Origin: Anaerolineaceae bacterium
Lineage (GTDB): Bacteria > Chloroflexota > Anaerolineae > Anaerolineales > Anaerolineaceae
NCBI GenBank assembly: GCA_016841525.1
Contig: JAENYZ010000003.1
Location: 372,001 to 436,000 of the forward strand
Length of the DNA stretch: 64,000 nucleotides
Direction of reading: 5' to 3'
This document shows positions 1 through 64,000 of this stretch, piece by piece. Each line of letters begins with the position of its first letter. Position 1 is the stretch's first letter. The translations under genes and the position numbers were made by a program. A model generated the notes under the pieces. That model did no database searches, was not told the origin of the DNA, and was given only the letters and a program-made list of their open reading frames with translations.

Positions 1-2
1 CA

Positions 3-728
3 GGTGAAGGCCCGTTTACTGTCTTTGCCCCCACAGATGATGCCTTTGCCAAACTCCCTGAGGGCACGGTCGAAGCATTACTTGCAGACATCCCAACACT
101 GACCGATATCCTTCTGTACCATGTTCTTTCAGGTGAGGTTTTAGCTGAAGAAGTGATCTCATTGAACAGTGCCAAAGCCCTGAACGAGAAATTTGTAGAG
201 ATCGAAGTTATGGACGGCATGGTATATGTCAACGACGCCCAGGTGATCATCACTGACATCCAGGCTGACAATGGCGTTATTCATGTGATTGATACCGTTC
301 TGCTTCCTGCAGAATCCCAGGGTTCAATTGTTGATATTGCAGTTGCTGATGGTCGTTTCCAGACACTGGTTGCCGCCGTACAGGCTGCTGGCCTAGCAGA
401 AACTTTGTCCAGTGAAGGTTTGTTTACCGTCTTTGCCCCAACTGACGATGCCTTTGCCAAACTCCCTGAGGGCACGGTAGAAGCATTACTTGCAGATATC
501 CCTGCGCTCACTGACATCCTTCTGTACCACGTTGTACCCGGGAAAGTAATGGCGGAAGAAGTCCTTGCTTTAGAAGAAGCGGGCACTCTTTTGGGTGAGA
601 ACGTGAGCATCCGTGTTGAAGATGGTAATGTCTATATCAATGATGCAATGGTGATCATCACCGATATTGTGGCAGACAACGGCGTTATCCATGTGATTGA
701 CACAGTTTTACTGCCTCCGGCAAATTAA
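3..728 (+). CDS. Fasciclin (FAS1) repeat protein, 3' part
   Basis: Partial gene whose start lies before the window; the reading frame is open from base 3. It holds the last part of one FAS1 domain and one complete second FAS1 domain. Both carry the family blocks [10 protein letters not shown] and [11 protein letters not shown], and the two repeats are nearly identical in places, as in recently duplicated domains. FAS1 domains are extracellular adhesion modules, so the protein is probably secreted or surface-bound; the signal peptide would be outside the window. There is no further domain before the stop, and an intrinsic terminator follows. Confidence 0.9.
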
Positions 729-762
729 ATTAATTACGATTTTTCTAACCAAATAACCGATG

Positions 763-791
763 GGCGAGGTTCAATTAGGACCTCGCCTTTT
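763..791 (+). terminator. Intrinsic terminator after FAS1 gene
   Basis: Arms GGCGAGGT (763-770) and ACCTCGCC (780-787) form a perfect 8-bp stem with a 9-nt loop, followed by TTTT. The site is 35 nt after the FAS1 stop. The rest of 729-994 shows no convincing gene. Confidence 0.75.
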
Positions 792-994
792 CGATTTAAT
801 TTGCCATGAAGCGTTCACGAAAATGATGATTTCAAATAGATTCTTTTTGAAAACATTTTCCCAAATAGGTCTCAAGGTCTACTGTTAAGGAATAGGCGCT
901 TAACGCTTGATGATCTGTTCGTTTGGAGGCTTTCTCCCGAACCTGGGCTTTCCTTTACAAACCCCCATAAATTGGATAAAATAGGTAATAACAG

Positions 995-1021
995 TATTTT
1001 CTATCTTTATGGTAGAAAATA
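995..1021. promoter_or_regulatory. Palindrome upstream of Rrf2 gene
   Basis: TATTTTCTA (995-1003) and TAGAAAATA (1013-1021) are perfect inverted 9-mers with a 9-nt spacer, ending 44 nt before the regulator start. Rrf2 proteins commonly bind such dyads and repress their own gene, so this is a candidate autoregulatory operator by inference. Confidence 0.5.
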
Positions 1022-1065
1022 TAATCCAAGAGATCATTTGTCGTTTATAGAAGAGAGTTTTTGAT

Positions 1066-1488
1066 ATGCAAATTACACGTCAGGCAGATTATGCACTACG
1101 CGCCATGCTTTATCTGGCAAGGGAATATCCCAAGAAGGATGAGCGTGCTGCCACCAGTAAGATCGCAGAGGAGCAGGAAATCCCGGCTTCCTTTTTGGCA
1201 AAAATTATTTCCCAGCTTTCAATAGCAGGCTTAATTCAAACCTCGCGCGGTGCTAAAGGCGGTGTGAGACTGGCACGCAAACCAGAAGAAATCTCCCTGC
1301 TGGATGTTGTTGAAGCTATTGACGGACCGATCAGCCTTAACGAGTGCGTTGACGATCCATCAGTATGTTCCTTCGGGGATAATTGCCCCATCCACGATGT
1401 TTGGTGCGAAGCTAAAGCGCAGTTGGTGCGAAAGCTGCGGGATGCTACTTTTGATAAGCTACTTGAAAAGGAAAACGCTAAAGTTTAA
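1066..1488 (+). CDS. Rrf2 family transcriptional regulator, Fe-S type
   Basis: A 140-residue protein of typical Rrf2 length. The N-terminus (TRQADYALRAMLYLA) and the wing motif SRGAKGGVRLAR around residues 60-71 are the family's winged helix. Cysteines C94, C101 and C107 have the spacing used by IscR/NsrR-like members to hold an iron-sulfur cluster; a further C114 follows. It is therefore a likely sensor of Fe-S status, redox or NO. A palindrome upstream suggests autoregulation. The next genes downstream are for cytochrome c maturation, a plausible but unproven target. Confidence 0.88.
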   Translation: MQITRQADYALRAMLYLAREYPKKDERAATSKIAEEQEIPASFLAKIISQLSIAGLIQTSRGAKGGVRLARKPEEISLLDVVEAIDGPISLNECVDDPSVCSFGDNCPIHDVWCEAKAQLVRKLRDATFDKLLEKENAKV

Positions 1489-1557
1489 GCTTGTTTGAAA
1501 TAATTTTTTAAGCGGCTGTTTTATGATGCCCTTTTGAATCATTCTTGATCAATAAAA

Positions 1558-1577
1558 TCCCACCGTCATTGGTGGGA
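1558..1577 (+). terminator. Hairpin between Rrf2 gene and ccm block
   Basis: TCCCACC (1558-1564) pairs with GGTGGGA (1571-1577) around a 6-nt loop, followed by ATTTG only. It is a weak terminator-like stem that separates the regulator transcript from the ccm genes. Confidence 0.45.
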
Positions 1578-1612
1578 ATTTGTTAACCAATTCTTTTATT
1601 CTAGAAACGCCT

Positions 1613-1900
1613 ATGGAACCCTTATTAATTGCGATTGTCCTCCTTCTTGTAATTGTCATTGGTTATGTCCTCAGCCGTCCTTTTGATAATCCACCAGAAC
1701 CACCAACACCCCCATCTCGTAAACCCGATCATAAAAGCGCCTATGACACTTTGCTTGATGAGATAAAATCCTTACAGGATGCGCTGAACGTCGGGGGTGA
1801 TGTTGATGATATTGAGGAACAAATCAGAGCAAAAAAACAGGAAGCTGCGAATCTCTTACGTCAAGAGAATGCCTCTTTAGATGATCGATCAAAATCCTGA
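1613..1900 (+). CDS. CcmI-like membrane-anchored coiled-coil protein
   Basis: A protein of 95 residues from the ATG at 1613; a TTG 33 nt upstream is in frame but lies inside the preceding hairpin region. There is one N-terminal membrane helix (residues about 4-20), a proline-rich linker and a helical tail (about 35-90). This order resembles the N-terminal part of CcmI/CycH, which holds apocytochrome for heme attachment, and it sits directly before ccmA. No TPR domain is present, so it would be a short form. The name rests on context and shape only. Confidence 0.5.
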   Translation: MEPLLIAIVLLLVIVIGYVLSRPFDNPPEPPTPPSRKPDHKSAYDTLLDEIKSLQDALNVGGDVDDIEEQIRAKKQEAANLLRQENASLDDRSKS

Positions 1901-1935
1901 GGGGCTATATTTAATTGGTCAATAATTTAAACATT

Positions 1936-2658
1936 ATGTCTGCAAACCCTGAAAAATCTTCCGGCCAAATTGTGGTTAAGAACCTTTTGAAAAGGTATCA
2001 CACCAAGCCAGTACTCAACCAGCTTTCAATTAACATCGATGCCGGTGCCTTATGCATCCTGGTTGGTGACAATGGCGTTGGGAAGACCACCCTGCTGCGT
2101 ATCCTGGCTGGTCTGGTACACCCTGACAGTGGCGAGATTGCCATTGGTAATTCCGGATCATCCAGAGAACCGCAGGATCGCCGGATGATCGGCTACCTTG
2201 GTCATCAATCCATGCTTTACCAGGATCTGAACGCTATTGAGAATTTGACTCACTATGCCCGGCTGTATCGGCTGCCCCAGGCTAATATGATCATTTCAGA
2301 ATTGATCCAATCGGTAGGTCTTGAAAAAAGTCAACACCAGATGGTCCGCACTTATTCGCGGGGCATGCAACAGCGTTTGTCCATTGCCCGGTCATTGCTG
2401 CACGACCCTGAAGTTCTATTGCTCGATGAACCTTATACCGGCCTTGACAAACAGGGTGCCCAATTTCTTGACAAGCGCCTGCAAAGCCTTCATCAGCAAG
2501 GGAAAACCATTTTTCTGGCTGCCCACCGCCCTCACAGGCTTTTATCTTTTGCCTCCCATGTTGCCTGGTTAATAGATGGAATGATTGCTGAGTACAGCCC
2601 TGTTCAGGATATCCCGAGGCACGCAAATTTAGCAGCTTATTTACAGGAGTCCGCATGA
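1936..2658 (+). CDS. ccmA: Heme exporter ATP-binding protein CcmA
   Basis: ABC transporter ATPase of 240 residues, the usual CcmA length. The Walker A motif GDNGVGKTT is at residues 44-52, a signature-like YSRGMQQRLS replaces the usual LSGGQ, and Walker B is LLLDEP. With CcmB it forms the complex that releases holo-CcmE during cytochrome c maturation (family knowledge). The ATG at 1936 is preferred to an in-frame TTG at 1915. The stop overlaps the ccmB start (ATGA), so the two are translationally coupled. Confidence 0.85.
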   Translation: MSANPEKSSGQIVVKNLLKRYHTKPVLNQLSINIDAGALCILVGDNGVGKTTLLRILAGLVHPDSGEIAIGNSGSSREPQDRRMIGYLGHQSMLYQDLNAIENLTHYARLYRLPQANMIISELIQSVGLEKSQHQMVRTYSRGMQQRLSIARSLLHDPEVLLLDEPYTGLDKQGAQFLDKRLQSLHQQGKTIFLAAHRPHRLLSFASHVAWLIDGMIAEYSPVQDIPRHANLAAYLQESA

Positions 2659-3338
2659 ATCCTTTTTGGGACTACCTTAATGCAATCTGGAACATTTTGC
2701 GAAAGGATCTGCAGGTGGAGTGGCGCGGAAAGCAAGGTGTGCCGGTGATGTTGGTGTTTGCGCTGCTTGTGGTATTCCTGTTCAACTTTGCCCTGCAGCT
2801 GTCACCAGATTTGCAGGCAGGATTGGCGGCTGGTTTGCTGTGGGTTTCCCTGGCTTTTGCATCCACCCTGGGATTAAACCGCAGCGTCAGCCTGGAGCAG
2901 GAGAACAAAGCCATGGACGGTTTGTTGATGGCACCTGTTGATCGATCTGCGATTTTCTTTGGGAAATTCCTCAGCAATTTCAGCTTCACCTTCCTGGTTG
3001 GGCTTGTGCTGCTGCCGGTTTTCAGCCTTTTCTATCAGCAGAACATGTTCAAATCCATGTTGGTGCTGGTGATCATCCTTGGGCTGGGTGCTTATACCAG
3101 CCTGGGCACCCTGCTGGCAGCCCTCAGCATCCAAACCCGGACACGGGACGTCCTGCTGCCCGTTTTGCTCTACCCACTGGCTTTGCCGATCCTGATTGCG
3201 GCAGTGGAAGCCAGCCGCAGCATTTTAGCTGGCCAGCCCATCAGCGATTACCAGAGCTGGATGACTTTCCTCCTGGCATGCAATATCCTTTTTACAGCTG
3301 CTGGACTGATGTTTTTTGAAACAATATTAGAGGAGTGA
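2655..3338 (+). CDS. ccmB: Heme exporter membrane protein CcmB
   Basis: A 227-residue protein with about six membrane helices. The N-terminal LRKDLQVEWRGKQGVPVM and the following NRSVSLEQENKAMDGLL block are characteristic of CcmB. It overlaps ccmA by 4 nt and ccmC by 4 nt, giving a tight operon. It is the permease partner of CcmA in the cytoplasmic membrane. Confidence 0.9.
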   Translation: MNPFWDYLNAIWNILRKDLQVEWRGKQGVPVMLVFALLVVFLFNFALQLSPDLQAGLAAGLLWVSLAFASTLGLNRSVSLEQENKAMDGLLMAPVDRSAIFFGKFLSNFSFTFLVGLVLLPVFSLFYQQNMFKSMLVLVIILGLGAYTSLGTLLAALSIQTRTRDVLLPVLLYPLALPILIAAVEASRSILAGQPISDYQSWMTFLLACNILFTAAGLMFFETILEE

Positions 3339-4024
3339 TTTTGACGAAGAAGCCAAAACTCTTAAAATTTATAGATATCCTATGCCTAATTTTAGTGCCT
3401 GGTGCCCTGGTTTTGATCCTGTTCTATACACCGACCGAACGCGTGATGGGCTCGGTGCAAAAGGTGTTTTATTTTCATGTGTCTGCTGCTTGGGCTGGCA
3501 TGCTCAGTTTTTTGATTGCAGCCGCGGCAGGGGGTGTTTACCTCTCAACACGAAGGCAAAAATGGGACTGGCTGTCCCTATCTTCAATTGAGGTGGGTCT
3601 GGTATTTGGGCTGATCGCCATCCTGAGCGGCATGATTTGGGCGCAGCCGATTTGGAACACCTGGTGGGTGTGGGACCCACGCCTGACGACCACCGCCATC
3701 ATGGAGTTGATCTACCTGGCTTATTTTATCTTACGCAGCAGCCTGAATACACCTGAATCCCAGGCGCGTTTGGGTGCAGTGTATGCCATTGTCAGTGCCG
3801 CCACCGTCCCCCTGACTTTTTTCTCCATTCGCTTGTTCCGCACCATACACCCGGTAGTGATCGCTGCAGGCGGGAGCGGCGGGAGCGCCTTCAATATGAC
3901 CCCGCGTATGCTGCTGGCTTTCTTTGTCAGCCTGTTTGTTTTCACGCTGCTGCTTATTGACCTGGTCTGGCATCGCAGCCGGCTGGCTAAGATTCAAGCG
4001 ATCAACCAGGGGGAAGGAGTTTAG
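3335..4024 (+). CDS. ccmC: Heme-handling protein CcmC
   Basis: A 229-residue polytopic protein starting at GTG within an overlap with ccmB. It contains the tryptophan-rich motif WNTWWVWDPRLTT that defines the heme-handling (WWD) family, with FYFHVSAAW before it and RTIHPVV after it supplying the expected flanking histidines. CcmC loads heme onto CcmE. The other required genes (ccmE, ccmF, ccmG, ccmH) are not in this window. Confidence 0.9.
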   Translation: MILTKKPKLLKFIDILCLILVPGALVLILFYTPTERVMGSVQKVFYFHVSAAWAGMLSFLIAAAAGGVYLSTRRQKWDWLSLSSIEVGLVFGLIAILSGMIWAQPIWNTWWVWDPRLTTTAIMELIYLAYFILRSSLNTPESQARLGAVYAIVSAATVPLTFFSIRLFRTIHPVVIAAGGSGGSAFNMTPRMLLAFFVSLFVFTLLLIDLVWHRSRLAKIQAINQGEGV

Positions 4025-4025
4025 C

Positions 4026-4172
4026 ATGCCCGTTGACACAATGACTGAAATGATATTGGGCTTTTCTGTAATCATCGGCGTCCTGGTGGTTTATATCTTG
4101 ATGCTGGCTGCTCGAATCAAGCGTGCGCGAGATAAAAACGATCGACTATCAGAGAATCATCCTGAATCCTGA
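4026..4172 (+). CDS. ccmD: CcmD-like small membrane protein
   Basis: A 48-residue protein that begins 1 nt after the ccmC stop. It has a single membrane helix (about residues 9-30) followed by a basic stretch (RIKRARDK), the topology of CcmD, which stabilises the CcmABC-CcmE complex. A longer in-frame extension upstream lies inside ccmC and is not needed. Assignment is by position and shape; the sequence itself is weakly conserved in this family. Confidence 0.65.
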   Translation: MPVDTMTEMILGFSVIIGVLVVYILMLAARIKRARDKNDRLSENHPES

Positions 4173-4285
4173 TTGAAAATTTACCCCATTTATATTAATC
4201 CAATAATTTGTTAACGATCTTCTATGACTGCCTCGGTATCCTCATATTAGTAATCAAAGAAGTATCTAATTGAGGAGATCGAATT

Positions 4286-6196
4286 ATGTCTAAAATTATT
4301 GGAATTGACTTGGGGACAACTAACAGCGTCGTTTCTGTGGTCGAAGGCGGCACCGCCACAGTCATTCCAACGGCGGAAGGTTCACGCCTTCTCCCCTCAG
4401 TTGTCGCATTTAATAAAAACGGTGAACGTCTGGTCGGGATTCCTGCCAAACGACAGGCCGTAGTAAATTCTGAAAATACAATATCATCCATCAAACGCTT
4501 TATGGGTCGACGTTATGACGAGGTCGAATCTGAGCGCAAGATGGTGCCTTATGAAGTGGTTGATGGACCCGCGGGTGATGCCCGTGTGCGTATCCCGGTA
4601 AACGGTAAAACTTATACCCCGCAGGAAATCTCTGCAATGATCCTTGAGAAACTAAAGAAGGACGCAGAAGCATACCTGGGGCAGGAAGTTTCGCGTGCTG
4701 TGATCACTGTTCCCGCGTATTTCAATGACAGCCAGCGCCAGGCGACAAAAGATGCCGGTAAGATTGCCGGTTTGGAAGTTATGCGGATCATCAACGAGCC
4801 GACGGCTTCTGCTCTGGCTTACGGTCTGGATAAGAAAGAAAGCGAAATCATCCTGGTCTTCGACCTGGGCGGCGGCACATTTGATGTCAGTTTGCTTGAG
4901 GTCGGCGATGGCGTGATCGAGGTGAAATCCACCAACGGCGATACCCACTTGGGCGGCGACGATTGGGATGAGGTCATCGTCAATTGGGCTGCGGATGAGT
5001 TCAAGAAGCAGCAGGGCATTGATTTGCGCGAAGATCGACAAGCGCTTCAGCGTTTGCGTGAGGCAGCCGAAAAAGCAAAGATCGAATTGAGTTCTGTGAT
5101 GGAAACAGAAATCAACCTGCCCTATGTGACTGCTGATGCAAGCGGTCCGAAGCATTTGCTGCTCAAACTGAACCGGGCGAAATTTGAACAAATGACGTCC
5201 CACCTGGTTGAGCGTGCAAAGGGACCCTTCAATTCAGCGATCAAAGATGCTGGATTGAACGTGGATAAAATTGACGAAGTTGTGCTTGTGGGTGGTGCAA
5301 CACGTATGCCCATGATCCAGGACCTGGTCCGAGACCTGACTGGCGGTAAAGAGCCAAACAAGGCAGTTAACCCCGACGAGGTTGTATCTATTGGTGCAGC
5401 GATCCAGGGCGGTGTTTTAGCAGGTGACGTCAAAGATGTGCTCTTGCTGGATGTGACCCCGCTTTCACTGGGTGTTGAAACCCTGGGCGGTGTTATGACC
5501 ACCTTGATTGAACGCAACACAACCATCCCGGTTAAGAAAACAGAGACTTTCTCGACAGCAGAGGATAACCAAACCTCGGTTGATATCCATGTCTTGCAGG
5601 GTGAGCGCCCCATGGCGCAGGATAATATGAGCCTTGGACGCTTCCGGTTGGATGGCATTCCACCGGCACAGCGCGGCATTCCACAGGTCGAAGTGACCTT
5701 TGATATTGACGCCAATGGCATTCTGAACGTGAACGCCAAGGACAAGGCTTCAGGCAAGGAACAAAGTGTGACCATCACAGCCACGACCAACCTAGATAAA
5801 AGCGATATTGAGAAAATGGTGGATGAAGCAGCAAAGAACCGAACTGCGGACGAACAGCGCAAAGAGCTGATCGAAATGCGTAATAACGGTGACTCCCTGG
5901 CATACCAGGCTGAGAAGCTGCTCAAGGATATGGGCGAAAAAGTCCCGGCTGACCAGCGCAGCAAAGTTGAAAGCGAAGTGAAAGATCTTCGTGAGGCTAT
6001 CCAGGGTGATGATAAGTCCAGAATCCAGAAGGCGATGGATGCTTTGCAATCTGATTTGCAAGCCATCGGTCAGACGGCTTACCAACAGCAGCCAGGGGCA
6101 TCTGCCCAACCCGGCGGCGTCGCAGGACAAGGTTCTGCAGATGAATCCGGTAAGGACGATGAGGATGTTGTTGAAGGCGAATTTAGAGAAGCATAA
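4286..6196 (+). CDS. dnaK: Chaperone protein DnaK (Hsp70)
   Basis: A full-length 636-residue Hsp70. The phosphate-1 motif GIDLGTTNS is at residues 5-13, phosphate-2 is [12 protein letters not shown] and the adenosine motif is [10 protein letters not shown]. The substrate-binding domain and an acidic tail (DEDVVEGEF) follow. The ATP-driven chaperone refolds proteins with DnaJ and GrpE, neither of which is adjacent. A good ribosome site (GAGGAG) precedes the ATG. No CIRCE inverted repeat is visible upstream, so HrcA control is not indicated here. Confidence 0.98.
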
Positions 6197-6253
6197 AGCT
6201 GGTGAAAGGTGAATAGAAACTGGTGATTAGGTAATTAGTTGCCAAGTATTAGG

Positions 6254-6284
6254 AAGGCTGCTCCTCCGTGGAGCAGCCTTTTTG
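6254..6284 (+). terminator. Intrinsic terminator after dnaK
   Basis: AAGGCTGCTCC (6254-6264) and GGAGCAGCCTT (6270-6280) form a perfect 11-bp stem with a 5-nt loop, followed by TTT. Confidence 0.85.
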
Positions 6285-6453
6285 TATCTGGATTGAGGTC
6301 CTTGCCTTTAGGAGGCACGCGGAGAGGGTTAGGCAGACATGTTCTATTTTCCAAACCATTTCGGGCTGAAGCCCCTCACTCCAAGTTGGTTTTTCTTACT
6401 TCTTGCTAGCGTGGAATTGCTGCAAGTCACTTCTTCAACACTATACGTTTGGT

Positions 6454-6518
6454 GAGACTGCCACGCTTCTCTCGTAGTGACAAAAAATCTGTCATTACGA
6501 GCGGAGCGAAGTAATCTC
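6454..6518. repeat. Imperfect palindromic dispersed repeat
   Basis: The left arm, beginning GAGACTGCCACGCTTC, and the right arm, ending AGCGAAGTAATCTC, form an imperfect inverted repeat. A half copy (GACTGCCACGCTTCGCTTGC) occurs at 26677-26696. This is a REP-like intergenic element. Confidence 0.6.
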
Positions 6519-6525
6519 ATACGCT

Positions 6526-6960
6526 CCAGGGGAAGGTGGCACACCGCAGGCGTGGCAGATGAGGGTTATCAGAGCCATCCCGACTACCCCTCGCAAGCAT
6601 GGGGAAAAAAGGTTGCAGGAATTAGGCAATCAGGTATCAGGAAAAGCTCTTGAACTATAAACATTCGTAGATCACGTATGGTGTCGCTAAACGCCTACGT
6701 GACAATCTTTTTGTCAGCTGCAAGAGCCCTCATCAGTCAGCTTGCAGCTGACAGCTTCTCCCAGGAGAAGCCTAAAAAGCCTCCCCTTTGCACCTGAAAG
6801 GGTGTTCCGCTGCGCTCAAGGGAAAGGTGGCACACTGAAATTGTGACGGATGAGGTTTTACCGATATTATTACGAATGATTAAACAGCAAGGGCGACGCG
6901 GCCATCGATTTCTCGATACTTCGCGCGTCGCCCCTGTCATCTAATTAATCATTTGGTCAA
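6526..6960. other. Gene-free stretch with decayed repeats
   Basis: No credible gene is visible between dnaK and the minus-strand PLP gene (6197-6967). Two related blocks, near 6532-6572 and 6825-6860, both read AAGGTGGCACAC and then GATGAGG after a short variable part. The stretch 6750-6785 holds a CTTCTCC...GGAGAAG dyad. These look like worn copies of an intergenic repeat family. Confidence 0.45.
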
Positions 6961-6967
6961 AAATTTA

Positions 6968-8434
6968 TTACAGCAGCCCTACTCTTTCGTTGAATTCCAC
7001 AATCTTTTCATCGATTTCAGGCACCTGTTCTTGCAATTCAGTCCAGTAATTCGGGTCATACCACTGTGCCTGGATCTCTTCGTAGGTCTTACCCTGCTGT
7101 TCAACCCAGGTGTAATATTTCAGGTTGTGGATGCGTTTTTGCCCCATATAGGTCAGATCTTCAAGATGATCGGTCTCAATACCCTTCAACCAGCGAGCAT
7201 CATCTACAGCTGCTTGCTTTTCAGAATAATCACCCATTTCCTGCTGCATTTCATGCAAACGGCTCTTGTAGAGCTCCATGGAGTCTGTCAGCATGGTTAC
7301 AATGACATCATTTTCTGAGAGTTCGTAATATTTTGCGGCTTTGATAGCAGACAGAACGTTTGAAATACCGGAGAAACCTAATAGATCCAGTTTCTCGACA
7401 ATTTCCTCGGGAACACCGGATTTGACCAAATGAGCATGTCCTTCTGGCTCATTAAAAAGGCGTGCAAGGTTGACGACAGCATTGTCATCGATGGCAACCA
7501 CGGTGTCTGTATTTCGAGCGTTATGGATCCATGGGACGTGTTTGTCACCGATGCCCTCAATGCGGTGTGCTCCGAATCCGTTATATAAAAGCGTTGGGCA
7601 TTGCACAGCTTCCGAGGCAACAACATGGCTGCCCGGGAAGACTTTCTTCAAATAATCCCCTGCCGCAATGGTTCCGGCGGAACCGGTGGCTGAGGCAACA
7701 CCCCAATAGCTGTCCTTTGGACCAGCAATCTCATTAAACATTCGCTCAATGGCTTTGCCAGTTAAGTAATAATGCCAGAGATGGTTGCCGAATTCGTCGA
7801 ACTGGTTGAAGATCATCAAATCTTCACCTGTTGCACGTAATTCCCAGCATTTATCAAAAATTTCTTTCACATTGGATTCAGAACCAGGTGTTTTGATCAC
7901 TTCACCGGCGATGCTTGCAAGCCAATCAAAACGTTCCTGGCTCATTTCTTCAGGAAGGATGGCGATGGATTCGCAAGCCAGTAAGGCTGAATCATAGGCA
8001 CCGCCGCGGCAGTAATTGCCGGTGGAAGGCCATACAGCCTTTTGCTGTGTGGGGTCAAATTGCCCGGTTACCAGGCGTGGGACGAGGCAGCCAAAGGCAG
8101 CGCCAACCTTGTGGGCGCCAGTGGGGAACCATTTTCCTTCAAGTGCTATGATTCGAGCAGGTGTGCCCGTCAGACTTTCAGGAAATTCCATGTAGTTTAA
8201 TCCGCCGAAAAGACCGCCATGGGGTTTGGGCTCGTTGTGCCAGGTGATACGGAACAGGTTGCGTGGATGCAGGTCCCACAAGCCAATTCCCTTCAGCTCT
8301 TCTTTTATATTTGCAGGGACTTTACTTGGATCGAGCATTTGCTCAAAGGTGGGGATGATAATATTGCGCTCTCGGGCACGTTTGACGGTTCGCTCAAGGC
8401 GATCCGGGTATACCGTTAAATCGATTTTGGTCAT
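6968..8434 (-). CDS. PLP-dependent fold-type II enzyme, 488 aa
   Basis: A large pyridoxal-phosphate enzyme of the tryptophan synthase beta/threonine synthase fold. K109 in FPTGAHKVGAAFG fits the Schiff-base lysine, STGNYCRGGAYDS is the asparagine loop, and ASATGSAGTIAAGDYL is the glycine-rich phosphate loop. It is about 100 residues longer than TrpB or YgeX, with an extra C-terminal segment. I do not recognise the substrate. Its place in a block with carbamoyltransferases and carbamate kinase suggests an amino-acid elimination or replacement step. It is 80 nt after the glycosyltransferase gene and last in the block. Confidence 0.8.
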   Translation of the reverse strand: MTKIDLTVYPDRLERTVKRARERNIIIPTFEQMLDPSKVPANIKEELKGIGLWDLHPRNLFRITWHNEPKPHGGLFGGLNYMEFPESLTGTPARIIALEGKWFPTGAHKVGAAFGCLVPRLVTGQFDPTQQKAVWPSTGNYCRGGAYDSALLACESIAILPEEMSQERFDWLASIAGEVIKTPGSESNVKEIFDKCWELRATGEDLMIFNQFDEFGNHLWHYYLTGKAIERMFNEIAGPKDSYWGVASATGSAGTIAAGDYLKKVFPGSHVVASEAVQCPTLLYNGFGAHRIEGIGDKHVPWIHNARNTDTVVAIDDNAVVNLARLFNEPEGHAHLVKSGVPEEIVEKLDLLGFSGISNVLSAIKAAKYYELSENDVIVTMLTDSMELYKSRLHEMQQEMGDYSEKQAAVDDARWLKGIETDHLEDLTYMGQKRIHNLKYYTWVEQQGKTYEEIQAQWYDPNYWTELQEQVPEIDEKIVEFNERVGLL

Positions 8435-8514
8435 TGATAGCTCCTTGATAACTTGTAAAAAATTTTGGTTTGTAATTATATCTTTTTTATTGAAAGTTGT
8501 TCAATATCTTGTCA

Positions 8515-9465
8515 TTATTCTTCGATATTCTTGGGCATTTCAGGCGCTTCAGCAACAATATACAATGGTCTTCCTTTGGCTTCATCATAGATGCGCCCAA
8601 TGTATTCGCCAATGATACCCAGGGCAATCAGCTGTACGCCGCCCAGGAACAGCACGATAATCAAAGTAGTTGCCTGACCCAGCAAGACTGTGCCGGTGGT
8701 CAGGCGTAAGATCGCCACGATCGGGATAGCCAGAACACTCAAACCCGCCGCAATAAACCCGATATAGGTGGCGAGCTGCAAGGGGAAGTACGAAAAACTG
8801 GTGATAGCGTTCAAAGCCAGCTTGATCATCTTGTTCAGGGGATACTTTGTCTCACCTGCATAACGGGGTTTTCGTTTGTATTTAACACCAACTTGTTTAA
8901 ACCCAACCCAGGCAGACATGCCGCGCAAAAATCGATGCTTTTCACGCATTTGCCGCATGACGGCTACAACTTTTTTGTCCATCAGACGGAAATCGCCCGT
9001 GTCTAATGGGATATTCACATCGGTAATTTTAAAGATAAGGCGGTAAAAAAGGGAGGCTGTGGTCCGTTTGAACCAGGTCTCGCCTTCACGTTCTTCCCGA
9101 ACTGCATAAACAACCTCGAACCCTTCTCGCCATTTTTCAATTAAATCCAGGATAACTTCCGGTGGGTCCTGCAGGTCAGCATCGATGATTACAACAGCAT
9201 CCCCGCGACTGTAATCAATCCCTGCGGTGACAGCGATTTGATGCCCAAAATTTCGGGCAAAGATAACGGGGCGTACTCGCGCATCGTTTTCAGCCAGTTT
9301 ACGGATGATTTCCGTCGAGCCGTCCGAAGAACCGTCATCCACCAGGATTAACTCCCAGGGCTCCCCGGTTTTATCCATCACTTCCCGCAGGCGGGGATAA
9401 AGTTCGGGGATATTATCAAGTTCGTTATAAATGGGCGCAATGATGCTAAAAATTGGCTTTGTCAT
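8515..9465 (-). CDS. Family 2 glycosyltransferase, GtrB/DPM1 type
   Basis: A 316-residue protein. The GT2 catalytic domain (about 1-230) contains [12 protein letters not shown] and the metal/nucleotide motif [11 protein letters not shown], typical of polyisoprenyl-phosphate sugar transferases. Two membrane helices follow (about 232-255 and 268-292). It probably transfers a sugar to a lipid carrier at the inner face of the membrane. Its start overlaps the stop of the upstream threonine-synthase-type gene by 4 nt, odd company for a catabolic block. Confidence 0.9.
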
Positions 9466-10709
9466 TGGAGTACCTTTTTGACAGCCTCCAGGCTGGGTTC
9501 AATCACCGGTGCATTCTTAACAGCTTGCATGGCGGCTTTGACATCCTTGAGACCGCTGCCTGTGCTTAGTACCAAAACCGGGTCCTCTGGCTGGACAATG
9601 CCTTCCTCAAGGGCTTTAACCAAACCGGCATAAGCTGTTGATGCTGCAGGTTCGGCAAAGATTCCTACCTGTCCGAGTTCAGCAATTGCTTCGAGGATTG
9701 CGCTGTCAGGTACGGTGACATAAGTGCCGCCAGTGTCCCTCGCAGCCCTGATGGCACGGACGCCATCCCGGGGCAGGTCAACGGAGATGCTGTCCGCCAG
9801 TGTGGTTGCTTGAACGGGTTTGATATTTTCGTCTCCCCGATGGAAGGTGTTGGCAATTGCAGCCGACCCTTCTGACTGAACGCCAATAATGCGGGGCATG
9901 TTTGGCAGCCAGCCCAGGGCATGCAGGTCTTTGAAGCCTTTGTGGACACCGGAGATAATATTCCCGTCACCAACCGGAATGAAGATCGTTAGTGGTTTCT
10001 CGGTTTCAGGAAGCCCTCGAATGACCTGTTCCCATATTTCGAAGGCAGCTGTCTTCTTGCCTTCGGCGGTGAAAGGGTTGTAACCGGTATTGCGGTTATA
10101 CCAGCCGAAATTTAGTGTAGCTTCAATACTGAGATCAAACGCCTGGTCGTAGTTGCCGTCTACCAGGAGCACTTGCGCACCAAAGACGATCAATTGGGCA
10201 ATTTTGGCGGGTGGGGCGGTTTTTGGCGCAAAGATCACAGCCTTTGCACCGATGGCTGCAGCCATGCCTGCCAGTGCTGCACCTGCGTTCCCGGTGGATG
10301 CTGCCACGATCACCTCGGCATCAATTTCCTGCGCCCGAGCAACGACAATCGCGCTGGCGCGATCTTTGAAGGATGCGGTTGGATTGGGACTTTCATCCTT
10401 GATCCATAGTTGTTTTAAGCCGAGCTTTTCTGCTAATCGTTTGGGCTGGTAAACCGGCGTCCAGCCAGCCCGGTGCAAGGGTGTGGCAAAGCCGCCCGGG
10501 TCTTCCACGGGGAGCAAGTTTATGTAACGCCATAGCGATGCTTCAGGGATATCCATAAACTTATCCGGGGTAAGGTTTTTGCTCAATGCTGCGTAATCAA
10601 GGATCACGTTCAAATTTCCGCCGTCCTTGGGGCAGGTATAGGTTACTTCATCAGGGCTGTAGTTCACCCCGCAGATTGAACATTCATAGTGAGAAAATTT
10701 TTGTTTCAT
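9462..10709 (-). CDS. thrC: Threonine synthase-type PLP enzyme
   Basis: A protein of 415 residues from the ATG at 10709; a TTG 12 nt upstream is also in frame. An N-terminal zinc-ribbon-like segment has C10, C13 and C26. The PLP lysine is K115 in TASFKDRAS, followed by [12 protein letters not shown] and the loop [11 protein letters not shown]. The family converts O-phosphohomoserine to threonine. Placed beside carbamate kinase and carbamoyltransferases, it could instead act on a catabolic intermediate, so the exact reaction is inferred. Confidence 0.8.
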
Positions 10710-10746
10710 ATGACTTCCCAACCATAGATTTTGATTTTGTAAAGAT

Positions 10747-10779
10747 AAAGGGCTGCTAAATCTACAACAGCAGCCCTTT
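10747..10779 (-). terminator. Hairpin between carbamate kinase and thrC-type genes
   Basis: AAAGGGCTGCT (10747-10757) and AGCAGCCCTTT (10769-10779) make a perfect 11-bp stem with an 11-nt loop. Read on the minus strand it follows the carbamate kinase stop and is followed by ATCTTTAC, not a clean T run. It may attenuate or partly end the upstream transcript. Confidence 0.5.
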
Positions 10780-10793
10780 GGGTGATTAAATAT

Positions 10794-11741
10794 TTACGGG
10801 AGAATCCATGTGCCGGTTTTGCCGTCAAGGGCTTCACCAATATGCTCTGGATCGGTAATCAGGGCTTTTTTGCCGCCGTTTTCAAGATACTGGATAATGG
10901 CCTGAACCTTGGGGAGCATGCTGCCAGGGGCAAAATGACCTTCTTCAATATATTGTTTCGCTTCAGCAACCGTCATTTCGTCCAAAAATGTCTGGTTGGG
11001 TTTATTGAAATTGAGTGCAACTTTTTCAACCGCTGTGCTGATGACAAACAGGTCGGCACCGATCATCTTTGCCAGGAGGGCTGACCCGAAGTCTTTGTCA
11101 ATAACAGCTTCAATGCCGATCAAATCGCCGTTTTCGTCTTCGATAACGGGAATGCCGCCGCCGCCAACACCAACTGCGCTGAAACCTGCGTTCAGCAAAT
11201 TGTGAATAGCTTCAGCTTCCACAATCCTGATCGGCCTGGGGGAAGGCACCACACGACGCCAACCGCGGCCTGCGTCTTCAACCACTGTCCACCCATCTTT
11301 TTCAGCGCGGTATTTAGCATCTGCTTCGTCCATAAAAGACCCAATGGGTTTTGAGGGTTTTTGGAAGGCTGGGTCGTTCTTGTCCACAACGGTCTGGGTG
11401 ACCACGGTGGCTGCAACCTTATCGATCCCGCGGCTCCTGAATTCATTATAAAGGGCTTGCTGGAACATATACCCGATGGACCCCTGGCTGTCTGCACCGC
11501 AGAAATCCAGCGGTACTTCATGAAGTTCATGTTTTGCCAGCTCTGAACGCCGGAGGATGAAACCAACCTGGGGACCATTGCCGTGGGAAATGGCGACATC
11601 CCAGCCTTTTTCAATCATGTCCACAATGTGTTTCATTGTGTCCTTGGCGCAATCGTACTGGTCCTGAACGGTTTGATGTGCTTTATCTTTGATTAATGCG
11701 TTGCCGCCAACTGCAACAACGGCTATTCCTTTTTTCTCCAT
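10794..11741 (-). CDS. arcC: Carbamate kinase
   Basis: A 315-residue member of the amino-acid kinase family. VVAVGGNALI near the N-terminus, ISHGNGPQVG, and AVGVGGGGIPV are the carbamate kinase landmarks. It transfers phosphate from carbamoyl phosphate to ADP, giving ATP, CO2 and ammonia. It lies directly downstream of a YgeW-type carbamoyltransferase. The pair would make energy from a carbamoylated breakdown product, as in the arginine deiminase and ureide pathways. Confidence 0.95.
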   Translation of the reverse strand: MEKKGIAVVAVGGNALIKDKAHQTVQDQYDCAKDTMKHIVDMIEKGWDVAISHGNGPQVGFILRRSELAKHELHEVPLDFCGADSQGSIGYMFQQALYNEFRSRGIDKVAATVVTQTVVDKNDPAFQKPSKPIGSFMDEADAKYRAEKDGWTVVEDAGRGWRRVVPSPRPIRIVEAEAIHNLLNAGFSAVGVGGGGIPVIEDENGDLIGIEAVIDKDFGSALLAKMIGADLFVISTAVEKVALNFNKPNQTFLDEMTVAEAKQYIEEGHFAPGSMLPKVQAIIQYLENGGKKALITDPEHIGEALDGKTGTWILP

Positions 11742-11774
11742 ACTTTTAAAATCTCCTTCAAAATATAAATGGGT

Positions 11775-12755
11775 TTACGCCATGGTCAAAGCCATGACAG
11801 CTTTTTGTGCGTGCAGACGATTTTCTGCTTCGTCAAAGACGACAGAATGCGGTCCATCCATCACACCATCGGTCACCTCGATATTGCGGTCTGCTGGTAA
11901 GGGGTGCATATAAATGGCATCATCTTTTGCCAGAGCCATCTTACGCTCATCGGTGATCCAGCTCTCATACTTTTGTGTGACCTTTTTGATTTGATCTGCG
12001 CCTTCGGTTGTGACCAGGGGACCCCAGGATTTCGCATAAACGATGTCGGCATCCTTGAAGCCTTCTTCCATGCTGTCCACAACCTCAAAGCCGGTTTTAT
12101 ACTTGCGTGCTTGTTCACGTGCCTGGTCCATGATTTCGGGCATGAGTTCAAACTCGGGCGGGTGTGCTAATGTGACGTCCAGGCCAAAGCGGGGCATTTG
12201 CAAAATAAGAGATTGAGGAACGGAGATCGGTTTTGCATAGGAAGCTGCGTAAGCCCAGGAAACAACGATTTTCTTGCCGCGCAGATTTCTGCCTTTCTTT
12301 TCCCAGATTGTCATCAGGTCAGCAAGGCATTGATGTGGGTGATAGTAATCGTCTTGCATGTTTAGAATCGGCACACGAGAAGCACTGGCAACCAGGTTGA
12401 GATAACGGTTGCCGATGCCCCAGTCGCAGTGTCGGATGGCAATGCCGTCGAAATAACGCCCGAGGATCTCGCCGATTTCTTTTTCGGTATCGCCGTGCGA
12501 AATTTGGGTGGATTTTGATTCAATGAAAGCAGCATGGCCGCCTAACTGCGCCATCCCTGCTTCAAAACTGCAGCGTGTGCGTGTGCTTGAGAAAAAGAAC
12601 AACATACCCAGAACTTTGTCCCTCAAATAGGCATGGGGTTGTCCCATAGCACGTTTCATTTTCATATCGAAAGCGACGTCAAGAACTGTTTCGACTTCTT
12701 CTTTGCTGAAGTCCAGGTCACTGATCAGGTCGCGTCCTCGTAAACCGGTAATCAT
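11775..12755 (-). CDS. ygeW: YgeW-type carbamoyltransferase
   Basis: A 326-residue transcarbamoylase. The carbamoyl-phosphate loop is SSTRTR (residues 56-61) and HPHQCLADLMTIW is the conserved HPxQ block. ESKSTQISHGDTEKEI closely follows the corresponding YgeW segment. YgeW is a knotted transcarbamoylase of the bacterial purine/urate-degradation clusters; its natural substrate is not firmly established. The fairly short length (E. coli protein is about 396) is worth noting. AAAGGAG lies upstream of the ATG. Confidence 0.82.
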   Translation of the reverse strand: MITGLRGRDLISDLDFSKEEVETVLDVAFDMKMKRAMGQPHAYLRDKVLGMLFFFSSTRTRCSFEAGMAQLGGHAAFIESKSTQISHGDTEKEIGEILGRYFDGIAIRHCDWGIGNRYLNLVASASRVPILNMQDDYYHPHQCLADLMTIWEKKGRNLRGKKIVVSWAYAASYAKPISVPQSLILQMPRFGLDVTLAHPPEFELMPEIMDQAREQARKYKTGFEVVDSMEEGFKDADIVYAKSWGPLVTTEGADQIKKVTQKYESWITDERKMALAKDDAIYMHPLPADRNIEVTDGVMDGPHSVVFDEAENRLHAQKAVMALTMA

Positions 12756-12776
12756 AAGTATCTCCTTTTGTTTTTC

Positions 12777-12805
12777 AGGCCGCTGCCAAATCTTGGCAGC
12801 GGCCT
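12777..12805. repeat. Strong hairpin between the two carbamoyltransferase genes
   Basis: AGGCCGCTGCCAA (12777-12789) and TTGGCAGCGGCCT (12793-12805) form a perfect 13-bp stem with a 3-nt loop. In the transcript direction (minus) no T run follows. It may act as an RNA stability or processing element rather than a terminator. Confidence 0.6.
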
Positions 12806-12824
12806 TGTGTTTGAATTTTTTAGA

Positions 12825-13778
12825 TTACTCTGTTGCGCCAAGAACCAGGGCTAAGAGTGCCATTCGCATGACAACACCATTGAAAGCTTCCTGCCAGTAG
12901 CGTGACCATTTGGTGATGTCGACATCTGGAGGAATCTCATCCATTCGGGGCAGCGAGTGCAGCAGGATGGCATCTGATTTAGCTTTATTGGCGAGCAGAT
13001 CACGGGTGATCTTGTAGTTTGCAGGGGTCATGCCCACATCGCCATCTCGCTCATCACGGGATTTGGTGTAGTCAGGCTGGACCACAGGTTCAACGAGGAT
13101 CACATCAGCATCGGCGATGGCTTTTTCAACATGATCAGCAACTTTGTAGTCTAAACTGTATTTATCGAGTTCCTTCTTGAAATCATCTGTCAGGGACATC
13201 TCTGGCGGTGATACGAAGGTAATCGGGCAGTCAAACTGGCTCAGTCCAAACGCCAGCGAATGCATCGTGCGCATGCGCATATCGCCAACCGCCAGCCATT
13301 TCAGTCCATCAATGCGGCCTTTTTCACGGTATACGGTGTAGAGGTCTGTCAGGATCTGGGTAGGATGTTCTCCCCAGCCGTCGCCGCCGTTGATCACGGG
13401 GATGCTTGCCCATTTTGCAGCTTCGTGCGGTGCGCCCTGCTGGAAGTGGCGCATAACAATAACATCGCCGTAGAATTCAAGCATTTTGACGGTGTCTTTG
13501 ATTGATTCCTGGTAAAAGTCACCGGCGCGGGTCATTTTGGCATCCGCAAAACCGGTCACCTGTCCACCCAGGCGGATCATGCCGGCTTCATGTGCCAGGC
13601 GGGTGCGGGTGCTGGGTTGATAGAAGGCGGTTACAAGGGTCTTGCCTTTGAGCAAGTCTGCATTTTGCCGATTTCTGGCAATAGGCTCAAGTTGTTCTGC
13701 AATTTCGAAAACCCGGAAGAATTCGTTCCGTTCGAAATCTTTTAATGAAAGTATGTCACGACCAAGAAAACTACGCAT
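12825..13778 (-). CDS. pyrB: Aspartate carbamoyltransferase-type enzyme
   Basis: A protein of 317 residues from the ATG at 13778, chosen because AAGGAG lies 10 nt upstream; an in-frame start 39 nt further up lacks one. PSTRTR (residues 55-60) binds carbamoyl phosphate, and the blocks DMRMRTMHSLAFGLS and LHSLPRMDEIPPDVD are typical of PyrB. The family makes carbamoyl aspartate. There is no PyrI regulatory chain nearby. In this cluster it may serve catabolism rather than pyrimidine synthesis; that is inference. Confidence 0.82.
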   Translation of the reverse strand: MRSFLGRDILSLKDFERNEFFRVFEIAEQLEPIARNRQNADLLKGKTLVTAFYQPSTRTRLAHEAGMIRLGGQVTGFADAKMTRAGDFYQESIKDTVKMLEFYGDVIVMRHFQQGAPHEAAKWASIPVINGGDGWGEHPTQILTDLYTVYREKGRIDGLKWLAVGDMRMRTMHSLAFGLSQFDCPITFVSPPEMSLTDDFKKELDKYSLDYKVADHVEKAIADADVILVEPVVQPDYTKSRDERDGDVGMTPANYKITRDLLANKAKSDAILLHSLPRMDEIPPDVDITKWSRYWQEAFNGVVMRMALLALVLGATE

Positions 13779-13824
13779 TTTTAAGATACTCCTTTTGATA
13801 GATAGGTTGGTTAACAAATATAGC

Positions 13825-13846
13825 GTGTCAATTTATGAATTGACAC
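13825..13846. promoter_or_regulatory. Palindrome at the gntR 3' end, upstream of pyrB-type gene
   Basis: GTGTCAATT (13825-13833) and AATTGACAC (13838-13846) form a perfect 9-bp dyad with a 4-nt centre. It overlaps the end of the regulator gene and lies about 50 nt before the next start, without a T run. An internal operator is possible; its inner part differs from the operators at 16033-16058. Confidence 0.4.
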
Positions 13847-14564
13847 CGCCTATTTTACGAATGATATGCAGGCGGAAATTGCCTGGTAAAAAATAACTGT
13901 GTGACAGGTCCACGGGAGCACCTTCGCGATCATATAAAATTGCGTTGAGCAGCAGGAGGGTGTCACCGCGTTGAACATCGAGTGCTTTGGCGACTTCGCT
14001 GGGTGCATGGGTGGCGCTGATCTCTGTTTCAGAAATTGCCAGCGGTGGTTCACCATTTGTGATTAGCAGGTCAAGCACTGATCCGGTAAATTTATTCTTA
14101 AGGACATCCGGAGAAAGAATCCCTTCTGGTAATATGTCAATCAAGTATGCCACGGGGGCATTGTCTGTTAGAATGACCCTGTTGATTTGGAGCAAGGGGG
14201 TGTTAGGGGCAACATTTAATTTTTCAGCCTGCCCTGGAGTCGCTTTGATGTGAGAGATTGCCAAATCACCCATGGTGACCTCCAGGCCAATTTTTTCCGC
14301 CTGGGTTTCAATGCTTTCCAAGACTTCGAGACCAGATTCAATCACCTGGGATGGACCATGGACAAAGGTACCCAAACCTTGCCGACGCCTGAGGAGGCCC
14401 TGACTTTCAAATGTGCGCATCGCTTCGCGCAGTGTTGCCCGAGAAACGCCAAGGTTCTTAGCAAGTTCTGGTTCAGAGGGAAGTTTTGTCCCCCTGGGGG
14501 CGTCATGAATGATGTCACTCAGATCATTTTGCAAGCGTTGATAGGTTGAAATTGTATCGGTCAT
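13833..14564 (-). CDS. GntR family regulator, HutC/UTRA type
   Basis: A 243-residue protein. The winged helix (about 5-75) contains [24 protein letters not shown] with the wing [10 protein letters not shown]. The C-terminal part (about 95-240) has the UTRA ligand-binding pattern, including a conserved block ending in [10 protein letters not shown]. It is second in the operon, 9 nt after the deaminase gene, and is the natural candidate to bind the two palindromes ahead of that gene. The ligand is probably a pathway nucleobase or derivative (inference). Confidence 0.9.
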
Positions 14565-14573
14565 TCCTGGTAA

Positions 14574-15959
14574 TTATCCGTTCAGTAATCTCTCTGCGGC
14601 TTGATTGTGCTTTTTGATAAGCTGATCAACATCCAGATTGGTCATTTGCCCATCTTTAACAATGATTTTGCCGCCAACGATGTTCAGATCTACTTTTTGT
14701 GGAGAACAGAACAATGCTGCTGCCACCGGGTCATGCAGGGCGCCAGCATAATCCACACGGTTGAGGTTGATGGCAATCAAATCGGCGCAATTACCGACTT
14801 CCAAAGAGCCGATGTCCTCACGCCCCAAGACGCGGGCACCGCCTCGGGTTGCCATCTCGAGGGCTTGACGCGCACTCATCAGCGGCGGTGCGTCTTCATT
14901 AGAACGTGATGCACCGCTCAAGCCGGCACCGACCCGTGAGAGGAGCATTGCCAGGCGCGCTTCACCGAGCAGGTGAGAACTGTCGTTGCTGGCAGAGCCG
15001 TCCACGCCAATCCCTACATCGACGCCCTTTGAGAGCATCTCAAGGATGGGGGCAATCCCAGAGCCCAGGCGCATATTGGACCCGGGGCAATGGGCAACGC
15101 CGCAGCCTGTATCTGCATAAAGCTGGATCTCGTCGTGGTTAACGTGCACGCTGTGGGCGAACCAAACATCCTTCCCGATCCAATTCACCTCTTGCATGTA
15201 GGCAACGGGGCGATGGCCAAACATATCGATGCAAAAATCCTCCTCGTCCTGGGTTTCTGCAAGGTGGGTGTGCAGTTGCACACCGTATTCCCGTGCCAAA
15301 TCTGCTGACTGGCGCATCAATTCTGTGGTCACGCTGAAGGGTGAACAGGGCGCCAGGACAATTTGCACTATTGAACCGGGTTTGGGGTCGTGATAGGTTT
15401 CAATCAGTCGCTGGCTGTCTTTGAGGATGTGCTCTTCGGTGTCAACCACGCTGTCAGGCGGCAAACCGCCCTTTGACTGCCCCAGGCTCATTGAGCCGCG
15501 GGAGGCATGCAATCGCAAGCCCACTTCGGCGGCAGCATGAATTTCATCGTCTAATTTTGAGCCATTGGGGAATAAATACAGGTGGTCAGAAGCGGTGGTG
15601 CAGCCTGAAAGTGCTAATTCTGTTAATGCAGTTTGGGTTGAGATACGGATGTCCTCGGGGGTCATCCGTGCCCAAATGGGATAAAGGGTTACCAGCCAGT
15701 TGAACAGGTTGGCATCCTGTGCTTTTGGCACCGCACGTGTCAGTGTCTGGTAAAAATGGTGATGGGTGTTGACCAGACCCGGAAAAACGATGTGACCCTT
15801 CAGGTCCAGAACCTGATCAGCATTATTTGGCAGGTCCTTTTCTTCCCCGATTGCCTGGATAAAACCGTCCTTAATAAATAACGCAGAATTTTTAAGCTCG
15901 CGACGCTGGTCGTCCATGGTGACCAGTAACTCGATGTTTTTTAGTAATAAGGTAGACAT
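14574..15959 (-). CDS. 8-oxoguanine deaminase / SsnA-type amidohydrolase
   Basis: A 461-residue amidohydrolase of the TRZ/ATZ group. Metal ligands appear as H66-H68 in NTHHHFYQ, then LHTHLAET, FAHSVHV and GIGVDGSASND. The segments CTTASDHLYLFP and RGSMSLGQSKGGLPPD match what is known of 8-oxoguanine deaminases, which yield urate and ammonia. SsnA of E. coli is the related protein in the urate cluster. First gene of the operon, behind a strong promoter with two operators; GGAGGG lies just before the ATG. Confidence 0.85.
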   Translation of the reverse strand: MSTLLLKNIELLVTMDDQRRELKNSALFIKDGFIQAIGEEKDLPNNADQVLDLKGHIVFPGLVNTHHHFYQTLTRAVPKAQDANLFNWLVTLYPIWARMTPEDIRISTQTALTELALSGCTTASDHLYLFPNGSKLDDEIHAAAEVGLRLHASRGSMSLGQSKGGLPPDSVVDTEEHILKDSQRLIETYHDPKPGSIVQIVLAPCSPFSVTTELMRQSADLAREYGVQLHTHLAETQDEEDFCIDMFGHRPVAYMQEVNWIGKDVWFAHSVHVNHDEIQLYADTGCGVAHCPGSNMRLGSGIAPILEMLSKGVDVGIGVDGSASNDSSHLLGEARLAMLLSRVGAGLSGASRSNEDAPPLMSARQALEMATRGGARVLGREDIGSLEVGNCADLIAINLNRVDYAGALHDPVAAALFCSPQKVDLNIVGGKIIVKDGQMTNLDVDQLIKKHNQAAERLLNG

Positions 15960-16003
15960 AGCCCTCCACCCGGGTGGTGAGATTTAAAGGAAAATGCTTA
16001 ATA

Positions 16004-16032
16004 ATTTTAACGATAAATATTCCGCTTGTCAA
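16004..16032 (-). promoter_or_regulatory. Sigma-70 type promoter of the deaminase operon
   Basis: On the minus strand TTGACA (16027-16032) is separated by exactly 17 nt from TAAAAT (16004-16009). The -35 is consensus and the -10 is close to it. Transcription would start near 15997, about 38 nt before the deaminase ATG. Confidence 0.75.
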
Positions 16033-16058
16033 TTGTCAGACAAATTATTGTCAGACAA
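16033..16058. promoter_or_regulatory. Twin palindromic operators abutting the -35 box
   Basis: Two identical 11-bp palindromes TTGTCAGACAA sit at 16033-16043 and 16048-16058, 15 bp centre to centre, the first touching the -35 box. Each fits the TNGTNNNACNA form known for many GntR-family sites. The encoded GntR/UTRA protein two genes in is the obvious ligand-controlled binder. Position upstream of -35 permits activation as well as repression. Confidence 0.7.
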
Positions 16059-16106
16059 ATTATTGAATTTTGCAAGATATTGTGAAAAAATATGAAATTG
16101 TTGATT

Positions 16107-16886
16107 TTAAGCCAAAAACGCCTGCTTGAGCAGCCAGAGCCCACTCCCCAATCCGAGGGCGGTGACTCCTGCATTTAAGAAGGTGTCAGCCTGTGATTTG
16201 CTGGTTATTCCCCCATTCACAATCAGCGGAAAACCGGCATCCAGGAGCTCACGGGAGGCATGCAGCATGGTCGGGAATATGCCTGTCCCATACAAGCGTC
16301 CGGTGATCAAATTGCCCGCTTCGTTTGGCAGGGTGCCGCGTGGTTCGACCAAATGGACTGCTGTGGGGCTCAACTCAAGCAGGGTTTCTCTCAAAGTGGG
16401 GATTTGTTCAGGGCTCACACTAGGGATGGCGGGCAGTTCGCCCACCGCAGCCTCCATGAGTGCGCGCAGGGTGTCCGGGTCACAATCGGGCGGCAGCCCA
16501 AGCTCCACTGCCATCACATTTTCCAGGCCCTCCAGCTTGCGTATCATTTCCGTCAGAGATCCAGGGTCTTCAACCAGCAGGTGAACGATGATCGGCAGGG
16601 GTGCCCCTGCCCAGGCGTGTTTATATCGAGAAATTGTCCGGGTGATTCCGGGGTTGGGCAAACCCGTGTGTAATAAGAAACCTCCCGGGAAGGATATGCA
16701 GGCTCGATTGGAAGCAGGTTGCCGCGGTCTGCGGCTGATGGGATGGGTGATGAAGGCACCTAAATTGGAAATAATGGGCATCTTATGTGGATCTGGTGCA
16801 ATGCCCAGCGTACCGGCGCTGTTCACAAAGGGTTTTGAAAAGAATATATCCCGTTTATGGATGGGGGCATCTTCATTGAGCCACAT
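16107..16886 (-). CDS. PyrD-like dihydroorotate dehydrogenase family protein
   Basis: A 259-residue TIM-barrel FMN protein. KPFVNSAGTLG, GLPNPGI, and the C-terminal block LIVNGGITSKSQADTFLNAG with ALGLGSGLW are those of class 1B PyrD. It is about 50 residues shorter than usual and the expected NLSCPN-type segment is replaced by LGLPPDC, so orotate chemistry is doubtful. It overlaps the upstream PyrK-like gene by 14 nt. A role as a related flavin oxidoreductase of nucleobase breakdown is possible (inference). Confidence 0.75.
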   Translation of the reverse strand: MWLNEDAPIHKRDIFFSKPFVNSAGTLGIAPDPHKMPIISNLGAFITHPISRRPRQPASNRACISFPGGFLLHTGLPNPGITRTISRYKHAWAGAPLPIIVHLLVEDPGSLTEMIRKLEGLENVMAVELGLPPDCDPDTLRALMEAAVGELPAIPSVSPEQIPTLRETLLELSPTAVHLVEPRGTLPNEAGNLITGRLYGTGIFPTMLHASRELLDAGFPLIVNGGITSKSQADTFLNAGVTALGLGSGLWLLKQAFLA

Positions 16887-17562
16887 GAAACAGCTCCTTC
16901 AACTGGAATACCGGACCATCGGTGCAGGCAAGATGCCATCCTCTTGTCGTCCTGACGGCACAAACGCCGCATTCACTAATGCCCCGGCAGGGCATGTCTG
17001 TGTGAACCAGCACCTGGCCGTCGAAAGGAAGTTCTGGGATGCTCAAAAGAGAATCTAATTGGGAGAGTTTGGCAAGTTCCACGTCAACGGCTAAAAAGTC
17101 CAACCAGTCGAGATTTTCTGCCAGGGAGCCGGTGGGGGCAACCTCCACCATGATTGGTAAGCGGTGCAGGATGTCGTGGTTTTGTCCTGCGTCCCAGAAG
17201 AGGACCAGTGCCGCATTTTGCATCAAGGCTATTTTGAGTAGAGGGAGCAGACGCATGGGCGAAACGTCGAAGGGCAGCAAGCCAACCCTTCTGGCAGTGA
17301 CGGGTATGGAGAACCCCTTGCCCTGGGGAGGGAGTATGTGGATGCTGTCTCCGGGCAGCCAATTATCGGGCAGTGGACCCAGGTAAAGTCGATCATCTGA
17401 GCCGATGACACGGAACAGGTTGGTGACCAGGGGGGCGGCGGGGTCCGCATCAGGTTGGCAGGGCATATATTGCCCTGGTTGCGGCCAATATTTTTCATGG
17501 ATGTCGAAGATCCCTGAGCGTTCTTCTCCGATCTGGTTAATTTCAAGCAGTTTGGTTAGCAT
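16873..17562 (-). CDS. PyrK-like electron-transfer subunit
   Basis: A 229-residue protein resembling the FAD/[2Fe-2S] subunit of dihydroorotate dehydrogenase 1B. The C-terminal cysteine set in MPCRGISECGVCAVRTTRG and HLACTDGPVF is the PyrK cluster signature; PGQYMP near residue 32 recalls the FAD-binding start of the ferredoxin-reductase fold. The middle NAD-binding half is poorly conserved. It overlaps the PyrD-like gene by 14 nt, so the two probably form a complex. Its start overlaps the end of the transposase gene upstream. Confidence 0.72.
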   Translation of the reverse strand: MLTKLLEINQIGEERSGIFDIHEKYWPQPGQYMPCQPDADPAAPLVTNLFRVIGSDDRLYLGPLPDNWLPGDSIHILPPQGKGFSIPVTARRVGLLPFDVSPMRLLPLLKIALMQNAALVLFWDAGQNHDILHRLPIMVEVAPTGSLAENLDWLDFLAVDVELAKLSQLDSLLSIPELPFDGQVLVHTDMPCRGISECGVCAVRTTRGWHLACTDGPVFQLKELFHVAQ

Positions 17563-18148
17563 GGTTGTTTAAAAAAGATTTTTGAACAGGGTTGGATGTT
17601 TTCAGGTTTTCAAGGTCAAATTCCCAATTGATGGGGTTTGCTGCGATGTAATCGGCGATTTGTTGGTAATCATCCTCATCCCGGATGATGTGTTCGTAAT
17701 AATTCCGCTGCCAGATTTTTACTCCATCAAACAATTCAAGATCATGAGCACTTTTTGTGACAGCAGATTTGAATGACCTTACAATCACACCCATTGGTTG
17801 GGTTTTATTTTGCCGTAAGGTCTCAGCATGTTGTAGGGGCGAGGCACAAAGTGTCGAGGGACGAAGACAGTGCTGAGCCCCTACTTCCTTTAAGATGATT
17901 CCATGGAAATGGTTTGGCATGACAATGTATGAGTCAACCTCGATATAGGGGAAATGATGTGGAATTTCTTGCCATGTTTTTTCGACGATTATTCCCAAGG
18001 GATTCAACTCAATTTCACCATTAATGATTTCGCCGAAAATATTCTTTCGCTTATAACTAACAATGGTTACGAAATGATAACCTGCACTTGAATAGTCATA
18101 ACCCTTCAAACGAATGTTTTTTCGATATTGGATAGGTTGCTTATCCAT
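17543..18148 (-). CDS. REP-associated tyrosine transposase (Y1/HUH)
   Basis: A 201-residue IS200-like transposase. The HUH motif is in YIVMPNHFHGIILK and the catalytic tyrosine is in RNYYEHIIRDEDD. Single-copy, chromosomal members (RAYTs) act on REP palindromes. The frame carries a REP-like palindrome between the HUH motif and FKSAVTKSAHD, coding for about 17 extra residues (about 89-105) without breaking it. A second such palindrome lies 94 nt upstream of the start. No terminal repeats that would make it a complete IS are visible. Confidence 0.88.
   Translation of the reverse strand: MDKQPIQYRKNIRLKGYDYSSAGYHFVTIVSYKRKNIFGEIINGEIELNPLGIIVEKTWQEIPHHFPYIEVDSYIVMPNHFHGIILKEVGAQHCLRPSTLCASPLQHAETLRQNKTQPMGVIVRSFKSAVTKSAHDLELFDGVKIWQRNYYEHIIRDEDDYQQIADYIAANPINWEFDLENLKTSNPVQKSFLNNHANQTA
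17833..17884. repeat. REP-like palindrome inside the RAYT gene
   Basis: Ends GTAGGGGC (17833-17840) and GCCCCTAC (17877-17884) are inverted. The interior shares CGAGG and CGAAG with the element at 31041-31092. It is translated in frame as part of the transposase. Confidence 0.75.
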
Positions 18149-18241
18149 TAATTTCTCAACAAAAAAGATGTTTTTGTAACCATTATTCTGCCATGTTTTT
18201 AGGTGAAATTTCCAAGGTCGTTTTTTTTATCTGGTCATTTT

Positions 18242-18269
18242 GTAAGGGCTCAGCGTGCTGAGCCCCTAC
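18242..18269. repeat. REP-like palindrome, compact form
   Basis: GTAAGGGCTCAGC (18242-18254) and GCTGAGCCCCTAC (18257-18269) form a 13-bp stem with one mismatch and a 2-nt loop, between proS and the transposase gene. Confidence 0.8.
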
Positions 18270-18286
18270 GGGGTCTCTGACAATGT

Positions 18287-20056
18287 TCACATATTAAATC
18301 GGGACTGGATCTCTTGATTCAATTTCTTGATTTCATCCTTGATGGCTGCCAAACCTTCCGACTGGGGGACGATCCATCTCGCATCTTTATCCCGGCGTTT
18401 GAATTCAAAACCGCCGTTTTGCAGCGAACGGGATGAAACGGTGATGCGCAGGGGCAGACCGATCAGGTCGGCGTCGTTAAATTTGACACCAGCACGCTCA
18501 TCACGATCGTCATACAGCGGCTCCAGCCCTTCCTTGCATAATGCCTGGTAGAGCTGATCCGCCGCTGCTTCAGCTTTGCCGTCTTTGCTGGTTAGCACCA
18601 CCAGGTGGACAAGGTAGGGTGCGACGGTCACCGGCCAAATCAGGCCGTGGTCATCGTGGTATTCCTCAGCAACGCATGCCAGCAGCCGTCCAACACCGAT
18701 GCCGTAGGAACCCATGATGATTGGCTGCGGCTTTCCGTCTTGATCGAGGAAGCTTGCCCCCAGGGCGTCCGTGTAGCGTGTGCCGAGCTTAAAGATGTTG
18801 CCAACTTCCACACCCCGTTGGGCTTGCAGGTGCCCATCACATTGCGGACAGGGTGATCCATCTTCTGCCATGGCGATATCCGCTACTATGTTCGCTTCGT
18901 AATCCCTGCCAATGTTGGTATTGCGCAGGTGGAAGTCCACTTCGTTAGCTCCAGCGACTAAATTCTTGGTGTGTGGGATCAGGTCATCAACGACCACCAG
19001 GACATTTTCAGCGGAAATGCCAATCGGAGAAGCGAAACCAGGGACAGCGCCAACGGCTGTGATTTCCTCATCCGTAGCAGGACGCAAATTCTTGATTCCC
19101 TTTGTCCCATGTGCCGCCAGCGCATTCGTTAATTTTGTTTCGTTGAGTACCATATCGCCGCGCAGGACGGCAAACACCAGCAGGGCTTCCTCCTGATCTC
19201 TTTCAGCCGCAAAGAACACAGCTTTCGCGGTTTGAGCCGGGGAGATATCCAGAAATTCCGCCAGGTCTGCAATGGTTGAGACGCCCGGTGTTGAGACCTT
19301 CTCAAGGTTTTTGAGGGCTTCATCCTCCGGCTTTGGCTTGGCGAAGTACGCCACCTGCCGGTTGGCGGCATAATCGCAGGAATCACAGAACATGAGGGTG
19401 TCTTCACCCACAGGGGTCAGGTACATGTATTCATGGGCTTCTTTGCCGCCCATCATGCCTGTATCTGACCCAACGGCACGCACCGGCAAGCCGCAGCGGT
19501 TGAAGATCCGAAAATAAACCTGGTAATGTGCCTGGTACTGCGCGTCCAGCCCTTCCCAATCCTTATCCAGGCTGTAGCTGTCCAGCATGGTGAACTCTCG
19601 CACGCGGATTAAGCCAGCCCGGGGTCGGGGGTCATCACGAAATTTGGTCTGGATGTGGTAGATCAACTGCGGGAGCTGGCGATAGGATTGAATTTCACGG
19701 CGGGCAAGGTCGGCCACGACCTCCTCATGGGTCATTGCCAGCACCATGTTGTGACCGGTGCGGTCCTTGAAACGCGCCATCTCATCCCCAATCTGTGACC
19801 AGCGCCCCGTCTCCTGCCAGACATCTGCCGGGTGCACCACGGGCATGGTCAGTTCCTGCCCGCCAATCCGGTCGATTTCCTCACGCATAATGTTCTCGAT
19901 GCGGGTCATCGCTCGGCGCGCAAGGGGGAGGTAGCTGAATATACCGGCGCCAAGCTGCCGGATAAAACCCGCCCGGAGCAGCAGTTTATGGCTGGCGATT
20001 TCGGCTTCGGAGGGGTCTTCCCTCAGGCTTGTACTGAAAGCACGTGACATCCGCAT
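18287..20056 (-). CDS. proS: Prolyl-tRNA synthetase
   Basis: A 589-residue bacterial-type enzyme. The class II core begins with HKLLLRAGFIRQLGAGIFSYLPL, followed by RDDPRPRAGLIRVREFTM (motif 2). An inserted editing domain occupies about 235-385, and motif 3 plus the anticodon domain follow (IGVGRLLACVAEEYHD). It charges tRNA-Pro and the insertion clears Ala-tRNA-Pro. It starts 3 nt after the bactofilin stop, so the two genes share a transcript. Confidence 0.97.
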   Translation of the reverse strand: MRMSRAFSTSLREDPSEAEIASHKLLLRAGFIRQLGAGIFSYLPLARRAMTRIENIMREEIDRIGGQELTMPVVHPADVWQETGRWSQIGDEMARFKDRTGHNMVLAMTHEEVVADLARREIQSYRQLPQLIYHIQTKFRDDPRPRAGLIRVREFTMLDSYSLDKDWEGLDAQYQAHYQVYFRIFNRCGLPVRAVGSDTGMMGGKEAHEYMYLTPVGEDTLMFCDSCDYAANRQVAYFAKPKPEDEALKNLEKVSTPGVSTIADLAEFLDISPAQTAKAVFFAAERDQEEALLVFAVLRGDMVLNETKLTNALAAHGTKGIKNLRPATDEEITAVGAVPGFASPIGISAENVLVVVDDLIPHTKNLVAGANEVDFHLRNTNIGRDYEANIVADIAMAEDGSPCPQCDGHLQAQRGVEVGNIFKLGTRYTDALGASFLDQDGKPQPIIMGSYGIGVGRLLACVAEEYHDDHGLIWPVTVAPYLVHLVVLTSKDGKAEAAADQLYQALCKEGLEPLYDDRDERAGVKFNDADLIGLPLRITVSSRSLQNGGFEFKRRDKDARWIVPQSEGLAAIKDEIKKLNQEIQSRFNM

Positions 20057-20059
20057 GGC

Positions 20060-20515
20060 TTAAGCCTCATCCCCTGCTGGTTGGTTTTCATCCTGGGGGA
20101 CTTCTTCTTCATCGCCGTCTGTAGGCAGGTCTGATAGGTCCACGTCATCTTCCATGGTGACCTTTCCCCTCAAGAATGCGCCTTCCTCCGTTGAAAAGGA
20201 TTTAGCGGTGACATCGCCATAAACGCGGCCGGTTGCCCGGATTTCGAGCTTTTCCGAAAGAATCTTCCCGTTCACCACGCCCGCCACGACCACGGAATCC
20301 GCTTTGATCGTTTCACTGGTCACACGTCCGGTCTCCCCGACGATCACCATGCCCCGAATGCTGATTTCGCCCTCCAGGGCACCTTCAATCCGAACACCGC
20401 CTTTGCCGCGCAAATCGCCCTTCCAGCTGATGCCCGGTCCCAATACCGTGGTTACACGCTCAACCGGTGCGTCGGTCGTAAAAGTTTGGGGTGTTTTTTT
20501 CTTACCAAATAACAT
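20060..20515 (-). CDS. Bactofilin (polymer-forming cytoskeletal protein)
   Basis: A 151-residue protein. The bactofilin beta-helix (about 20-120) shows the regular ISWKGDLRGKGGVRIEG and GEISIRGMVIVGETG turns; a highly acidic tail follows (DDVDLSDLPTDGDEEE). Bactofilins self-assemble into filaments on the membrane and place wall or envelope enzymes. The gene lies in a run with polysaccharide-type genes and proS. Confidence 0.92.
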   Translation of the reverse strand: MLFGKKKTPQTFTTDAPVERVTTVLGPGISWKGDLRGKGGVRIEGALEGEISIRGMVIVGETGRVTSETIKADSVVVAGVVNGKILSEKLEIRATGRVYGDVTAKSFSTEEGAFLRGKVTMEDDVDLSDLPTDGDEEEVPQDENQPAGDEA

Positions 20516-20564
20516 GGCTTTGGCCTTTCATAGTTCCTGTCAATCATTGCTTATAAAAAATAGA

Positions 20565-21671
20565 TTATTTTCTTGGCGGCCAGATCGTACCGGCTGGGAC
20601 CACACCGCCATCTGGTACATCGGCTTTAACCGTGGCGCCGTTGCCGATTCTTGCCCTTCGTCCAATATGCACATAAAGGTTGACGGTTGCACGCATGCCA
20701 ACCAGGGCACCCTCGTTCACAATCACGCCCCCTGCCAATGTGGCGCCGGGTGACAGGTTGACGTATTGCCCGAGCTGGCAGTTATGGGATACGATTACGC
20801 CGGTGTTGATGATCGTGCCAAAACCGACATCAACCTCAGTGCCCACATAGGCAAAGGGAAAAACCTGGACCCCATCCGATAAGATTGCGCTTTCTTCGAT
20901 GAAGGCGGTTGGATGGATCAACCTCGGGCAGAAAAAGCCCGCTTTGCTCAGCTTGTCAAATACGGACAGCCGAATTTGTAAATCGCCGATGCCGCCCACC
21001 CCGTTGACCGCCATGCGGATTCCTTTATCAGCCAGGTCATGCAGATGATCAGCGCCGCCCAGGATTTTTAAGCCGTAAACCTCTTCTCCAAGCTCATATC
21101 CGTCGTCCAAAAAACCCGCAATCTCATAGGTCCCCAAATTTTGGATCAGGGCAACCAGTGAGCGCCCATGGCCGCCAGCGCCGTAAACCAGGATGTACTT
21201 CTCATCTGCGGGAACCCTTGCAGCATCAAGGGGTGCTGCAGGCGCGATCATGCTTTCGACCATCTTTTTTGTGACCAGGGTTCTCTGCGGTAATGTTGAT
21301 AGATCCAAGCCGCTGGCAAGCGCCAGTTCACGGGCAGGGGCGGTGATCCTCAGGGAGTCACTTTGTAAATCTGGCGTTTTTTCACTTACATCTGACCAGG
21401 GGGGCAGTGTGGAATCTTTAGCTTCAGGCGTGCTCCCGATATAAGCCAGCACCTCGCCCGCCTGGAGGGTGTCGCCCTGTGTAAAACGCAAGCCGACAAA
21501 ATAACCCGCTTCTTCAGCACGGATCTCACCTGTGGATTTAGTGGTTTCGACCAATGCGATCAGGTCGTCTTTTTCTATCTTTTGACCCTCGTCGACCTCA
21601 AGAGAAGATAATAATGCCTCAGGTTCATTCGGGTTCAGCAAAGGAATTTTGATTGGGCTCAGCTTATCCAT
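20565..21671 (-). CDS. Lipoyl-domain/NeuD-type acyltransferase fusion
   Basis: A 368-residue chimera. Residues 1-80 are a lipoyl domain with ETTKSTGEI, K45 being the likely lipoylated lysine. About 107-142 is a peripheral-subunit-binding domain (APARELALASGLDL). From about 157 to the end is a PglD/NeuD-type protein: a Rossmann start YGAGGHGRSLVALI, then hexapeptide repeats ending GGVIVNEGALVG. The usual E2 catalytic domain is absent. The E1-beta gene stops 3 nt upstream, so the lipoyl arm probably takes an acyl group from that E1 pair and the hexapeptide domain may pass it to a sugar. That mechanism is inference. Confidence 0.85.
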   Translation of the reverse strand: MDKLSPIKIPLLNPNEPEALLSSLEVDEGQKIEKDDLIALVETTKSTGEIRAEEAGYFVGLRFTQGDTLQAGEVLAYIGSTPEAKDSTLPPWSDVSEKTPDLQSDSLRITAPARELALASGLDLSTLPQRTLVTKKMVESMIAPAAPLDAARVPADEKYILVYGAGGHGRSLVALIQNLGTYEIAGFLDDGYELGEEVYGLKILGGADHLHDLADKGIRMAVNGVGGIGDLQIRLSVFDKLSKAGFFCPRLIHPTAFIEESAILSDGVQVFPFAYVGTEVDVGFGTIINTGVIVSHNCQLGQYVNLSPGATLAGGVIVNEGALVGMRATVNLYVHIGRRARIGNGATVKADVPDGGVVPAGTIWPPRK

Positions 21672-21674
21672 AGA

Positions 21675-22718
21675 TCACACCATTTCTCGTACTTGTTGGA
21701 TGATATCCTCAACCCCTGGCAGGACCTCAGCTTCAAGCTGCGGTGCAGCAGGGACCACGGTCTCTTTGGCAGCAATGCGTCTTGCAGACTTGAGCTCGGC
21801 ACCCAAATTCTCGGATGCCCGTGCCAGCACTTCCGCACCCCAACCCAGGGATAGGGTTCCCTCCTCAATGGTGATCAATTTGCCGGTGCGCCTGGCTGAG
21901 GATAGCAGGGGGGCCAACTCAAAGGGTGCCAGCTGGGTGGGAACGAGCAGTTCGCAAAATATTTCGTGCTGGTATGCCAGCTGGTGCAGGGCATCCAGGG
22001 CTAATTTTGCCATGTATCCGTAGGATGCCAGGGTGATATCTGCGGCAGGCGCGCCTTTCAAATGCAGTTCATAAAACGGGAGGCCGCTTTGGGTTAACGC
22101 GCCCCGGTCTGTGATTGAATATTCCTTTATATCATCACCTGATAATAATTTCAGGGGGTACTGCAGTTTGTTTTCTACAAACAGCGTCGGCGAGCTGCCC
22201 TGGATGACGGCATCATAAAGCAATTTCCCCGGACTGCCAATTGGATCATCACCCTGCAGGTGGAAGGGTGCTAAAACACGCAAGCCGGGCACACCCAGAA
22301 ACAGCTTTTCAAGAGTCTGGCTGTGGGTTGGCCCGTAGCCGCGCCGCCCGCCCATGGGGGTACGGATCACCACCGGTGCGCTGGTCTGCCCGTGATACAT
22401 GGCGTCAAATTTTGTGATGTGGTTGATCACCTGGTCGACGATCAGTGTGGTGAAATCGCCGAACATGATCTCCACCACCGGGTGGAAGCCGCGCAGTGCC
22501 AATCCGCCGGCAATCCCCGTGATGCCCGCCTCGGATATGGGGGTGGTGAGGACACGCTCAGGGAATTTGGATGAAAGCCCACGGGTGACTTTAAAGGAAC
22601 CGCCGTAGGGGTCGAGGATGTCTTCGCCAAGCAGGATGACATTTGGGTCGTCTTGCAAGGATTGGTGTAAGCCCTGGTTGAGAGAACTGAGAACAGTGGT
22701 GGGTGAATTTTCAGCCAT
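21675..22718 (-). CDS. 2-oxo acid dehydrogenase E1 component, beta subunit
   Basis: A 347-residue transketolase-like protein. LLGEDILDPYGGSFKVTRGL and TPISEAGITGIAGGLALRG are the E1-beta hallmarks, with RTPMGGRRGYGPTHSQ following. With the alpha subunit it decarboxylates a 2-oxo acid using thiamine diphosphate and acylates a lipoyl domain. It touches the alpha stop (1-nt overlap) and is followed by the lipoyl/NeuD fusion. The substrate cannot be told from sequence. Confidence 0.92.
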   Translation of the reverse strand: MAENSPTTVLSSLNQGLHQSLQDDPNVILLGEDILDPYGGSFKVTRGLSSKFPERVLTTPISEAGITGIAGGLALRGFHPVVEIMFGDFTTLIVDQVINHITKFDAMYHGQTSAPVVIRTPMGGRRGYGPTHSQTLEKLFLGVPGLRVLAPFHLQGDDPIGSPGKLLYDAVIQGSSPTLFVENKLQYPLKLLSGDDIKEYSITDRGALTQSGLPFYELHLKGAPAADITLASYGYMAKLALDALHQLAYQHEIFCELLVPTQLAPFELAPLLSSARRTGKLITIEEGTLSLGWGAEVLARASENLGAELKSARRIAAKETVVPAAPQLEAEVLPGVEDIIQQVREMV

Positions 22719-23596
22719 CAGTCCTCCTTGCCTAAGGCCCTTGTGAAAGCCGCCTGAATATAGGCTTCAATTTTGATTGTGATGCTTGAGCGCACACCTT
22801 CAGACAGCCTTGAGCCGTGAATGGTGAGGGGATCACGCTCCTGCCACAATGCTTCGACAACTTCACCCGGGCGTGTGTCATCACCCTTGGAATGGGTGCC
22901 CAGGCGTGCTGTATCGATGATCAGGGCTTGCGGCCTGGATTCATTCCTCACGCGCCCGATCAATGCTTCAGCGAGGGGGCTGATCTCAAGGATATCGCTG
23001 CTGTCGATGCGTGCAGCAGGGATTCCAAAGGCTTCAAAACGCTGGCTGATATCCCCTGCAATGGCGAGTTCAGCCGGCGTTGTTTGTGCGATGTGGTTGT
23101 TCTCAAGGACGATCAATATCGGCAACTGCCACAGTGAGATCATATTCAAGCTTTCGTAGACAATGCCTTCACCGAGGGTGCCGTCGCCCATGAAGTCAAT
23201 CACGATGGCTTTATCCCCTTTTCGCTTTTCCGCCATTGCCATCCCGGCAGCCATGGCAACAGTGCCGCCCTGAAGGCCGCTGGAATAGAAATTGCGCCAA
23301 TGCAAATGCTGCGAGCCGCCCACCCCGCCGCAGACGCCATCAGGTTTTCCCATCAATTCGGCATAAAGTGCCAGTGGATCGCCGCCGTAAGCTAGGAAAT
23401 GCCCGTGGCAGCGGTGATTGCTGACGACCACATCATTTTCCTGGATGTGCGAGAGAACACCAACCGCGTTGGCTTCCTGCCCCAGGCTGGTGTGGGTGGT
23501 GCCGGTGAAGATCCCGGTTGAAAATTTTTCCAGCAGCAGGGTCTCAAAGGAACGGATGGTCAGCATTTTCTGGAAGAGCTCGGCGTTTCTATTCAT
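22718..23596 (-). CDS. 2-oxo acid dehydrogenase E1 component, alpha subunit
   Basis: A protein of 292 residues from the ATG at 23596. This start is chosen because GGAGG sits 6 nt upstream and the ATG overlaps the end of the DNA glycosylase gene; a 59-residue extension further up has no E1 features. The ThDP motif is GDGTLGEG...LENN, and TSLGQEANAVG and SNHRCHGH are conserved E1-alpha blocks. It pairs with the beta subunit. No dihydrolipoamide dehydrogenase gene is in the window. Confidence 0.92.
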   Translation of the reverse strand: MNRNAELFQKMLTIRSFETLLLEKFSTGIFTGTTHTSLGQEANAVGVLSHIQENDVVVSNHRCHGHFLAYGGDPLALYAELMGKPDGVCGGVGGSQHLHWRNFYSSGLQGGTVAMAAGMAMAEKRKGDKAIVIDFMGDGTLGEGIVYESLNMISLWQLPILIVLENNHIAQTTPAELAIAGDISQRFEAFGIPAARIDSSDILEISPLAEALIGRVRNESRPQALIIDTARLGTHSKGDDTRPGEVVEALWQERDPLTIHGSRLSEGVRSSITIKIEAYIQAAFTRALGKED

Positions 23597-24182
23597 CAAG
23601 CGCCTCCGGATCGACATAGAACCGCCAGGGGATGGATCGCCAGGGTTCGGGGACTGAATTAAGCCCAATGCGTCCGCTCCGTTGGATAGCTTCATCGGGG
23701 ATTGGCTGCTCAGCTTCAACCCAAAGCTGGCTTTCCTGGCTGCAGAGGTCAAGGGTGTTGAATGACCCATCAACCGATAGTGCCTGGGTTAGCTTGGCTG
23801 GGCCGTCGGTCCATCCGCGTTTATGTGCGAGATAGGGGCGGTTTTCTGCCATCAGCTCCTGCCCTTCGACCGGGTGAATCGCGCGGATCAGCACGGCTGC
23901 GGGTGACCCGTTATCGCCGGTGACCGTGTTCAGCAGCCAGTGCATGCCGTAGGTAAAGTACACATAGGCGTGCCCGGGCGGTCCGTACATCACAGAGGTC
24001 CGCGGCGTTTTCCCGGCAGAGGCATGGCTGCCCAGGTCATCTTCACCCTGGTAGGCTTCGGTTTCGAGGATAATGCCAGCCAGGCGCTGCCCGGATTGAA
24101 CCCGCACAAGGCGGCATCCAAGCAGGTCACGTGCCACGTCCAACGCGGGGCGCTGATAGAAATTTCGTTGTAAAACAGACAT
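23589..24182 (-). CDS. 3-methyladenine DNA glycosylase (AAG/MPG family)
   Basis: A 197-residue protein of family length. Key blocks are ARDLLGCRLVR, IILETEAYQGEDD with the catalytic glutamate, SVMYGPPGHAYVYFTYGMH, and DGPAKLTQAL. It excises alkylated purines from DNA. First gene of the run that leads into the E1/lipoyl genes; the stop overlaps the E1-alpha start. Confidence 0.95.
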   Translation of the reverse strand: MSVLQRNFYQRPALDVARDLLGCRLVRVQSGQRLAGIILETEAYQGEDDLGSHASAGKTPRTSVMYGPPGHAYVYFTYGMHWLLNTVTGDNGSPAAVLIRAIHPVEGQELMAENRPYLAHKRGWTDGPAKLTQALSVDGSFNTLDLCSQESQLWVEAEQPIPDEAIQRSGRIGLNSVPEPWRSIPWRFYVDPEALDE

Positions 24183-24291
24183 GTTGTTATTTTACTTGAT
24201 TAACGGGACGGGGATGGGGGGAAGCTTTCAATGAATGCTTAAACTAGTGTGGGGATGATATCATTCCTCAAATATGAGTATTTTTTTGTGG

Positions 24292-24431
24292 GGGCTGCCC
24301 TCTGTGGCAGCCCGTAGTAGTGGGTAATAGCAGCCCAAATGCAGAAAAGGGTGGGGACAGAGCCCCACCCCTACACAAGAATTATGTGTTTTGAGAATAG
24401 ATTTTGTTTTGGAGCGCGGGCTTCAGCCCGC
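24292..24431. repeat. Three short hairpins in a gene-free stretch
   Basis: Perfect dyads: GGGCTGCC/GGCAGCCC (24292-24299/24306-24313), GGGTGGGG/CCCCACCC (24349-24356/24363-24370) and GCGGGCT/AGCCCGC (24416-24422/24425-24431). They lie between the glycosylase and epimerase genes (24183-24578), where no gene is seen. Two have GTAG or CCTAC next to the stem, recalling the REP elements elsewhere in the window. Confidence 0.6.
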
Positions 24432-24578
24432 ATGTTTTGCGTGTCTGAAAAATAAAGATTTTTCAATATGAGGGGACTTGGTGAGACAGGGTTAATAATG
24501 GTGATATGCTTGTGTTGGTGCGTTGAACTCTCACGTCGTACCTCCTCAGGGCAGGACCACAACGCACTCTACAAAATA

Positions 24579-25511
24579 TTACGATCCGTTCTTAAACTGC
24601 GGGTCTTTTTCCATGGTCAGGCGCAAGCCCATATCAAGGGGTACCAGGGGTACATAATCCAGTTTTTCTTTAGCCAGGCTGATGTCCGCCCGCATGCATG
24701 AAACGCCGCTTCCTGCTCTCGGGTTGAAGACTTCCTCGGGATCGCCGCCGGTGATATCGATCACCAGTTTGGCAAGCTCCCGAACGCTGGTTTCCGTCCC
24801 GCTGCCGATGTTGATCACCGGGGCATCGATCTCCTGGACCGTGCCTGCTGAAACAAGGGCGTTAACAACATCGTCGACGTAGACATAATCCCGGGTCTGG
24901 TTGCCGTCACCATGGTAGATGAGGGTGCCATTTTGCATGGATTGCCGGATGAAATTGGGGATCACAGGTGGGTGAGCTGCTGGAATGCGCTGTCCCGGAC
25001 CGTACGCATTGAACACGCGCAGGCAGATCGTCTCAACGCCAGCTAACTCACCGATTGTGCGGACCAACCATTCAGCCGAAAGTTTTGAAACAGCATAGGG
25101 TGACCGTGGGTGCGGCAGCAAGTTTTCGCTCAACAGCGCTTCTTTTTGGTCGCCATAGATGGCACCGGAGGAGGCTAATACAATGCGCTTGGTGCCCGCA
25201 TCACGGATGGCTTCCATCAATGTGGCAGTCCCGCCAACATTCACATGGGTGTAGTCGCGTGGGAACAAAATTGATTCTGGGACGGATACCCGGGCAGCCA
25301 GGTGGTACACGCAGTCAATGTCCTGCAAGAGCGTCCAAAGCTTCGGGCGGTCGTTAATATCGCCGCGTGTGAAGTGGATATCAGGATCCAGGGCGCTGGG
25401 GTCGCCGGTTGAGAGGTCGTCCAGCACGCGCACGTGGTGTCCCTGTCGATTTAATCGATTGCTGAGAGCGGCGCCTAAAAAGCCGGCACCGCCTGTGATC
25501 AAATAATTCAT
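24579..25511 (-). CDS. NAD-dependent sugar epimerase/dehydratase
   Basis: A 310-residue extended SDR. The dinucleotide motif GGAGFLG is at residues 7-13; the catalytic pair is Y139 and K143 in SPYAVSKLSAEW, with ASSGAIYG before it. NAYGPGQR and RDYVYVDDVV are typical of UDP-glucose 4-epimerase-type enzymes. It probably makes a nucleotide sugar for envelope polysaccharide. The specific sugar is not determined. Confidence 0.9.
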   Translation of the reverse strand: MNYLITGGAGFLGAALSNRLNRQGHHVRVLDDLSTGDPSALDPDIHFTRGDINDRPKLWTLLQDIDCVYHLAARVSVPESILFPRDYTHVNVGGTATLMEAIRDAGTKRIVLASSGAIYGDQKEALLSENLLPHPRSPYAVSKLSAEWLVRTIGELAGVETICLRVFNAYGPGQRIPAAHPPVIPNFIRQSMQNGTLIYHGDGNQTRDYVYVDDVVNALVSAGTVQEIDAPVINIGSGTETSVRELAKLVIDITGGDPEEVFNPRAGSGVSCMRADISLAKEKLDYVPLVPLDMGLRLTMEKDPQFKNGS

Positions 25512-25579
25512 AGCTTATACCTTTATTCTCAAATCGTCCAAAATAATAGCACAATCCGATCAAAGGCGGAAGTGACTCC

Positions 25580-26503
25580 TTAGTAAATTGTATCAGAATT
25601 GAGCTTTGCTGCTAATTTTGATGGGTGGTCCGTGGTCAATTCATCGATGCCATGATCCACGAGGAACTGCGCCAGACCAATATGCTCCGGCTGGCTGACG
25701 TCAATGGTCCAGCCATCCACAATTGCACCGTGATCGTGCAAAAAGCTGATCCAGTCAAAACCAGCGTCCAGCGCTATTTTGAGAACTTCAGCCCGGATGT
25801 ACCATTCATAAGCATGGGGTACCAGGACCAGCAAGGCTTTTGCCCGGGCTTTGAAATAATCGCCGAGGCTGCCCCATTGAAAAGCAGCAAGGGGATGGTC
25901 ATCCAATACGCCATAGGCACCGACCCGGAAGGGCGGAATGTTATCCGGTCTGGGTGTTTCTTCAACCAGGTCCAGGTACAGAAGGGGGTCAAAACCCAGA
26001 GACAGTTCTGGTGCGGCACTTGCCAATGCACGCAGCGCCCAATCGGCAACGGAGGATACCTGCACCCTGTCCATCACAGGTTCGATGATCGAGAGAAAAT
26101 TCTGCAGGGCGGATTCGGTCAGGGGAGAGAAGGGTTTGAAGTCAAGTTGTAAACGATGGGTGTTCGGGAATTGAGCCAGCAGGTCGACTGCCCCTTCTAA
26201 AAAGCCGATTTTCTCATTTGTGACTGAGCGGTCATTAAGGTAATACAGGTTTTTGATCTGGTCCCGGGTCATTTGAGCGGCGTTGCCCTGCCCGTCGGTA
26301 TCTTCTGCCAGGTTGGGGTCATGGAGGAGGGCAAAACTGCCGTCTGCCAGGGGGAGGACGTCAATTTCAATAAAGGCTGCGCCGGCTGATAAACAGTTTT
26401 TGATTGCAGAAAGGGAGTTAGGCGGTGCCTGGCGATCGCAATTTGCAGCATGGTGGATGAGTGTGACGGGGCCTTCGCGTGGTGTATTGGTTTCAGTGTG
26501 CAT
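25580..26503 (-). CDS. Glycerophosphodiester phosphodiesterase-like protein
   Basis: A 307-residue TIM-barrel protein of the GDPD family. FIEIDVLPLADGSFALLHDP holds the metal-binding E/D pair and a catalytic histidine. Other landmarks diverge: the usual HRG is HHAANC, PENT is PPNS, and the third acidic ligand region reads LDFKP. It probably hydrolyses a phosphodiester, but activity on glycerophosphodiesters is uncertain. No signal peptide, so cytoplasmic. Confidence 0.75.
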   Translation of the reverse strand: MHTETNTPREGPVTLIHHAANCDRQAPPNSLSAIKNCLSAGAAFIEIDVLPLADGSFALLHDPNLAEDTDGQGNAAQMTRDQIKNLYYLNDRSVTNEKIGFLEGAVDLLAQFPNTHRLQLDFKPFSPLTESALQNFLSIIEPVMDRVQVSSVADWALRALASAAPELSLGFDPLLYLDLVEETPRPDNIPPFRVGAYGVLDDHPLAAFQWGSLGDYFKARAKALLVLVPHAYEWYIRAEVLKIALDAGFDWISFLHDHGAIVDGWTIDVSQPEHIGLAQFLVDHGIDELTTDHPSKLAAKLNSDTIY

Positions 26504-26788
26504 TTATTCTCCGGGATGTTTGTGCATTTCAGGATTTCATTTTAACAGCAAAAGGAGGAAAGCGAAAGAAGGGGGCGGGGCAGGTAAGTAGATCGTTGTC
26601 GTTTGGTCTCCTGACCAAACGAATAGTCCCAGTTAATTGAATTTTAGACTTTGAAGATCATGAAATAACCCTACGGGACTGCCACGCTTCGCTTGCAGTG
26701 ACAGAACAAAGATCGGAGAAAGAGAACTAAATTCTTTCAATTAACCGAATCTTAAAAAAGCCAGGAATGAAAGCAAAAGGATTCTGGG
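26504..26788. other. Gene-free stretch with half REP-like repeat
   Basis: No gene is visible. It holds GACTGCCACGCTTCGCTTGC (26677-26696), a half copy of the element at 6454-6518, and a short GTTTGGTC...GACCAAAC dyad near 26599-26620. Confidence 0.45.
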
Positions 26789-26816
26789 TATAATAATAAA
26801 AGAAATCATTATTATA
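26789..26816. promoter_or_regulatory. AT-rich palindrome ahead of aldolase operon
   Basis: TATAATAAT (26789-26797) and ATTATTATA (26808-26816) are perfect inverted 9-mers with a 10-nt spacer, 60 nt before the aldolase ATG. It is a candidate operator that may overlap the promoter. The low complexity keeps confidence modest. Confidence 0.35.
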
Positions 26817-26876
26817 TGAAGTACTTCCCCGCAATCAGGGATGAAAATTAAATAGAATTAGAATAAAGGAGCAGTT

Positions 26877-27827
26877 ATGATCGTCACAACTAAGAAATTG
26901 TTTGAAGCCGCTTATGGAAAATATGCCATCGGTGCCTACAATATCAACAACCTCGAACAAACCGTCGGGCTTTTCAGGGGCAACTTGCAATCAAAAGCAC
27001 CCTTCATCATCCAGATCAGCAAAGGCGCACGCTCATATACCGACAAACTCTTGCTTGAAGGCTTGATCCGCAGCGCCGATGAAGTCTTCCCCGAAGCAAT
27101 CTTCGCCGTCCACCTGGACCACGGCGACGAGGAAGCCGCCATGGACTGCATCGAGTCCGGTTTCTACAGCTCGGTGATGATCGATGCCAGCCATGAAGAC
27201 TTCGAGACCAACATTGCCATCACCAAGCGCGTGGTGGAAGCTGCTCATGCAAAGGGCGTGGTGGTTGAAGCAGAGCTGGGTCAATTGGGCGGCGTTGAAG
27301 AACACGTCAAGGTTGATGAAGCGGATGCCAAGCTGACCGACCCCAGGCAAGCCAAAGAATTTGTGGACCGCACCGGCTGTGACTCCCTGGCTGTTGCCAT
27401 CGGCACAAGCCACGGCGCCTTCAAGTTCTCAGGCTCCCAGTCCCTGCACTTCGATGTGCTGGCAGCAATCCAAAAAGTACTGCCAGGTTTTCCGCTGGTG
27501 ATGCACGGTTCAAGCTCCGTGCCCCAGGACGAGGTCAAGCGCATCAACGAGGCTGGCGGAAAGATCAAAGGCGCCAAGGGTGTGGATGCAACACAATTCA
27601 GAAAAGCAGCTACATTGGGCGTGACCAAGGTCAATATCGACACTGACGGCCGCCTGGTTTGGACCCGCGTGCACCGTGAATTCTTCCGAGACCATCCCGA
27701 GGTCTTTGACCTTCGCAAACCTGGCGAAGTATTTATGCAAGCCTATGCTGACTTCATCGCTGAAAAGAATGATTACCTGGGCAGCACGGGTCATTTGGAT
27801 GAGGTTCGCGAGCTGGTTTCTAAATAG
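26877..27827 (+). CDS. fba: Class II fructose-bisphosphate aldolase
   Basis: A 316-residue zinc aldolase. FAVHLDHGDEEA carries the first histidine ligand and catalytic aspartate, EAELGQLGGVEEHV the glutamate, SHGAFKF and VMHGSSSVP the later histidines; KVNIDTDGR binds phosphate. It splits or forms fructose 1,6-bisphosphate in glycolysis and gluconeogenesis. Strong GGAGC site before the ATG. The flavodiiron gene starts 8 nt after its stop. Confidence 0.95.
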   Translation: MIVTTKKLFEAAYGKYAIGAYNINNLEQTVGLFRGNLQSKAPFIIQISKGARSYTDKLLLEGLIRSADEVFPEAIFAVHLDHGDEEAAMDCIESGFYSSVMIDASHEDFETNIAITKRVVEAAHAKGVVVEAELGQLGGVEEHVKVDEADAKLTDPRQAKEFVDRTGCDSLAVAIGTSHGAFKFSGSQSLHFDVLAAIQKVLPGFPLVMHGSSSVPQDEVKRINEAGGKIKGAKGVDATQFRKAATLGVTKVNIDTDGRLVWTRVHREFFRDHPEVFDLRKPGEVFMQAYADFIAEKNDYLGSTGHLDEVRELVSK

Positions 27828-27835
27828 GAGCGCTC

Positions 27836-29044
27836 ATGAAACCAATTGAGATCCGACCCGGCGTTTATTGGGTCGGGGTTAACGACCGCGTAACGGAACG
27901 CTTTGAAGGTCTGTGGCCGATCAGCGAGGAGGGCATTTCTTACAATGCCTACCTGATCCTTGATGAGAAAAAAGCCATCGTTGACCTTTCCAAAGAAATG
28001 CTGAGCGATGACTTTTTAGCCCAACTTTCTGAGCTATTCGATATTGCTGAGCTGGATTACGTCATCATCAACCACATGGAGCCGGATCACACTGGTGCCC
28101 TGACGCACCTGCTGAAGCTCGCCCCGAATGTGACCATCCTTGGGATGCCCAAAGCCGTCCAGATGTTGAGTGATTTCTACGGGATCACGGAAAACGTTGA
28201 GCGCCTTTCAAACGGACAGGAGCTTTCACTGGGGAAGAACACCCTGCGTTTTGTGTACACTCCTTTTGTGCACTGGCCGGAGACCATGATGACCTATATG
28301 GTGGAAGAAGGCATATTGTTCCCCTGTGACGGATTTGGCGGTTACGGTACCCTGGACGGTGCGATATTTGATGATACTTGCAGTGATATCGAATATTTCG
28401 AGTCAGAAGCTTTGCGCTATTTCACCAATATCGTGGCGCCCTTTAGCAAATCGGTACTGAGCGCTATCTCGAAATTTGAAGACACCCCCATCGAAATCGT
28501 GGCACCGTCCCACGGGCTGATCTGGCGAGAGGACCCGGGCAGGATCATTGAACTTTACAGCCGCTGGTCAGGTTATTATAAAAAACCGGCAGAGGTGGGA
28601 ATCACTGCGCTGTTTGGCACGATGTATCGCAACACCGAACACGCGATGAACGCTGTTCTGGAGGGCATTGCATCACAGGGCGTGCCCGTCTACGTTTATG
28701 ACGTACGCAAAATTCACACAAGTTACATATTACCTGCCCTGTGGACTCAGTCGGGTGTTTTAGTCGCAGCACCCACCTACGAGGGCGGCATGTTCCCGGA
28801 CATGATGAACGTGCTGATGATGGCAGACCGCAAACGCGTTGGCAATAAGAAAGCTGCTTATATTGGCTCATATGCCTGGAGCGGCGGTGCCCAAAAAGAT
28901 TTTGAAAGCATGGCAGAAAAAATGGAATGGGACGTGATCAACAGCATCGGTTTTATCGGCGGATCCGGCGAGATGGATCTGGATCGCGCGCGTGAATTGG
29001 GCGTCCAGCTGGCACAAGCGGTGATAAGCGACTCTGGCGCCTGA
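27836..29044 (+). CDS. Flavodiiron protein (O2/NO reductase)
   Basis: A 402-residue type A flavodiiron protein. Diiron ligands are H80, E82, D84 and H85 in NHMEPDHTG, then H146, D165 and H226. The flavodoxin domain (about 255-400) has LFGTMYRNTEHAM and the FMN loop APTYEGGMFP. It reduces oxygen to water, or NO to N2O, using electrons from rubredoxin or a similar donor; no donor gene is adjacent. Cotranscription with aldolase suggests oxygen protection tied to glycolysis. Confidence 0.95.
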   Translation: MKPIEIRPGVYWVGVNDRVTERFEGLWPISEEGISYNAYLILDEKKAIVDLSKEMLSDDFLAQLSELFDIAELDYVIINHMEPDHTGALTHLLKLAPNVTILGMPKAVQMLSDFYGITENVERLSNGQELSLGKNTLRFVYTPFVHWPETMMTYMVEEGILFPCDGFGGYGTLDGAIFDDTCSDIEYFESEALRYFTNIVAPFSKSVLSAISKFEDTPIEIVAPSHGLIWREDPGRIIELYSRWSGYYKKPAEVGITALFGTMYRNTEHAMNAVLEGIASQGVPVYVYDVRKIHTSYILPALWTQSGVLVAAPTYEGGMFPDMMNVLMMADRKRVGNKKAAYIGSYAWSGGAQKDFESMAEKMEWDVINSIGFIGGSGEMDLDRARELGVQLAQAVISDSGA

Positions 29045-29068
29045 TCGGGCTTTAAGGATTAACTACCC

Positions 29069-29096
29069 AGCCCTGGCAAGCGCCAGGGCTGTTTTT
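29069..29096 (+). terminator. Intrinsic terminator after flavodiiron gene
   Basis: AGCCCTGGC (29069-29077) and GCCAGGGCT (29082-29090) form a perfect 9-bp stem with a 4-nt loop, followed by GTTTTT. Confidence 0.9.
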
Positions 29097-29111
29097 ATTC
29101 TGCGAAGTAGA

Positions 29112-29222
29112 ATACCCCGCAGCTTGCTGCGTGGGTTCCATGAATAAGGGAAAACCTGATCCGAAGGGGAAAATTTCGTAATGCCCCGTCCGCTTGCGGC
29201 GGGGATAGAAATTTTCAAGGTT
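29112..29222. repeat. Pair of GC-rich hairpins
   Basis: Two related imperfect hairpins, ATACCCCGCAGCTTGCTGCG near 29112 and CCCCGTCCGCTTGCGGCGGG near 29184, flank an AAAACCT...AATTTCG stretch. They look like a paired REP-type element between the aldolase operon and glnS. Confidence 0.5.
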
Positions 29223-29315
29223 TTGCTTCTTTATTGGGCGCTGATACGGAATAGAATATAATACGTATCAGAGCTGATAATTTATAAAAACAATGACGAC
29301 ATTTGGAGAAAGCTA

Positions 29316-31010
29316 ATGAGTGAAGAAACCAGTGCAACCCGCTCGAATTTTATTACGGATATTATTGATGAACATTTTGAGAATGGGCGCTTTGACCATG
29401 TGCACACCCGTTTTCCCCCGGAACCCAACGGCTACCTGCACATTGGGCACGCCAAGTCGATCTGCCTGAATTTTGGCGTCGCACAAGCTTACGGCGGGCT
29501 GACCAACCTGCGCTTCGATGATACCAACCCCACCAAGGAAGAGGTGGAGTACGTGGAATCGATCCAGGAGGATATCCGCTGGCTGGGCTTTGATTGGGAT
29601 GACCGACTGTATTTTGCCTCGGATTATTTTGACGCGCTCTATGATTACGCAATCGAATTGATCAAAAAAGGCAAAGCTTACGTATGCGACCTCTCAGCCG
29701 AAGAACTGCGTGAATACCGCGGCACACTGACGGAACCCGGAAAGAACAGCCCCTATCGTGATCGCTCGGTGGAGGAAAACCTTGACCTGTTTGCCAGGAT
29801 GAAAGCGGGTGAATTCCCGGACGGGTCCAAAACCCTGCGGGCGAAGATTGACATGCGCTCCCCCAATATGAACCTGCGTGACCCGGTTTTATTCCGCATA
29901 CTGCACGCCGAGCATCACCGCACCGGCGATGATTGGTGCATCTACCCGATGTATGACTACGCCCATGCCCTCTCCGATTCCCTGGAGCACATCACCCATT
30001 CCATCTGCACCCTGGAATTCGAGGACCACCGTCCGCTGTATGATTGGGTGCTGGACGAGCTGGACGTGTGGCATTCACAGCAGATCGAGTTTGCCCGCCT
30101 GAACCTGACCTACACCGTGATGAGCAAGCGCAAACTGCTGCAGTTGGTGAAGGAAGGCTATGTCAGCGGTTGGAACGACCCGCGCATGCCCACCATTTCT
30201 GGGATGCGCCGGCGCGGTTATACGCCAGAAGCCATCCGCACCTTTGCCGATACGATTGGCGTATCGAAAGCCAACAGCATTGTGGATGTGGAACTGCTGG
30301 AGCACGTCCTGCGGGATGATCTCAATGAGCGCTCGCGGCGGGTGATGGCAGTGCTGGAACCCCTCAAGGTGATCATCGACAATTATCCCGAAGACCAGGA
30401 AGAAACATTCGATGTGCCATACATCCCCTGGGACCGTGACAACAGCCCCACCCGCGAAGTGCCCTTCAGCCGGGAGATTTACATTGAGCGTTCTGACTTT
30501 ATGGAAGACCCGCCCAAAAAGTTCTACCGCCTGGCACCGGGCGTCGAAGTGCGCCTGATGAATGCCTATTACATCACCTGCACCGATGTGGTCAAGGATG
30601 ATGCGGGCAATGTGGTTGAACTGCACTGCAGCTACGACCCGGAGTCTAAGGGCGGGATGTCCCCCGATGGGCGCAAGGTGCGCGGCACCATCCATTGGGT
30701 TTCGGCACGCCATGCGATCGATGCCGAGCTGCGCCTGTATGATTATTTGTTCAGTAAGGCGGATCCCTACGATGTGCCGGAGGGCGGGAGCTTCACGGAC
30801 AACCTCAACCCGGAGTCCTTGCAGGTACTGAAGGATGCCAAGCTGGAACCCAGCCTGGCGGATGCAGGGGCCTGTGAACCCTTCCAATTCATGCGCCAGG
30901 GTTATTTCTGCGCTGATTTTGAGGACTCGGAACCCGGTGCGCTGGTCTTCAACCGGACGATTTCACTGGTGGACAGCTGGGCAAAACTGCAGAAGGAACG
31001 CAAGAGCTAG
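29316..31010 (+). CDS. glnS: Glutaminyl-tRNA synthetase
   Basis: A 564-residue class I synthetase. [10 protein letters not shown] (HIGH at 42-45) and [11 protein letters not shown] are the signature motifs; [22 protein letters not shown] is characteristic of GlnRS rather than GluRS. It charges tRNA-Gln directly, so this lineage does not depend wholly on GatCAB. GGAGAAAG precedes the ATG. It converges with ldh across a REP-like palindrome. Confidence 0.96.
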
Positions 31011-31040
31011 ATAGATAATTTTTTACATATCAAATAATCC

Positions 31041-31092
31041 GTAGGGGCTCAGCACGAAGCATCGAGGAATCGAAGCCGAGCTGAGCCCCTAC
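31041..31092. repeat. REP-like palindrome between glnS and ldh
   Basis: GTAGGGGCTCAGC (31041-31053) and GCTGAGCCCCTAC (31080-31092) are perfect inverted 13-mers around a 26-nt centre containing CGAGG and CGAAG. Its position between convergent genes would let it act as a two-way terminator. Confidence 0.85.
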
Positions 31093-31121
31093 GATTTAAA
31101 TTCTGATCGAATCAGGAGTCC

Positions 31122-32087
31122 TTAAATTCCCAGGCTGTCGTTGGCGCTTTTAAGGATGGATGCTGATTTATTGAGCGATGCCATTTCTCCTTCTGTTAAC
31201 TCACCTGCGATGACCATTTCAATGCCGTGTGCGGAAACGATGCAGGGGATGCTCAGGCAGACATCATGCAGTCCGTACTCGCCATCCAGAAGGGTTGAGA
31301 TTGTCAGGACGCTGTGCTCATCACGGAGGATGGCGCGCGTAATGCGTGTCAGGGCGAGTCCAATTGCCCAGTTGGTGGCACCTTTATAGTCGATGATGTG
31401 ATAGGCAGAATCGCGAACAGCCTGCTCGATGCGGTCCTTCTCTGCCTGCCATTCGGAGCACATACCGCAGACCGGGCAGTACTGGTCGAATGACATCCCG
31501 GCGATGTGGGTCATGGACCAGGCGGCGAACTCTGAGTCGCCATGCTCGCCGAGAATGTAGGCATGGACGTTGTGGCTGCTGATACCGCAGTGGTCGCTGA
31601 GGAGGTAGCGAAAGCGGGAGCTGTCGAGCACGGTGCCGGAGCCGATGATGTGTTTCTCACTGCCTTTTCCCGCGTACTTGATGGCGGCATAGGTCATGAT
31701 ATCAACGGGGTTGGTGGTGACCAGGATGACAGCGGCGGATTTGGCAGCAGCGATGTCCGTCATAATCGAGCGTATGATGGCAGCGTTACGCTGCAGGAGG
31801 TCGAGACGGGTTTCGCCAGGTTTCTGCGCGGTGCCCGCGGTGATGACAATCAGCTGGGCATCCGCGTAATCAGCCGGCGTGCCCACATGGATGGAGAGGG
31901 TTGGTAAGTACGGCATACCGTGGACGAGGTCAAGGACGTGCCCCTGGGCGAGGTCTTCATTCCTGTCAATCAGGGCAATCTCGCTGGCGATGCCGCTCTG
32001 GGCAAGGGCATAACAGTAGGTAGCGCCGACAGCGCCGGCACCCACAACAACAACTTTACGGTTTATTGGGGGAAAGGATTCGTTCAT
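31122..32087 (-). CDS. ldh: L-lactate dehydrogenase
   Basis: A 321-residue NAD enzyme. The nucleotide motif VVVVGAGAVGATYC is at the N-terminus. The substrate loop GTAQKPGETR has glutamine (Q88) at the specificity position, which marks lactate rather than malate dehydrogenase, and R94 follows. ILGEHGDSE holds the catalytic histidine. It reduces pyruvate to lactate, consistent with fermentative growth. A run PVCGMCSEW is an unusual cysteine-rich insertion. Confidence 0.95.
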   Translation of the reverse strand: MNESFPPINRKVVVVGAGAVGATYCYALAQSGIASEIALIDRNEDLAQGHVLDLVHGMPYLPTLSIHVGTPADYADAQLIVITAGTAQKPGETRLDLLQRNAAIIRSIMTDIAAAKSAAVILVTTNPVDIMTYAAIKYAGKGSEKHIIGSGTVLDSSRFRYLLSDHCGISSHNVHAYILGEHGDSEFAAWSMTHIAGMSFDQYCPVCGMCSEWQAEKDRIEQAVRDSAYHIIDYKGATNWAIGLALTRITRAILRDEHSVLTISTLLDGEYGLHDVCLSIPCIVSAHGIEMVIAGELTEGEMASLNKSASILKSANDSLGI

Positions 32088-32572
32088 TTTGTCTCCAATG
32101 ACTGAGCTTGAAAAATGTAAATTGAAAAGAAAAAGGTTGACTGCTTAATTAAAGAATAACCAGGTCTTTTAACATGCTTATTGCTGGCGGGGATGCTGAT
32201 CTTTGGATCTCAATTGGCGACCGGACTGTACTTTTTTATTATAATGGAAACTGCAATTTAAAGGTCTGATGCTGCTCTGATTCCGCCCCGGCGCAATGGT
32301 TTATACTCGCATCTCCTCTCTTGTGGAAACATGAGTGAACCTCCAAAATCAGCGCAAGAAGGAATAAAGAAATAATGATGGGTGTAGGCGCGACATAATT
32401 CTTTGGGAAATAAAAATGTGTAGTGCCTCTACAAATAATATAAGTGCATACCTTGAAAATCTTGATTTTAATATCACCGCCTATTTTAATAATCATTAAA
32501 ATAAGTGTTTTCATTAAAACAAAAACATATTAATAAGCTAATTGAACAATTCCCCCACAACCCTCATTATGG
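32088..32572. other. Gene-free stretch between ldh and tRNA-Met
   Basis: About 480 nt with no convincing gene on either strand; base composition turns AT-rich from about 32330 towards the tRNA. Confidence 0.5.
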
Positions 32573-32578
32573 TATAAT
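32573..32578 (+). promoter_or_regulatory. -10 element of tRNA-Met gene
   Basis: A perfect TATAAT ends 19 nt before the mature tRNA. No good -35 sits at the standard distance. Confidence 0.5.
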
Positions 32579-32597
32579 TTCTCACCGCAAAAGGCGC

Positions 32598-32669
32598 GGG
32601 CCCGTAGCTCAGCGGCAGAGCAGGCGGCTCATAACCGCTCGGTCGTAGGTTCGAATCCTACCGGGCCCA
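32598..32669 (+). tRNA. tRNA with CAT anticodon (Met type)
   Basis: A complete 72-nt cloverleaf. Acceptor GGGCCCG pairs with CGGGCCC, anticodon stem GGCGG/CCGCT holds CTCATAA (one mismatch at the base), and T arm GTAGG/CCTAC holds TTCGAAT. CCA is not encoded. Anticodon CAT fits Met; a lysidine-modified Ile form cannot be excluded. Its 3' half is the template for the repeats at 37992, 43414, 44767, 46136 and 47453, so it is an integration hot spot. Confidence 0.93.
32635..32656 (+). repeat. Attachment-site core within tRNA-Met
   Basis: This stretch covers the 3' anticodon stem, variable loop and T arm, beginning CCGCTCGGTCG and ending TTCGAAT. It is repeated without change at 37992-38013. Confidence 0.8.
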
Positions 32670-32834
32670 CCTTTTTCAAGTAAATTACACGTAAAGATCA
32701 TTGATTTTACTCATTATTATTGAAGAAATAACTTCTTCAGGTACTAATTTCAGAAAAAAATTACTAATTTTTGTCCTCAAAAATATCGTATAATAAGTAA
32801 TGTCAATAATTAATAACATAACTCAATTATAAAA

Positions 32835-33662
32835 ATGAAAGAAAATCAAGATAGTTTTCGTTATCCGAAAGATATTATATTGGATAAATCTCCCTTAATT
32901 GAAGCTTGGATGGAATTCAGGTGGAAATTGGAAGAGGGGGATTTACCTCATACATTGATTGATAAGAATTACCCTTTTGCCTTAGGTGTTTTCTATAATA
33001 ATGTCAAAGAAAAATTTTCATATCATGAAAAGCTTCCTGCAAGTGATGCACCTGAAGGTTTTTTACCTCACAAAGTTCAACATCGTTTTAGAGTGGGAAA
33101 AAATAAATGGCCAGTTCTACAACTAGGACCTGGTGTTGCATCTGCCAATTTTGTTAAAGATTACACATGGAATAAATTTCATAGTACGATTCTATACCTT
33201 CGTGAAAATTTATTGGAAGCATATAGAAATGATTTGAAACTTGATGGATTATTTCTGCGATATAGAAATGGATTCCCATTCGATTATGAGTCGAAAGACC
33301 CTTTATCATTTTTACAGGATAACCTTAATATTTCAGTAAATTTGCCAAAACATATCCCTGGTTCAATTTCATCAATTGCTCATCCGATAGAATCTCATAT
33401 GGGATTTGTATTTAAATTAGAACGGCCCGTTGGAATTGGTAGAATCTCGATTAATTCCGGAACTTCAAAATTACCTAATAAGTCAGAACAAAAAATTATT
33501 ATATTAGAATTTGAAGTAAAATCAACGGGTTCCAACGCGTTCAAACTAGGTAAAAATGGTGAGTTAGAAGAATGGCTTAATTCTTCACACTCTGCTATTC
33601 ATGAATGGTTCATGTCGTTTATTGATGGACCTTTATATGAAGAATTTTCAGGAGGACAATAA
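32835..33662 (+). CDS. TIGR04255-like family protein
   Basis: A 275-residue protein, AT-rich. The opening LDKSPLIEAWMEFRW, then HRFRVGKNKWPVLQLGPGVASANF and YTWNKFHSTI follow the pattern of the TIGR04255 family, whose function is unknown. No membrane segment or obvious catalytic motif. Its stop overlaps the next start and the GGAGG there lies within its own last codons, so the three genes to 34559 form one operon. First cargo gene after the tRNA. Confidence 0.65.
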   Translation: MKENQDSFRYPKDIILDKSPLIEAWMEFRWKLEEGDLPHTLIDKNYPFALGVFYNNVKEKFSYHEKLPASDAPEGFLPHKVQHRFRVGKNKWPVLQLGPGVASANFVKDYTWNKFHSTILYLRENLLEAYRNDLKLDGLFLRYRNGFPFDYESKDPLSFLQDNLNISVNLPKHIPGSISSIAHPIESHMGFVFKLERPVGIGRISINSGTSKLPNKSEQKIIILEFEVKSTGSNAFKLGKNGELEEWLNSSHSAIHEWFMSFIDGPLYEEFSGGQ

Positions 33663-34027
33663 TGACGACTGCATATCCAGAAATGACGACTGCATATCCA
33701 GAAATTAAAAATCCTTCTATCGAAAATATTTCCTTAGAATTTTTATTTGAATTAATCAGCGCAACAAAATATTTAGCTAATAGAGTAATCACCAGTTCTA
33801 CAGATACCGTGTCTGATGATTTTGAGAATCAAGAATTAGAGATTCTAAATACTCAGTCAAATAAACAAGATACTTTTTTAAGGGATACTTACATCCTTGA
33901 GGAAAATTTGTTCTTGGATCATAGTGTTCAAGCAATCCCAAAAGATCGATTTAAGATCAAATTAAAATTAAAAAATATTGGCAAAGGAAATATTTCTACC
34001 AACCAAGAACTTCTTATAGACTCATAA
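33662..34027 (+). CDS. Small hypothetical protein of the TIGR04255 cassette
   Basis: A 121-residue acidic, soluble protein that I do not recognise. It begins with a tandem repeat of 21 nt (33662-33682 and 33683-33703) that contains the start codon, giving MTTAYPE twice and two possible starts; the first has the better ribosome site (GGAGGA). The body is helical in the middle and ends with alternating beta-like KIKLKLKNIG. It overlaps the upstream stop by 1 nt. Confidence 0.65.
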   Translation: MTTAYPEMTTAYPEIKNPSIENISLEFLFELISATKYLANRVITSSTDTVSDDFENQELEILNTQSNKQDTFLRDTYILEENLFLDHSVQAIPKDRFKIKLKLKNIGKGNISTNQELLIDS

Positions 34028-34034
34028 TTATTCT

Positions 34035-34559
34035 ATGTCTAATTCTTCCAATTGGTACAAATTAGTTCCAAGTGAAACCGAACTAGTCCAAGGCGATTTC
34101 TTGGACAATTTTCCAGTGATTAAATATTCGGGTTCGCATGAAGATGGTACTTATGAAGCAGAAGTTATAGAATATGATATGGTCGTCATGACACAGTCCT
34201 GCGATCTAAATAAAATCCGTCTTAAAAATACATATGATAAATTTGTGATTCTATGTCCTAGATCTAGCTATAAATATGTCCGTGATGAATATGATTGGGA
34301 TTATTTGAGAAAGGGGTTTTTAGTACGAGCTCATCTTCTGGATAAATGCGAAATTGAAAATCAACAATTTGATTACCAGGTAGTTGAGCTTGACCAAATT
34401 TTTTCAGTGCCTTATTCTTCTGTAAGAAAAATAGCAGATCAAAATGATCGGGTTAGACTAGTATCACCATATCGTGAACATCTGTCTCAAGCTTTTGCTA
34501 TCCAATTTATGCGGGTTGGATTACCAGCTGACTTACCAAAAGAAAAGCCTGAAGATTAA
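34035..34559 (+). CDS. Hypothetical protein, third gene of the cassette
   Basis: A 174-residue soluble protein, 7 nt after the previous gene. It has a recognisable core, VIEYDMVVMTQSCDLN, which recurs in small uncharacterised proteins of accessory regions, with a following KFVILCPRS strand. No known catalytic motif. Function unknown; cotranscription with the TIGR04255-like gene suggests a shared role. Confidence 0.65.
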   Translation: MSNSSNWYKLVPSETELVQGDFLDNFPVIKYSGSHEDGTYEAEVIEYDMVVMTQSCDLNKIRLKNTYDKFVILCPRSSYKYVRDEYDWDYLRKGFLVRAHLLDKCEIENQQFDYQVVELDQIFSVPYSSVRKIADQNDRVRLVSPYREHLSQAFAIQFMRVGLPADLPKEKPED

Positions 34560-34575
34560 GAACTTTCATATTTCC

Positions 34576-34995
34576 TCAGATGAATAGCACTAGTTTTCCA
34601 TCCGTCGTATAATTTCTTCTAATAAGGGAATGATATTCCTTTTTATTGATTTTATCTTCTTTCGTAATTATGTTGCTTATTTTATTAATCTCTTTTTGAA
34701 GATCTTCTCTTGAAAGAATTCCGTATATTCCGTCTGTAATGGTTATTGATGAATGCATTAAGTTTTGACTAACTGCTTTTAGTGCAGCAATATCTTTTGC
34801 GTTTTTAATGCCATATACCGCAAATCCATGTCTGAATTTATGTGGTGAATGGTAATTTAGATTTACTTTTTTCATCCAATTTATTAAATCTTTTCTAGCC
34901 CTATGATGTCGATTGTTGCTGAAATTGAGATTTTCTTTATCGAATTCTCCAGTTTCCGGAGAGATATTAGCAAACCAGGGATGATATTCACTCAT
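34576..34995 (-). pseudogene. Tyrosine recombinase, C-terminal remnant
   Basis: A 139-residue remnant with only the second half of the catalytic domain. H52 and R55 (SPHKFRHGF), H81 (NLMHSSIT) and Y91 (DGIYG) match the HxxR, H and Y of the tyrosine integrases. The first catalytic arginine, the core-binding and arm domains are gone, and a stop lies just upstream of the ATG. It was probably the integrase of the surrounding island. Confidence 0.8.
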
Positions 34996-35019
34996 ATTTG
35001 TTTCTTACAATAGCATCTT

Positions 35020-35216
35020 CAACTTTTCGCCCTTCGCCCGTCCCTCCATCTGCCTACCCACTCACTCTCCATATCAAGGCTGCCTTGGCTTGCGCCGCTT
35101 CGCTCAGCAGCCTTGACAATGAGCCTCCGTGAGCGTGAAAAGAGCGGCTGCGGACGGACGACAAAGGCTAATGAAAGAAGCGGAAAAAGTCTCCTCTTGC
35201 GTATAACTCTATACGC
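35020..35216. repeat. GC-rich insert with nested inverted repeats
   Basis: A 200-nt block much richer in GC than its surroundings, starting right behind the integrase remnant. TCAAGGCTGC (35074-35083) and GCAGCCTTGA (35107-35116) form one dyad, GCGTATA (35199-35205) and TATACGC (35210-35216) another. No gene in it is convincing. A recombination site is possible. Confidence 0.5.
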
Positions 35217-35250
35217 ATTTATTATTAGCATAGTAAAGAACAATTAGAAG

Positions 35251-35295
35251 ACCGGTAATACCGGCAACACCGGCAATACCGGCAATACCGGTAAT
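35251..35295. repeat. Five tandem 9-bp repeats
   Basis: Five head-to-tail units of ACCGGYAAY at 35251, 35260, 35269, 35278 and 35287. The two outer units read ACCGGTAAT, the inner ones ACCGGCAAC/T. The array ends 36 nt before the XRE gene and may bind its product. Confidence 0.8.
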
Positions 35296-35331
35296 TCCAT
35301 ACTAAAATATGTATAATGTCAAGGATTAAAA

Positions 35332-35805
35332 ATGAGCAATATTTTCAACATTGTTGAAAATGTGTATCGGCATGAAGAATTTCTAAAGAAATTAATGCAA
35401 AATGAATTGACCATTCCCAACGAGTTCACTATTGAAATGGGAAAGTTAATCAGAGCTGCTCGAGAAGAAGAGGGATTAAGTCAAACGGAATTGGCAGAGA
35501 AATTATCAAAACGCCAGGCGACTATTTCAGATTTTGAAAATGGGAAAATTGAAATTGGAATACTTACCCTTGTTCAACTTGCGATTGTGTTTGGAAAACC
35601 AATCTCATATTTTATTCCTGAGATGACATTCCTGGTCAGCATCAGCGACATTCACAATAAATGGGAAGAAGAGGCATTAGCTTTATTTAGAAGCATGGAA
35701 TATGAGGGAGATCCCCATTTAGCATTAAGATTGTTAAAAACGCTTAATGAATATTTCGATGAGACGCGAGATCAGGAATGGGGAATTCCTGAGGAAGAGA
35801 ATTAA
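35332..35805 (+). CDS. XRE family transcriptional regulator
   Basis: A 157-residue protein with a helix-turn-helix at about 36-90: IRAAREEEGLSQTELAEKLSK followed by QATISDFENGK. The tail (about 100-157) is helical and acidic, with no known sensor domain. It heads the set of four genes up to the GIY-YIG gene and may control it, possibly through the 9-bp repeats just upstream. Confidence 0.88.
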   Translation: MSNIFNIVENVYRHEEFLKKLMQNELTIPNEFTIEMGKLIRAAREEEGLSQTELAEKLSKRQATISDFENGKIEIGILTLVQLAIVFGKPISYFIPEMTFLVSISDIHNKWEEEALALFRSMEYEGDPHLALRLLKTLNEYFDETRDQEWGIPEEEN

Positions 35806-35841
35806 GTTTATTTTCATAACACTTGTAAAGGGAGGTCTATT

Positions 35842-36387
35842 TTGGATCGGAATTTGGTAATTGGTGCAACAATAAGTATAGTATCCTCAACAGTGGGTGC
35901 ATTGATCGCTTATTTGTTTAATAACTTAAACATGAATAAAAAACGAAAATGGGAAATGGAGGATAAGAAAAGAGATATCAGAAAAGAAATATTATTGAGT
36001 AGACTTGAACAATTTGAAAAATTAGTAATTGATTTGGGCAGAAAAATTTCTATTTATGAGAGCTTAATCCACAAGTCTGTTACTTACGAAATGATTGCAG
36101 AAGAACAAATAGATAATAAATTTTCAGAATGGAATGAAAATAGATATCTATTGTCTTATCTAAATTATTTCGGTGACAGTGAACTTTTGGATAATTATTT
36201 TGAATTAATGAAAGAATTTGGTGTGTTACGCGATTTATTTTATGAGTTTGTAAATAAATTGAAGTCTGGGGAGGAAGTTGACTATGATTCATACGAAAAA
36301 AGAAAACCTGGTTCCAAATTTGTAAACCTTTATGCTGATGTCCTAAAAAGAATTGACTACTTGAAAGAACAATATCTTACAAGATAG
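35842..36387 (+). CDS. Membrane-anchored coiled-coil protein
   Basis: A 181-residue protein. One N-terminal membrane helix (about 5-28) is followed by a charged helical region (NKKRKWEMEDKKRDIRK) and further helices. The TTG start is supported by GGGAGG 8 nt upstream. I do not recognise the family. Position between an XRE gene and a modification-sensing nuclease suggests a place in the same defence-like set. Confidence 0.65.
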   Translation: MDRNLVIGATISIVSSTVGALIAYLFNNLNMNKKRKWEMEDKKRDIRKEILLSRLEQFEKLVIDLGRKISIYESLIHKSVTYEMIAEEQIDNKFSEWNENRYLLSYLNYFGDSELLDNYFELMKEFGVLRDLFYEFVNKLKSGEEVDYDSYEKRKPGSKFVNLYADVLKRIDYLKEQYLTR

Positions 36388-36480
36388 GGTTGGGAATAAT
36401 TATCCTAACTAAATTAACTGTTTAATCCGCTTGGTTTCGATATAATATATTCGTAAAATCAACAATATTGGAGGGAAAAT

Positions 36481-37422
36481 ATGGAATTTTGGTGGGTAAA
36501 TCACAAACAAACTTTTGATCAAGAGTTAAGTTACGGTTTTCTCTGGTCCCCAAAAACTAACAGGGATGATTCAAGAAACCAATTTTATATCAATATGACT
36601 ATTATTCAGGAGGGGGATTTAGTTTTCTCTTATTCAGAAGGTGTAATTAAAGCTATAGGATATGTAACCTCAAGAGGAACTGTATCACCCAGACCTGATG
36701 TATTTGGTGATGTTGGAGAGCAATGGAGTAGAGTCGGATGGATTGTTAAAATTGATTGGCTCCTATTAGATAATCCTTTTTCTCCTAAAGACCACATTGA
36801 TAGGATTAGAAATCTTTTGCCTTCAAAATATTCTCCAATAAGATCTTCTGGGGATGGAAATCAAGGATGTTATTTGGCTAGTATCAGCAGTGATTTGGCA
36901 AAGGAACTATTATCTATTTCAGAGAACAAAAAATCGGTGCAGGATTTTTTGGATGAGAAAGAGATCGAGAAAAAAGAGAACGATGAAATTGATAGGATTC
37001 GAACGTCAGATATTGCTGCCACTGAGAAGCAGCAGTTGATCAAAGCTCGAAGAGGACAAGGCTACTTTCGTGAAAACTTAAAAAATATAGAAACTGAATG
37101 TAGATTAACTCACGTCAATAATCATAACCTCTTAATTGCAAGCCATATAAAACCTTGGAGAAACTCAACCGATACCGAAAAACTTGATGGAAATAACGGC
37201 TTATTACTCTCTCCTCATATTGATAAGTTATTTGATAGAGGGTACGTCTCTTTCACGGATGATGGTTTTATTCTAAGAAGTAACCAAGAAGTTGATCAGG
37301 TAATGGAAAAATGGGGATTAGATCCTAACATGAATATTGGTGAATTTAATGACGATCAAAAGAAATATCTCGAGTATCATAGAAATCATATCTTTGAGGC
37401 TGAGTATCTCTTGCAAATGTAG
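36481..37422 (+). CDS. EVE-like/HNH endonuclease, candidate type IV restriction enzyme
   Basis: A 313-residue two-domain protein. The N-terminal part (about 1-145) resembles EVE/PUA-type modified-base readers: FWWVNHKQTF at the start and GDLVFSYSEGVIKAIGYV in the core. The C-terminal part (about 190-300) is an HNH_2-type nuclease: LLIASHIKPWRNS, GNNGLLLSPHIDKLFDRGYVSF. Fusions of a modified-base reader with HNH cut DNA carrying modified cytosine, as foreign phage DNA does. GGAGGG precedes the ATG. The reader assignment is by pattern only. Confidence 0.78.
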   Translation: MEFWWVNHKQTFDQELSYGFLWSPKTNRDDSRNQFYINMTIIQEGDLVFSYSEGVIKAIGYVTSRGTVSPRPDVFGDVGEQWSRVGWIVKIDWLLLDNPFSPKDHIDRIRNLLPSKYSPIRSSGDGNQGCYLASISSDLAKELLSISENKKSVQDFLDEKEIEKKENDEIDRIRTSDIAATEKQQLIKARRGQGYFRENLKNIETECRLTHVNNHNLLIASHIKPWRNSTDTEKLDGNNGLLLSPHIDKLFDRGYVSFTDDGFILRSNQEVDQVMEKWGLDPNMNIGEFNDDQKKYLEYHRNHIFEAEYLLQM

Positions 37423-37514
37423 AATATTCTAATTTATTACTTGGTCTTAAAAAATATCCAAGGTAGATATCGTCTTCTTTCCGCTAAGGTATTGAGAAAT
37501 TGCTAAGGTAATAT

Positions 37515-37913
37515 ATGACTTGGTCAAGAAAATATCAATTATCTAAATACTTAAATGCACCTAAGAAGGCAGGCGTATATATTATTGGAATTCCCAATGG
37601 GTATTTTAGTGAACCTGGAGAAGTAGACAATTTTCTTGGAGAAAATTATCCCGACAATTTTGAACCAATGTATGTTGGTATTTCTAAAAGGTCAATAAGA
37701 AGTAGATTATATTCACATTATAAAGGTAATGGAAATAAACATGTTAGAGATCATATAGAGAAAAATGGGAGTGAAAATATTTTCTTTATATTTGATGAAA
37801 CATTAAAAACAGAAATTGAAGATGTCTTCTTATTCTCTTTGGTAAACGGTTTCCCTTGGAATGTAAAAAGAAGAGAAGAAGGAAATTGGATAAAGTTTAT
37901 TACTAACCTTTAG
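37515..37913 (+). CDS. GIY-YIG domain protein
   Basis: A 132-residue protein consisting of a GIY-YIG nuclease fold: AGVYIIG (in place of GIY), MYVGIS (in place of YIG), the conserved arginine region RSIRSRLYSHY, and a late glutamate in TEIEDVFLF. It may cleave DNA together with the upstream HNH protein. Last gene before the repeated attachment site. Confidence 0.72.
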   Translation: MTWSRKYQLSKYLNAPKKAGVYIIGIPNGYFSEPGEVDNFLGENYPDNFEPMYVGISKRSIRSRLYSHYKGNGNKHVRDHIEKNGSENIFFIFDETLKTEIEDVFLFSLVNGFPWNVKRREEGNWIKFITNL

Positions 37914-37991
37914 TGATTGAGTAATTGATTCTACATAAAACTTATTTGAACTAGTTGTTATTTAGTATCCTCATAGGAATTGCATACTTAT

Positions 37992-38013
37992 CCGCTCGGT
38001 CGTAGGTTCGAAT
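37992..38013 (+). repeat. Exact copy of tRNA-Met 3' half (island right end)
   Basis: Identical over 22 nt to 32635-32656. The bases after it (to 38030) still resemble the tRNA 3' end but have several changes, and the acceptor stem is lost. No D arm or anticodon arm is present, so it is not a tRNA gene. Confidence 0.85.
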
Positions 38014-38056
38014 TCTGACTGGCCCTCATGAAGTAATTATTGGTGGGAAATTATTA

Positions 38057-38151
38057 GCCGTTTTTACCTGTTTTGAACAAAACTTAATAGCAAGATTCAC
38101 TGGTTGTTTTTCTCAGTTAAACTTGGGTGGTTAACATCATCAGAAGCTTGG
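38057..38151. repeat. Flank repeat, copy 1
   Basis: About 95 nt that recur at 47523-47615 at roughly 70 % identity, both directly after a tRNA 3'-end copy. Shared core: TTTTTACC, TGAACAAAA, TTAATAG and CAGTTAA. Confidence 0.7.
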
Positions 38152-39004
38152 TCAGATAGCATATCGCAAGGCAAAATTAAGGAGCCTGGTACTTTTATTG
38201 ACATTGGGATTGATCATTCATTTGATAGGGTTCGAAACAGTAAAAATTGCATTCAATGCATAATGGATGGTCTTAGGACTGATCGAGATCTCATTATCGT
38301 TGTGGCTTTTCCTCAATATCCGAGATAATAGATCGAAAATTTGTAGGCGCAGAAAACCTTTCGATATTGAAGTAAGTAGAAAAAATTAAAACTCTGGCAA
38401 TAGCACCACTAGCATATATCTTTGATGAGGCGTTTGTCTTTGCCCCCCCTAATGTTTATAAGAAAAAATGAAAGAGCTTTATATCACCACATTAAATTGA
38501 GCTTTTTTGTTTCAGCCAAATTGTAGATATTTCACTTCAAGAAGTAATTTAACACTGATGTATTTAGCGATCTTGATCTAAAAAACCTCAATTCTCATAA
38601 TGAATTCCAGAAATTGCTGTAGAATTAGATACGGAAGTGAAAATAATATATAAGAAGGAATAATTATTGAATATTGATTAATGAGATAACTGTTCATTTG
38701 GAGGGAAATTAGATTTGAAAAATAATTACTCATTGCATATTTTTAAAATATTTTTTAAGCTATATGTGTTTCTTTCTATAATTTTCAATATTACTTATTA
38801 AAAAATTTTATACAATAATTTGATTTTTCTAATCTTTTGCGCCATTGTATAATGAAATAATTATACGGATCAGAATAATAAAGTTAGATGATATTTTGCT
38901 CAACAATTTCTTATTTAAAGTTATTTTTGAATGAAGATATTTGGCTATATTAATTAAATTAGGAAAAATCTGCGTCTTAAAAAACAATAGAGAAAGAGGT
39001 TTAG
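38152..39004. other. Gene-free AT-rich stretch
   Basis: No credible gene. A short frame at 38104-38328 overlaps the flank repeat and has no recognisable domain; it may be the remnant of a gene. GAGCTTTTTTG near 38500 could be part of a weak terminator. Confidence 0.4.
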
Positions 39005-39919
39005 ATGAGATATTTCAAAAAAAAGGATTACGTTTTCTTATTATTCATTTTATTTATTTTCCCAGTCATAGTAAAAATGCTAATAATCACTATTATCGGA
39101 TGGATCATCAGTTCATTACAACCTAATTATTTGAGGGTTTTCTTAACGAATCAACCTGTAGGAAAAATTATATTTATCAGTTTTTTTGTCCTATTTCCTT
39201 TCTGGGTTATTCCTTCTTTAATTAAAGATGTTAGAAATAAAAGTAATGAAATTAAAAAATTTTTTCAAAACTTAATAAATAGATTAATTAATTTGCTTAA
39301 GTCTTATATTGGACTTGATGATGTTATAGCAATTATTATCGGGATTTTTGGTGGATTATTCTATATTTTGAGAGATAGCCTTTTAAACGATCACGATTTT
39401 TTCATTTTTTACGAACGAATTCATATAGAATTAATAGGAATATCAATAACAGTGCTTATATTAGGGAATGCAAACCAATATACAAGAACAAAAAGCACAA
39501 AGGAAAGGCTCATCCTTCAAATGGGTAGTCCAGATAACGGTTTTGCAAATGATGCTGTTGGACAACTTAGAAGATTGAATTGGCTTATGGATGGAACATT
39601 AAAAAAAGCTAATTTACATAATGCTAATCTTGAATATGTTGATCTAAATCATGCTTTATTAAAAGAAGTAAATTTTAAATTCGCAAACTTGCAAAAATCT
39701 AATTTACAATACGCAAATTTGGAAGATTCAGATTTAAGATTTGCTAACTTAGGCGGAACAGACCTTGCAAGAGCTTTTTTACAAGGCGCAAATCTAGAAC
39801 ATATTAGCTTTGATGAGAACACAAGGTGGTGTTCAATTTATAATAATAAGACTAGGTGGCCAAAAGAATTCAATCCATCTCAACATAATTGCCTTCATGA
39901 AAATAATTATAAGTATTAA
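39005..39919 (+). CDS. Membrane-anchored pentapeptide-repeat protein
   Basis: A 304-residue protein. About four membrane helices (residues about 8-35, 50-72, 105-122, 136-155) precede a cytoplasmic pentapeptide-repeat region (about 195-265) of A(N/D)L-type units such as LKKANLHNANLEYVDL. The end, NTRWCSIYNNKTRWP, is common in this family. The repeats form a right-handed beta helix; function unknown. AT-rich like the rest of the island. Confidence 0.85.
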   Translation: MRYFKKKDYVFLLFILFIFPVIVKMLIITIIGWIISSLQPNYLRVFLTNQPVGKIIFISFFVLFPFWVIPSLIKDVRNKSNEIKKFFQNLINRLINLLKSYIGLDDVIAIIIGIFGGLFYILRDSLLNDHDFFIFYERIHIELIGISITVLILGNANQYTRTKSTKERLILQMGSPDNGFANDAVGQLRRLNWLMDGTLKKANLHNANLEYVDLNHALLKEVNFKFANLQKSNLQYANLEDSDLRFANLGGTDLARAFLQGANLEHISFDENTRWCSIYNNKTRWPKEFNPSQHNCLHENNYKY

Positions 39920-40363
39920 CACTTTACAGTTTTTTATTACAGATGATTTAGATTTATAGATTGAAGAAAATATTATTGTGATTAGGTTAAATATCAATAT
40001 TTCCCTTATTTAAAACCGAAACATAAATAACTTGTATGAGATCGGGATTATGTAAACTTAAATTAAGTAATTAGATTAATTTTAAGCTGAGATCACAAAA
40101 AGATTAGAAGAAAACTATATTTTTTCCAGAAGTTAAATGATTTGCGATTATTTGTAAAGCTGAAATTCTTAATAATTATAAATGGCAAGAATATATTCTC
40201 TTATTTACATGCTTGTTTTTGATCTTTTCTCTGCTCAATCACCTGTTAATAATGACCTAAGATATATAGATCTATAAAAAAATATTGAGTAGTAATTTAA
40301 TGGTGGTATTTTTTTCTTTTTTACATATAGCAAATGAAACTAACTGTGATCTTTAGAGATTAA
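39920..40363. other. Gene-free AT-rich stretch
   Basis: Nothing supportable on either strand. A sharp change of composition at about 40364 marks the end of the AT-rich zone. Confidence 0.5.
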
Positions 40364-40657
40364 TTTGTAGAAAAGGTTTACACTGCGGCAAAACTGCCGT
40401 TGGTACGCTTTCCTGTGCGACGGTCCTATTCGACCTCGGAGCTGGAATCAGTCTTAAACGAGTATCTTGACCCGAATGAAACCACACCACAAACCCAGCC
40501 GGTTATCGCAGAAGCACAAAGCGCATCCCCCCTGTGTCCCAAATGCGGGAGCGAGATGGTGCTGAGAACGGCAAAAAGGGGGGCAAGCCAGGGCGAACAA
40601 TTTTGGGGCTGCCCAAATTATCCCCAATGCCGCGGCACACAAAAATATGAGGCATAG
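40364..40657 (+). pseudogene. C-terminal fragment with topoisomerase-type zinc ribbon
   Basis: The frame is open from 40364 with no good start, and reads straight into protein-like sequence (AAKLPLVRFPVRRSYSTSEL). The last 40 residues form a C4 zinc ribbon, CPKCGSEM...FWGCPNYPQCRG, as found at the end of topoisomerase I and of some nuclease-like proteins. The upstream part is missing, cut where the AT-rich zone ends. It is most likely the severed tail of a larger gene. Confidence 0.65.
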
Positions 40658-41020
40658 GTTGCAGTATATTTTTAGGGTTGGATCCCATTTATAAAATCCA
40701 GGCAAAATTTAATGCCAGAAACCATTCATCCTCCCAACACCCCTTAAAACAATCGTAATAATTCAAATAAAACAGGAATTTTTGTGCTAAAATTAAATTA
40801 GGTCTCCCCAACGACCCTCTCTCCCCAAGGACGCAGGCTTGAATAAGTTGGCAGAATATTGTAGACGTTGAATTTCGATAAGCACCCATTCAGTTTTTTA
40901 TTCTTAAATGGGTCAATTATCAATAATAATGACTGGGGAGCCAAATCCGACCAAAAGGTTGGGTGCATGTTTGCTGACTAATTTATACTGATCATCCAAG
41001 AAATGAACTTAGGAGAAAAA
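40658..41020. other. Gene-free stretch
   Basis: No gene or clear structure seen in about 360 nt ahead of the HhH protein gene. Confidence 0.4.
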
Positions 41021-41848
41021 ATGGACGAAACAAAAATACTAGACTTACTCAACAATGGAAGTCAGGACGAATTGATGGCCTTGCCTGGCATCGGCGACGT
41101 GCTGTCAAACCGCTTGATTGAAGCGCGACCCTTCGACTCAATGGAAGCGGCGCAGACCGTTAATGGCATTAGCGCCAATTTACTGAAGCGGATTGCTGAT
41201 GCCGATGAGGAACCAGAGGCTGATACGTCGGATCCTGCCCTAGATAAACCGGAGCCTGAACCTGGGAAAGGGGACGAAGCCCCGGCCGAATCCCCCTCAA
41301 CCAGTGTCAAAGCAAAGGCCGAGGAAGAAGGCCCAGAGATCAAACAGGTGCAAGCCGCCCCTCAAACCGTGGAAACCCTGCCCAATCAATTTGAGGAAGC
41401 CTCTAAATCTCACGGCTCGCTGTGGACGATCCTGATCAGTAGTGCCATTACTGCTTTGGTCACAATTCTTCTTACACTCGCCGTTCTGGGCGGCATCAAC
41501 GGCAGCCTAAAATTTGCCACAAGCACCCAGGTTCAAACGATGCAGCGGGAGGCTGCCCAATTGTCGACCCGGATAGATACATTCCAGGGTGACCTGGACG
41601 GCTTGCGTGGACGGGTGGACATCCTCGAAGGTCTGGGAGATCGCACAGCGGCGTTGGAGACTGCCCAAGCGCAGCTTGCCGCCGACCAGGAAACACTCAG
41701 CCAACAGGTGACTGATTTACAAACTGAGATCGCTGCACTGAACGAAAAAGTCACCTCGCAGGAAGAACAAACGCAGCGTTTTGAAACCTTCTTCAAAGAC
41801 CTGCAAACCAGCCTTTTCAAATTGTTCACGCCGCAAGGAGACAACTAA
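41021..41848 (+). CDS. HhH-membrane-coiled-coil protein
   Basis: A protein of 275 residues from the ATG at 41021, which has AGGAG upstream; an ATG 18 nt earlier lacks one. A helix-hairpin-helix unit (about 10-60, LMALPGIGDVLSNRLIEA) is followed by a Pro/Glu-rich linker, one membrane helix (about 135-160) and a long coiled coil. The HhH on the cytoplasmic side could touch DNA, the coiled coil lies outside. Start of the next gene overlaps its stop (TAATG). Confidence 0.75.
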   Translation: MDETKILDLLNNGSQDELMALPGIGDVLSNRLIEARPFDSMEAAQTVNGISANLLKRIADADEEPEADTSDPALDKPEPEPGKGDEAPAESPSTSVKAKAEEEGPEIKQVQAAPQTVETLPNQFEEASKSHGSLWTILISSAITALVTILLTLAVLGGINGSLKFATSTQVQTMQREAAQLSTRIDTFQGDLDGLRGRVDILEGLGDRTAALETAQAQLAADQETLSQQVTDLQTEIAALNEKVTSQEEQTQRFETFFKDLQTSLFKLFTPQGDN

Positions 41849-42672
41849 TGAGCGTCGATCCAAAACCAACCCAATCTTTCTGGTCTCGCATGGGACGAGC
41901 TTTTGTCAATATCTTACGCTACCTGCTAATTTTGGCACTGATCGCTGGCGTCGTAGTTGCCATATACTTTGGTGCGCCTTACCTGTACGAAAAATTCATC
42001 CTGCCGATTGAAGCCAATACCGCCCGCCTGGACGAAATTGAAAACAAACAGGCTGCTGATATTGAGCAGCTGACCGGCCAGATTACAGACCTTAAAAGCC
42101 GCCTGGCTGACCTGGAAACCCGCCAGACCACGACCGCTCAGACCCTGGCAGAAGCGCAGGGTGAGATCACTGCTCTGGAATCCGCCCTGCAGTCTCAAAG
42201 CGAAACACTCACACAACTGGATGCTATGCAGGCAACACTGGATACCCTATCCCTCTCCGTCACCGACCATGAATCGCGTTTTGTGGAAGTTAACGATACC
42301 CTGGCTGAGGTGCAGCGTGAGCTTATGTTTAGCCGCGCAATCGAGATGCTTTCCCGCGCACGCCTATACCTCTATGAAAGTAATTTCGGGTTGGCCAGGC
42401 TGGATGTGCAAACTGCACGCGATTTGCTTCTCAGCTTACAAAGTGACATTGCAGCTGATAAAAATGCTACATTGCAAGAAGTCATCACTCGCCTTGACCT
42501 GGCGTTGGATAGCCTGCCCACTTCCCCGGTGATCGCTGTGGACGACGTGGATATCGCCTGGCAGCTGCTGGTCAATGGCCTGCCTGATCTTCCTGCGCCC
42601 ACGCCCTTGCCCGATTCTGTCAACGAAACGCCCATTCCTACAGAGGAAGTTACCCCCACCGAAACACCATGA
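41848..42672 (+). CDS. Membrane-anchored coiled-coil protein
   Basis: A 274-residue protein. One membrane helix (about 22-45), a long coiled coil (about 55-160), a helical domain (about 165-235, SRARLYLYESNFGLARLD) and a Pro/Thr-rich tail. It has the same plan as the preceding protein without the HhH unit, and translation is coupled to it. The pair may form a hetero-oligomer across the membrane. Function unknown. Confidence 0.75.
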   Translation: MSVDPKPTQSFWSRMGRAFVNILRYLLILALIAGVVVAIYFGAPYLYEKFILPIEANTARLDEIENKQAADIEQLTGQITDLKSRLADLETRQTTTAQTLAEAQGEITALESALQSQSETLTQLDAMQATLDTLSLSVTDHESRFVEVNDTLAEVQRELMFSRAIEMLSRARLYLYESNFGLARLDVQTARDLLLSLQSDIAADKNATLQEVITRLDLALDSLPTSPVIAVDDVDIAWQLLVNGLPDLPAPTPLPDSVNETPIPTEEVTPTETP

Positions 42673-42860
42673 TCCTCTCATCAAGAATACAGGGAAACAA
42701 GTAACAATAACAACAGAATCGAGCAAACTCAATCCAGTAGCGATTGAGTCCGAAAATCCCGAAGCTGCTTCATCCCCTCCTCAATCGGGAGGAGCCTGCC
42801 TCTGAATTGGAGTAAACTGCGGCCAAACCTTCACCTGTTCAGACGGAGGGGAAGCCCGAG

Positions 42861-43118
42861 ATGGGACGTTTCAAAAGTATCCTGCGCACAACGCTGATCG
42901 TACTGGCAGTGCTTATAGAACTCAAGACCGTCCATATCGAACTCAAAAACGACAACATCAATCTGGCAGCAAATATGCTGATACGTCTGAATTTGATATT
43001 AACTGGTATGGATAACGACTTGATTACCGCTCAAGCTGACTTGGGACTGCCGTCTATTAATTTGCATCTGCGGAGCCCCTGCCTTTTGGCAAACAATAAT
43101 AGCAGACGGATTTTGTAA
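42861..43118 (+). pseudogene. Possible decayed relative of the coiled-coil gene
   Basis: An 85-residue frame starting MGRFKSILRTTLIVLAVL, a short membrane-like start, followed by a helix with NINLAANMLIRLNLIL that loosely echoes the helical domain of the preceding protein. The surrounding 42673-43130 holds scraps of frame interrupted by stops. Best read as a worn duplicate; weak. Confidence 0.3.
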
Positions 43119-43413
43119 GTTAAAAGCGCTAATTAAAACCTACATTGACTTATTGGGGATTCATCGTGAATAATGACATTTTTCTACATTCGCGTTAGCT
43201 TTGTAACACTATCTTTCGGGTGAAAATTAGTTTGGTCTCAAACCATGTTTAGTCATCTCAGGAACCAAAGACGTTTCGAGTGAGAGAGGTGTTTTTGGGG
43301 CTTAAAGGAAATTCTTGCTTGGAAAGAGGCGAATGGGGTAAGAAGTTATTGTGTTGAGGTTTCTAAATCCGTGTTTCCTACTGAAAATAGTATATTTGGA
43401 TTTGAAATATCAT

Positions 43414-43459
43414 CCGTGCGGTCGTCTGTTTGAATTGCCCCCAGGGCGTACCGGGCCCA
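43414..43459 (+). repeat. Decayed tRNA-Met 3' copy with insertion (c)
   Basis: CCG.GCGGTCGT..GTT.GAAT followed by a 13-nt insert TGCCCCCAGGGCG (43436-43448) and then TACCGGGCCCA (43449-43459), the last 11 nt identical to the tRNA 3' end. The insert replaces the CC that starts the 3' T-stem. Confidence 0.8.
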
Positions 43460-43570
43460 TTGCAATATCCTCTGCTAAATTTTCCAACTAATCGAATTGA
43501 AGTATTTTTCCTTTATCATCTCATAGAAGCGATTTTAAGTATTAAAATAATTTTATGAGGATATGAACTT

Positions 43571-43699
43571 ATGGTGAACAATAACTATAAAGAAAAACCA
43601 ATTGAAAAGCATTTATGGAAAGCCGCCTCACACAGCATAAGGGATGCATGCCTTCAGGCGCATTTTTTGTGCGCAAAAGAATTGACAAAAAAGAGATAG
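43571..43699 (+). CDS. Short frame, possible HsdM N-terminal remnant
   Basis: A 42-residue frame with a start 9-12 nt after a purine-rich site. IEKHLWKAA recalls the first helix of type I restriction methylase HsdM, but the rest does not follow. It ends 9 nt before the P-loop protein gene. Either a gene fragment or a leader; low support. Confidence 0.25.
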   Translation: MVNNNYKEKPIEKHLWKAASHSIRDACLQAHFLCAKELTKKR

Positions 43700-43708
43700 G
43701 GCTTCTTA

Positions 43709-44668
43709 ATGAATACTAATTTGATAATCATTGATGGACATTCATCAGTAGGAAAATCCAGTATTTCAAAGCGTGTATCACAGCAGATCAGCCGCGATCA
43801 TGATGCATATTGGCTGCATGAAGAGTGTGAAAATCATCCAATACGACACAATGAATTCAGCTTTGGGGAATTGGGTACCCTTGAAGGTATGGAACGAAAT
43901 AGAATCGGGATGTTGAATAAGTGGAAGGCATTTAGAGATTCAATAAGCGCATCCGGGAAAGTATGTGTTACTGAAGGATGTTTTTTGCATGCCTATGATC
44001 GGTATTTTATTCATAGTACCTGGAATGAAAATGATATCCTTACCTATTGTTCGCAGGTGTTAGATGCCATAAATGAATTAAATCCCATCATTGTCTTTCT
44101 ATATCGTCCTGATCTGCGGAAAAGCCTGGAAAAAGCATTTATTGCACGGGGTAAATGGTGGCGGGATCTGATGCTAAGAAGAGATGATCAGCATGTGTAT
44201 TTTAAGAATCATGATTTTATAAACGAAAATAGCATGTTTAGCGCTATTGAATATGAACAAATAAAAATGTTGGAGATATTTGACCGATTGAAGTGTTTAA
44301 AGATCAAGATAGACACAAGCGATGAGCAATGGGATGATTATGTTCAGGAAATAATTTCCTTTATTGGTTTAAAGTATAGAAAAGAAAATCCTTATCCGTG
44401 TGATATGAAGCAATTCCTTGGCACGTATCGATGGCAGAATGGCACAGCGGATGATGAGTGGATTATTAAGTATGATGATGCGAATCAATGTTTGTACACT
44501 TCCTTATTTTGGCCCTATATGCCCATGAAATGTATGGCGGATAATGTGTTTGAGTTAATATCATTTCCTGTAGAATTACATTTCCAAAAAATTAAGAATA
44601 ATTTACAGTTTCGTGTCCACGGAAATTATGATTGGGAGTATAACAATCAAATATTCAGCAGGGTGTGA
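43709..44668 (+). CDS. P-loop NTPase/kinase-like protein
   Basis: A 319-residue protein. Walker A GHSSVGKSS at residues 10-18 starts a kinase-like fold (to about 215), with VFLYRPDLRKSLEKAF resembling a lid or nucleotide-binding arginine region. A separate C-terminal domain (about 230-319) begins FLGTYRWQNGTADDEW and looks all-beta. Substrate unknown; a small-molecule kinase is the best guess. It stands with a short frame between two decayed tRNA copies. Confidence 0.65.
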   Translation: MNTNLIIIDGHSSVGKSSISKRVSQQISRDHDAYWLHEECENHPIRHNEFSFGELGTLEGMERNRIGMLNKWKAFRDSISASGKVCVTEGCFLHAYDRYFIHSTWNENDILTYCSQVLDAINELNPIIVFLYRPDLRKSLEKAFIARGKWWRDLMLRRDDQHVYFKNHDFINENSMFSAIEYEQIKMLEIFDRLKCLKIKIDTSDEQWDDYVQEIISFIGLKYRKENPYPCDMKQFLGTYRWQNGTADDEWIIKYDDANQCLYTSLFWPYMPMKCMADNVFELISFPVELHFQKIKNNLQFRVHGNYDWEYNNQIFSRV

Positions 44669-44766
44669 ACTGAGCCTAGTACAGCCTGCGGGCGACGTGT
44701 GGGAATAGTAAAATTTCCAGCCATTTTTGAGTCGAATTCTTTACCTTTCAGGAAATTCAATTTTAT

Positions 44767-44812
44767 CCGTTCGTTAGTAGGGTCGAACTGCCCGAAGGGT
44801 GTATCGGGTCCA
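44767..44812 (+). repeat. Decayed tRNA-Met 3' copy with insertion (d)
   Basis: CCGTTCGTTAGTAGGGTCGAAC, then a 13-nt insert TGCCCGAAGGGTG (44789-44801) at the same place as in the copy at 43414, then TATCGGGTCCA. Directional match is plus strand. Confidence 0.75.
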
Positions 44813-45214
44813 TCTTTCAACAAAAAATCTGTTATTTTCCAAATTACTACTGCTTATTAGTGTAAATTATTTCTTAACCCAGTGTGTTGCTGCAACTTCA
44901 TGTGCTCAATGATTATATTATTTGACGGCCGCTGAAAGATTTATTTATAATATTAACAGTCAAACTCATTATTTTCTTTACTTATAATTTGGTGTCATAA
45001 GTTTTTCCTCTTTAAACTTTCATAATCAAATGGGAGAAATAGATGTCATGAATTTTGATTGTGGGAGGGATGAGAGCATATCAAAGTTCTGGCTGAATAT
45101 CTCAAACGTCATCCGTTAATCGCGTACTTTGTTCTGACCTATCTATTCACCTGGACGCTATTAATAGCGATTCAACCATCTTATCTTGAAGGGCAAAGGT
45201 CTCTGGCCCCTTTT

Positions 45215-46126
45215 ATGGCTCTGGGAATCTTTGGGCCTGCACTGGTAAGTATAGGACTCTCAGCCATCAATAATCCACGTCCCAGGCAAGGCAGCCGTAA
45301 AGCCGCAGTGATTGCATTTATCTTTGCGTGGATTCTTGGCAGCGGGGTTATCCTCCTGAATCTGATTGCTAATAATGAGATGGTTCTGTCCTCGGCTTTG
45401 GTGATCCATAGTGTTCTAACCGGATTACTGCCAGCCTTTGTTGTTTCTTGCATCTTTTCCAGGAAACCAGGTGTTAGAGATCAGCTTCGCACATACAGAA
45501 AGCCGAGGGGAGCCTTCGTTTACTATCTGCTTGCGCTTATTTTATTTCCTGCATTCTGGCTCTTAGGAAATCTCCTTAGCCGTGCTATGGGAATGGATGT
45601 ACCATTAACCAACTATCCTTCGGTGGGGTTCAAGTTCCTGGGGTTTGTGATCCTCTTCTATCTCTATAATCTCATCTTTGGTGGACTTTCTGAGGAACCA
45701 GGCTGGCGAGGGTTTGCCTTGCCGAGACTCCAGGCAAAGTTCAGCCCCCTCGTCTCAAGTCTGATCTTGGGGGTTATTTGGGCAGTTTGGCATGCGCCAG
45801 GGAGATTTGGTGGAATAGAAGCTAAGAGTCTTTCTGATACGCTTGTTGAGTGGGTTCTCATTCTATTTGTGACAGTGATATTCACTTGGCTCTTCAACCG
45901 CACAAAGGGAAGTGTTCTGGTAACAGTGCTGGCTCATCCAGCAATGAACACTACTGGTAATTTTCTCACAGGTTCCTTGGGTGCCCTGATACTCCTCTTT
46001 GTTTTCACGCTATTTGTTATCGTGCTCGATAATATGTGGAAAAGACTGCCTGCTGATGACCCTGCAATCTACCGGGTAAACCCTCAACTGGCTGAAGAAT
46101 CGACTAATGGAGGCGACCTGAATTAG
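45215..46126 (+). CDS. CPBP family intramembrane protease (CAAX-like)
   Basis: A 303-residue polytopic protein. Catalytic motifs are EEPGWRGFALPRLQ and, later, WAVWHAPGRF and HPAMNTTGN. Such proteases act on prenylated or peptide substrates and some give bacteriocin immunity. Clear protein-like sequence continues upstream in frame to about 45077 (YFVLTYLFTW, an extra membrane helix) but has no ATG, GTG or TTG, so the true 5' end may be damaged or use another start. It lies between decayed tRNA copies d and e. Confidence 0.82.
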   Translation: MALGIFGPALVSIGLSAINNPRPRQGSRKAAVIAFIFAWILGSGVILLNLIANNEMVLSSALVIHSVLTGLLPAFVVSCIFSRKPGVRDQLRTYRKPRGAFVYYLLALILFPAFWLLGNLLSRAMGMDVPLTNYPSVGFKFLGFVILFYLYNLIFGGLSEEPGWRGFALPRLQAKFSPLVSSLILGVIWAVWHAPGRFGGIEAKSLSDTLVEWVLILFVTVIFTWLFNRTKGSVLVTVLAHPAMNTTGNFLTGSLGALILLFVFTLFVIVLDNMWKRLPADDPAIYRVNPQLAEESTNGGDLN

Positions 46127-46135
46127 AAACCTTAT

Positions 46136-46195
46136 CCGCTCGGTCGCAGGTTAACTGCAGAAGCAGCCAGCACAGGCGAACCTACCGGGGCCACC
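46136..46195 (+). repeat. Decayed tRNA-Met 3' copy with different insertion (e)
   Basis: CCGCTCGGTCG, then AGGTT, a 24-nt insert in the T loop (about 46153-46176), then CGAACCTACCGGGGCCACC. Here the insert is at another point and of another sequence than in the copies at 43414 and 44767. It starts 10 nt after the CPBP gene stop. Confidence 0.75.
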
Positions 46196-46212
46196 CTGCA
46201 ATTTTGCCTGAG

Positions 46213-47127
46213 TCATTGATAACCGTTTAGTTTCGACCCCAAACCTTTTAGAATATTTGCAGCCTGTTGGCGAGTTTCTACTTGACCAGAAAGAAACTCT
46301 CCAATCAAGGGTCTTACTGTTTTGCCGTCGCCGATTAAAACCCAAACACCGCCATTTCCTGTAATAAGAAGGTCATCATCGGTCAGATTGCTGTTCAAAG
46401 ACTCCAGTGCGCGTTGGCTGCCAATCGTGAAAAGTGAGCCCGCTGCAATCCAGCGCTCAAATTGATCTTCTTCATTCAGTGTGATAATCAAGGGGTCAAC
46501 AGCCTGAGAGGCGCCAATCTCCCCTAAAGCGCCAGCAATCAATCCACGCAATTTGAAACCTTTTTTTAGGAAGTCCATTCCCTTTTGGAAAAGATCAGAA
46601 TAGTTTGGCGTTTTTTCCATATTAAATGTTTTGATAATGAACATCGCATTGTCATCTCTAACAATTTCATTTGTTCTCTGTTCTTTAAGGAGTGAGATGA
46701 GCTGATCCACAGCAGGTGAACCTATCTCGGTTAATACCTCTACAGCAGCTTTATCATCGATTTTATCATTTGATAACCATGACGCAGATTGATCGACGGC
46801 CATTTTGACAGCTGACTCACCCATCCGATTCAATACATTAATACATTTCTTACGGATTGCGCCATTCGTTAGGCCAGCAATTAGTGCTTTTACAGCAGGC
46901 TCACCGATCTTGACGAGGGTTTCAGCGGCACCCACGCTTACAGCCTCATCTTTATCATCGAGCGATTGAATGAGCGGTTCAATGGAGGCAGGCATCAGTT
47001 CGACCAATGCCGACGAGGCAGCTTCAACAACCCCCCGATCTTTCTTATATCCTAATGCCTTTATCAATCCGCCGATGTTTCCTGCAGATCTCAACTTTTC
47101 TACATTCGGTGGTCCAAAAAGTCCCAT
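46213..47127 (-). CDS. HEAT-repeat protein
   Basis: A 304-residue soluble protein of HEAT/PBS-lyase-type repeats, for example AVSVGAAETLVKIGEPAVKALI and LRGLIAGALGEIGASQAVDPLI. Such alpha solenoids are binding scaffolds. It is the only minus-strand gene of this zone and sits between tRNA copies e and f. GGAG lies upstream of its ATG. Confidence 0.85.
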   Translation of the reverse strand: MGLFGPPNVEKLRSAGNIGGLIKALGYKKDRGVVEAASSALVELMPASIEPLIQSLDDKDEAVSVGAAETLVKIGEPAVKALIAGLTNGAIRKKCINVLNRMGESAVKMAVDQSASWLSNDKIDDKAAVEVLTEIGSPAVDQLISLLKEQRTNEIVRDDNAMFIIKTFNMEKTPNYSDLFQKGMDFLKKGFKLRGLIAGALGEIGASQAVDPLIITLNEEDQFERWIAAGSLFTIGSQRALESLNSNLTDDDLLITGNGGVWVLIGDGKTVRPLIGEFLSGQVETRQQAANILKGLGSKLNGYQ

Positions 47128-47452
47128 GATGTCACTCCTTTTATTGTTTAGTTGATTTTGAATTGCGACACATGCTTACTCAGCTGCATCTGAAGCGTAA
47201 GTCATAATAATATGACTTGAATCCCTATTTGTTTTCAAAGGACTTGATCAACTTATAAATTATCGGGAGCAATTAATAAAGGTATGAAATGTTTCAGGTG
47301 GTTAATAATATTGTGGGTTGATAGAACATCCTATCACGAGAGCATGAGAAATTGATAAATTGCACGAGCCCATGGCGCATTGGTTTGATCTAAGTAGAAT
47401 ATGCTGGATATTATAATGCAATTATATATCCTTTTAGGATTAGATCTTATAT

Positions 47453-47507
47453 CCGCTTGGTCGTAAACTCGAACTGCCCCCCCGAGGGAGGGTGTAACGG
47501 GCACACC
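47453..47507 (+). repeat. Decayed tRNA-Met 3' copy with insertion (f)
   Basis: CCGCTTGGTCGTAAACTCGAAC, a 20-nt insert starting TGCCC and ending GGGTG (47475-47494) at the same place as in copies c and d, then TAACGGGCACACC. Confidence 0.75.
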
Positions 47508-47522
47508 TGAAGTTTTATTCGA

Positions 47523-47615
47523 GCAATTTTTACCCGTTGTGAACAAAATTTAATAGTGAGATTTATGCTTATACATCGCAGTTAATCCTGGGCAGTGAAC
47601 GTCGAAGGAGGTTGG
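47523..47615. repeat. Flank repeat, copy 2
   Basis: Counterpart of 38057-38151, again immediately after a tRNA 3' copy. Shares TTTTTACC, TGAACAAAA, TTAATAG and CAGTTAA. Confidence 0.7.
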
Positions 47616-47737
47616 TGATTATAATTCCCGATGCTTCGCTGGTCCCTATCATGTCTGCGTTGGATCAGGAAGCACTTAAAACCTGCACTGAAGTGGTCGG
47701 CCTGATCTTCCCCATCTACTCCCATATTGTTTTTTGA
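47615..47737 (+). pseudogene. Flavodoxin-type N-terminal fragment
   Basis: A 40-residue frame from GTG, with GGAGG upstream, ending in TEVVGLIFPIYSH and a stop. VGLIFPIY matches the flavin-loop strand of EFR1-type flavodoxin-ferredoxin proteins. The rest of such a protein is missing. Likely a broken relative of the intact flavodoxin gene that follows. Confidence 0.4.
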
Positions 47738-47835
47738 AAATATGTCCATATACTAAAAGTATATGCAAAAATTGGTGTAAAATAGAGAAGGCAAAAGTCC
47801 ATGATGATTCCTTAATAGTGAGTGAGTGTTATATT

Positions 47836-48381
47836 ATGAAAATTAAGGTAATTTCTTATTCCTTTACAGGCAATAATGAGGCGCTTGCTGCGGAATTTGC
47901 AAAAGCGATTGGCGCTGAACATCTCCGAATTACTGAACCCAAAAAACGTACCGCAGGAAAGATCGTCAGGGAAAACCTGTTTAACAGGGACCCAAAAATT
48001 AATTTGTCAGGGGACGAAATTTCAGTAGATGATTTTGCAATCTTTGTCAGTCCTTTTTGGTTTGGGAAGATCGCATCACCCTTAAGAGCCTATTTAAATC
48101 TGCTCAAGAGCATCCCCTCAAAATATGGCTTTCTCTCTTTATGCGTTGGATACGACAATCCTGAAACCTATCAAAAATTTAAGATTGAATTAGGCCAAAT
48201 GCTGGGGCGAGCGCCTGAATTCGTGATCCTTAAAAGAATTGCTGATCTTTTGCCACCAGGGCAAGAGCTATCACAGAAGTTGCTCACAGAATATCGCGTC
48301 AATCAAGAAGATTTGAAAATGCTTGTGGCATCAATAATAGAAGAGCTGGGGGATACTCCCCCATGGTTCGGTAATTCATAA
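47836..48381 (+). CDS. Flavodoxin family protein
   Basis: A protein of 181 residues from the ATG at 47836. The FMN-phosphate loop is SYSFTGNNEALA near the N-terminus and the second loop is VSPFWFGKIASPLRAY. The frame is open upstream to a TTG at 47734 and includes CPYTKSICKNWC, a cysteine-rich stretch of unknown meaning. It acts as a small electron carrier or flavin enzyme. A CPBP protease gene follows, as also happens at 52538-54070. Confidence 0.75.
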   Translation: MKIKVISYSFTGNNEALAAEFAKAIGAEHLRITEPKKRTAGKIVRENLFNRDPKINLSGDEISVDDFAIFVSPFWFGKIASPLRAYLNLLKSIPSKYGFLSLCVGYDNPETYQKFKIELGQMLGRAPEFVILKRIADLLPPGQELSQKLLTEYRVNQEDLKMLVASIIEELGDTPPWFGNS

Positions 48382-48426
48382 TCTGTATTCCCCAATTTGA
48401 TTTATTTTTAATGGAAGGAAAATATT

Positions 48427-49281
48427 ATGGAAAAAGATAGAAGTTTCTTAAGCAACAATGCTGTGTTGGTCTATTTTGCACTTACGCTCTTAATCACATG
48501 GGGAGGCATTTTACTGGCGATTGGGATGGATGGAATTCTTGGTAATTCGGTTATCCCAGATGAGCAAATGCCACTCTTATATGGTGTCACACTTCTTGGC
48601 CCGAGTATTGCAGGATTGGTTGCAATAGCACTGTTTGATGGAAGAGAAGGTTTTCGTTCCTTGTTTTCCCGCTTGCGCAAAGGTAGGGTCAGCCCCCGAT
48701 GGTACCTGATGGCTCTGCTAACCGCACCCATTGTGATTATGACCTTACTACTCATTTTTTCTTTATTTTCAAACGTTTATCGCCCTGCAATTTTTACTGA
48801 AGCGAACAAAACAAGTCTGCTCCTGACTGGCATTTTCATGGGGCTCGTGGTGGGGTTCTTTGAGGAATTGGGCTGGACTGGTTTCGCAGTGCCGAGACTA
48901 AGACAGAAATACAGCGTCCTGACAACCGGGATCATTCTTGGTCTATTTTGGGGACTCTGGCATCTTCCCCTGTTTGTGGCAAGCACCAATTCTTCAGGTG
49001 CCATCCCGCCAGTAATTTACTTATTAATCCTCTTGTTTTCCTTCCTCCCAGCCTACAGGGTTCTTATGGTGTGGGTCTATGATCAGACCGGGAGCCTGTT
49101 ATTAATGGTATTAATGCACGCTCCTCTTTCAGCCAGCCAGCTGCTGCTTATCCCCCCTGAACTATCTGGCGTTCAACTTGTGATCTTCGATCTCGCCTTT
49201 GCAGCAGTATTGTGGTTAATTGCAGCCCTAGTTATCTTTTCTTCCAAACAACGACTGGCTGACGACAAGGGAGCTGCCTGA
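48427..49281 (+). CDS. CPBP family intramembrane protease
   Basis: A 284-residue protein with about eight membrane helices. Motifs: FFEELGWTGFAVPRLRQKY, FWGLWHLPLF, and MLMVLMHAPLSASQ-like final helix with the second histidine. Related to but clearly distinct from the proteases at 45215 and 53210. GGAAGG precedes the ATG. Confidence 0.88.
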   Translation: MEKDRSFLSNNAVLVYFALTLLITWGGILLAIGMDGILGNSVIPDEQMPLLYGVTLLGPSIAGLVAIALFDGREGFRSLFSRLRKGRVSPRWYLMALLTAPIVIMTLLLIFSLFSNVYRPAIFTEANKTSLLLTGIFMGLVVGFFEELGWTGFAVPRLRQKYSVLTTGIILGLFWGLWHLPLFVASTNSSGAIPPVIYLLILLFSFLPAYRVLMVWVYDQTGSLLLMVLMHAPLSASQLLLIPPELSGVQLVIFDLAFAAVLWLIAALVIFSSKQRLADDKGAA

Positions 49282-49407
49282 GTAAATCAAAAACGAGATC
49301 ATAAAATTCTAAGCGGATAGAATAATATGTCATGAAGAACGCCTGTTCCTATGATTGTTGGTGATGCTTCTGAATTATGTTCGAAGATTAAGCGCCCTGG
49401 AGGTTTT

Positions 49408-49893
49408 ATGACTGTCAAAAGAAGTATCCAATCCCAGTACCTCGCCGCCCTGGCAATGTTGAAGGATGCAATCGAAAAATGCCCCGATTCGTTGTGGGCT
49501 GACAATAACTACGTGAACCCCTTCTGGCGCGTTGTCTACCACACCCTCATCTACACAAATTTTTATCTCAGTCCTGCGGAGGCTGATTTCACCCCTTGGG
49601 AGAAACACAAAGACGGTATGCAGTTGTTGGGGCCGTCAGCCCCGGTCTCGGAACCCTACACCAAAGCAGATCTGCTCGCATACCTTGAATCTTGCCTTAA
49701 AAAGATGGAAACCCAGGTCAATACGATGGACCTGGAGGCCGAATCAGGCTTCGACTGGTTACCTTTCGATAAACTGGAACTGCAATTCTACAATATCCGC
49801 CACATCCAGCAGCACACGGGCGAACTCTGCGAGCGGTTGGGCTCGCGTGGGGAGATCGAGGTGGGTTGGGTGGGAATGAAGGTTTATGAATAA
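49408..49893 (+). CDS. DinB-like family protein
   Basis: A protein of 161 residues from the ATG at 49408 (GGAGG 6 nt upstream). Four-helix DinB/YfiT fold: RVVYHTLIYTNFYL carries the first histidine and NIRHIQQHTGELCERL the other two, the usual metal triad. Such proteins are thiol- or metal-dependent enzymes of mostly unknown substrate. Its 3' third is repeated, in broken form, at 52298-52447. Confidence 0.85.
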   Translation: MTVKRSIQSQYLAALAMLKDAIEKCPDSLWADNNYVNPFWRVVYHTLIYTNFYLSPAEADFTPWEKHKDGMQLLGPSAPVSEPYTKADLLAYLESCLKKMETQVNTMDLEAESGFDWLPFDKLELQFYNIRHIQQHTGELCERLGSRGEIEVGWVGMKVYE

Positions 49894-50178
49894 CTGGACC
49901 TAAATGATCTCTTCTAGGGGAGATTTCCGGCAGTAAGTAAAACTGACTGCATTAGCTGGCATGCCTTTGTCCAGGCTGAAGATTGAGCGCTTGCTGAATT
50001 CCCAAAAATATTAGGATCGAATATAATCCTCCCTAATGTTATAACTTAACTTGCTGTTGCTTCTCTATTATTTTTATCTGTGCGTCGATTATTGGTGTCA
50101 AAATTGATTGAAAACCTCAATTTATTTTTATTTCACATTTCCTTCTCCTCGCCGGATGATCCCGGAAGATAAAACACT

Positions 50179-52233
50179 ATGAAAATTTGTGCCCTCCTGC
50201 GTTCCTTTATCATCCTCCTGCTTTTGATCGGTTTATTCCCGGGTTCAGGCACGGTCGCCTTATCCATTGAAACGGAGAGCCAAATTCTGTATGCCAAACC
50301 GGGTGCAGAAGGTGACTGCCTGGGCTGGGAGACCGCTTGCGATTTGCAGATCGCCATCGAGTCCGCTGCATACGGCAACCAGGTGCATGCAGCCGCAGGC
50401 ACTTATTTCCCGACAACGACTGATGACCGTTTCATATCCTTTATCATGAAAATTGGCGTCGCCATTTATGGCGGCTTTCCCCCCGGCGGCGGTGCGTGGG
50501 ACTCGAGAGATTGGCAAGCCAATCCAAGCATCCTCAGCGGGGATATTGGTGCGATCGGCGACCCCAGCGATAACAGCTATCATGTTGTCAAGGGCAGCAG
50601 TGTGAACAGTGCCGCCATCCTTGACGGCTTCACCATTACGGGCGGTTTTGCGGACGGCACAGCGCCCTATGACAGCGGCGCAGGCTTATATACTTATTTG
50701 GGGAACCCAACACTGGCAAATATTGCATTCATTGGGAATGAAGCCCAAGCCAAAGGCGGCGGCATCTACAGCTACGAGAGCAATCCGAACCTGACAAATG
50801 TTCGCTTTGAAAGCAATTCAGCGGAATTTGGTGGTGGCTTGTTTAATTCTAAAAGTGACTCGACTTTGAATGAGGTCAGTTTTGTCAACAACCATGTGTT
50901 AATGCACGGCGGCGGGATCTACAGCATCGCCAGCGAACCATCCCTGACCCGGGTCGATTTTGAAGGTAATTCGGCTGGTGAGCACGGCGGCGGACTGCTT
51001 AATACCGACAGCAGTGATCCAAGCTTATTGGATGTTACTTTTATAGGCAACACAGCGGGACGCTTTGGCGGGGGGATGAGCAATTTTTCCAGCAGTCCGG
51101 TGGGAACAGCCCTTGTCTTTGACAATAATTCTGCATCAAGCGGCGGTGCCATCTACAATCAATACGGTGCGATGCTTTTGGGGGATGTGACATTTTCCAA
51201 CAACAGCGCTATTGAGGAAGGCGGCGCGATTTATGGTGAATACAGCAGCCCGACCATTGAAAACGGGGACTTCACCAATAATTCAGCCCCTCATGGGGGC
51301 GGGATGTACAGCTATGTAGGCACACAAAGGCTCACAGACGTCACCTTTTCAGGCAATTCGGTGCCGGGCAAGGGCGGGGGGATGTACAGCTATGAAAGCA
51401 GCCTGATCATGAAGGAAGTTAATTTTTATGATAATTCTGCCGGGGTGCTGGGCGGCGGGATGGCAAATTATAAATTGGTTGACTGCACACTCACCGGCGG
51501 TCACTTTTCCGGTAATGCAGCTGTGGATTATGGGGGCGGGATGTATAACGTCGACAGCAAGCCGAAGCTGTCCTATCTTTCATTTTCAGATAATTCAGCC
51601 AGGCACGGTGGGGGGATCTACAATTATCACAGCGAACCGGTCATCACCAACACCTTGTTCCACCACAATACAGCGCTGGAGCGGGGCGGCGGCATGTACA
51701 ATTACTCCAGTGACCCGGTCGGCACAAATCTGACCTTTTCAAACAACCTATCGCATTCTGCCGGCGGCGGGCTGGCAAATTATACCAACAGCATTATGAC
51801 CCTGACCAACGGCACCTTTTACAACAACACTGCGGATGTGGTTGGCGGGGGGATCTACAATGCCAGCGCTGTGCTGCATCTCACCAATTCAATTGTGTGG
51901 GGAAATTCTCCCAGCGCAGTCGCCGGTACCCTTGTTGACGCAGCCTATTGTGATATTGAGGGCGGGTATGGGGGGACAGAAAACATCAATGCTGACCCGC
52001 TTCTTGGACCCCTCCAGGATAACGGCGGATCACTGCTGACACACAGTATTATGCCAGGGAGCCCGGTTATCGATGCGGGAAGCCCAAACTTATGCCCAGC
52101 GACTGATCAACGCGGTTTCTTGCGTCCGACAGATGGCGACGGGGATGGCATTGCGATATGTGATATCGGCGCATTTGAATTATTTGCTGCGCCCCCGTCC
52201 TCATTCATGTTTTTACCCCTGGTTGCAAAGTAG
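50179..52233 (+). CDS. Secreted parallel beta-helix (polymorphic repeat) protein
   Basis: A 684-residue protein. A signal peptide (about 1-28) is followed by CLGWETACDLQIAI, as in Omp_A/choice-of-anchor-type surface proteins, then about a dozen repeats of the GGG(I/M)Y...NSA type (roughly 180-590). The end is PSSFMFLPLVAK, a short hydrophobic C-terminus. It is probably an adhesin or surface fibre. It lies between an intact DinB gene and a broken DinB fragment. Confidence 0.85.
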   Translation: MKICALLRSFIILLLLIGLFPGSGTVALSIETESQILYAKPGAEGDCLGWETACDLQIAIESAAYGNQVHAAAGTYFPTTTDDRFISFIMKIGVAIYGGFPPGGGAWDSRDWQANPSILSGDIGAIGDPSDNSYHVVKGSSVNSAAILDGFTITGGFADGTAPYDSGAGLYTYLGNPTLANIAFIGNEAQAKGGGIYSYESNPNLTNVRFESNSAEFGGGLFNSKSDSTLNEVSFVNNHVLMHGGGIYSIASEPSLTRVDFEGNSAGEHGGGLLNTDSSDPSLLDVTFIGNTAGRFGGGMSNFSSSPVGTALVFDNNSASSGGAIYNQYGAMLLGDVTFSNNSAIEEGGAIYGEYSSPTIENGDFTNNSAPHGGGMYSYVGTQRLTDVTFSGNSVPGKGGGMYSYESSLIMKEVNFYDNSAGVLGGGMANYKLVDCTLTGGHFSGNAAVDYGGGMYNVDSKPKLSYLSFSDNSARHGGGIYNYHSEPVITNTLFHHNTALERGGGMYNYSSDPVGTNLTFSNNLSHSAGGGLANYTNSIMTLTNGTFYNNTADVVGGGIYNASAVLHLTNSIVWGNSPSAVAGTLVDAAYCDIEGGYGGTENINADPLLGPLQDNGGSLLTHSIMPGSPVIDAGSPNLCPATDQRGFLRPTDGDGDGIAICDIGAFELFAAPPSSFMFLPLVAK

Positions 52234-52297
52234 ACTTGCAAGTTGCAATCTGGAAGTGTCACTGAGTGTGAAAAAGCGCGGCGGCGATGGACATGTG

Positions 52298-52447
52298 AAA
52301 CTAAAATCGGTTTCCATTGGGTGCTCTTTGACAGGCTGGCGCTGCCGAATCCGACATATCCAGCAGCATACAGGTGAACTTTGCGAACGCCTGGGCGGAA
52401 AGGTGGAAATTGAGGTCAGATTGGTCTTTAGAAATAAATTTAAATAA
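52298..52447 (+). pseudogene. Broken 3' fragment of a DinB gene
   Basis: GFHWVLFDRLALP is read in one frame, then IRHIQQHTGELCERLGG in the next frame (shift near 52345). Both match the DinB protein of 49408-49893, and the nucleotide match continues over about 140 nt. It is a frameshifted, truncated duplicate directly after the beta-helix gene. Confidence 0.8.
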
Positions 52448-52537
52448 TTTTTGAGAGATGTAAGTCTCTGATATTATTAGCTCATTGTAGATTTAATCAG
52501 CAAAAACAACCTGTCATAAGAGTGAAAAGGAGTCGTA

Positions 52538-52969
52538 ATGAATAAGCTTGGCGTCATTTATTTCACAAGGACAAATAACAGCAAGCGGGTTGCAGAAAAG
52601 ATTTCTAATAAACTCTCCTGTAAATTAGTTCAAGTTACCGACAATATCAATTACAAGGGAATTTTTGGCTATTTAAAAGCTGGCTCTTATTCGATGAGAA
52701 ATAAACATGTGGATATTGAATTTCTTAGTGATTTAGATGGCGTGGAAGAATACATCTTCGTTGGCCCATTATGGGCTGGGGGATTGGCGCCGGCTATGAG
52801 AACGCTGATAAAGCAATTTCCGCGAGACAAAGTACACCTGGTTGTGATCTCAACGGAGAGCCATGTTGAAGACCGATCCGGGTTTTTGTCCGTCCATGAT
52901 ATTGAAAATAAAACCGGTAATGAGGATCAGGTCATTGAAGGGCTTGTGAACAACCTCCAGAATACCTGA
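52538..52969 (+). CDS. Flavodoxin family protein
   Basis: A 143-residue protein. The FMN loop is YFTRTNNSKRVAEKI and the second loop VGPLWAGGLAPAMRTLI. AAAGGAG precedes the ATG. Followed by a CPBP protease gene after 240 nt, repeating the order seen at 47836-49281. Confidence 0.85.
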   Translation: MNKLGVIYFTRTNNSKRVAEKISNKLSCKLVQVTDNINYKGIFGYLKAGSYSMRNKHVDIEFLSDLDGVEEYIFVGPLWAGGLAPAMRTLIKQFPRDKVHLVVISTESHVEDRSGFLSVHDIENKTGNEDQVIEGLVNNLQNT

Positions 52970-53209
52970 GATCTATCAAGCCCTGGTTCTTCATAAAACT
53001 TATCTCAGCAATTACCCATGGATGACCATTCAGGGCGATGGATATTGAACAATTAATCCCATTTCCAAGTTTGAAATGTATTATATTCCACCCAGGTGTG
53101 GGTCTGACTCGTCCCCTGACAACTTAAATATCACGTCTTCCTTATTTAATTACAGAACTGTGGTACAGTCAAAGCTTCCTCAAGCAGACATATATCACAG
53201 GAGAATATT

Positions 53210-54070
53210 TTGGATGATCAGAAGCAACATAGAAAACCATTCTTATTTTTGATCTTCACATTCATCTTTACATGGGGGCTTTGGCTGCCTTCGATACTCA
53301 CAGGGTTAGGAATTAACCTTGGGATAGATGGAGAAACCTACACAGCCGTCACTGTTCCTATCGGCGCATTTGCACCAATGCTCGTTGCCCTGGCCTTAGT
53401 GATAAATCAAAAAGGGCGGACAGGCGGGTGGCATTTCTTTCGACAGGCATTTGACTTAAAAGTAAAGCCTTTTTACATGATTGCTGCCTTTGTAATTCCG
53501 CTTATCATCCATATCCTATCGCATTATCTTGCACCGCTGCTTGGCTTCCCTGTAGCTAACACGCTCTTTCCAGAGATCGCAGGAATACCCTCAATTATCA
53601 TTGCGATCCCTTATTTCTTACTGATGCTGATCATTGGCGGTGGTCAAGAAGAATTTGGTTGGCGTGGATATGCGCAGGAGCCACTGCAAAAGCGTATGGG
53701 CGTGATTCCTGCGAGTTTATTTATTGGTTTGGTTTGGGGACTCTGGCATCTACCATTGTGGGTCATGCCAGGAGATGGCCATTCAACCTATCCGTTTATC
53801 GCATTTCTGATAATGACAACCAGTATTTCGATCATTTATAGTTGGCTTTATAATGCAAGCAATCAAAAGCTAATTACCGTGATTATTTTTCACGCAATGA
53901 GTAATACCGCTGCCCCCTTGCTTCCCTTCTTAATTATGCAAGAAGGAACGCCTGAAAATGCTTATTGGGTTTATGCAGCGATTAATGTCCTTGCTGCAAT
54001 CAGTATTGTTTTTGTTATTTTACAAGCAGAAAAGAAAACAATGCTTGCAGCATCCATAAAGAAAGCATAA
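53210..54070 (+). CDS. CPBP family intramembrane protease
   Basis: A 286-residue protein starting at TTG, supported by CAGGAG 9 nt upstream. Motifs: GGQEEFGWRGYAQEPLQKR, VWGLWHLPLWVM and IIFHAMSNTAAPL. Third CPBP protease within 9 kb. Confidence 0.88.
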   Translation: MDDQKQHRKPFLFLIFTFIFTWGLWLPSILTGLGINLGIDGETYTAVTVPIGAFAPMLVALALVINQKGRTGGWHFFRQAFDLKVKPFYMIAAFVIPLIIHILSHYLAPLLGFPVANTLFPEIAGIPSIIIAIPYFLLMLIIGGGQEEFGWRGYAQEPLQKRMGVIPASLFIGLVWGLWHLPLWVMPGDGHSTYPFIAFLIMTTSISIIYSWLYNASNQKLITVIIFHAMSNTAAPLLPFLIMQEGTPENAYWVYAAINVLAAISIVFVILQAEKKTMLAASIKKA

Positions 54071-54368
54071 TTGGATCAAAGATATAAATCGATAAAATTT
54101 TTGAAAGTGATTGTGTACAAAAAATATGGACAGCCAGATGTGCTTTAATTCAGGGAGGTGAAAAAACCTGACCTAAAAGATAATGGGGTGCTGATAAGAA
54201 TCTATGCGACCCAAAAAAGTGCCTATTTCAGGTATGGCGTTTGCAGTAGTAATTGAAGAAGTCGGTAAATATGTAACACGATTTAAATGAGATGACAGTG
54301 TTTTTGCTTTGTAATGGCATGATAAGTTAGCCCGAATGTAAGTTCTTTAGTTATAGGAGTTTGAAAAG
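54071..54368. other. Gene-free stretch
   Basis: Short frames only; nothing that can be supported as a gene. Confidence 0.4.
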
Positions 54369-55271
54369 ATGAAAGTATTAGTGACAGGCGGTACCAATGG
54401 AATGGGAAAAGGCGTCGCAAAAGTTTTAGCCGGAAGTGACAATCGTATCCATGAAATTATCATTTTGTGCAGGTCTGAAGAACGGGGCCAAGCTGCCATC
54501 AAAGAATTTGAAGAGAGCACTAAAAACAATAATATTTCTATGGTTTTATGTGATCTTACTAAACTTCAGGACGTTCGAAATGCAATCAAAGAGATTCGCA
54601 GTCAGCACGCTTTTCTGGACGGGATATTTATCAACGCCGGTTTGGGTTACGCTGCTGAGCGCGTTGAAACTGAAGATGGCATGGATCCGCATTTCCAGGT
54701 GAATTATTTATCTCAATTTATGCTGACTTTAAATTTGCTGGACTTGTTGGAGAAATCCGATAAGGGCGGAAGGGTGATCTTCAATGTAACTGAGGGGGGT
54801 GAAATTTTCTGGGACGACATGCAAATGAAGGAAAATTGGAGTTATGAAAATGGCATTCATCAAGCAATGCTCGCTAAAAGAATGTTTTGTGACCGTTTGC
54901 ACAATTTCTACAGGAAAATAGAAGATCCGAAGGTATCTTTTATTGGATTTGAAATAGCGAAGACTGTGTGGACCAATCAAATTAATATTATTCCACTCCC
55001 TATGAAAGTCATGGCTAATGTGATGAAGCTTTTTGGCACATTTATTTCAATTGAGGAATGCGGGAGGATCATGTCCCCGTTGTTCACGGAAAGCCAGGAA
55101 GAGAGTTTGAAGAAGTCTGGAAAATTTCTCACATGGAAAAAGAATCAGTTCATTGAGATTGAGCAAGGTAATGATGTGCTTGACAAAGAAAAGCAGGATA
55201 AACTCTGGAACATCAGCCTGGAATTGTGTAATGACGAAAAAACAACTCAAATTGCCGAGAGATTTGGATGA
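54369..55271 (+). CDS. SDR family protein lacking the YxxxK pair
   Basis: A 300-residue Rossmann protein. VTGGTNGMGKGVAKVL binds the dinucleotide and FINAGLGY is the NAG-type motif. Where SDR enzymes have a serine and YxxxK, this one has FNVTEGG and a GIHQAMLAKRMF segment with no tyrosine four before a lysine. It may have lost reductase activity, or use other residues. GGAG stands upstream of the ATG. Confidence 0.75.
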   Translation: MKVLVTGGTNGMGKGVAKVLAGSDNRIHEIIILCRSEERGQAAIKEFEESTKNNNISMVLCDLTKLQDVRNAIKEIRSQHAFLDGIFINAGLGYAAERVETEDGMDPHFQVNYLSQFMLTLNLLDLLEKSDKGGRVIFNVTEGGEIFWDDMQMKENWSYENGIHQAMLAKRMFCDRLHNFYRKIEDPKVSFIGFEIAKTVWTNQINIIPLPMKVMANVMKLFGTFISIEECGRIMSPLFTESQEESLKKSGKFLTWKKNQFIEIEQGNDVLDKEKQDKLWNISLELCNDEKTTQIAERFG

Positions 55272-55413
55272 ATCTGAATTTGTGGAAAATTTAGTACAGT
55301 GGTGGTGTAATATTTGCTTGGACCCGACGCACTTTGCTTACATGTTATGCAAACCCCTGGTATAAAATTATGCTCAGATAAACTATGGAACGTAAGCTAA
55401 CAGAAATTAGGCT

Positions 55414-55632
55414 GTTATACACTCGGTCATAGATTTGTATATCTCGTGGAACTTGCTGGGTTCAAGTGATATTATTTTAAGGGTGATTTCTACCAGTTGG
55501 AATTAATTTACCCTTTTTAAGGGATCAGAATTAGAAAAAGGAAAAGCCATAGACCCATCAAATAATTACGCTGTCGAAGCATATAAAAAATATTATGTCA
55601 ACCGCGATTATGAACAGGTTGATTTATGGCGC
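55414..55632. other. Open but startless region before methyltransferase-like gene
   Basis: From about 55507 the frame of the next gene is open and protein-like (DPSNNYAVEAYKKYYVNRDY) but holds no standard start. A faint tRNA-like match (CACTCGGTCATAG) at 55420 is too weak to call. Confidence 0.4.
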
Positions 55633-56187
55633 TTGTTAAGAGATGAATTTGGGATTTCGAAAGTCATTTATCCGGGCAGTTTTATTCAAATCTCCCCATC
55701 CTTCATTTTCTCCTATGTGGTTTATGTTGACTCTGATAAAAATGCGGTCAAGTTCTTCAAAAGTAATGCACTGGTTGAGATGATAAATGAACGGAAGGAA
55801 TATTCGGAAGACCCGGAGATTGCTTTTCACGGCATTGATTACAGCAATCTGATTGAAGACTATCACTCGAAATTCGACTTGCTGATTTCGCAATATGCCG
55901 GATTCATTTCCGGTGTTTGCAGGCCTTATTTGAGACCAAGCGGCTACCTGCTGGTCAATAACAGTCATGGCGATGCTGGAATGGCGTCACTCGATAGCGA
56001 TTACAAATTAATCTACGCTGTTCATAAAACGAAGGGGAAATACCGGCTGTCAAATTCTTCCCTGGACACGTACTTCATCCCAAAGAAGGACATCACGGTA
56101 ACAAAGGAATTATTATTGGATAGGAAAAAAGGGCTTGGGTATACCAAAACCGCTCCTCTCTACCTGTTTCAAAAAATGGCAAAATGA
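55633..56187 (+). CDS. Rossmann-like methyltransferase-type protein, 5' end uncertain
   Basis: A 184-residue frame from TTG. FIFSYVVYVDSDKNAVKFF looks like the second strand and acidic loop of a SAM methyltransferase, and YLRPSGYLLVNNSHGDAG like a later strand. The in-frame coding continues upstream to about 55507 without ATG, GTG or TTG, so the annotated start is a minimum and the gene may be 5'-truncated. Confidence 0.5.
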   Translation: MLRDEFGISKVIYPGSFIQISPSFIFSYVVYVDSDKNAVKFFKSNALVEMINERKEYSEDPEIAFHGIDYSNLIEDYHSKFDLLISQYAGFISGVCRPYLRPSGYLLVNNSHGDAGMASLDSDYKLIYAVHKTKGKYRLSNSSLDTYFIPKKDITVTKELLLDRKKGLGYTKTAPLYLFQKMAK

Positions 56188-56368
56188 GAATATCCGTTCA
56201 TTCTTACTTTGATTTACAATAAGTATGTGATCAGATGTCGTGCGGAACTGTCTAAAAGGTTTTCTGTATACGATCATCATAATAGAGTTACTCAAAAATT
56301 TATGCCAAAGACTGGTGTACAGGGTTCCTCTTGAGCTATATTTGTAAATAACGTAGGATTAATCCGTT

Positions 56369-57574
56369 ATGCTAAATTCAAATGTCCCCCTCCTGCTGAT
56401 CGAGCTTGGAATTGTTGTAATCGGCCTGGCGTTGATCGACCGCTTTTCCCGCCGGATCGGGATTTCTGCCATCCCCCTGTACCTGCTGGTGGGGCTTGCC
56501 TTTGGCACCGGCGGACTGGTGCCATTAAATTTCAGCACCGATTTTTTACACGTCGGTACTGAGATTGGCGTACTTTTGCTCCTTTTCACCCTCGGATTGG
56601 AATACACCGGGGAGCAGCTCAGTAGCGGTCTCAAATCGAGCCTGCCTGATGGATTGGTGGATTTCCTGCTTAACTTCCCGCCTGGCTTCCTGGTGGGTAT
56701 CCTGCTGGGGTGGGGTCCCCTGGCTGCCTGGGTATTGGGCGGCGTGACCTATATCTCATCATCCAGCATCATTGCCAGGATCCTCAGCGAGCAGGGGTGG
56801 CTCCATAACAGGGAAACACCCTCCATTATCAACATCCTGGTCTTCGAGGACCTGATCATGGCAATATTTCTGCCCCTCACGATCGTGCTCCTGGGCGGCG
56901 AAGGCTTAGGCCAGGCATCATTCCACATCCTGGCTGCTGTGATTGCGGTTGCCCTGTTCTTATTCATTGCCATCCGATACGGCAAATTCATCGGCCGCCT
57001 GGTTGCTCATGAATCGGACGAGGTGGTGTTGTTCTCGATATTGGGTTTGATCCTACTGGTGGCTGGCGCCGCGCAGCTCTTGCAAATCTCCGCGCCGGTG
57101 GGGGCATTCCTGGTTGGCGTTGCCCTGCAAGGGACCATCGCGGACAGGGCTCGCAAGATTCTCAGCCCGCTGCGTGACCTGTTTGCAGCGATCTTTTTCC
57201 TGTTCTTCGGCTTGCAAATCGACCCGGCGACCCTGCCAGCTGTTTTGCTGCCTGCGGTTGGCATGGCGTTGTTAACTGCCCTGACCAAGATCCTTTCCGG
57301 CTGGTGGTCCGCCCATCGCGCCGGCGCAGATAATTTGAGCTGCCTCCGGGCGGGTTCGATATTGGTGACTCATGGTGAGTTTTCAATCCTGATCGCCGGG
57401 ATGGGCGTTGCGGCAGGGCTTGACCCACAGCTTAACGCTCTTACCGCTGCCTATGTCCTGTCCCTTTCCATCCTTGGACCAATCCTCGCCCAATTGATCC
57501 AACCCTTAAGTTTGGTTTATAAAAAGACCATCAAGGGAAGAACGCCTGCTGAGAGCGGTCAGGGAAAATCTTAA
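56369..57574 (+). CDS. CPA2-type cation:proton antiporter
   Basis: A 401-residue protein with about twelve membrane helices. LLLLFTLGLEYT, the broken-helix region SSSSIIARILSEQGW and ILVFEDLIMAIFLP are KefB/CPA2 landmarks; SAPVGAFLVGVAL follows. No TrkA-N domain is attached, so it is a short form. It exchanges Na+ or K+ for protons at the membrane. Confidence 0.9.
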   Translation: MLNSNVPLLLIELGIVVIGLALIDRFSRRIGISAIPLYLLVGLAFGTGGLVPLNFSTDFLHVGTEIGVLLLLFTLGLEYTGEQLSSGLKSSLPDGLVDFLLNFPPGFLVGILLGWGPLAAWVLGGVTYISSSSIIARILSEQGWLHNRETPSIINILVFEDLIMAIFLPLTIVLLGGEGLGQASFHILAAVIAVALFLFIAIRYGKFIGRLVAHESDEVVLFSILGLILLVAGAAQLLQISAPVGAFLVGVALQGTIADRARKILSPLRDLFAAIFFLFFGLQIDPATLPAVLLPAVGMALLTALTKILSGWWSAHRAGADNLSCLRAGSILVTHGEFSILIAGMGVAAGLDPQLNALTAAYVLSLSILGPILAQLIQPLSLVYKKTIKGRTPAESGQGKS

Positions 57575-57876
57575 ATCCCAAAAACCTTTTTCAATCCAAC
57601 TTTTATAATCCATTGGGTAGTACCCCTTGACTTGCTTTGAACACTTATCAATAATCCTATAGAAGAAGCTTTAAAAAAACCAGATTAAGGATCCGTTTTC
57701 AGGGGATTCCGATGGATGCTGATCACTGTCTGCTATTTTTGTGGATGGTGTGCTCCAACCCAATCATTGTACAAAGGTTTTATACAAAGTACTGGATGTG
57801 TTAATATCCAGTTGATTGAACTTAAAGTCCTGATCAAATCAGCGATAAAAATATTCTCAATCCTGGAGAAACACAG
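57575..57876. other. Gene-free stretch
   Basis: No gene seen; probably the promoter region of the ATPase gene. Confidence 0.4.
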
Positions 57877-60573
57877 ATGGAAAAATTATTAAGTAGGCAT
57901 TGGCATCATATGCCAATCGATCAAATTAAAACAATGCTGTCGACAGATCTTTCGGAAGGTCTGGACGCTTTTGAAATAAACCAGCGCCAAGAGCGCTTTG
58001 GTCCCAACACCCTCACACCTCAAAAACGGAAAAGTCCGTTCCTGCGATTCTTATCCCAATTGAACGATCCCTTGATCTATGTGCTGCTGGGTTCAAGCAT
58101 CATTACCCTGTTCGTCAAAGGACCGGTCGACGCTGGCATCATCTTCCTGGTTGTGATGATCAATGCCCTAGTGGGATTTATCCAGGAATCACGGGCTGAA
58201 AATGCCATTGCTGCCCTGGCAAACAGCATGGTCGCTGAAGCAGTTGTGATACGTTCTGGCAAGAAACAACAAATTCAGGCTTCGGATTTGATCCCAGGGG
58301 ATATTGTATTGCTGAAATCGGGCGATAAAGTGCCTGCAGATATCCGGCTCTTTCAGAGTCGTGAACTCCAGGTGGCAGAAGCCGCCCTCACCGGCGAATC
58401 TCTGCCCGTGCAAAAGATCGGGGAAGATCCACTGCCGGTTGAAACACCTCTCAGCGACCGAAAGAACATGGTTTATGCCTCGACCCTGGTAACCTACGGT
58501 CAGGGGAGCGGGATGGTTGTTTCAACAGGAGATGGAACAGAAATTGGGCGAATATCAAAGCTAATAGCGGAAGTGGATGTTTTGGAAACGCCGCTGACCC
58601 GCAAGATCGGTGAATTCAGCCGGGTACTATTGTATGCCTTATTGGGCATCACGGCGATATCCTTCATCATCGGGATCCTCCGAGGTGATAACTTTGCCGA
58701 TACATTAACCACCAGCATTGCCTTAGCCGTCGCTTCAATTCCCGAGGGCTTGCCTGCGGCAGTGACAGTCACACTGGCAATCGGGGTAACCCGGATGGCA
58801 AAGCGTCGGGCAATTATCAGGAAACTGCCTGCGGTGGAAGCCCTGGGCAGTACCACTATTATCAGCACCGATAAAACCGGCACACTGACTCAAAACCAGA
58901 TGATGGTTAAGGAAATCTATGCGGGTGGGCATTTGTATCAGGTTGACGGTTCAGGTTACGAGCCAAAGGGTGAATTTCGCTCAATTGAAAATGAACTGCT
59001 TATGGACCTACCAAACGCGTTGTTGTCTACCCTCAAGTCAGGCGCTCTAGCCAACGACAGCCGCCTGTTATTGAGAGAGGATCGCTGGTCAATTGAGGGT
59101 GATCCTACAGAAGGTGCATTAATTGTTGCCGCAGCCAAAGCAGATCTTTCTGAAGCAGAGATGGCAGCTCAGTTTCCCAGGATTGACACCATCCCCTTTG
59201 AGTCAGAATACCAGTATATGGCGACATTGCATTTGGACTCCTCTGACAAAACTAAAACCGCCTTTATCAAAGGATCCCTTGAAGCGATCCTTGCCCGCTC
59301 AAAACAGTCCGTGGATTCGGAAGGGAATCTAATCCCAATGGATCTCAAAGCAGTTGAAACACTTGCTGCGAAAATGTCGCTAAAAGGACTCAGGGTTTTA
59401 GCCATTGCCGAAAAAAGGATGCCTGAAGTACAGAACAGCCTTGAACATACGGACATTGCTGAAGGGCTTACCTTTTTAGGTCTCCAGGGAATGCTTGACC
59501 CCCCGCGCTCAGAAGCTATCCAGGCTGTGCGGGTCAGCCAGGAGGCTGGCATCCGGGTCAGGATGATCACCGGTGACCATCCCCTGACAGCCAGGGCGAT
59601 TGCCGAACAGGTTGGCATTGCCCAGGCAGCAACTGTAATTACTGGAGTTGAACTTTCTAAGTTAAGTGATGCTGAACTGGTTAAGGTGGTTGATAAAACT
59701 GGTGTTTTTGCCAGAGTGACACCGGAGCAAAAATTACGCCTGGTTGAAGCGATGCAGGCCAATGGGGATGTGGTCGCCATGACCGGCGATGGCGTTAACG
59801 ATGCCCCTGCACTCAAACAAGCTGATATCGGTGTAGCAATGGGTATTACCGGAACTGATGTGTCCAAAGAAGCTGCGGATATGGTCCTGACGGATGATAA
59901 TTTTGCAACGATTGAAGCCGCCATTGAGGAAGGTCGGGGAATTTTTGACAACCTGATCAAGATCATTTCCTGGACATTGCCGACAAACATCGGCGAAGGG
60001 TTGATCATCCTGATTGCAATACTGCTTAATGAAATCCTGCCAATTTTGCCTGTCCAAATTCTTTGGATCAATATGGTCACGGTCACCTTGCTTGGCCTTG
60101 TACTTGGTTTAGAGCCGATTGAGCCGGGTATCATGCAGCGGCCGCCGCGTGACCCCGATACGCCAATACTTTCGAAGGTCCTCATACGTCGAATCATCCT
60201 GGTAGGTATTTTGATTTTGATTGGCGCATTTGGATTATTCGAATGGGAGATTCTGCGTGGGCAGCCTCTGGAGGTAGCCCGGACTGTTGCAGTCAATATG
60301 GTGATCTTCATTGAGATTTTTTATCTCTTGAACAGCCGGTCCCTGGAATATTCGCCCTTTAAGATCGGCTTTTTTAAGAACCGATGGTTGTGGTTCGGAA
60401 TCGGCGGGATGGTCCTGCTCCAGGTCCTGTTCACCTATGCCCCTTTTATGCAGTCAATATTCAGCACCGGACCGCTGGGATTTGATGAGTGGTGGCGGAT
60501 ACTTGCCTTCAGCATCGCCAGCTTCTTGATCGTTGAATTTGAAAAATGGCTGTCGAACAGGAGTGCAAATTAA
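57877..60573 (+). CDS. P2-type cation-transporting ATPase
   Basis: An 898-residue P-type ATPase. Actuator TGES, phosphorylation motif DKTGTLTQNQM, hinge MITGDHPLTARAIAEQ and GDGVNDAPALKQADIGVAMG are all present; SIPEGLPAAV in membrane helix 4 is typical of calcium/sodium-type P2 pumps. Ten membrane helices. It pumps Ca2+ or a similar ion out of the cell. CTGGAGAA precedes the ATG. Confidence 0.93.
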   Translation: MEKLLSRHWHHMPIDQIKTMLSTDLSEGLDAFEINQRQERFGPNTLTPQKRKSPFLRFLSQLNDPLIYVLLGSSIITLFVKGPVDAGIIFLVVMINALVGFIQESRAENAIAALANSMVAEAVVIRSGKKQQIQASDLIPGDIVLLKSGDKVPADIRLFQSRELQVAEAALTGESLPVQKIGEDPLPVETPLSDRKNMVYASTLVTYGQGSGMVVSTGDGTEIGRISKLIAEVDVLETPLTRKIGEFSRVLLYALLGITAISFIIGILRGDNFADTLTTSIALAVASIPEGLPAAVTVTLAIGVTRMAKRRAIIRKLPAVEALGSTTIISTDKTGTLTQNQMMVKEIYAGGHLYQVDGSGYEPKGEFRSIENELLMDLPNALLSTLKSGALANDSRLLLREDRWSIEGDPTEGALIVAAAKADLSEAEMAAQFPRIDTIPFESEYQYMATLHLDSSDKTKTAFIKGSLEAILARSKQSVDSEGNLIPMDLKAVETLAAKMSLKGLRVLAIAEKRMPEVQNSLEHTDIAEGLTFLGLQGMLDPPRSEAIQAVRVSQEAGIRVRMITGDHPLTARAIAEQVGIAQAATVITGVELSKLSDAELVKVVDKTGVFARVTPEQKLRLVEAMQANGDVVAMTGDGVNDAPALKQADIGVAMGITGTDVSKEAADMVLTDDNFATIEAAIEEGRGIFDNLIKIISWTLPTNIGEGLIILIAILLNEILPILPVQILWINMVTVTLLGLVLGLEPIEPGIMQRPPRDPDTPILSKVLIRRIILVGILILIGAFGLFEWEILRGQPLEVARTVAVNMVIFIEIFYLLNSRSLEYSPFKIGFFKNRWLWFGIGGMVLLQVLFTYAPFMQSIFSTGPLGFDEWWRILAFSIASFLIVEFEKWLSNRSAN

Positions 60574-60770
60574 GAAATTGTCCTTATTCCCTGATAAATC
60601 ATGTTGACCTAAATCAGGATGTGTCAATGATTGGTGGCGTATAAACCTAATTTCAATCCATGGGAGAAGCATAGGATATGTGATAGTTGATTAAGTAATT
60701 TGTAATTCTATTCTCTGCTAGCTCTCGATTCTTCGTGTTTGTTTCTTAATTGAATCATTTTGATTTGTTA

Positions 60771-61343
60771 TCACACGAGATATACAATTTGATATGCTTC
60801 CCAGGCGTTGGCTGCTAATAACAACAATATTGCTGCAACAAAGCCTACCCAATCAATGTCTTGTGAAAATGTCGGTTTTGGTTTGATCTCTTCTGATTTA
60901 GGCGGGATAAAAGACAATACCCGGTAAGCAGAAATCCTATGGGTTGATGCTGCCATCAGGATAAATGCGATCATTTCGTAAATTCCCGACCGCTTGAAAA
61001 CAGCGAAAGAGGGTGCCATCTTTTCAGGTAAGGGAATGGCAAATGAATTGGTGCCCAGCAAAATCGCGTAGAGGATCACAAAATAGAGTGGGATCAGGTA
61101 GCCTAATGGAAAACAACCTACTTTGAAAATCCAATTTGCTGCAATGATCAGAACCATTGCAAAGAACAAGTTGTATGCTGCGATCCTGATGAATTCCACG
61201 AAAAAGCTTTTGGCTGCTTGATCGCCAACAATCACAGTTGCTGTTTTACCCCTGATGATCCCTTCTGGCAGGAAGAGATAACTGGCTGTCCAAACAATCA
61301 AAAAAATTAGGGTTGAAACGCCCATGTAGGACAGGAAACGCAC
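60771..61343 (-). CDS. Hypothetical membrane protein
   Basis: A 190-residue protein with five or six membrane helices, including GYLIPLYFVILYAILLGTNSFAIPLP, and a charged loop SEEIKPKPTFSQD near the end. Loosely resembles SpoIIM-like membrane proteins; not certain. The GTG start has no clear ribosome site and the frame is open 27 nt further up. Confidence 0.6.
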   Translation of the reverse strand: MRFLSYMGVSTLIFLIVWTASYLFLPEGIIRGKTATVIVGDQAAKSFFVEFIRIAAYNLFFAMVLIIAANWIFKVGCFPLGYLIPLYFVILYAILLGTNSFAIPLPEKMAPSFAVFKRSGIYEMIAFILMAASTHRISAYRVLSFIPPKSEEIKPKPTFSQDIDWVGFVAAILLLLAANAWEAYQIVYLV

Positions 61344-61468
61344 CCACAGCTTTTTATGGCACAGGTATTAGGTCATTTAGCTTCTCCTTTTGTGATATTT
61401 GATTTATCTTACCTGAATTTTTAAGGTGTAACTATCTGTATCATGCCACCTATGAAAAATTCTTTGGA

Positions 61469-61849
61469 TTATTTCTCGAATTTGATGAATAAGGGTATGG
61501 CTGCAATTACAATCACCAAAGTGATCCCCATCGGGATGGACTGGATCGGATCGTTGAGGACCGTCCAACCCATGGAATTGATTGCAGAATAGGTGAACAT
61601 GCCCATTCCAAACAACGTCAACCCATTTCCCCAGGGCTTGTTTCGCCAGGTGCCGATCACACCGATCAGGGTGACAACGGCCATCAATGATTCTGCCACC
61701 AGGTGAAAGATTGGCAAAGAGGTTTCTTGAGAACCAACAAACACACCTTCAGGGAATGCTCCACCTGCGAGGTTCATCCCCCAGATGATGAATACCCCCA
61801 GGCTGGCGATGACCAGCAAAATTAAGACAGCTTTTTTGAATTTTTTCAT
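61469..61849 (-). CDS. Hypothetical four-helix membrane protein
   Basis: A 126-residue protein with four membrane helices and short loops, opening KKFKKAVLILLVIASLG. GGTGG precedes the ATG. I do not recognise the family. A long perfect hairpin lies 76 nt upstream. Confidence 0.65.
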   Translation of the reverse strand: MKKFKKAVLILLVIASLGVFIIWGMNLAGGAFPEGVFVGSQETSLPIFHLVAESLMAVVTLIGVIGTWRNKPWGNGLTLFGMGMFTYSAINSMGWTVLNDPIQSIPMGITLVIVIAAIPLFIKFEK

Positions 61850-61924
61850 CGAACCACCTTATTCATATTTGATAAATACAATAAATTGCGGTCATAAATC
61901 GGTTTGTTTTGCCAGGAGGACTCA

Positions 61925-61955
61925 AAGGATAAAATTGAATTACAATTTTATCCTT
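61925..61955. promoter_or_regulatory. Long perfect hairpin/dyad
   Basis: AAGGATAAAATTG (61925-61937) and CAATTTTATCCTT (61943-61955) form a perfect 13-bp dyad with a 5-nt centre, upstream of the minus-strand membrane protein gene. It could be an operator or a transcription stop. The remaining 61956-62273 shows no gene. Confidence 0.55.
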
Positions 61956-62273
61956 AATTCTATGATAATTATTTCTGCCATTTTCCTCAAGGCTTCCTGG
62001 CTTTCCGGTAAAAAAGTAAGTTGTGCTTCCCGGAAAGATTAAAATTCAGGATGAATTAATACCTATTATATTATTCACATTCTTAAGGCGTATCGCTGGT
62101 TTATTCTTCTAATCACTTATTTTGAGAAGGCTTGGGGAGAGAAAACTGAAGGGAAAAGTTTTCTAAGTTATTACAGTATTGAAGGTGTAGCTTTTTGGAC
62201 ATTGAATTCCATTTGTTGAATTGCTATACTTGATGCATACCATAGGTCTTCCAAATAAGAAAAGTAGATTGCG

Positions 62274-62657
62274 ATGAAACTCAAGCATCTTTTTTTGATT
62301 AACCTTTTTGTTGCAGTTCCAATCGGTTTATCCTGCGTGCTTATTCCAGGTTGGGCTATCAGATTGTATGGGATGATCCCTGACGAGGGAAAAATATGGG
62401 TCACACGCCTGGTTGGGGGTGCCATACTAGGGTATGCCACGTTGATGTGGTTTGGTCGAAAAAGCGGCTCATATAAAACAAGAAGAGCCATAGCGCTTGC
62501 CCTGTTCATCCAGGATATTGTGGGTTTTGCGGGATCTCTGGAAATTCAGCTCTCTGGAAAAATCAATTTTCTCGGCTGGCCGCTCAATGTCCTGACCTAC
62601 GGACTTCTTGCCCTTGGGTATGGCTATTTCTACTTTATTAATCCGGGAAAATGCTGA
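62274..62657 (+). CDS. Hypothetical four-helix membrane protein
   Basis: A 127-residue protein with four membrane helices (about 6-28, 45-62, 72-90, 98-122). GGAILGYATLMWFGR and GWPLNVLTYGLLALGYGYFYF mark helices 2 and 4. Plus strand, on its own. Function unknown. Confidence 0.65.
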   Translation: MKLKHLFLINLFVAVPIGLSCVLIPGWAIRLYGMIPDEGKIWVTRLVGGAILGYATLMWFGRKSGSYKTRRAIALALFIQDIVGFAGSLEIQLSGKINFLGWPLNVLTYGLLALGYGYFYFINPGKC

Positions 62658-62733
62658 TAGGCAGTAAATGGACAATTCTTAATCATAGTGTCCTTATAAA
62701 CCGCTTTTCTTGTCACTCTCCATTAATTGGCTT

Positions 62734-63564
62734 CTACTGAATAACCCGGCTTTTTCTCCCAATATAAAGTAAGTGACGGGAAGCCCCGACGATAGAGGGC
62801 TCCACGCTTATCTCATAGAGCAAATCAAGCCAAAGCCGCCGTCTTTCTCCTTCCAGTTTATTGTATCTTTCGTCGTCATCGTTGGCAGAAATGGCGGGTT
62901 CCATGCCAACCAGATTGATGGTTTCGAAGCCAATGTCCTCATGCAAAGGGGCAATCTCATTGATAGTAGCACCATAGGCTCGAAAACCACCCTGTTCCCA
63001 ATCTGGATGATCCCTCCCCTCATCCAGCACATATCTAATTTGATCTTTAAATTCAATCGCTTTTGGGAAATTTTTTAGAATATTTCCCCAGATACCAAAA
63101 CGGCTGATAAGGGATGAAAAGATCATACCGTCCGGACCCAGGTGGGCATAGGCTTCTCTAACAGCCATCCGACGATCGCTTTCCAGTACCAAATGATAGA
63201 GCGGCCCCATCAACAGGACGGCATCATATTCCTTATCAGGCACATCACTTAAGTCACGGGCATCGCCGAGGATATATTTTGCACGATCCTGGCGCCCTGC
63301 TTCTGCCAGATATTCCCGGCAGGCATCAAGATTCGCCCTGGAAATTTCAACGACTGTCACGGTGTAACCTCTTTGCACCAAGCCCAGGGTATAGCGCCCC
63401 GTTCCTGCGCCAATTTCCAGGATCTCCCCTGAAGGCGGTAGGTATGCCTCCAGGAAGCGCCAGGTCAGGTCATATTCAAGTTGATGCTCTTCCAGGCGGC
63501 GGTGTTCTTCTTGCGCGTTTTTATCGTAATAGGCTGCGATGTCGCTGATGTCATCTCTCTTCAT
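62734..63564 (-). CDS. Class I SAM-dependent methyltransferase
   Basis: A 276-residue protein. Motif I is ILEIGAGTGRYTLGL (about 46-60), then VTVVEISRANL and DAVLLMGPLYHLV as motifs II-IV. Substrate unknown. It overlaps the paralogue upstream by 4 nt; the two share the C-terminal halves closely (IVGASRHLLYIGRK). Confidence 0.9.
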   Translation of the reverse strand: MKRDDISDIAAYYDKNAQEEHRRLEEHQLEYDLTWRFLEAYLPPSGEILEIGAGTGRYTLGLVQRGYTVTVVEISRANLDACREYLAEAGRQDRAKYILGDARDLSDVPDKEYDAVLLMGPLYHLVLESDRRMAVREAYAHLGPDGMIFSSLISRFGIWGNILKNFPKAIEFKDQIRYVLDEGRDHPDWEQGGFRAYGATINEIAPLHEDIGFETINLVGMEPAISANDDDERYNKLEGERRRLWLDLLYEISVEPSIVGASRHLLYIGRKSRVIQ

Positions 63565-64000
63565 TGTTTCCTCCCGATATACAATAAGTGCTGCGAGGCA
63601 CCCACGATAGAAGCTTCACCGCTGATTTTATAGAATAAATCCAGCCATAAGCGCCGTCTTTTACCTTTCAGCACATTAAAGCTTTCATCATCGGACGAAA
63701 TGCAGGGTTCCACCCCGACAAGCTTGATGGTTTCAAAGCCAATGCCTTCGTGCAGGGGAATGATCTCTTCTACCCTGGCAAAATACGCCCGAAAGCCGCC
63801 CTTCGGCCAATCCTCTTTATCCCTTCCCCTGGTCAGCACAGCAATCACCTGCTCCTGGTCGTCGACGCTCTCCGGCATATATTTCAGTATTTCACCTAAA
63901 ATGCCGTAACGGCTGATAAACGCTGAAAATATCACACCACCCGGGCGCAGTCGGTCAAAGGCTTCCCACAGCGCCATTTGCCGGTCGCTTTCCTCCACCA
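63561..64000 (-). CDS. Class I SAM-dependent methyltransferase, C-terminal part
   Basis: Partial gene whose 5' end lies beyond the window. The visible 146 residues align along their length with the C-terminal half of the next protein (ESDRQMALWEAF versus ESDRRMAVREAY; IVGASQHLLYIGRK at the end). The SAM-binding motif I would be outside the window. Confidence 0.85.
   Translation of the reverse strand, partial: VEESDRQMALWEAFDRLRPGGVIFSAFISRYGILGEILKYMPESVDDQEQVIAVLTRGRDKEDWPKGGFRAYFARVEEIIPLHEGIGFETIKLVGVEPCISSDDESFNVLKGKRRRLWLDLFYKISGEASIVGASQHLLYIGRKQ

Follow-up and report, generated by a model that had tools for sequence, protein, structure and literature searches.

A probable tandem array of mobile gene modules at a tRNA-Met gene in Anaerolineaceae

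The tRNA-Met locus and its chain of copies

The window, the 64,000-nucleotide stretch of DNA analyzed here, contains an intact tRNA-Met gene at 32598, followed by five copies of its 3' end, all on the same strand as the tRNA (Table 1). A 20-mer, CCGCTCGGTCGTAGGTTCGA, was found with up to two mismatches at two places in the genome, both in the window: in the tRNA-Met itself (32635) and at 37992, where the copy equals the tRNA over 22 nt from CCG and its 3' part is decayed. When both strands of the window were scanned with a 23-nt core, the six best matches were the tRNA and the five copies (18 to 23 of 23, all on the plus strand), whereas none of 60 first-order Markov simulations gave a score above 17. 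The copies at 37992, 43414, 44767, 46136 and 47453 are thus real and tRNA-oriented, as a preliminary description of this DNA had claimed, and the possibility it had named, that such matches are no better than shuffled sequence, is contradicted by the simulations. The next real match, at 55417, reached 17 of 23, which is not above chance by that score. The profile scores of the copies were E = 8e-14, 1.4e-13, 3.6e-12 and 3.6e-9, with 0.0058 for 46136; the profile was built from the tRNA and four copies with 46136 left out, so the strong values of those four are matches by construction.

The copies bracket genes for a P-loop protein, a CPBP protease and a HEAT-repeat protein, as the preliminary description had stated. 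The decayed element beside the tRNA retains a C-terminal integrase fragment (34576-34995, minus strand) that is 56% identical over 137 aa to the intact integrase of the relative G011, and an XRE gene region (35332-35805) with 83% DNA identity to G011. In the cassette that follows, the HNH endonuclease matched Pfam HNH_2 at E 1.8e-11 and the second ORF matched GIY-YIG at E 0.001, below the cutoff; part of the HNH gene also matches DNA adjoining a site in the relative G012. A stretch of the relative G013 that is 79% identical to the P-loop cassette lies between sites 4630 and 17450 of that genome, not in a short cassette. Some of the cargo is defence-like (GmrSD-type, HNH, OLD-like). Of recombinase, this genome has the piece in the window and, on a different contig, a remote homologue (32%, with one stop); as the window recombinase is decayed, the array would now be largely fossil.

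Table 1. Features of the tRNA-Met locus in the window.
Feature	Coordinates	Strand	Evidence
tRNA-Met (CAT), putative integration target and chain anchor	32598..32671	+	ARAGORN; same tRNA anchors relatives' chains
Decayed remnant of integrase-bearing element, with other genes	32672..36427	+	similarity to G011
Element right end with non-tRNA right half (TTTCGATA...)	36398..36435	+	R3 E = 0.006 (fetched loci); aligns with other such sites
Putative cassette: HNH endonuclease (36481-37422) and GIY-YIG-like ORF (37515-37913)	36481..37913	+	Pfam
Putative att site: element right end and tRNA 3' half, exact core, decayed tail	37963..38029	+	core scan, profile, right-end model
Putative att site with type I insert TGCCCCCAGGGCG (43436-43448)	43385..43460	+	profile, right-end model
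Cassette gene: P-loop protein (PRK06761-like)	43709..44668	+	AAA_16 E 6e-4, below cutoff; PRK06761-like likewise below cutoff
Putative att site with type I insert TGCCCGAAGGGTG (44789-44801)	44740..44813	+	profile, right-end model
Cassette gene: CPBP intramembrane protease	45215..46126	+	Pfam Rce1-like E 7.8e-17
Putative att site with type II insert within T loop (46153-46176)	46111..46200	+	R3 E 7.5e-5
Cassette gene: HEAT-repeat protein, opposite strand	46213..47127	-	Pfam HEAT_2 E 3.1e-18
Putative att site with 20-nt type I insert (47475-47494)	47424..47506	+	right-end model; right flank = sequence directly after tRNA in G006
SDR gene	54369..55271	+	84% DNA identity to first post-tRNA cassette of G013
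Putative decayed att site after SDR gene	55390..55428	+	R3 E 0.004 (fetched loci), 0.049 genome-wide; weak alone

Site anatomy, relatives and the exchange point

The tRNA-like part of the sites is preceded by a right end, TATAGCC-N5-GGAAT-N8-TATCCGCTYGGTC, which is not derived from the tRNA; it lines up beside the tRNA-like part in an alignment of 35 selected sites, two of which needed a one-base gap, and the right-end model was made from this alignment. Within its own genome, the right-end model gave five matches at E < 0.01, all in the chain, and a further one at 44740 (E 0.011), also in the chain; weaker matches were found at 55390 and on another contig (E 0.031). The sites are thus not scattered within this genome. 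The right end at 36398, which the preliminary description had missed, is absent among the genome-wide right-end matches listed. The left edge of the site at 46111 overlaps the end of the CPBP gene.

The right-end model matched 28 of the 147 family genomes at E ≤ 0.05 and in 29 of 400 genomes of the order at E ≤ 0.001, 12 of the 29 lying outside the family (loci were fetched for 8 of these 12). In a phylum sample of 400 genomes searched at E ≤ 1e-4, the matches came from 3 genomes of the same family, one of them being the genome itself. Seventy-two sites were counted, 34 of which had trained the model; L103:5156, in a Rep gene, is probably a chance match, L014:3364 and L077:7139 are doubtful, and sites found by other models only (L013:12007, L022:1380, L051, L064, L067 and some in L058) were left out. 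Sixteen fetched loci have a called tRNA-Met, and 35 of their 36 sites lie downstream of the tRNA on its strand; in the fetched loci, neighbouring site pairs within 6.5 kb share one orientation in 30 of 31 cases. The single exception in both counts is a match inside a Rep gene. The median spacing was 1.36 kb (28 same-strand adjacent pairs more than 200 bp apart), and single-ORF modules flanked by sites roughly 0.8-1.5 kb from each other are seen repeatedly. Both G011 and G217, the latter from another family, have a DUF4386 gene between sites; the proteins are 74% identical and the genes have opposite orientations relative to the sites. Three junctions (L070, L059, L103) contain no tRNA sequence.

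An intact tRNA-Met with downstream 3' halves was seen in the window and in relatives, some of which retain intact recombinase elements. In G011, a tyrosine recombinase gene (PF00589) and a Rep_trans gene lie beside the tRNA-Met, and this element is followed by modules without a recombinase. G373, of another family, has an intact recombinase and Rep_trans next to the tRNA, then two one-gene cassettes, and the array ends in a site with a plain tRNA 3' half. Thirteen loci around recombinase homologues comprised 7 with tRNA-Met, 2 with tRNA-Asn and 4 with no tRNA called. No recombinase match at E ≤ 1e-20 was obtained in 8 of the 11 family genomes with at least two right ends on one fetched stretch, so recombinase action in trans is assumed. 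Neither relatives of the recombinase nor the exact right-end pattern were found in viral contigs, and a plasmid search for the recombinase gave three remote matches (24-31% identical); an origin from a virus or plasmid was set aside on these grounds.

A module-free arrangement was found in G006, in which the sequence to the right of 47453 in the window directly follows the tRNA (87% over 115 nt), with further matches to the window's right flank in the same order. This flank may be a module end and not ancestral chromosome, since it recurs, more diverged, after 37992 in the window.

The exchange point was located by comparing cassette pairs. Where the right-half classes, assigned by eye, were clearly different, all 5 pairs lost similarity exactly at base ten of CCGCTYGGTC, two of the alignments being long (1786 and 174 nt); breaks to the left of the core could not show, because the filter kept only alignments reaching the core. 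The 31 pairs listed also included 3 with type III halves, in which similarity stopped at 8-11, and 22 that ran to an offset of at least 15. The remaining pair, L013:15184 with L070, was unclear: it has an unclassed decayed half, and similarity ran to offset 18-19.

T-arm inserts

The copies at 43414, 44767 and 47453 carry an insert of the same kind at one point of the T arm, as the preliminary description had noticed, and the letters confirm lengths of 13, 13 and 20 nt, each insert following TYGAAY. A different insert of 24 nt lies two bases into the T loop of the copy at 46136. A strict insert pattern retrieved only 44767 and 47453 in this genome, missing 43414 by one base; because it is confined to the chain, the suggestion that the insert-bearing form is simply another intact tRNA type of the genome was rejected. 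The same pattern at zero mismatches, too strict for diverged forms, was found in none of 80 relatives, and family-wide strict patterns, limited by the same zero-mismatch requirement, gave type II in 2 of 147 genomes and type I in 1 of 147. By eye, the type I insert was identified in 13 sites from nine genome bins, and an identical 25-nt type II insert occurs at three places of G120 and G128. The script called 37 right halves 'other', among which W47453, L016 and L060 are insert-bearing by eye, just under the score; the counts were left unchanged.

Right halves fall into several classes and inserts likewise into several kinds, and 21 of the 72 counted sites have a plain tRNA half without an insert. 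When G006 was compared with the window, and G127 with G128, the counterpart adjoining the intact tRNA had no insert. Given the many insert-free sites, the several kinds of insert and these insert-free counterparts, the insert is not simply the family's own altered att site. T-arm inserts should ruin tRNA function; they are best read as lying in redundant half-sites, outside the presumed recombination core, where they would not necessarily block recombination. Sites often have the same T stem as the host tRNA, with exceptions in G046, G153 and a few decayed sites, and a general rule that the T stem follows the host was not retained. Two complete tRNA-Met genes, belonging to G128 and G110, bear inserts (L061:6614, minus strand, and L064 near 1343), and in one of them the acceptor stem shows a compensatory change. 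That such an insert is an intron in the T loop of a functional tRNA is disfavoured, as both of these genomes also have an intact copy.

Interpretation and comparison with known systems

The chain is probably a tandem array of mobile modules at tRNA-Met, in which a tyrosine recombinase joins half-sites within CCGCTYGGTC, and the tRNA copies are, judging from their sequence, attachment sites. The recombinase would come from an integrative element that also has a Rep_trans replication gene, and would join the right end of a module to the right half of a site already present. If that site is the tRNA, the incoming module would supply a new 3' half and keep the tRNA intact, while the previous 3' half would be displaced downstream and become attR. 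Modules that often have just one or two genes and no recombinase would then be added in tandem at the tRNA or at a redundant site, probably by a recombinase acting in trans. The predicted outcome is the tRNA, then modules in one orientation, then a last tRNA 3' half, with T-arm inserts occupying half-sites freed from making a tRNA. The core of what the preliminary description had suggested, that elements of a single family add small cargo at att sites of their own, is well supported by the shared right end beside the tRNA-like part, the tandem arrays of relatives and the sharp exchange points; the insert, though, is not simply that family's altered att site.

Plain accretion would explain the modules as full integrative elements that entered the tRNA separately and later lost their recombinase by deletion, as in CIMEs, their small size being due to decay. 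The module nearest the tRNA in the window is plainly an integrase element in decay, G011 has an element followed by recombinase-less modules, and CIME accretion is established (PMC5704250). However, one-ORF modules recur at short spacing, the DUF4386 gene lies between sites in two families in opposite orientations, and the tRNA-free junctions do not follow from serial tRNA entry alone, so we consider accretion rather unlikely as the full account. It is also unlikely that the inserts mark a separate class of half-site, unfit for tRNA, which confines its carriers to redundant sites and spares the tRNA: such a class would agree with the insert position just 3' of the presumed core and with the recurrence of type I and identical type II inserts, but the G006 and G127 comparisons show right flanks shared with an intact half at the tRNA, which fits gain after displacement.

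The sites could in principle act as single strands that fold in the manner of integron attC, each insert then forming a variable terminal loop. Short inverted repeats do occur to the right of the exchange point; a GATAAG-N-CTTATC-like pattern was counted in 6 of 37 right halves classed 'other' against 14 of 3000 random 42-mers, which is not an independent test because the pattern was drawn after viewing several of those sites. When 18 stretches were folded as DNA, with real attC absent as a control, one (L061, z -2.36) clearly beat its shuffles. Pairing in the right end and type I hairpin was above that of slid versions, as expected from conserved sequence, and no covariation was detected, since the observed score was reached by 255 of 500 shuffles for the right end and by 493 of 500 for the type I hairpin. 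We regard folded substrates as very improbable. Chance similarity or ordinary tRNA pseudogenes would suit 46136 and 55417, which are weak alone, but the simulations, the orientation bias and the spread of a tRNA-absent right end conserved across several families rule out chance as the source of the copies and make this reading as a whole scarcely credible.

The arrangement is best read as a tRNA-Met-specific recombinase element with recombinase-less cassettes, of one or a few genes, in tandem and in an integron-like layout. Among known systems, Dehalococcoides belongs to the Chloroflexota. Its ssrA islands, as described in PMC3146451, are tandem and bounded by RNA-gene 3'-end repeats, with a 15-bp conserved motif just upstream of the repeat, and 15 of 31 are without an integration module. 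They are similar to the present modules in tandem units so bounded, a conserved motif beside the repeat, and some units without a recombinase. In contrast, a DsiB serine recombinase and tmRNA are described there, whereas a PF00589 tyrosine recombinase and tRNA-Met are found here; modules here are often one gene, some junctions lack RNA-gene sequence, and half-sites bear T-arm inserts.

As in tRNA-integrating CIMEs, a tyrosine recombinase lies beside the tRNA (intact in G011, a fragment only in the window), att-like sites derive from the tRNA 3' end, and the tRNA is intact. CIME/IME accretion, as described in PMC5704250, also produces tandem elements between att sites, including at tRNA 3' ends, some without an integrase; unlike those, recombinase-less modules here have the same conserved right end in several families, and they often consist of a single gene. 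In Methylophilaceae, tRNA-Lys ends recur in additive flexible islands (PMC10872708), and in Alteromonas cassettes are located at a tRNA (PMC4119200). The portions considered describe variable gene content combined with repeated tRNA ends or with a tRNA as the target; those portions show no common element end or exchange point. Acinetobacter plasmid dif modules, as presented in PMC6449649, resemble the present ones as small gene modules between recombination sites with the recombinase encoded and acting from elsewhere, but are bounded by Xer sites on plasmids, whereas a tRNA-derived half-site on chromosomal contigs is used here.

The cassettes described here stand in tandem and in one orientation, each with a site at its end, which is the layout of an integron. 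Integron cassettes are small, lie in tandem in one orientation, and each ends with a recombination site; in textbooks, integrons are the way in which bacteria acquire genes one by one. Integron gene cassettes are described in PMC4119200. The present system is different in its tRNA anchor and in the lack of support for a folded attC, and its recombinase is not an integron integrase: TIGR02249 matched the G011 recombinase at 22.9 bits against a cutoff of 265, and was not among the matches listed for three other recombinases tested. The tRNA-Met cassette row may have been assembled independently of integrons, as a counterpart to their gene cassettes. We propose tentatively, as a possibility short of an even chance, that integron-like capture of separate origin operates in several families of one order, with tRNA-Met as its anchor and joining by a phage-type tyrosine recombinase. 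Free cassettes of one gene, conserved at their ends, would be taken up at a displaced half, which gains T-arm inserts and becomes useless as tRNA while staying recombination-competent. If true, this would be a second integron-like layout, built on an ordinary tRNA and a phage-type recombinase, and cassette capture could arise repeatedly; the right end and core provide a defined sequence with which to search for it.

Copies of the tRNA-Met 3' part and the conserved right end

The tRNA 3'-end copies reported in the preliminary description are real: downstream of tRNA-Met its 3' part recurs five times in the orientation of the gene (37992, 43414, 44767, 46136 and 47453), and all five copies score above every one of 60 simulations. 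Inserts were found in the T arm at 43414, 44767 and 47453 as that description had given them, and copy 46136 carries a fourth insert of a different kind. The genome containing the window amounts to 3.2 Mb.

Besides the tRNA-like part, the sites have in common a conserved stretch of non-tRNA origin to its left, termed the right end. In an alignment of 35 chosen sites, two rows of which have a one-base gap, its consensus is TATAGCC-N5-GGAAT-N8-TATCCGCTYGGTC, and the GGA is nearly invariant (34/35, 32/35 and 35/35 of the aligned sites). The right-end model gave two weaker sites in the window; the SDR gene before the second is the first cassette (the module between sites) after the tRNA in G013, one of the relatives' genome bins.

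The tRNA and the right end have in common only ATAA(T)CCGCTYGGTC, so the exchange must fall within this sequence. We compared 31 alignment pairs running into a site, using a filter unable to reveal breaks left of the core. In all five pairs whose right halves (the sequence right of the exchange point) are of clearly different classes, the similarity ends precisely at base 10 of CCGCTYGGTC; examples from loci fetched from relatives are L013:8807-10562 (G011) with L014:15675-17459 (G013), at 88.7%, and L014:4466-4639 with 18338-18508. The similarity ends at offsets 8, 10 and 11 in three pairs with type III halves, extends to offset 18-19 in one pair with a decayed, unclassed half, and extends further in the other 22 of the 31, whose halves belong to the same class or to tRNA-like classes. 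We infer that the recombinase core is AACCGC-TTGGTC-GCAGGTT.

Features of the window and of the G011 element
Feature	Position or element	Match or context
tRNA-Met (CAT)	32598-32671	Anchor of the chain
Short ACCGGYAA-like repeat run	35255-35300	Ahead of XRE gene
Weaker site by right-end model	36398-36435	E 0.006
TTTCGATAAGC (then ACCC), left-end motif of non-tRNA cassette junctions	40873-40883	Before HHH-domain gene at 41003; no recognised right end there
Weaker site by right-end model	55390-55428	E 0.004 (0.049 genome-wide); after SDR gene
Two methyltransferase-like genes in tandem	62734-63998	DNA 68% identical; matches in G006
Tyrosine recombinase	G011 element	PF00589, E 6.7e-9
Small protein	G011 element	Weak HTH match
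Rep_trans	G011 element	PF02486, E 1e-12
XRE-type HTH gene	G011 element	

Right halves and T-arm inserts

The fetched loci contained 72 sites at E ≤ 0.05, of which 34 were training sites of the model. A script sorted the 72 right halves into 21 plain tRNA 3' halves, 14 tRNA halves bearing a single insertion (a score that none of 300 random stretches reached) and 37 others, three of which bear inserts by eye. The last class includes junctions without tRNA sequence, of a TTTCGATAAGC type (L070, L074 and L059; similar in L103) and a TCATGAG type (L071, L072 and L050), so cassettes can follow one another head to tail with no tRNA piece between them, as in G126 and G373. In L102, L107 and L108, from another family (f8), the sequence after the right ends resembles CCGCCACCGAAGGGCAGGCTGCAGG; here the insert is in the region of the variable loop and not in the T arm.

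The type I insert, GAAYTRCCC..AGGGCG ahead of TACCGGG, was recognized by eye in 13 sites from nine genome bins. One type I site lies on a contig that is binned in G153, bears the flank found at 47453 and may be a stray from the window's genus. Type II inserts lie inside the T loop in window site W46136, G120, G126 and G128, and, in a less similar form, in G160 and G148; G120 and two places in G128 share an identical 25-nt form, and one of the G128 places is a complete tRNA gene. In G110, a tRNA gene that is complete but bears a type I insert lies 119 bp ahead of an intact one. The sequence right of 47453 stands directly 3' of an intact tRNA in G006, and the counterpart of the insert-bearing tRNA of G128 is intact in G127; both comparisons fit the gain of an insert in a copy already redundant, with copying between sites. 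No structural role was shown, because there was no covariation in the type I hairpin or in the right end, and 17 of 18 stretches folded no clearly better than their shuffles. Complete tRNA-Met genes with hairpin-like T-arm inserts occur in L061 (from 6614, minus strand) and L064 (from about 1343). The L061 gene has one compensatory acceptor-stem change, and both genomes also have an intact tRNA-Met copy.

Recombinase element, cargo and distribution

G011 contains a 5.4 kb element between the tRNA and the first copy. The first module of the window is related to it but decayed, retaining a recombinase fragment and the XRE gene. The G011 recombinase falls below the cutoff of the integron integrase model (22.9 vs 265 bits). 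Its homologues (E ≤ 1e-20) occur in 40 of 147 family genomes, and 13 loci around homologues have tRNA-Met (7), tRNA-Asn (2) or no tRNA called (4). A recombinase match was absent in 8 of the 11 family genomes with at least two right ends on one fetched stretch. The clearest case is G373, from another family, whose recombinase is 61% identical: tRNA-Met is followed by two other genes, the recombinase, a Rep_trans homologue, an HTH-like gene (by eye), an OLD-like gene, a right end, a one-gene cassette, a right end, another one-gene cassette, and a right end with a plain tRNA 3' half.

Cassettes mostly carry a single gene or a few genes, unrelated in kind (CPBP proteases, DUF4386, SDR, GNAT, APH-like, HEAT, P-loop, HNH, GmrSD_N plus HNH, NYN, TPR), and many cargo genes are without a Pfam match; some intervals between sites are longer, such as the 5.4 kb of 37992-43385. 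The DUF4386 proteins of G011 and G217, of another family, are 74% identical.

The first profile matched 13 of 16 genus genomes at E ≤ 1, many through the tRNA gene itself, with extra copies just downstream of the same tRNA in G011, G013, G012, G007, G004 and G003; the second model found further copies downstream of this tRNA in G010. At E ≤ 0.05 the right-end model matched 28 of the 147 genomes of the family (the weakest matches being uncertain). In the order it matched 29 of 400 genomes at E ≤ 0.001, including 12 from outside the family, and in the phylum 3 of 400 at E ≤ 1e-4, all within the family. The loci were chosen for having matches, so they give no estimate of how frequent arrays are; orientation is independent of that choice. 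Sixteen loci have a called tRNA-Met, and on these 35 of 36 sites lie downstream on the tRNA strand. Orientation is the same in 30 of 31 neighbouring site pairs at most 6.5 kb apart. In G010, a chain lies about 30 kb from the tRNA (L058:8560-16520); three of its sites are joined to similar sequence in which the 3' end of a gene on the reverse strand can be read, as if the cassettes were paralogous.

Relation to known systems

In the open-access literature, no paper was found that brought together a cassette array, a tyrosine recombinase, a tRNA gene and the term integron-like. The nearest systems found there are the Dehalococcoides ssrA islands (PMC3146451), accretion of CIMEs (PMC5704250), and islands that carry tRNA repeats or use tRNAs as targets (PMC10872708, PMC4119200); among the other papers listed, none seemed, by title and abstract opening, to describe the tRNA-Met module family. 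The tRNA-Met site-specific module family, with its integron-like layout, is real and larger than first reported.
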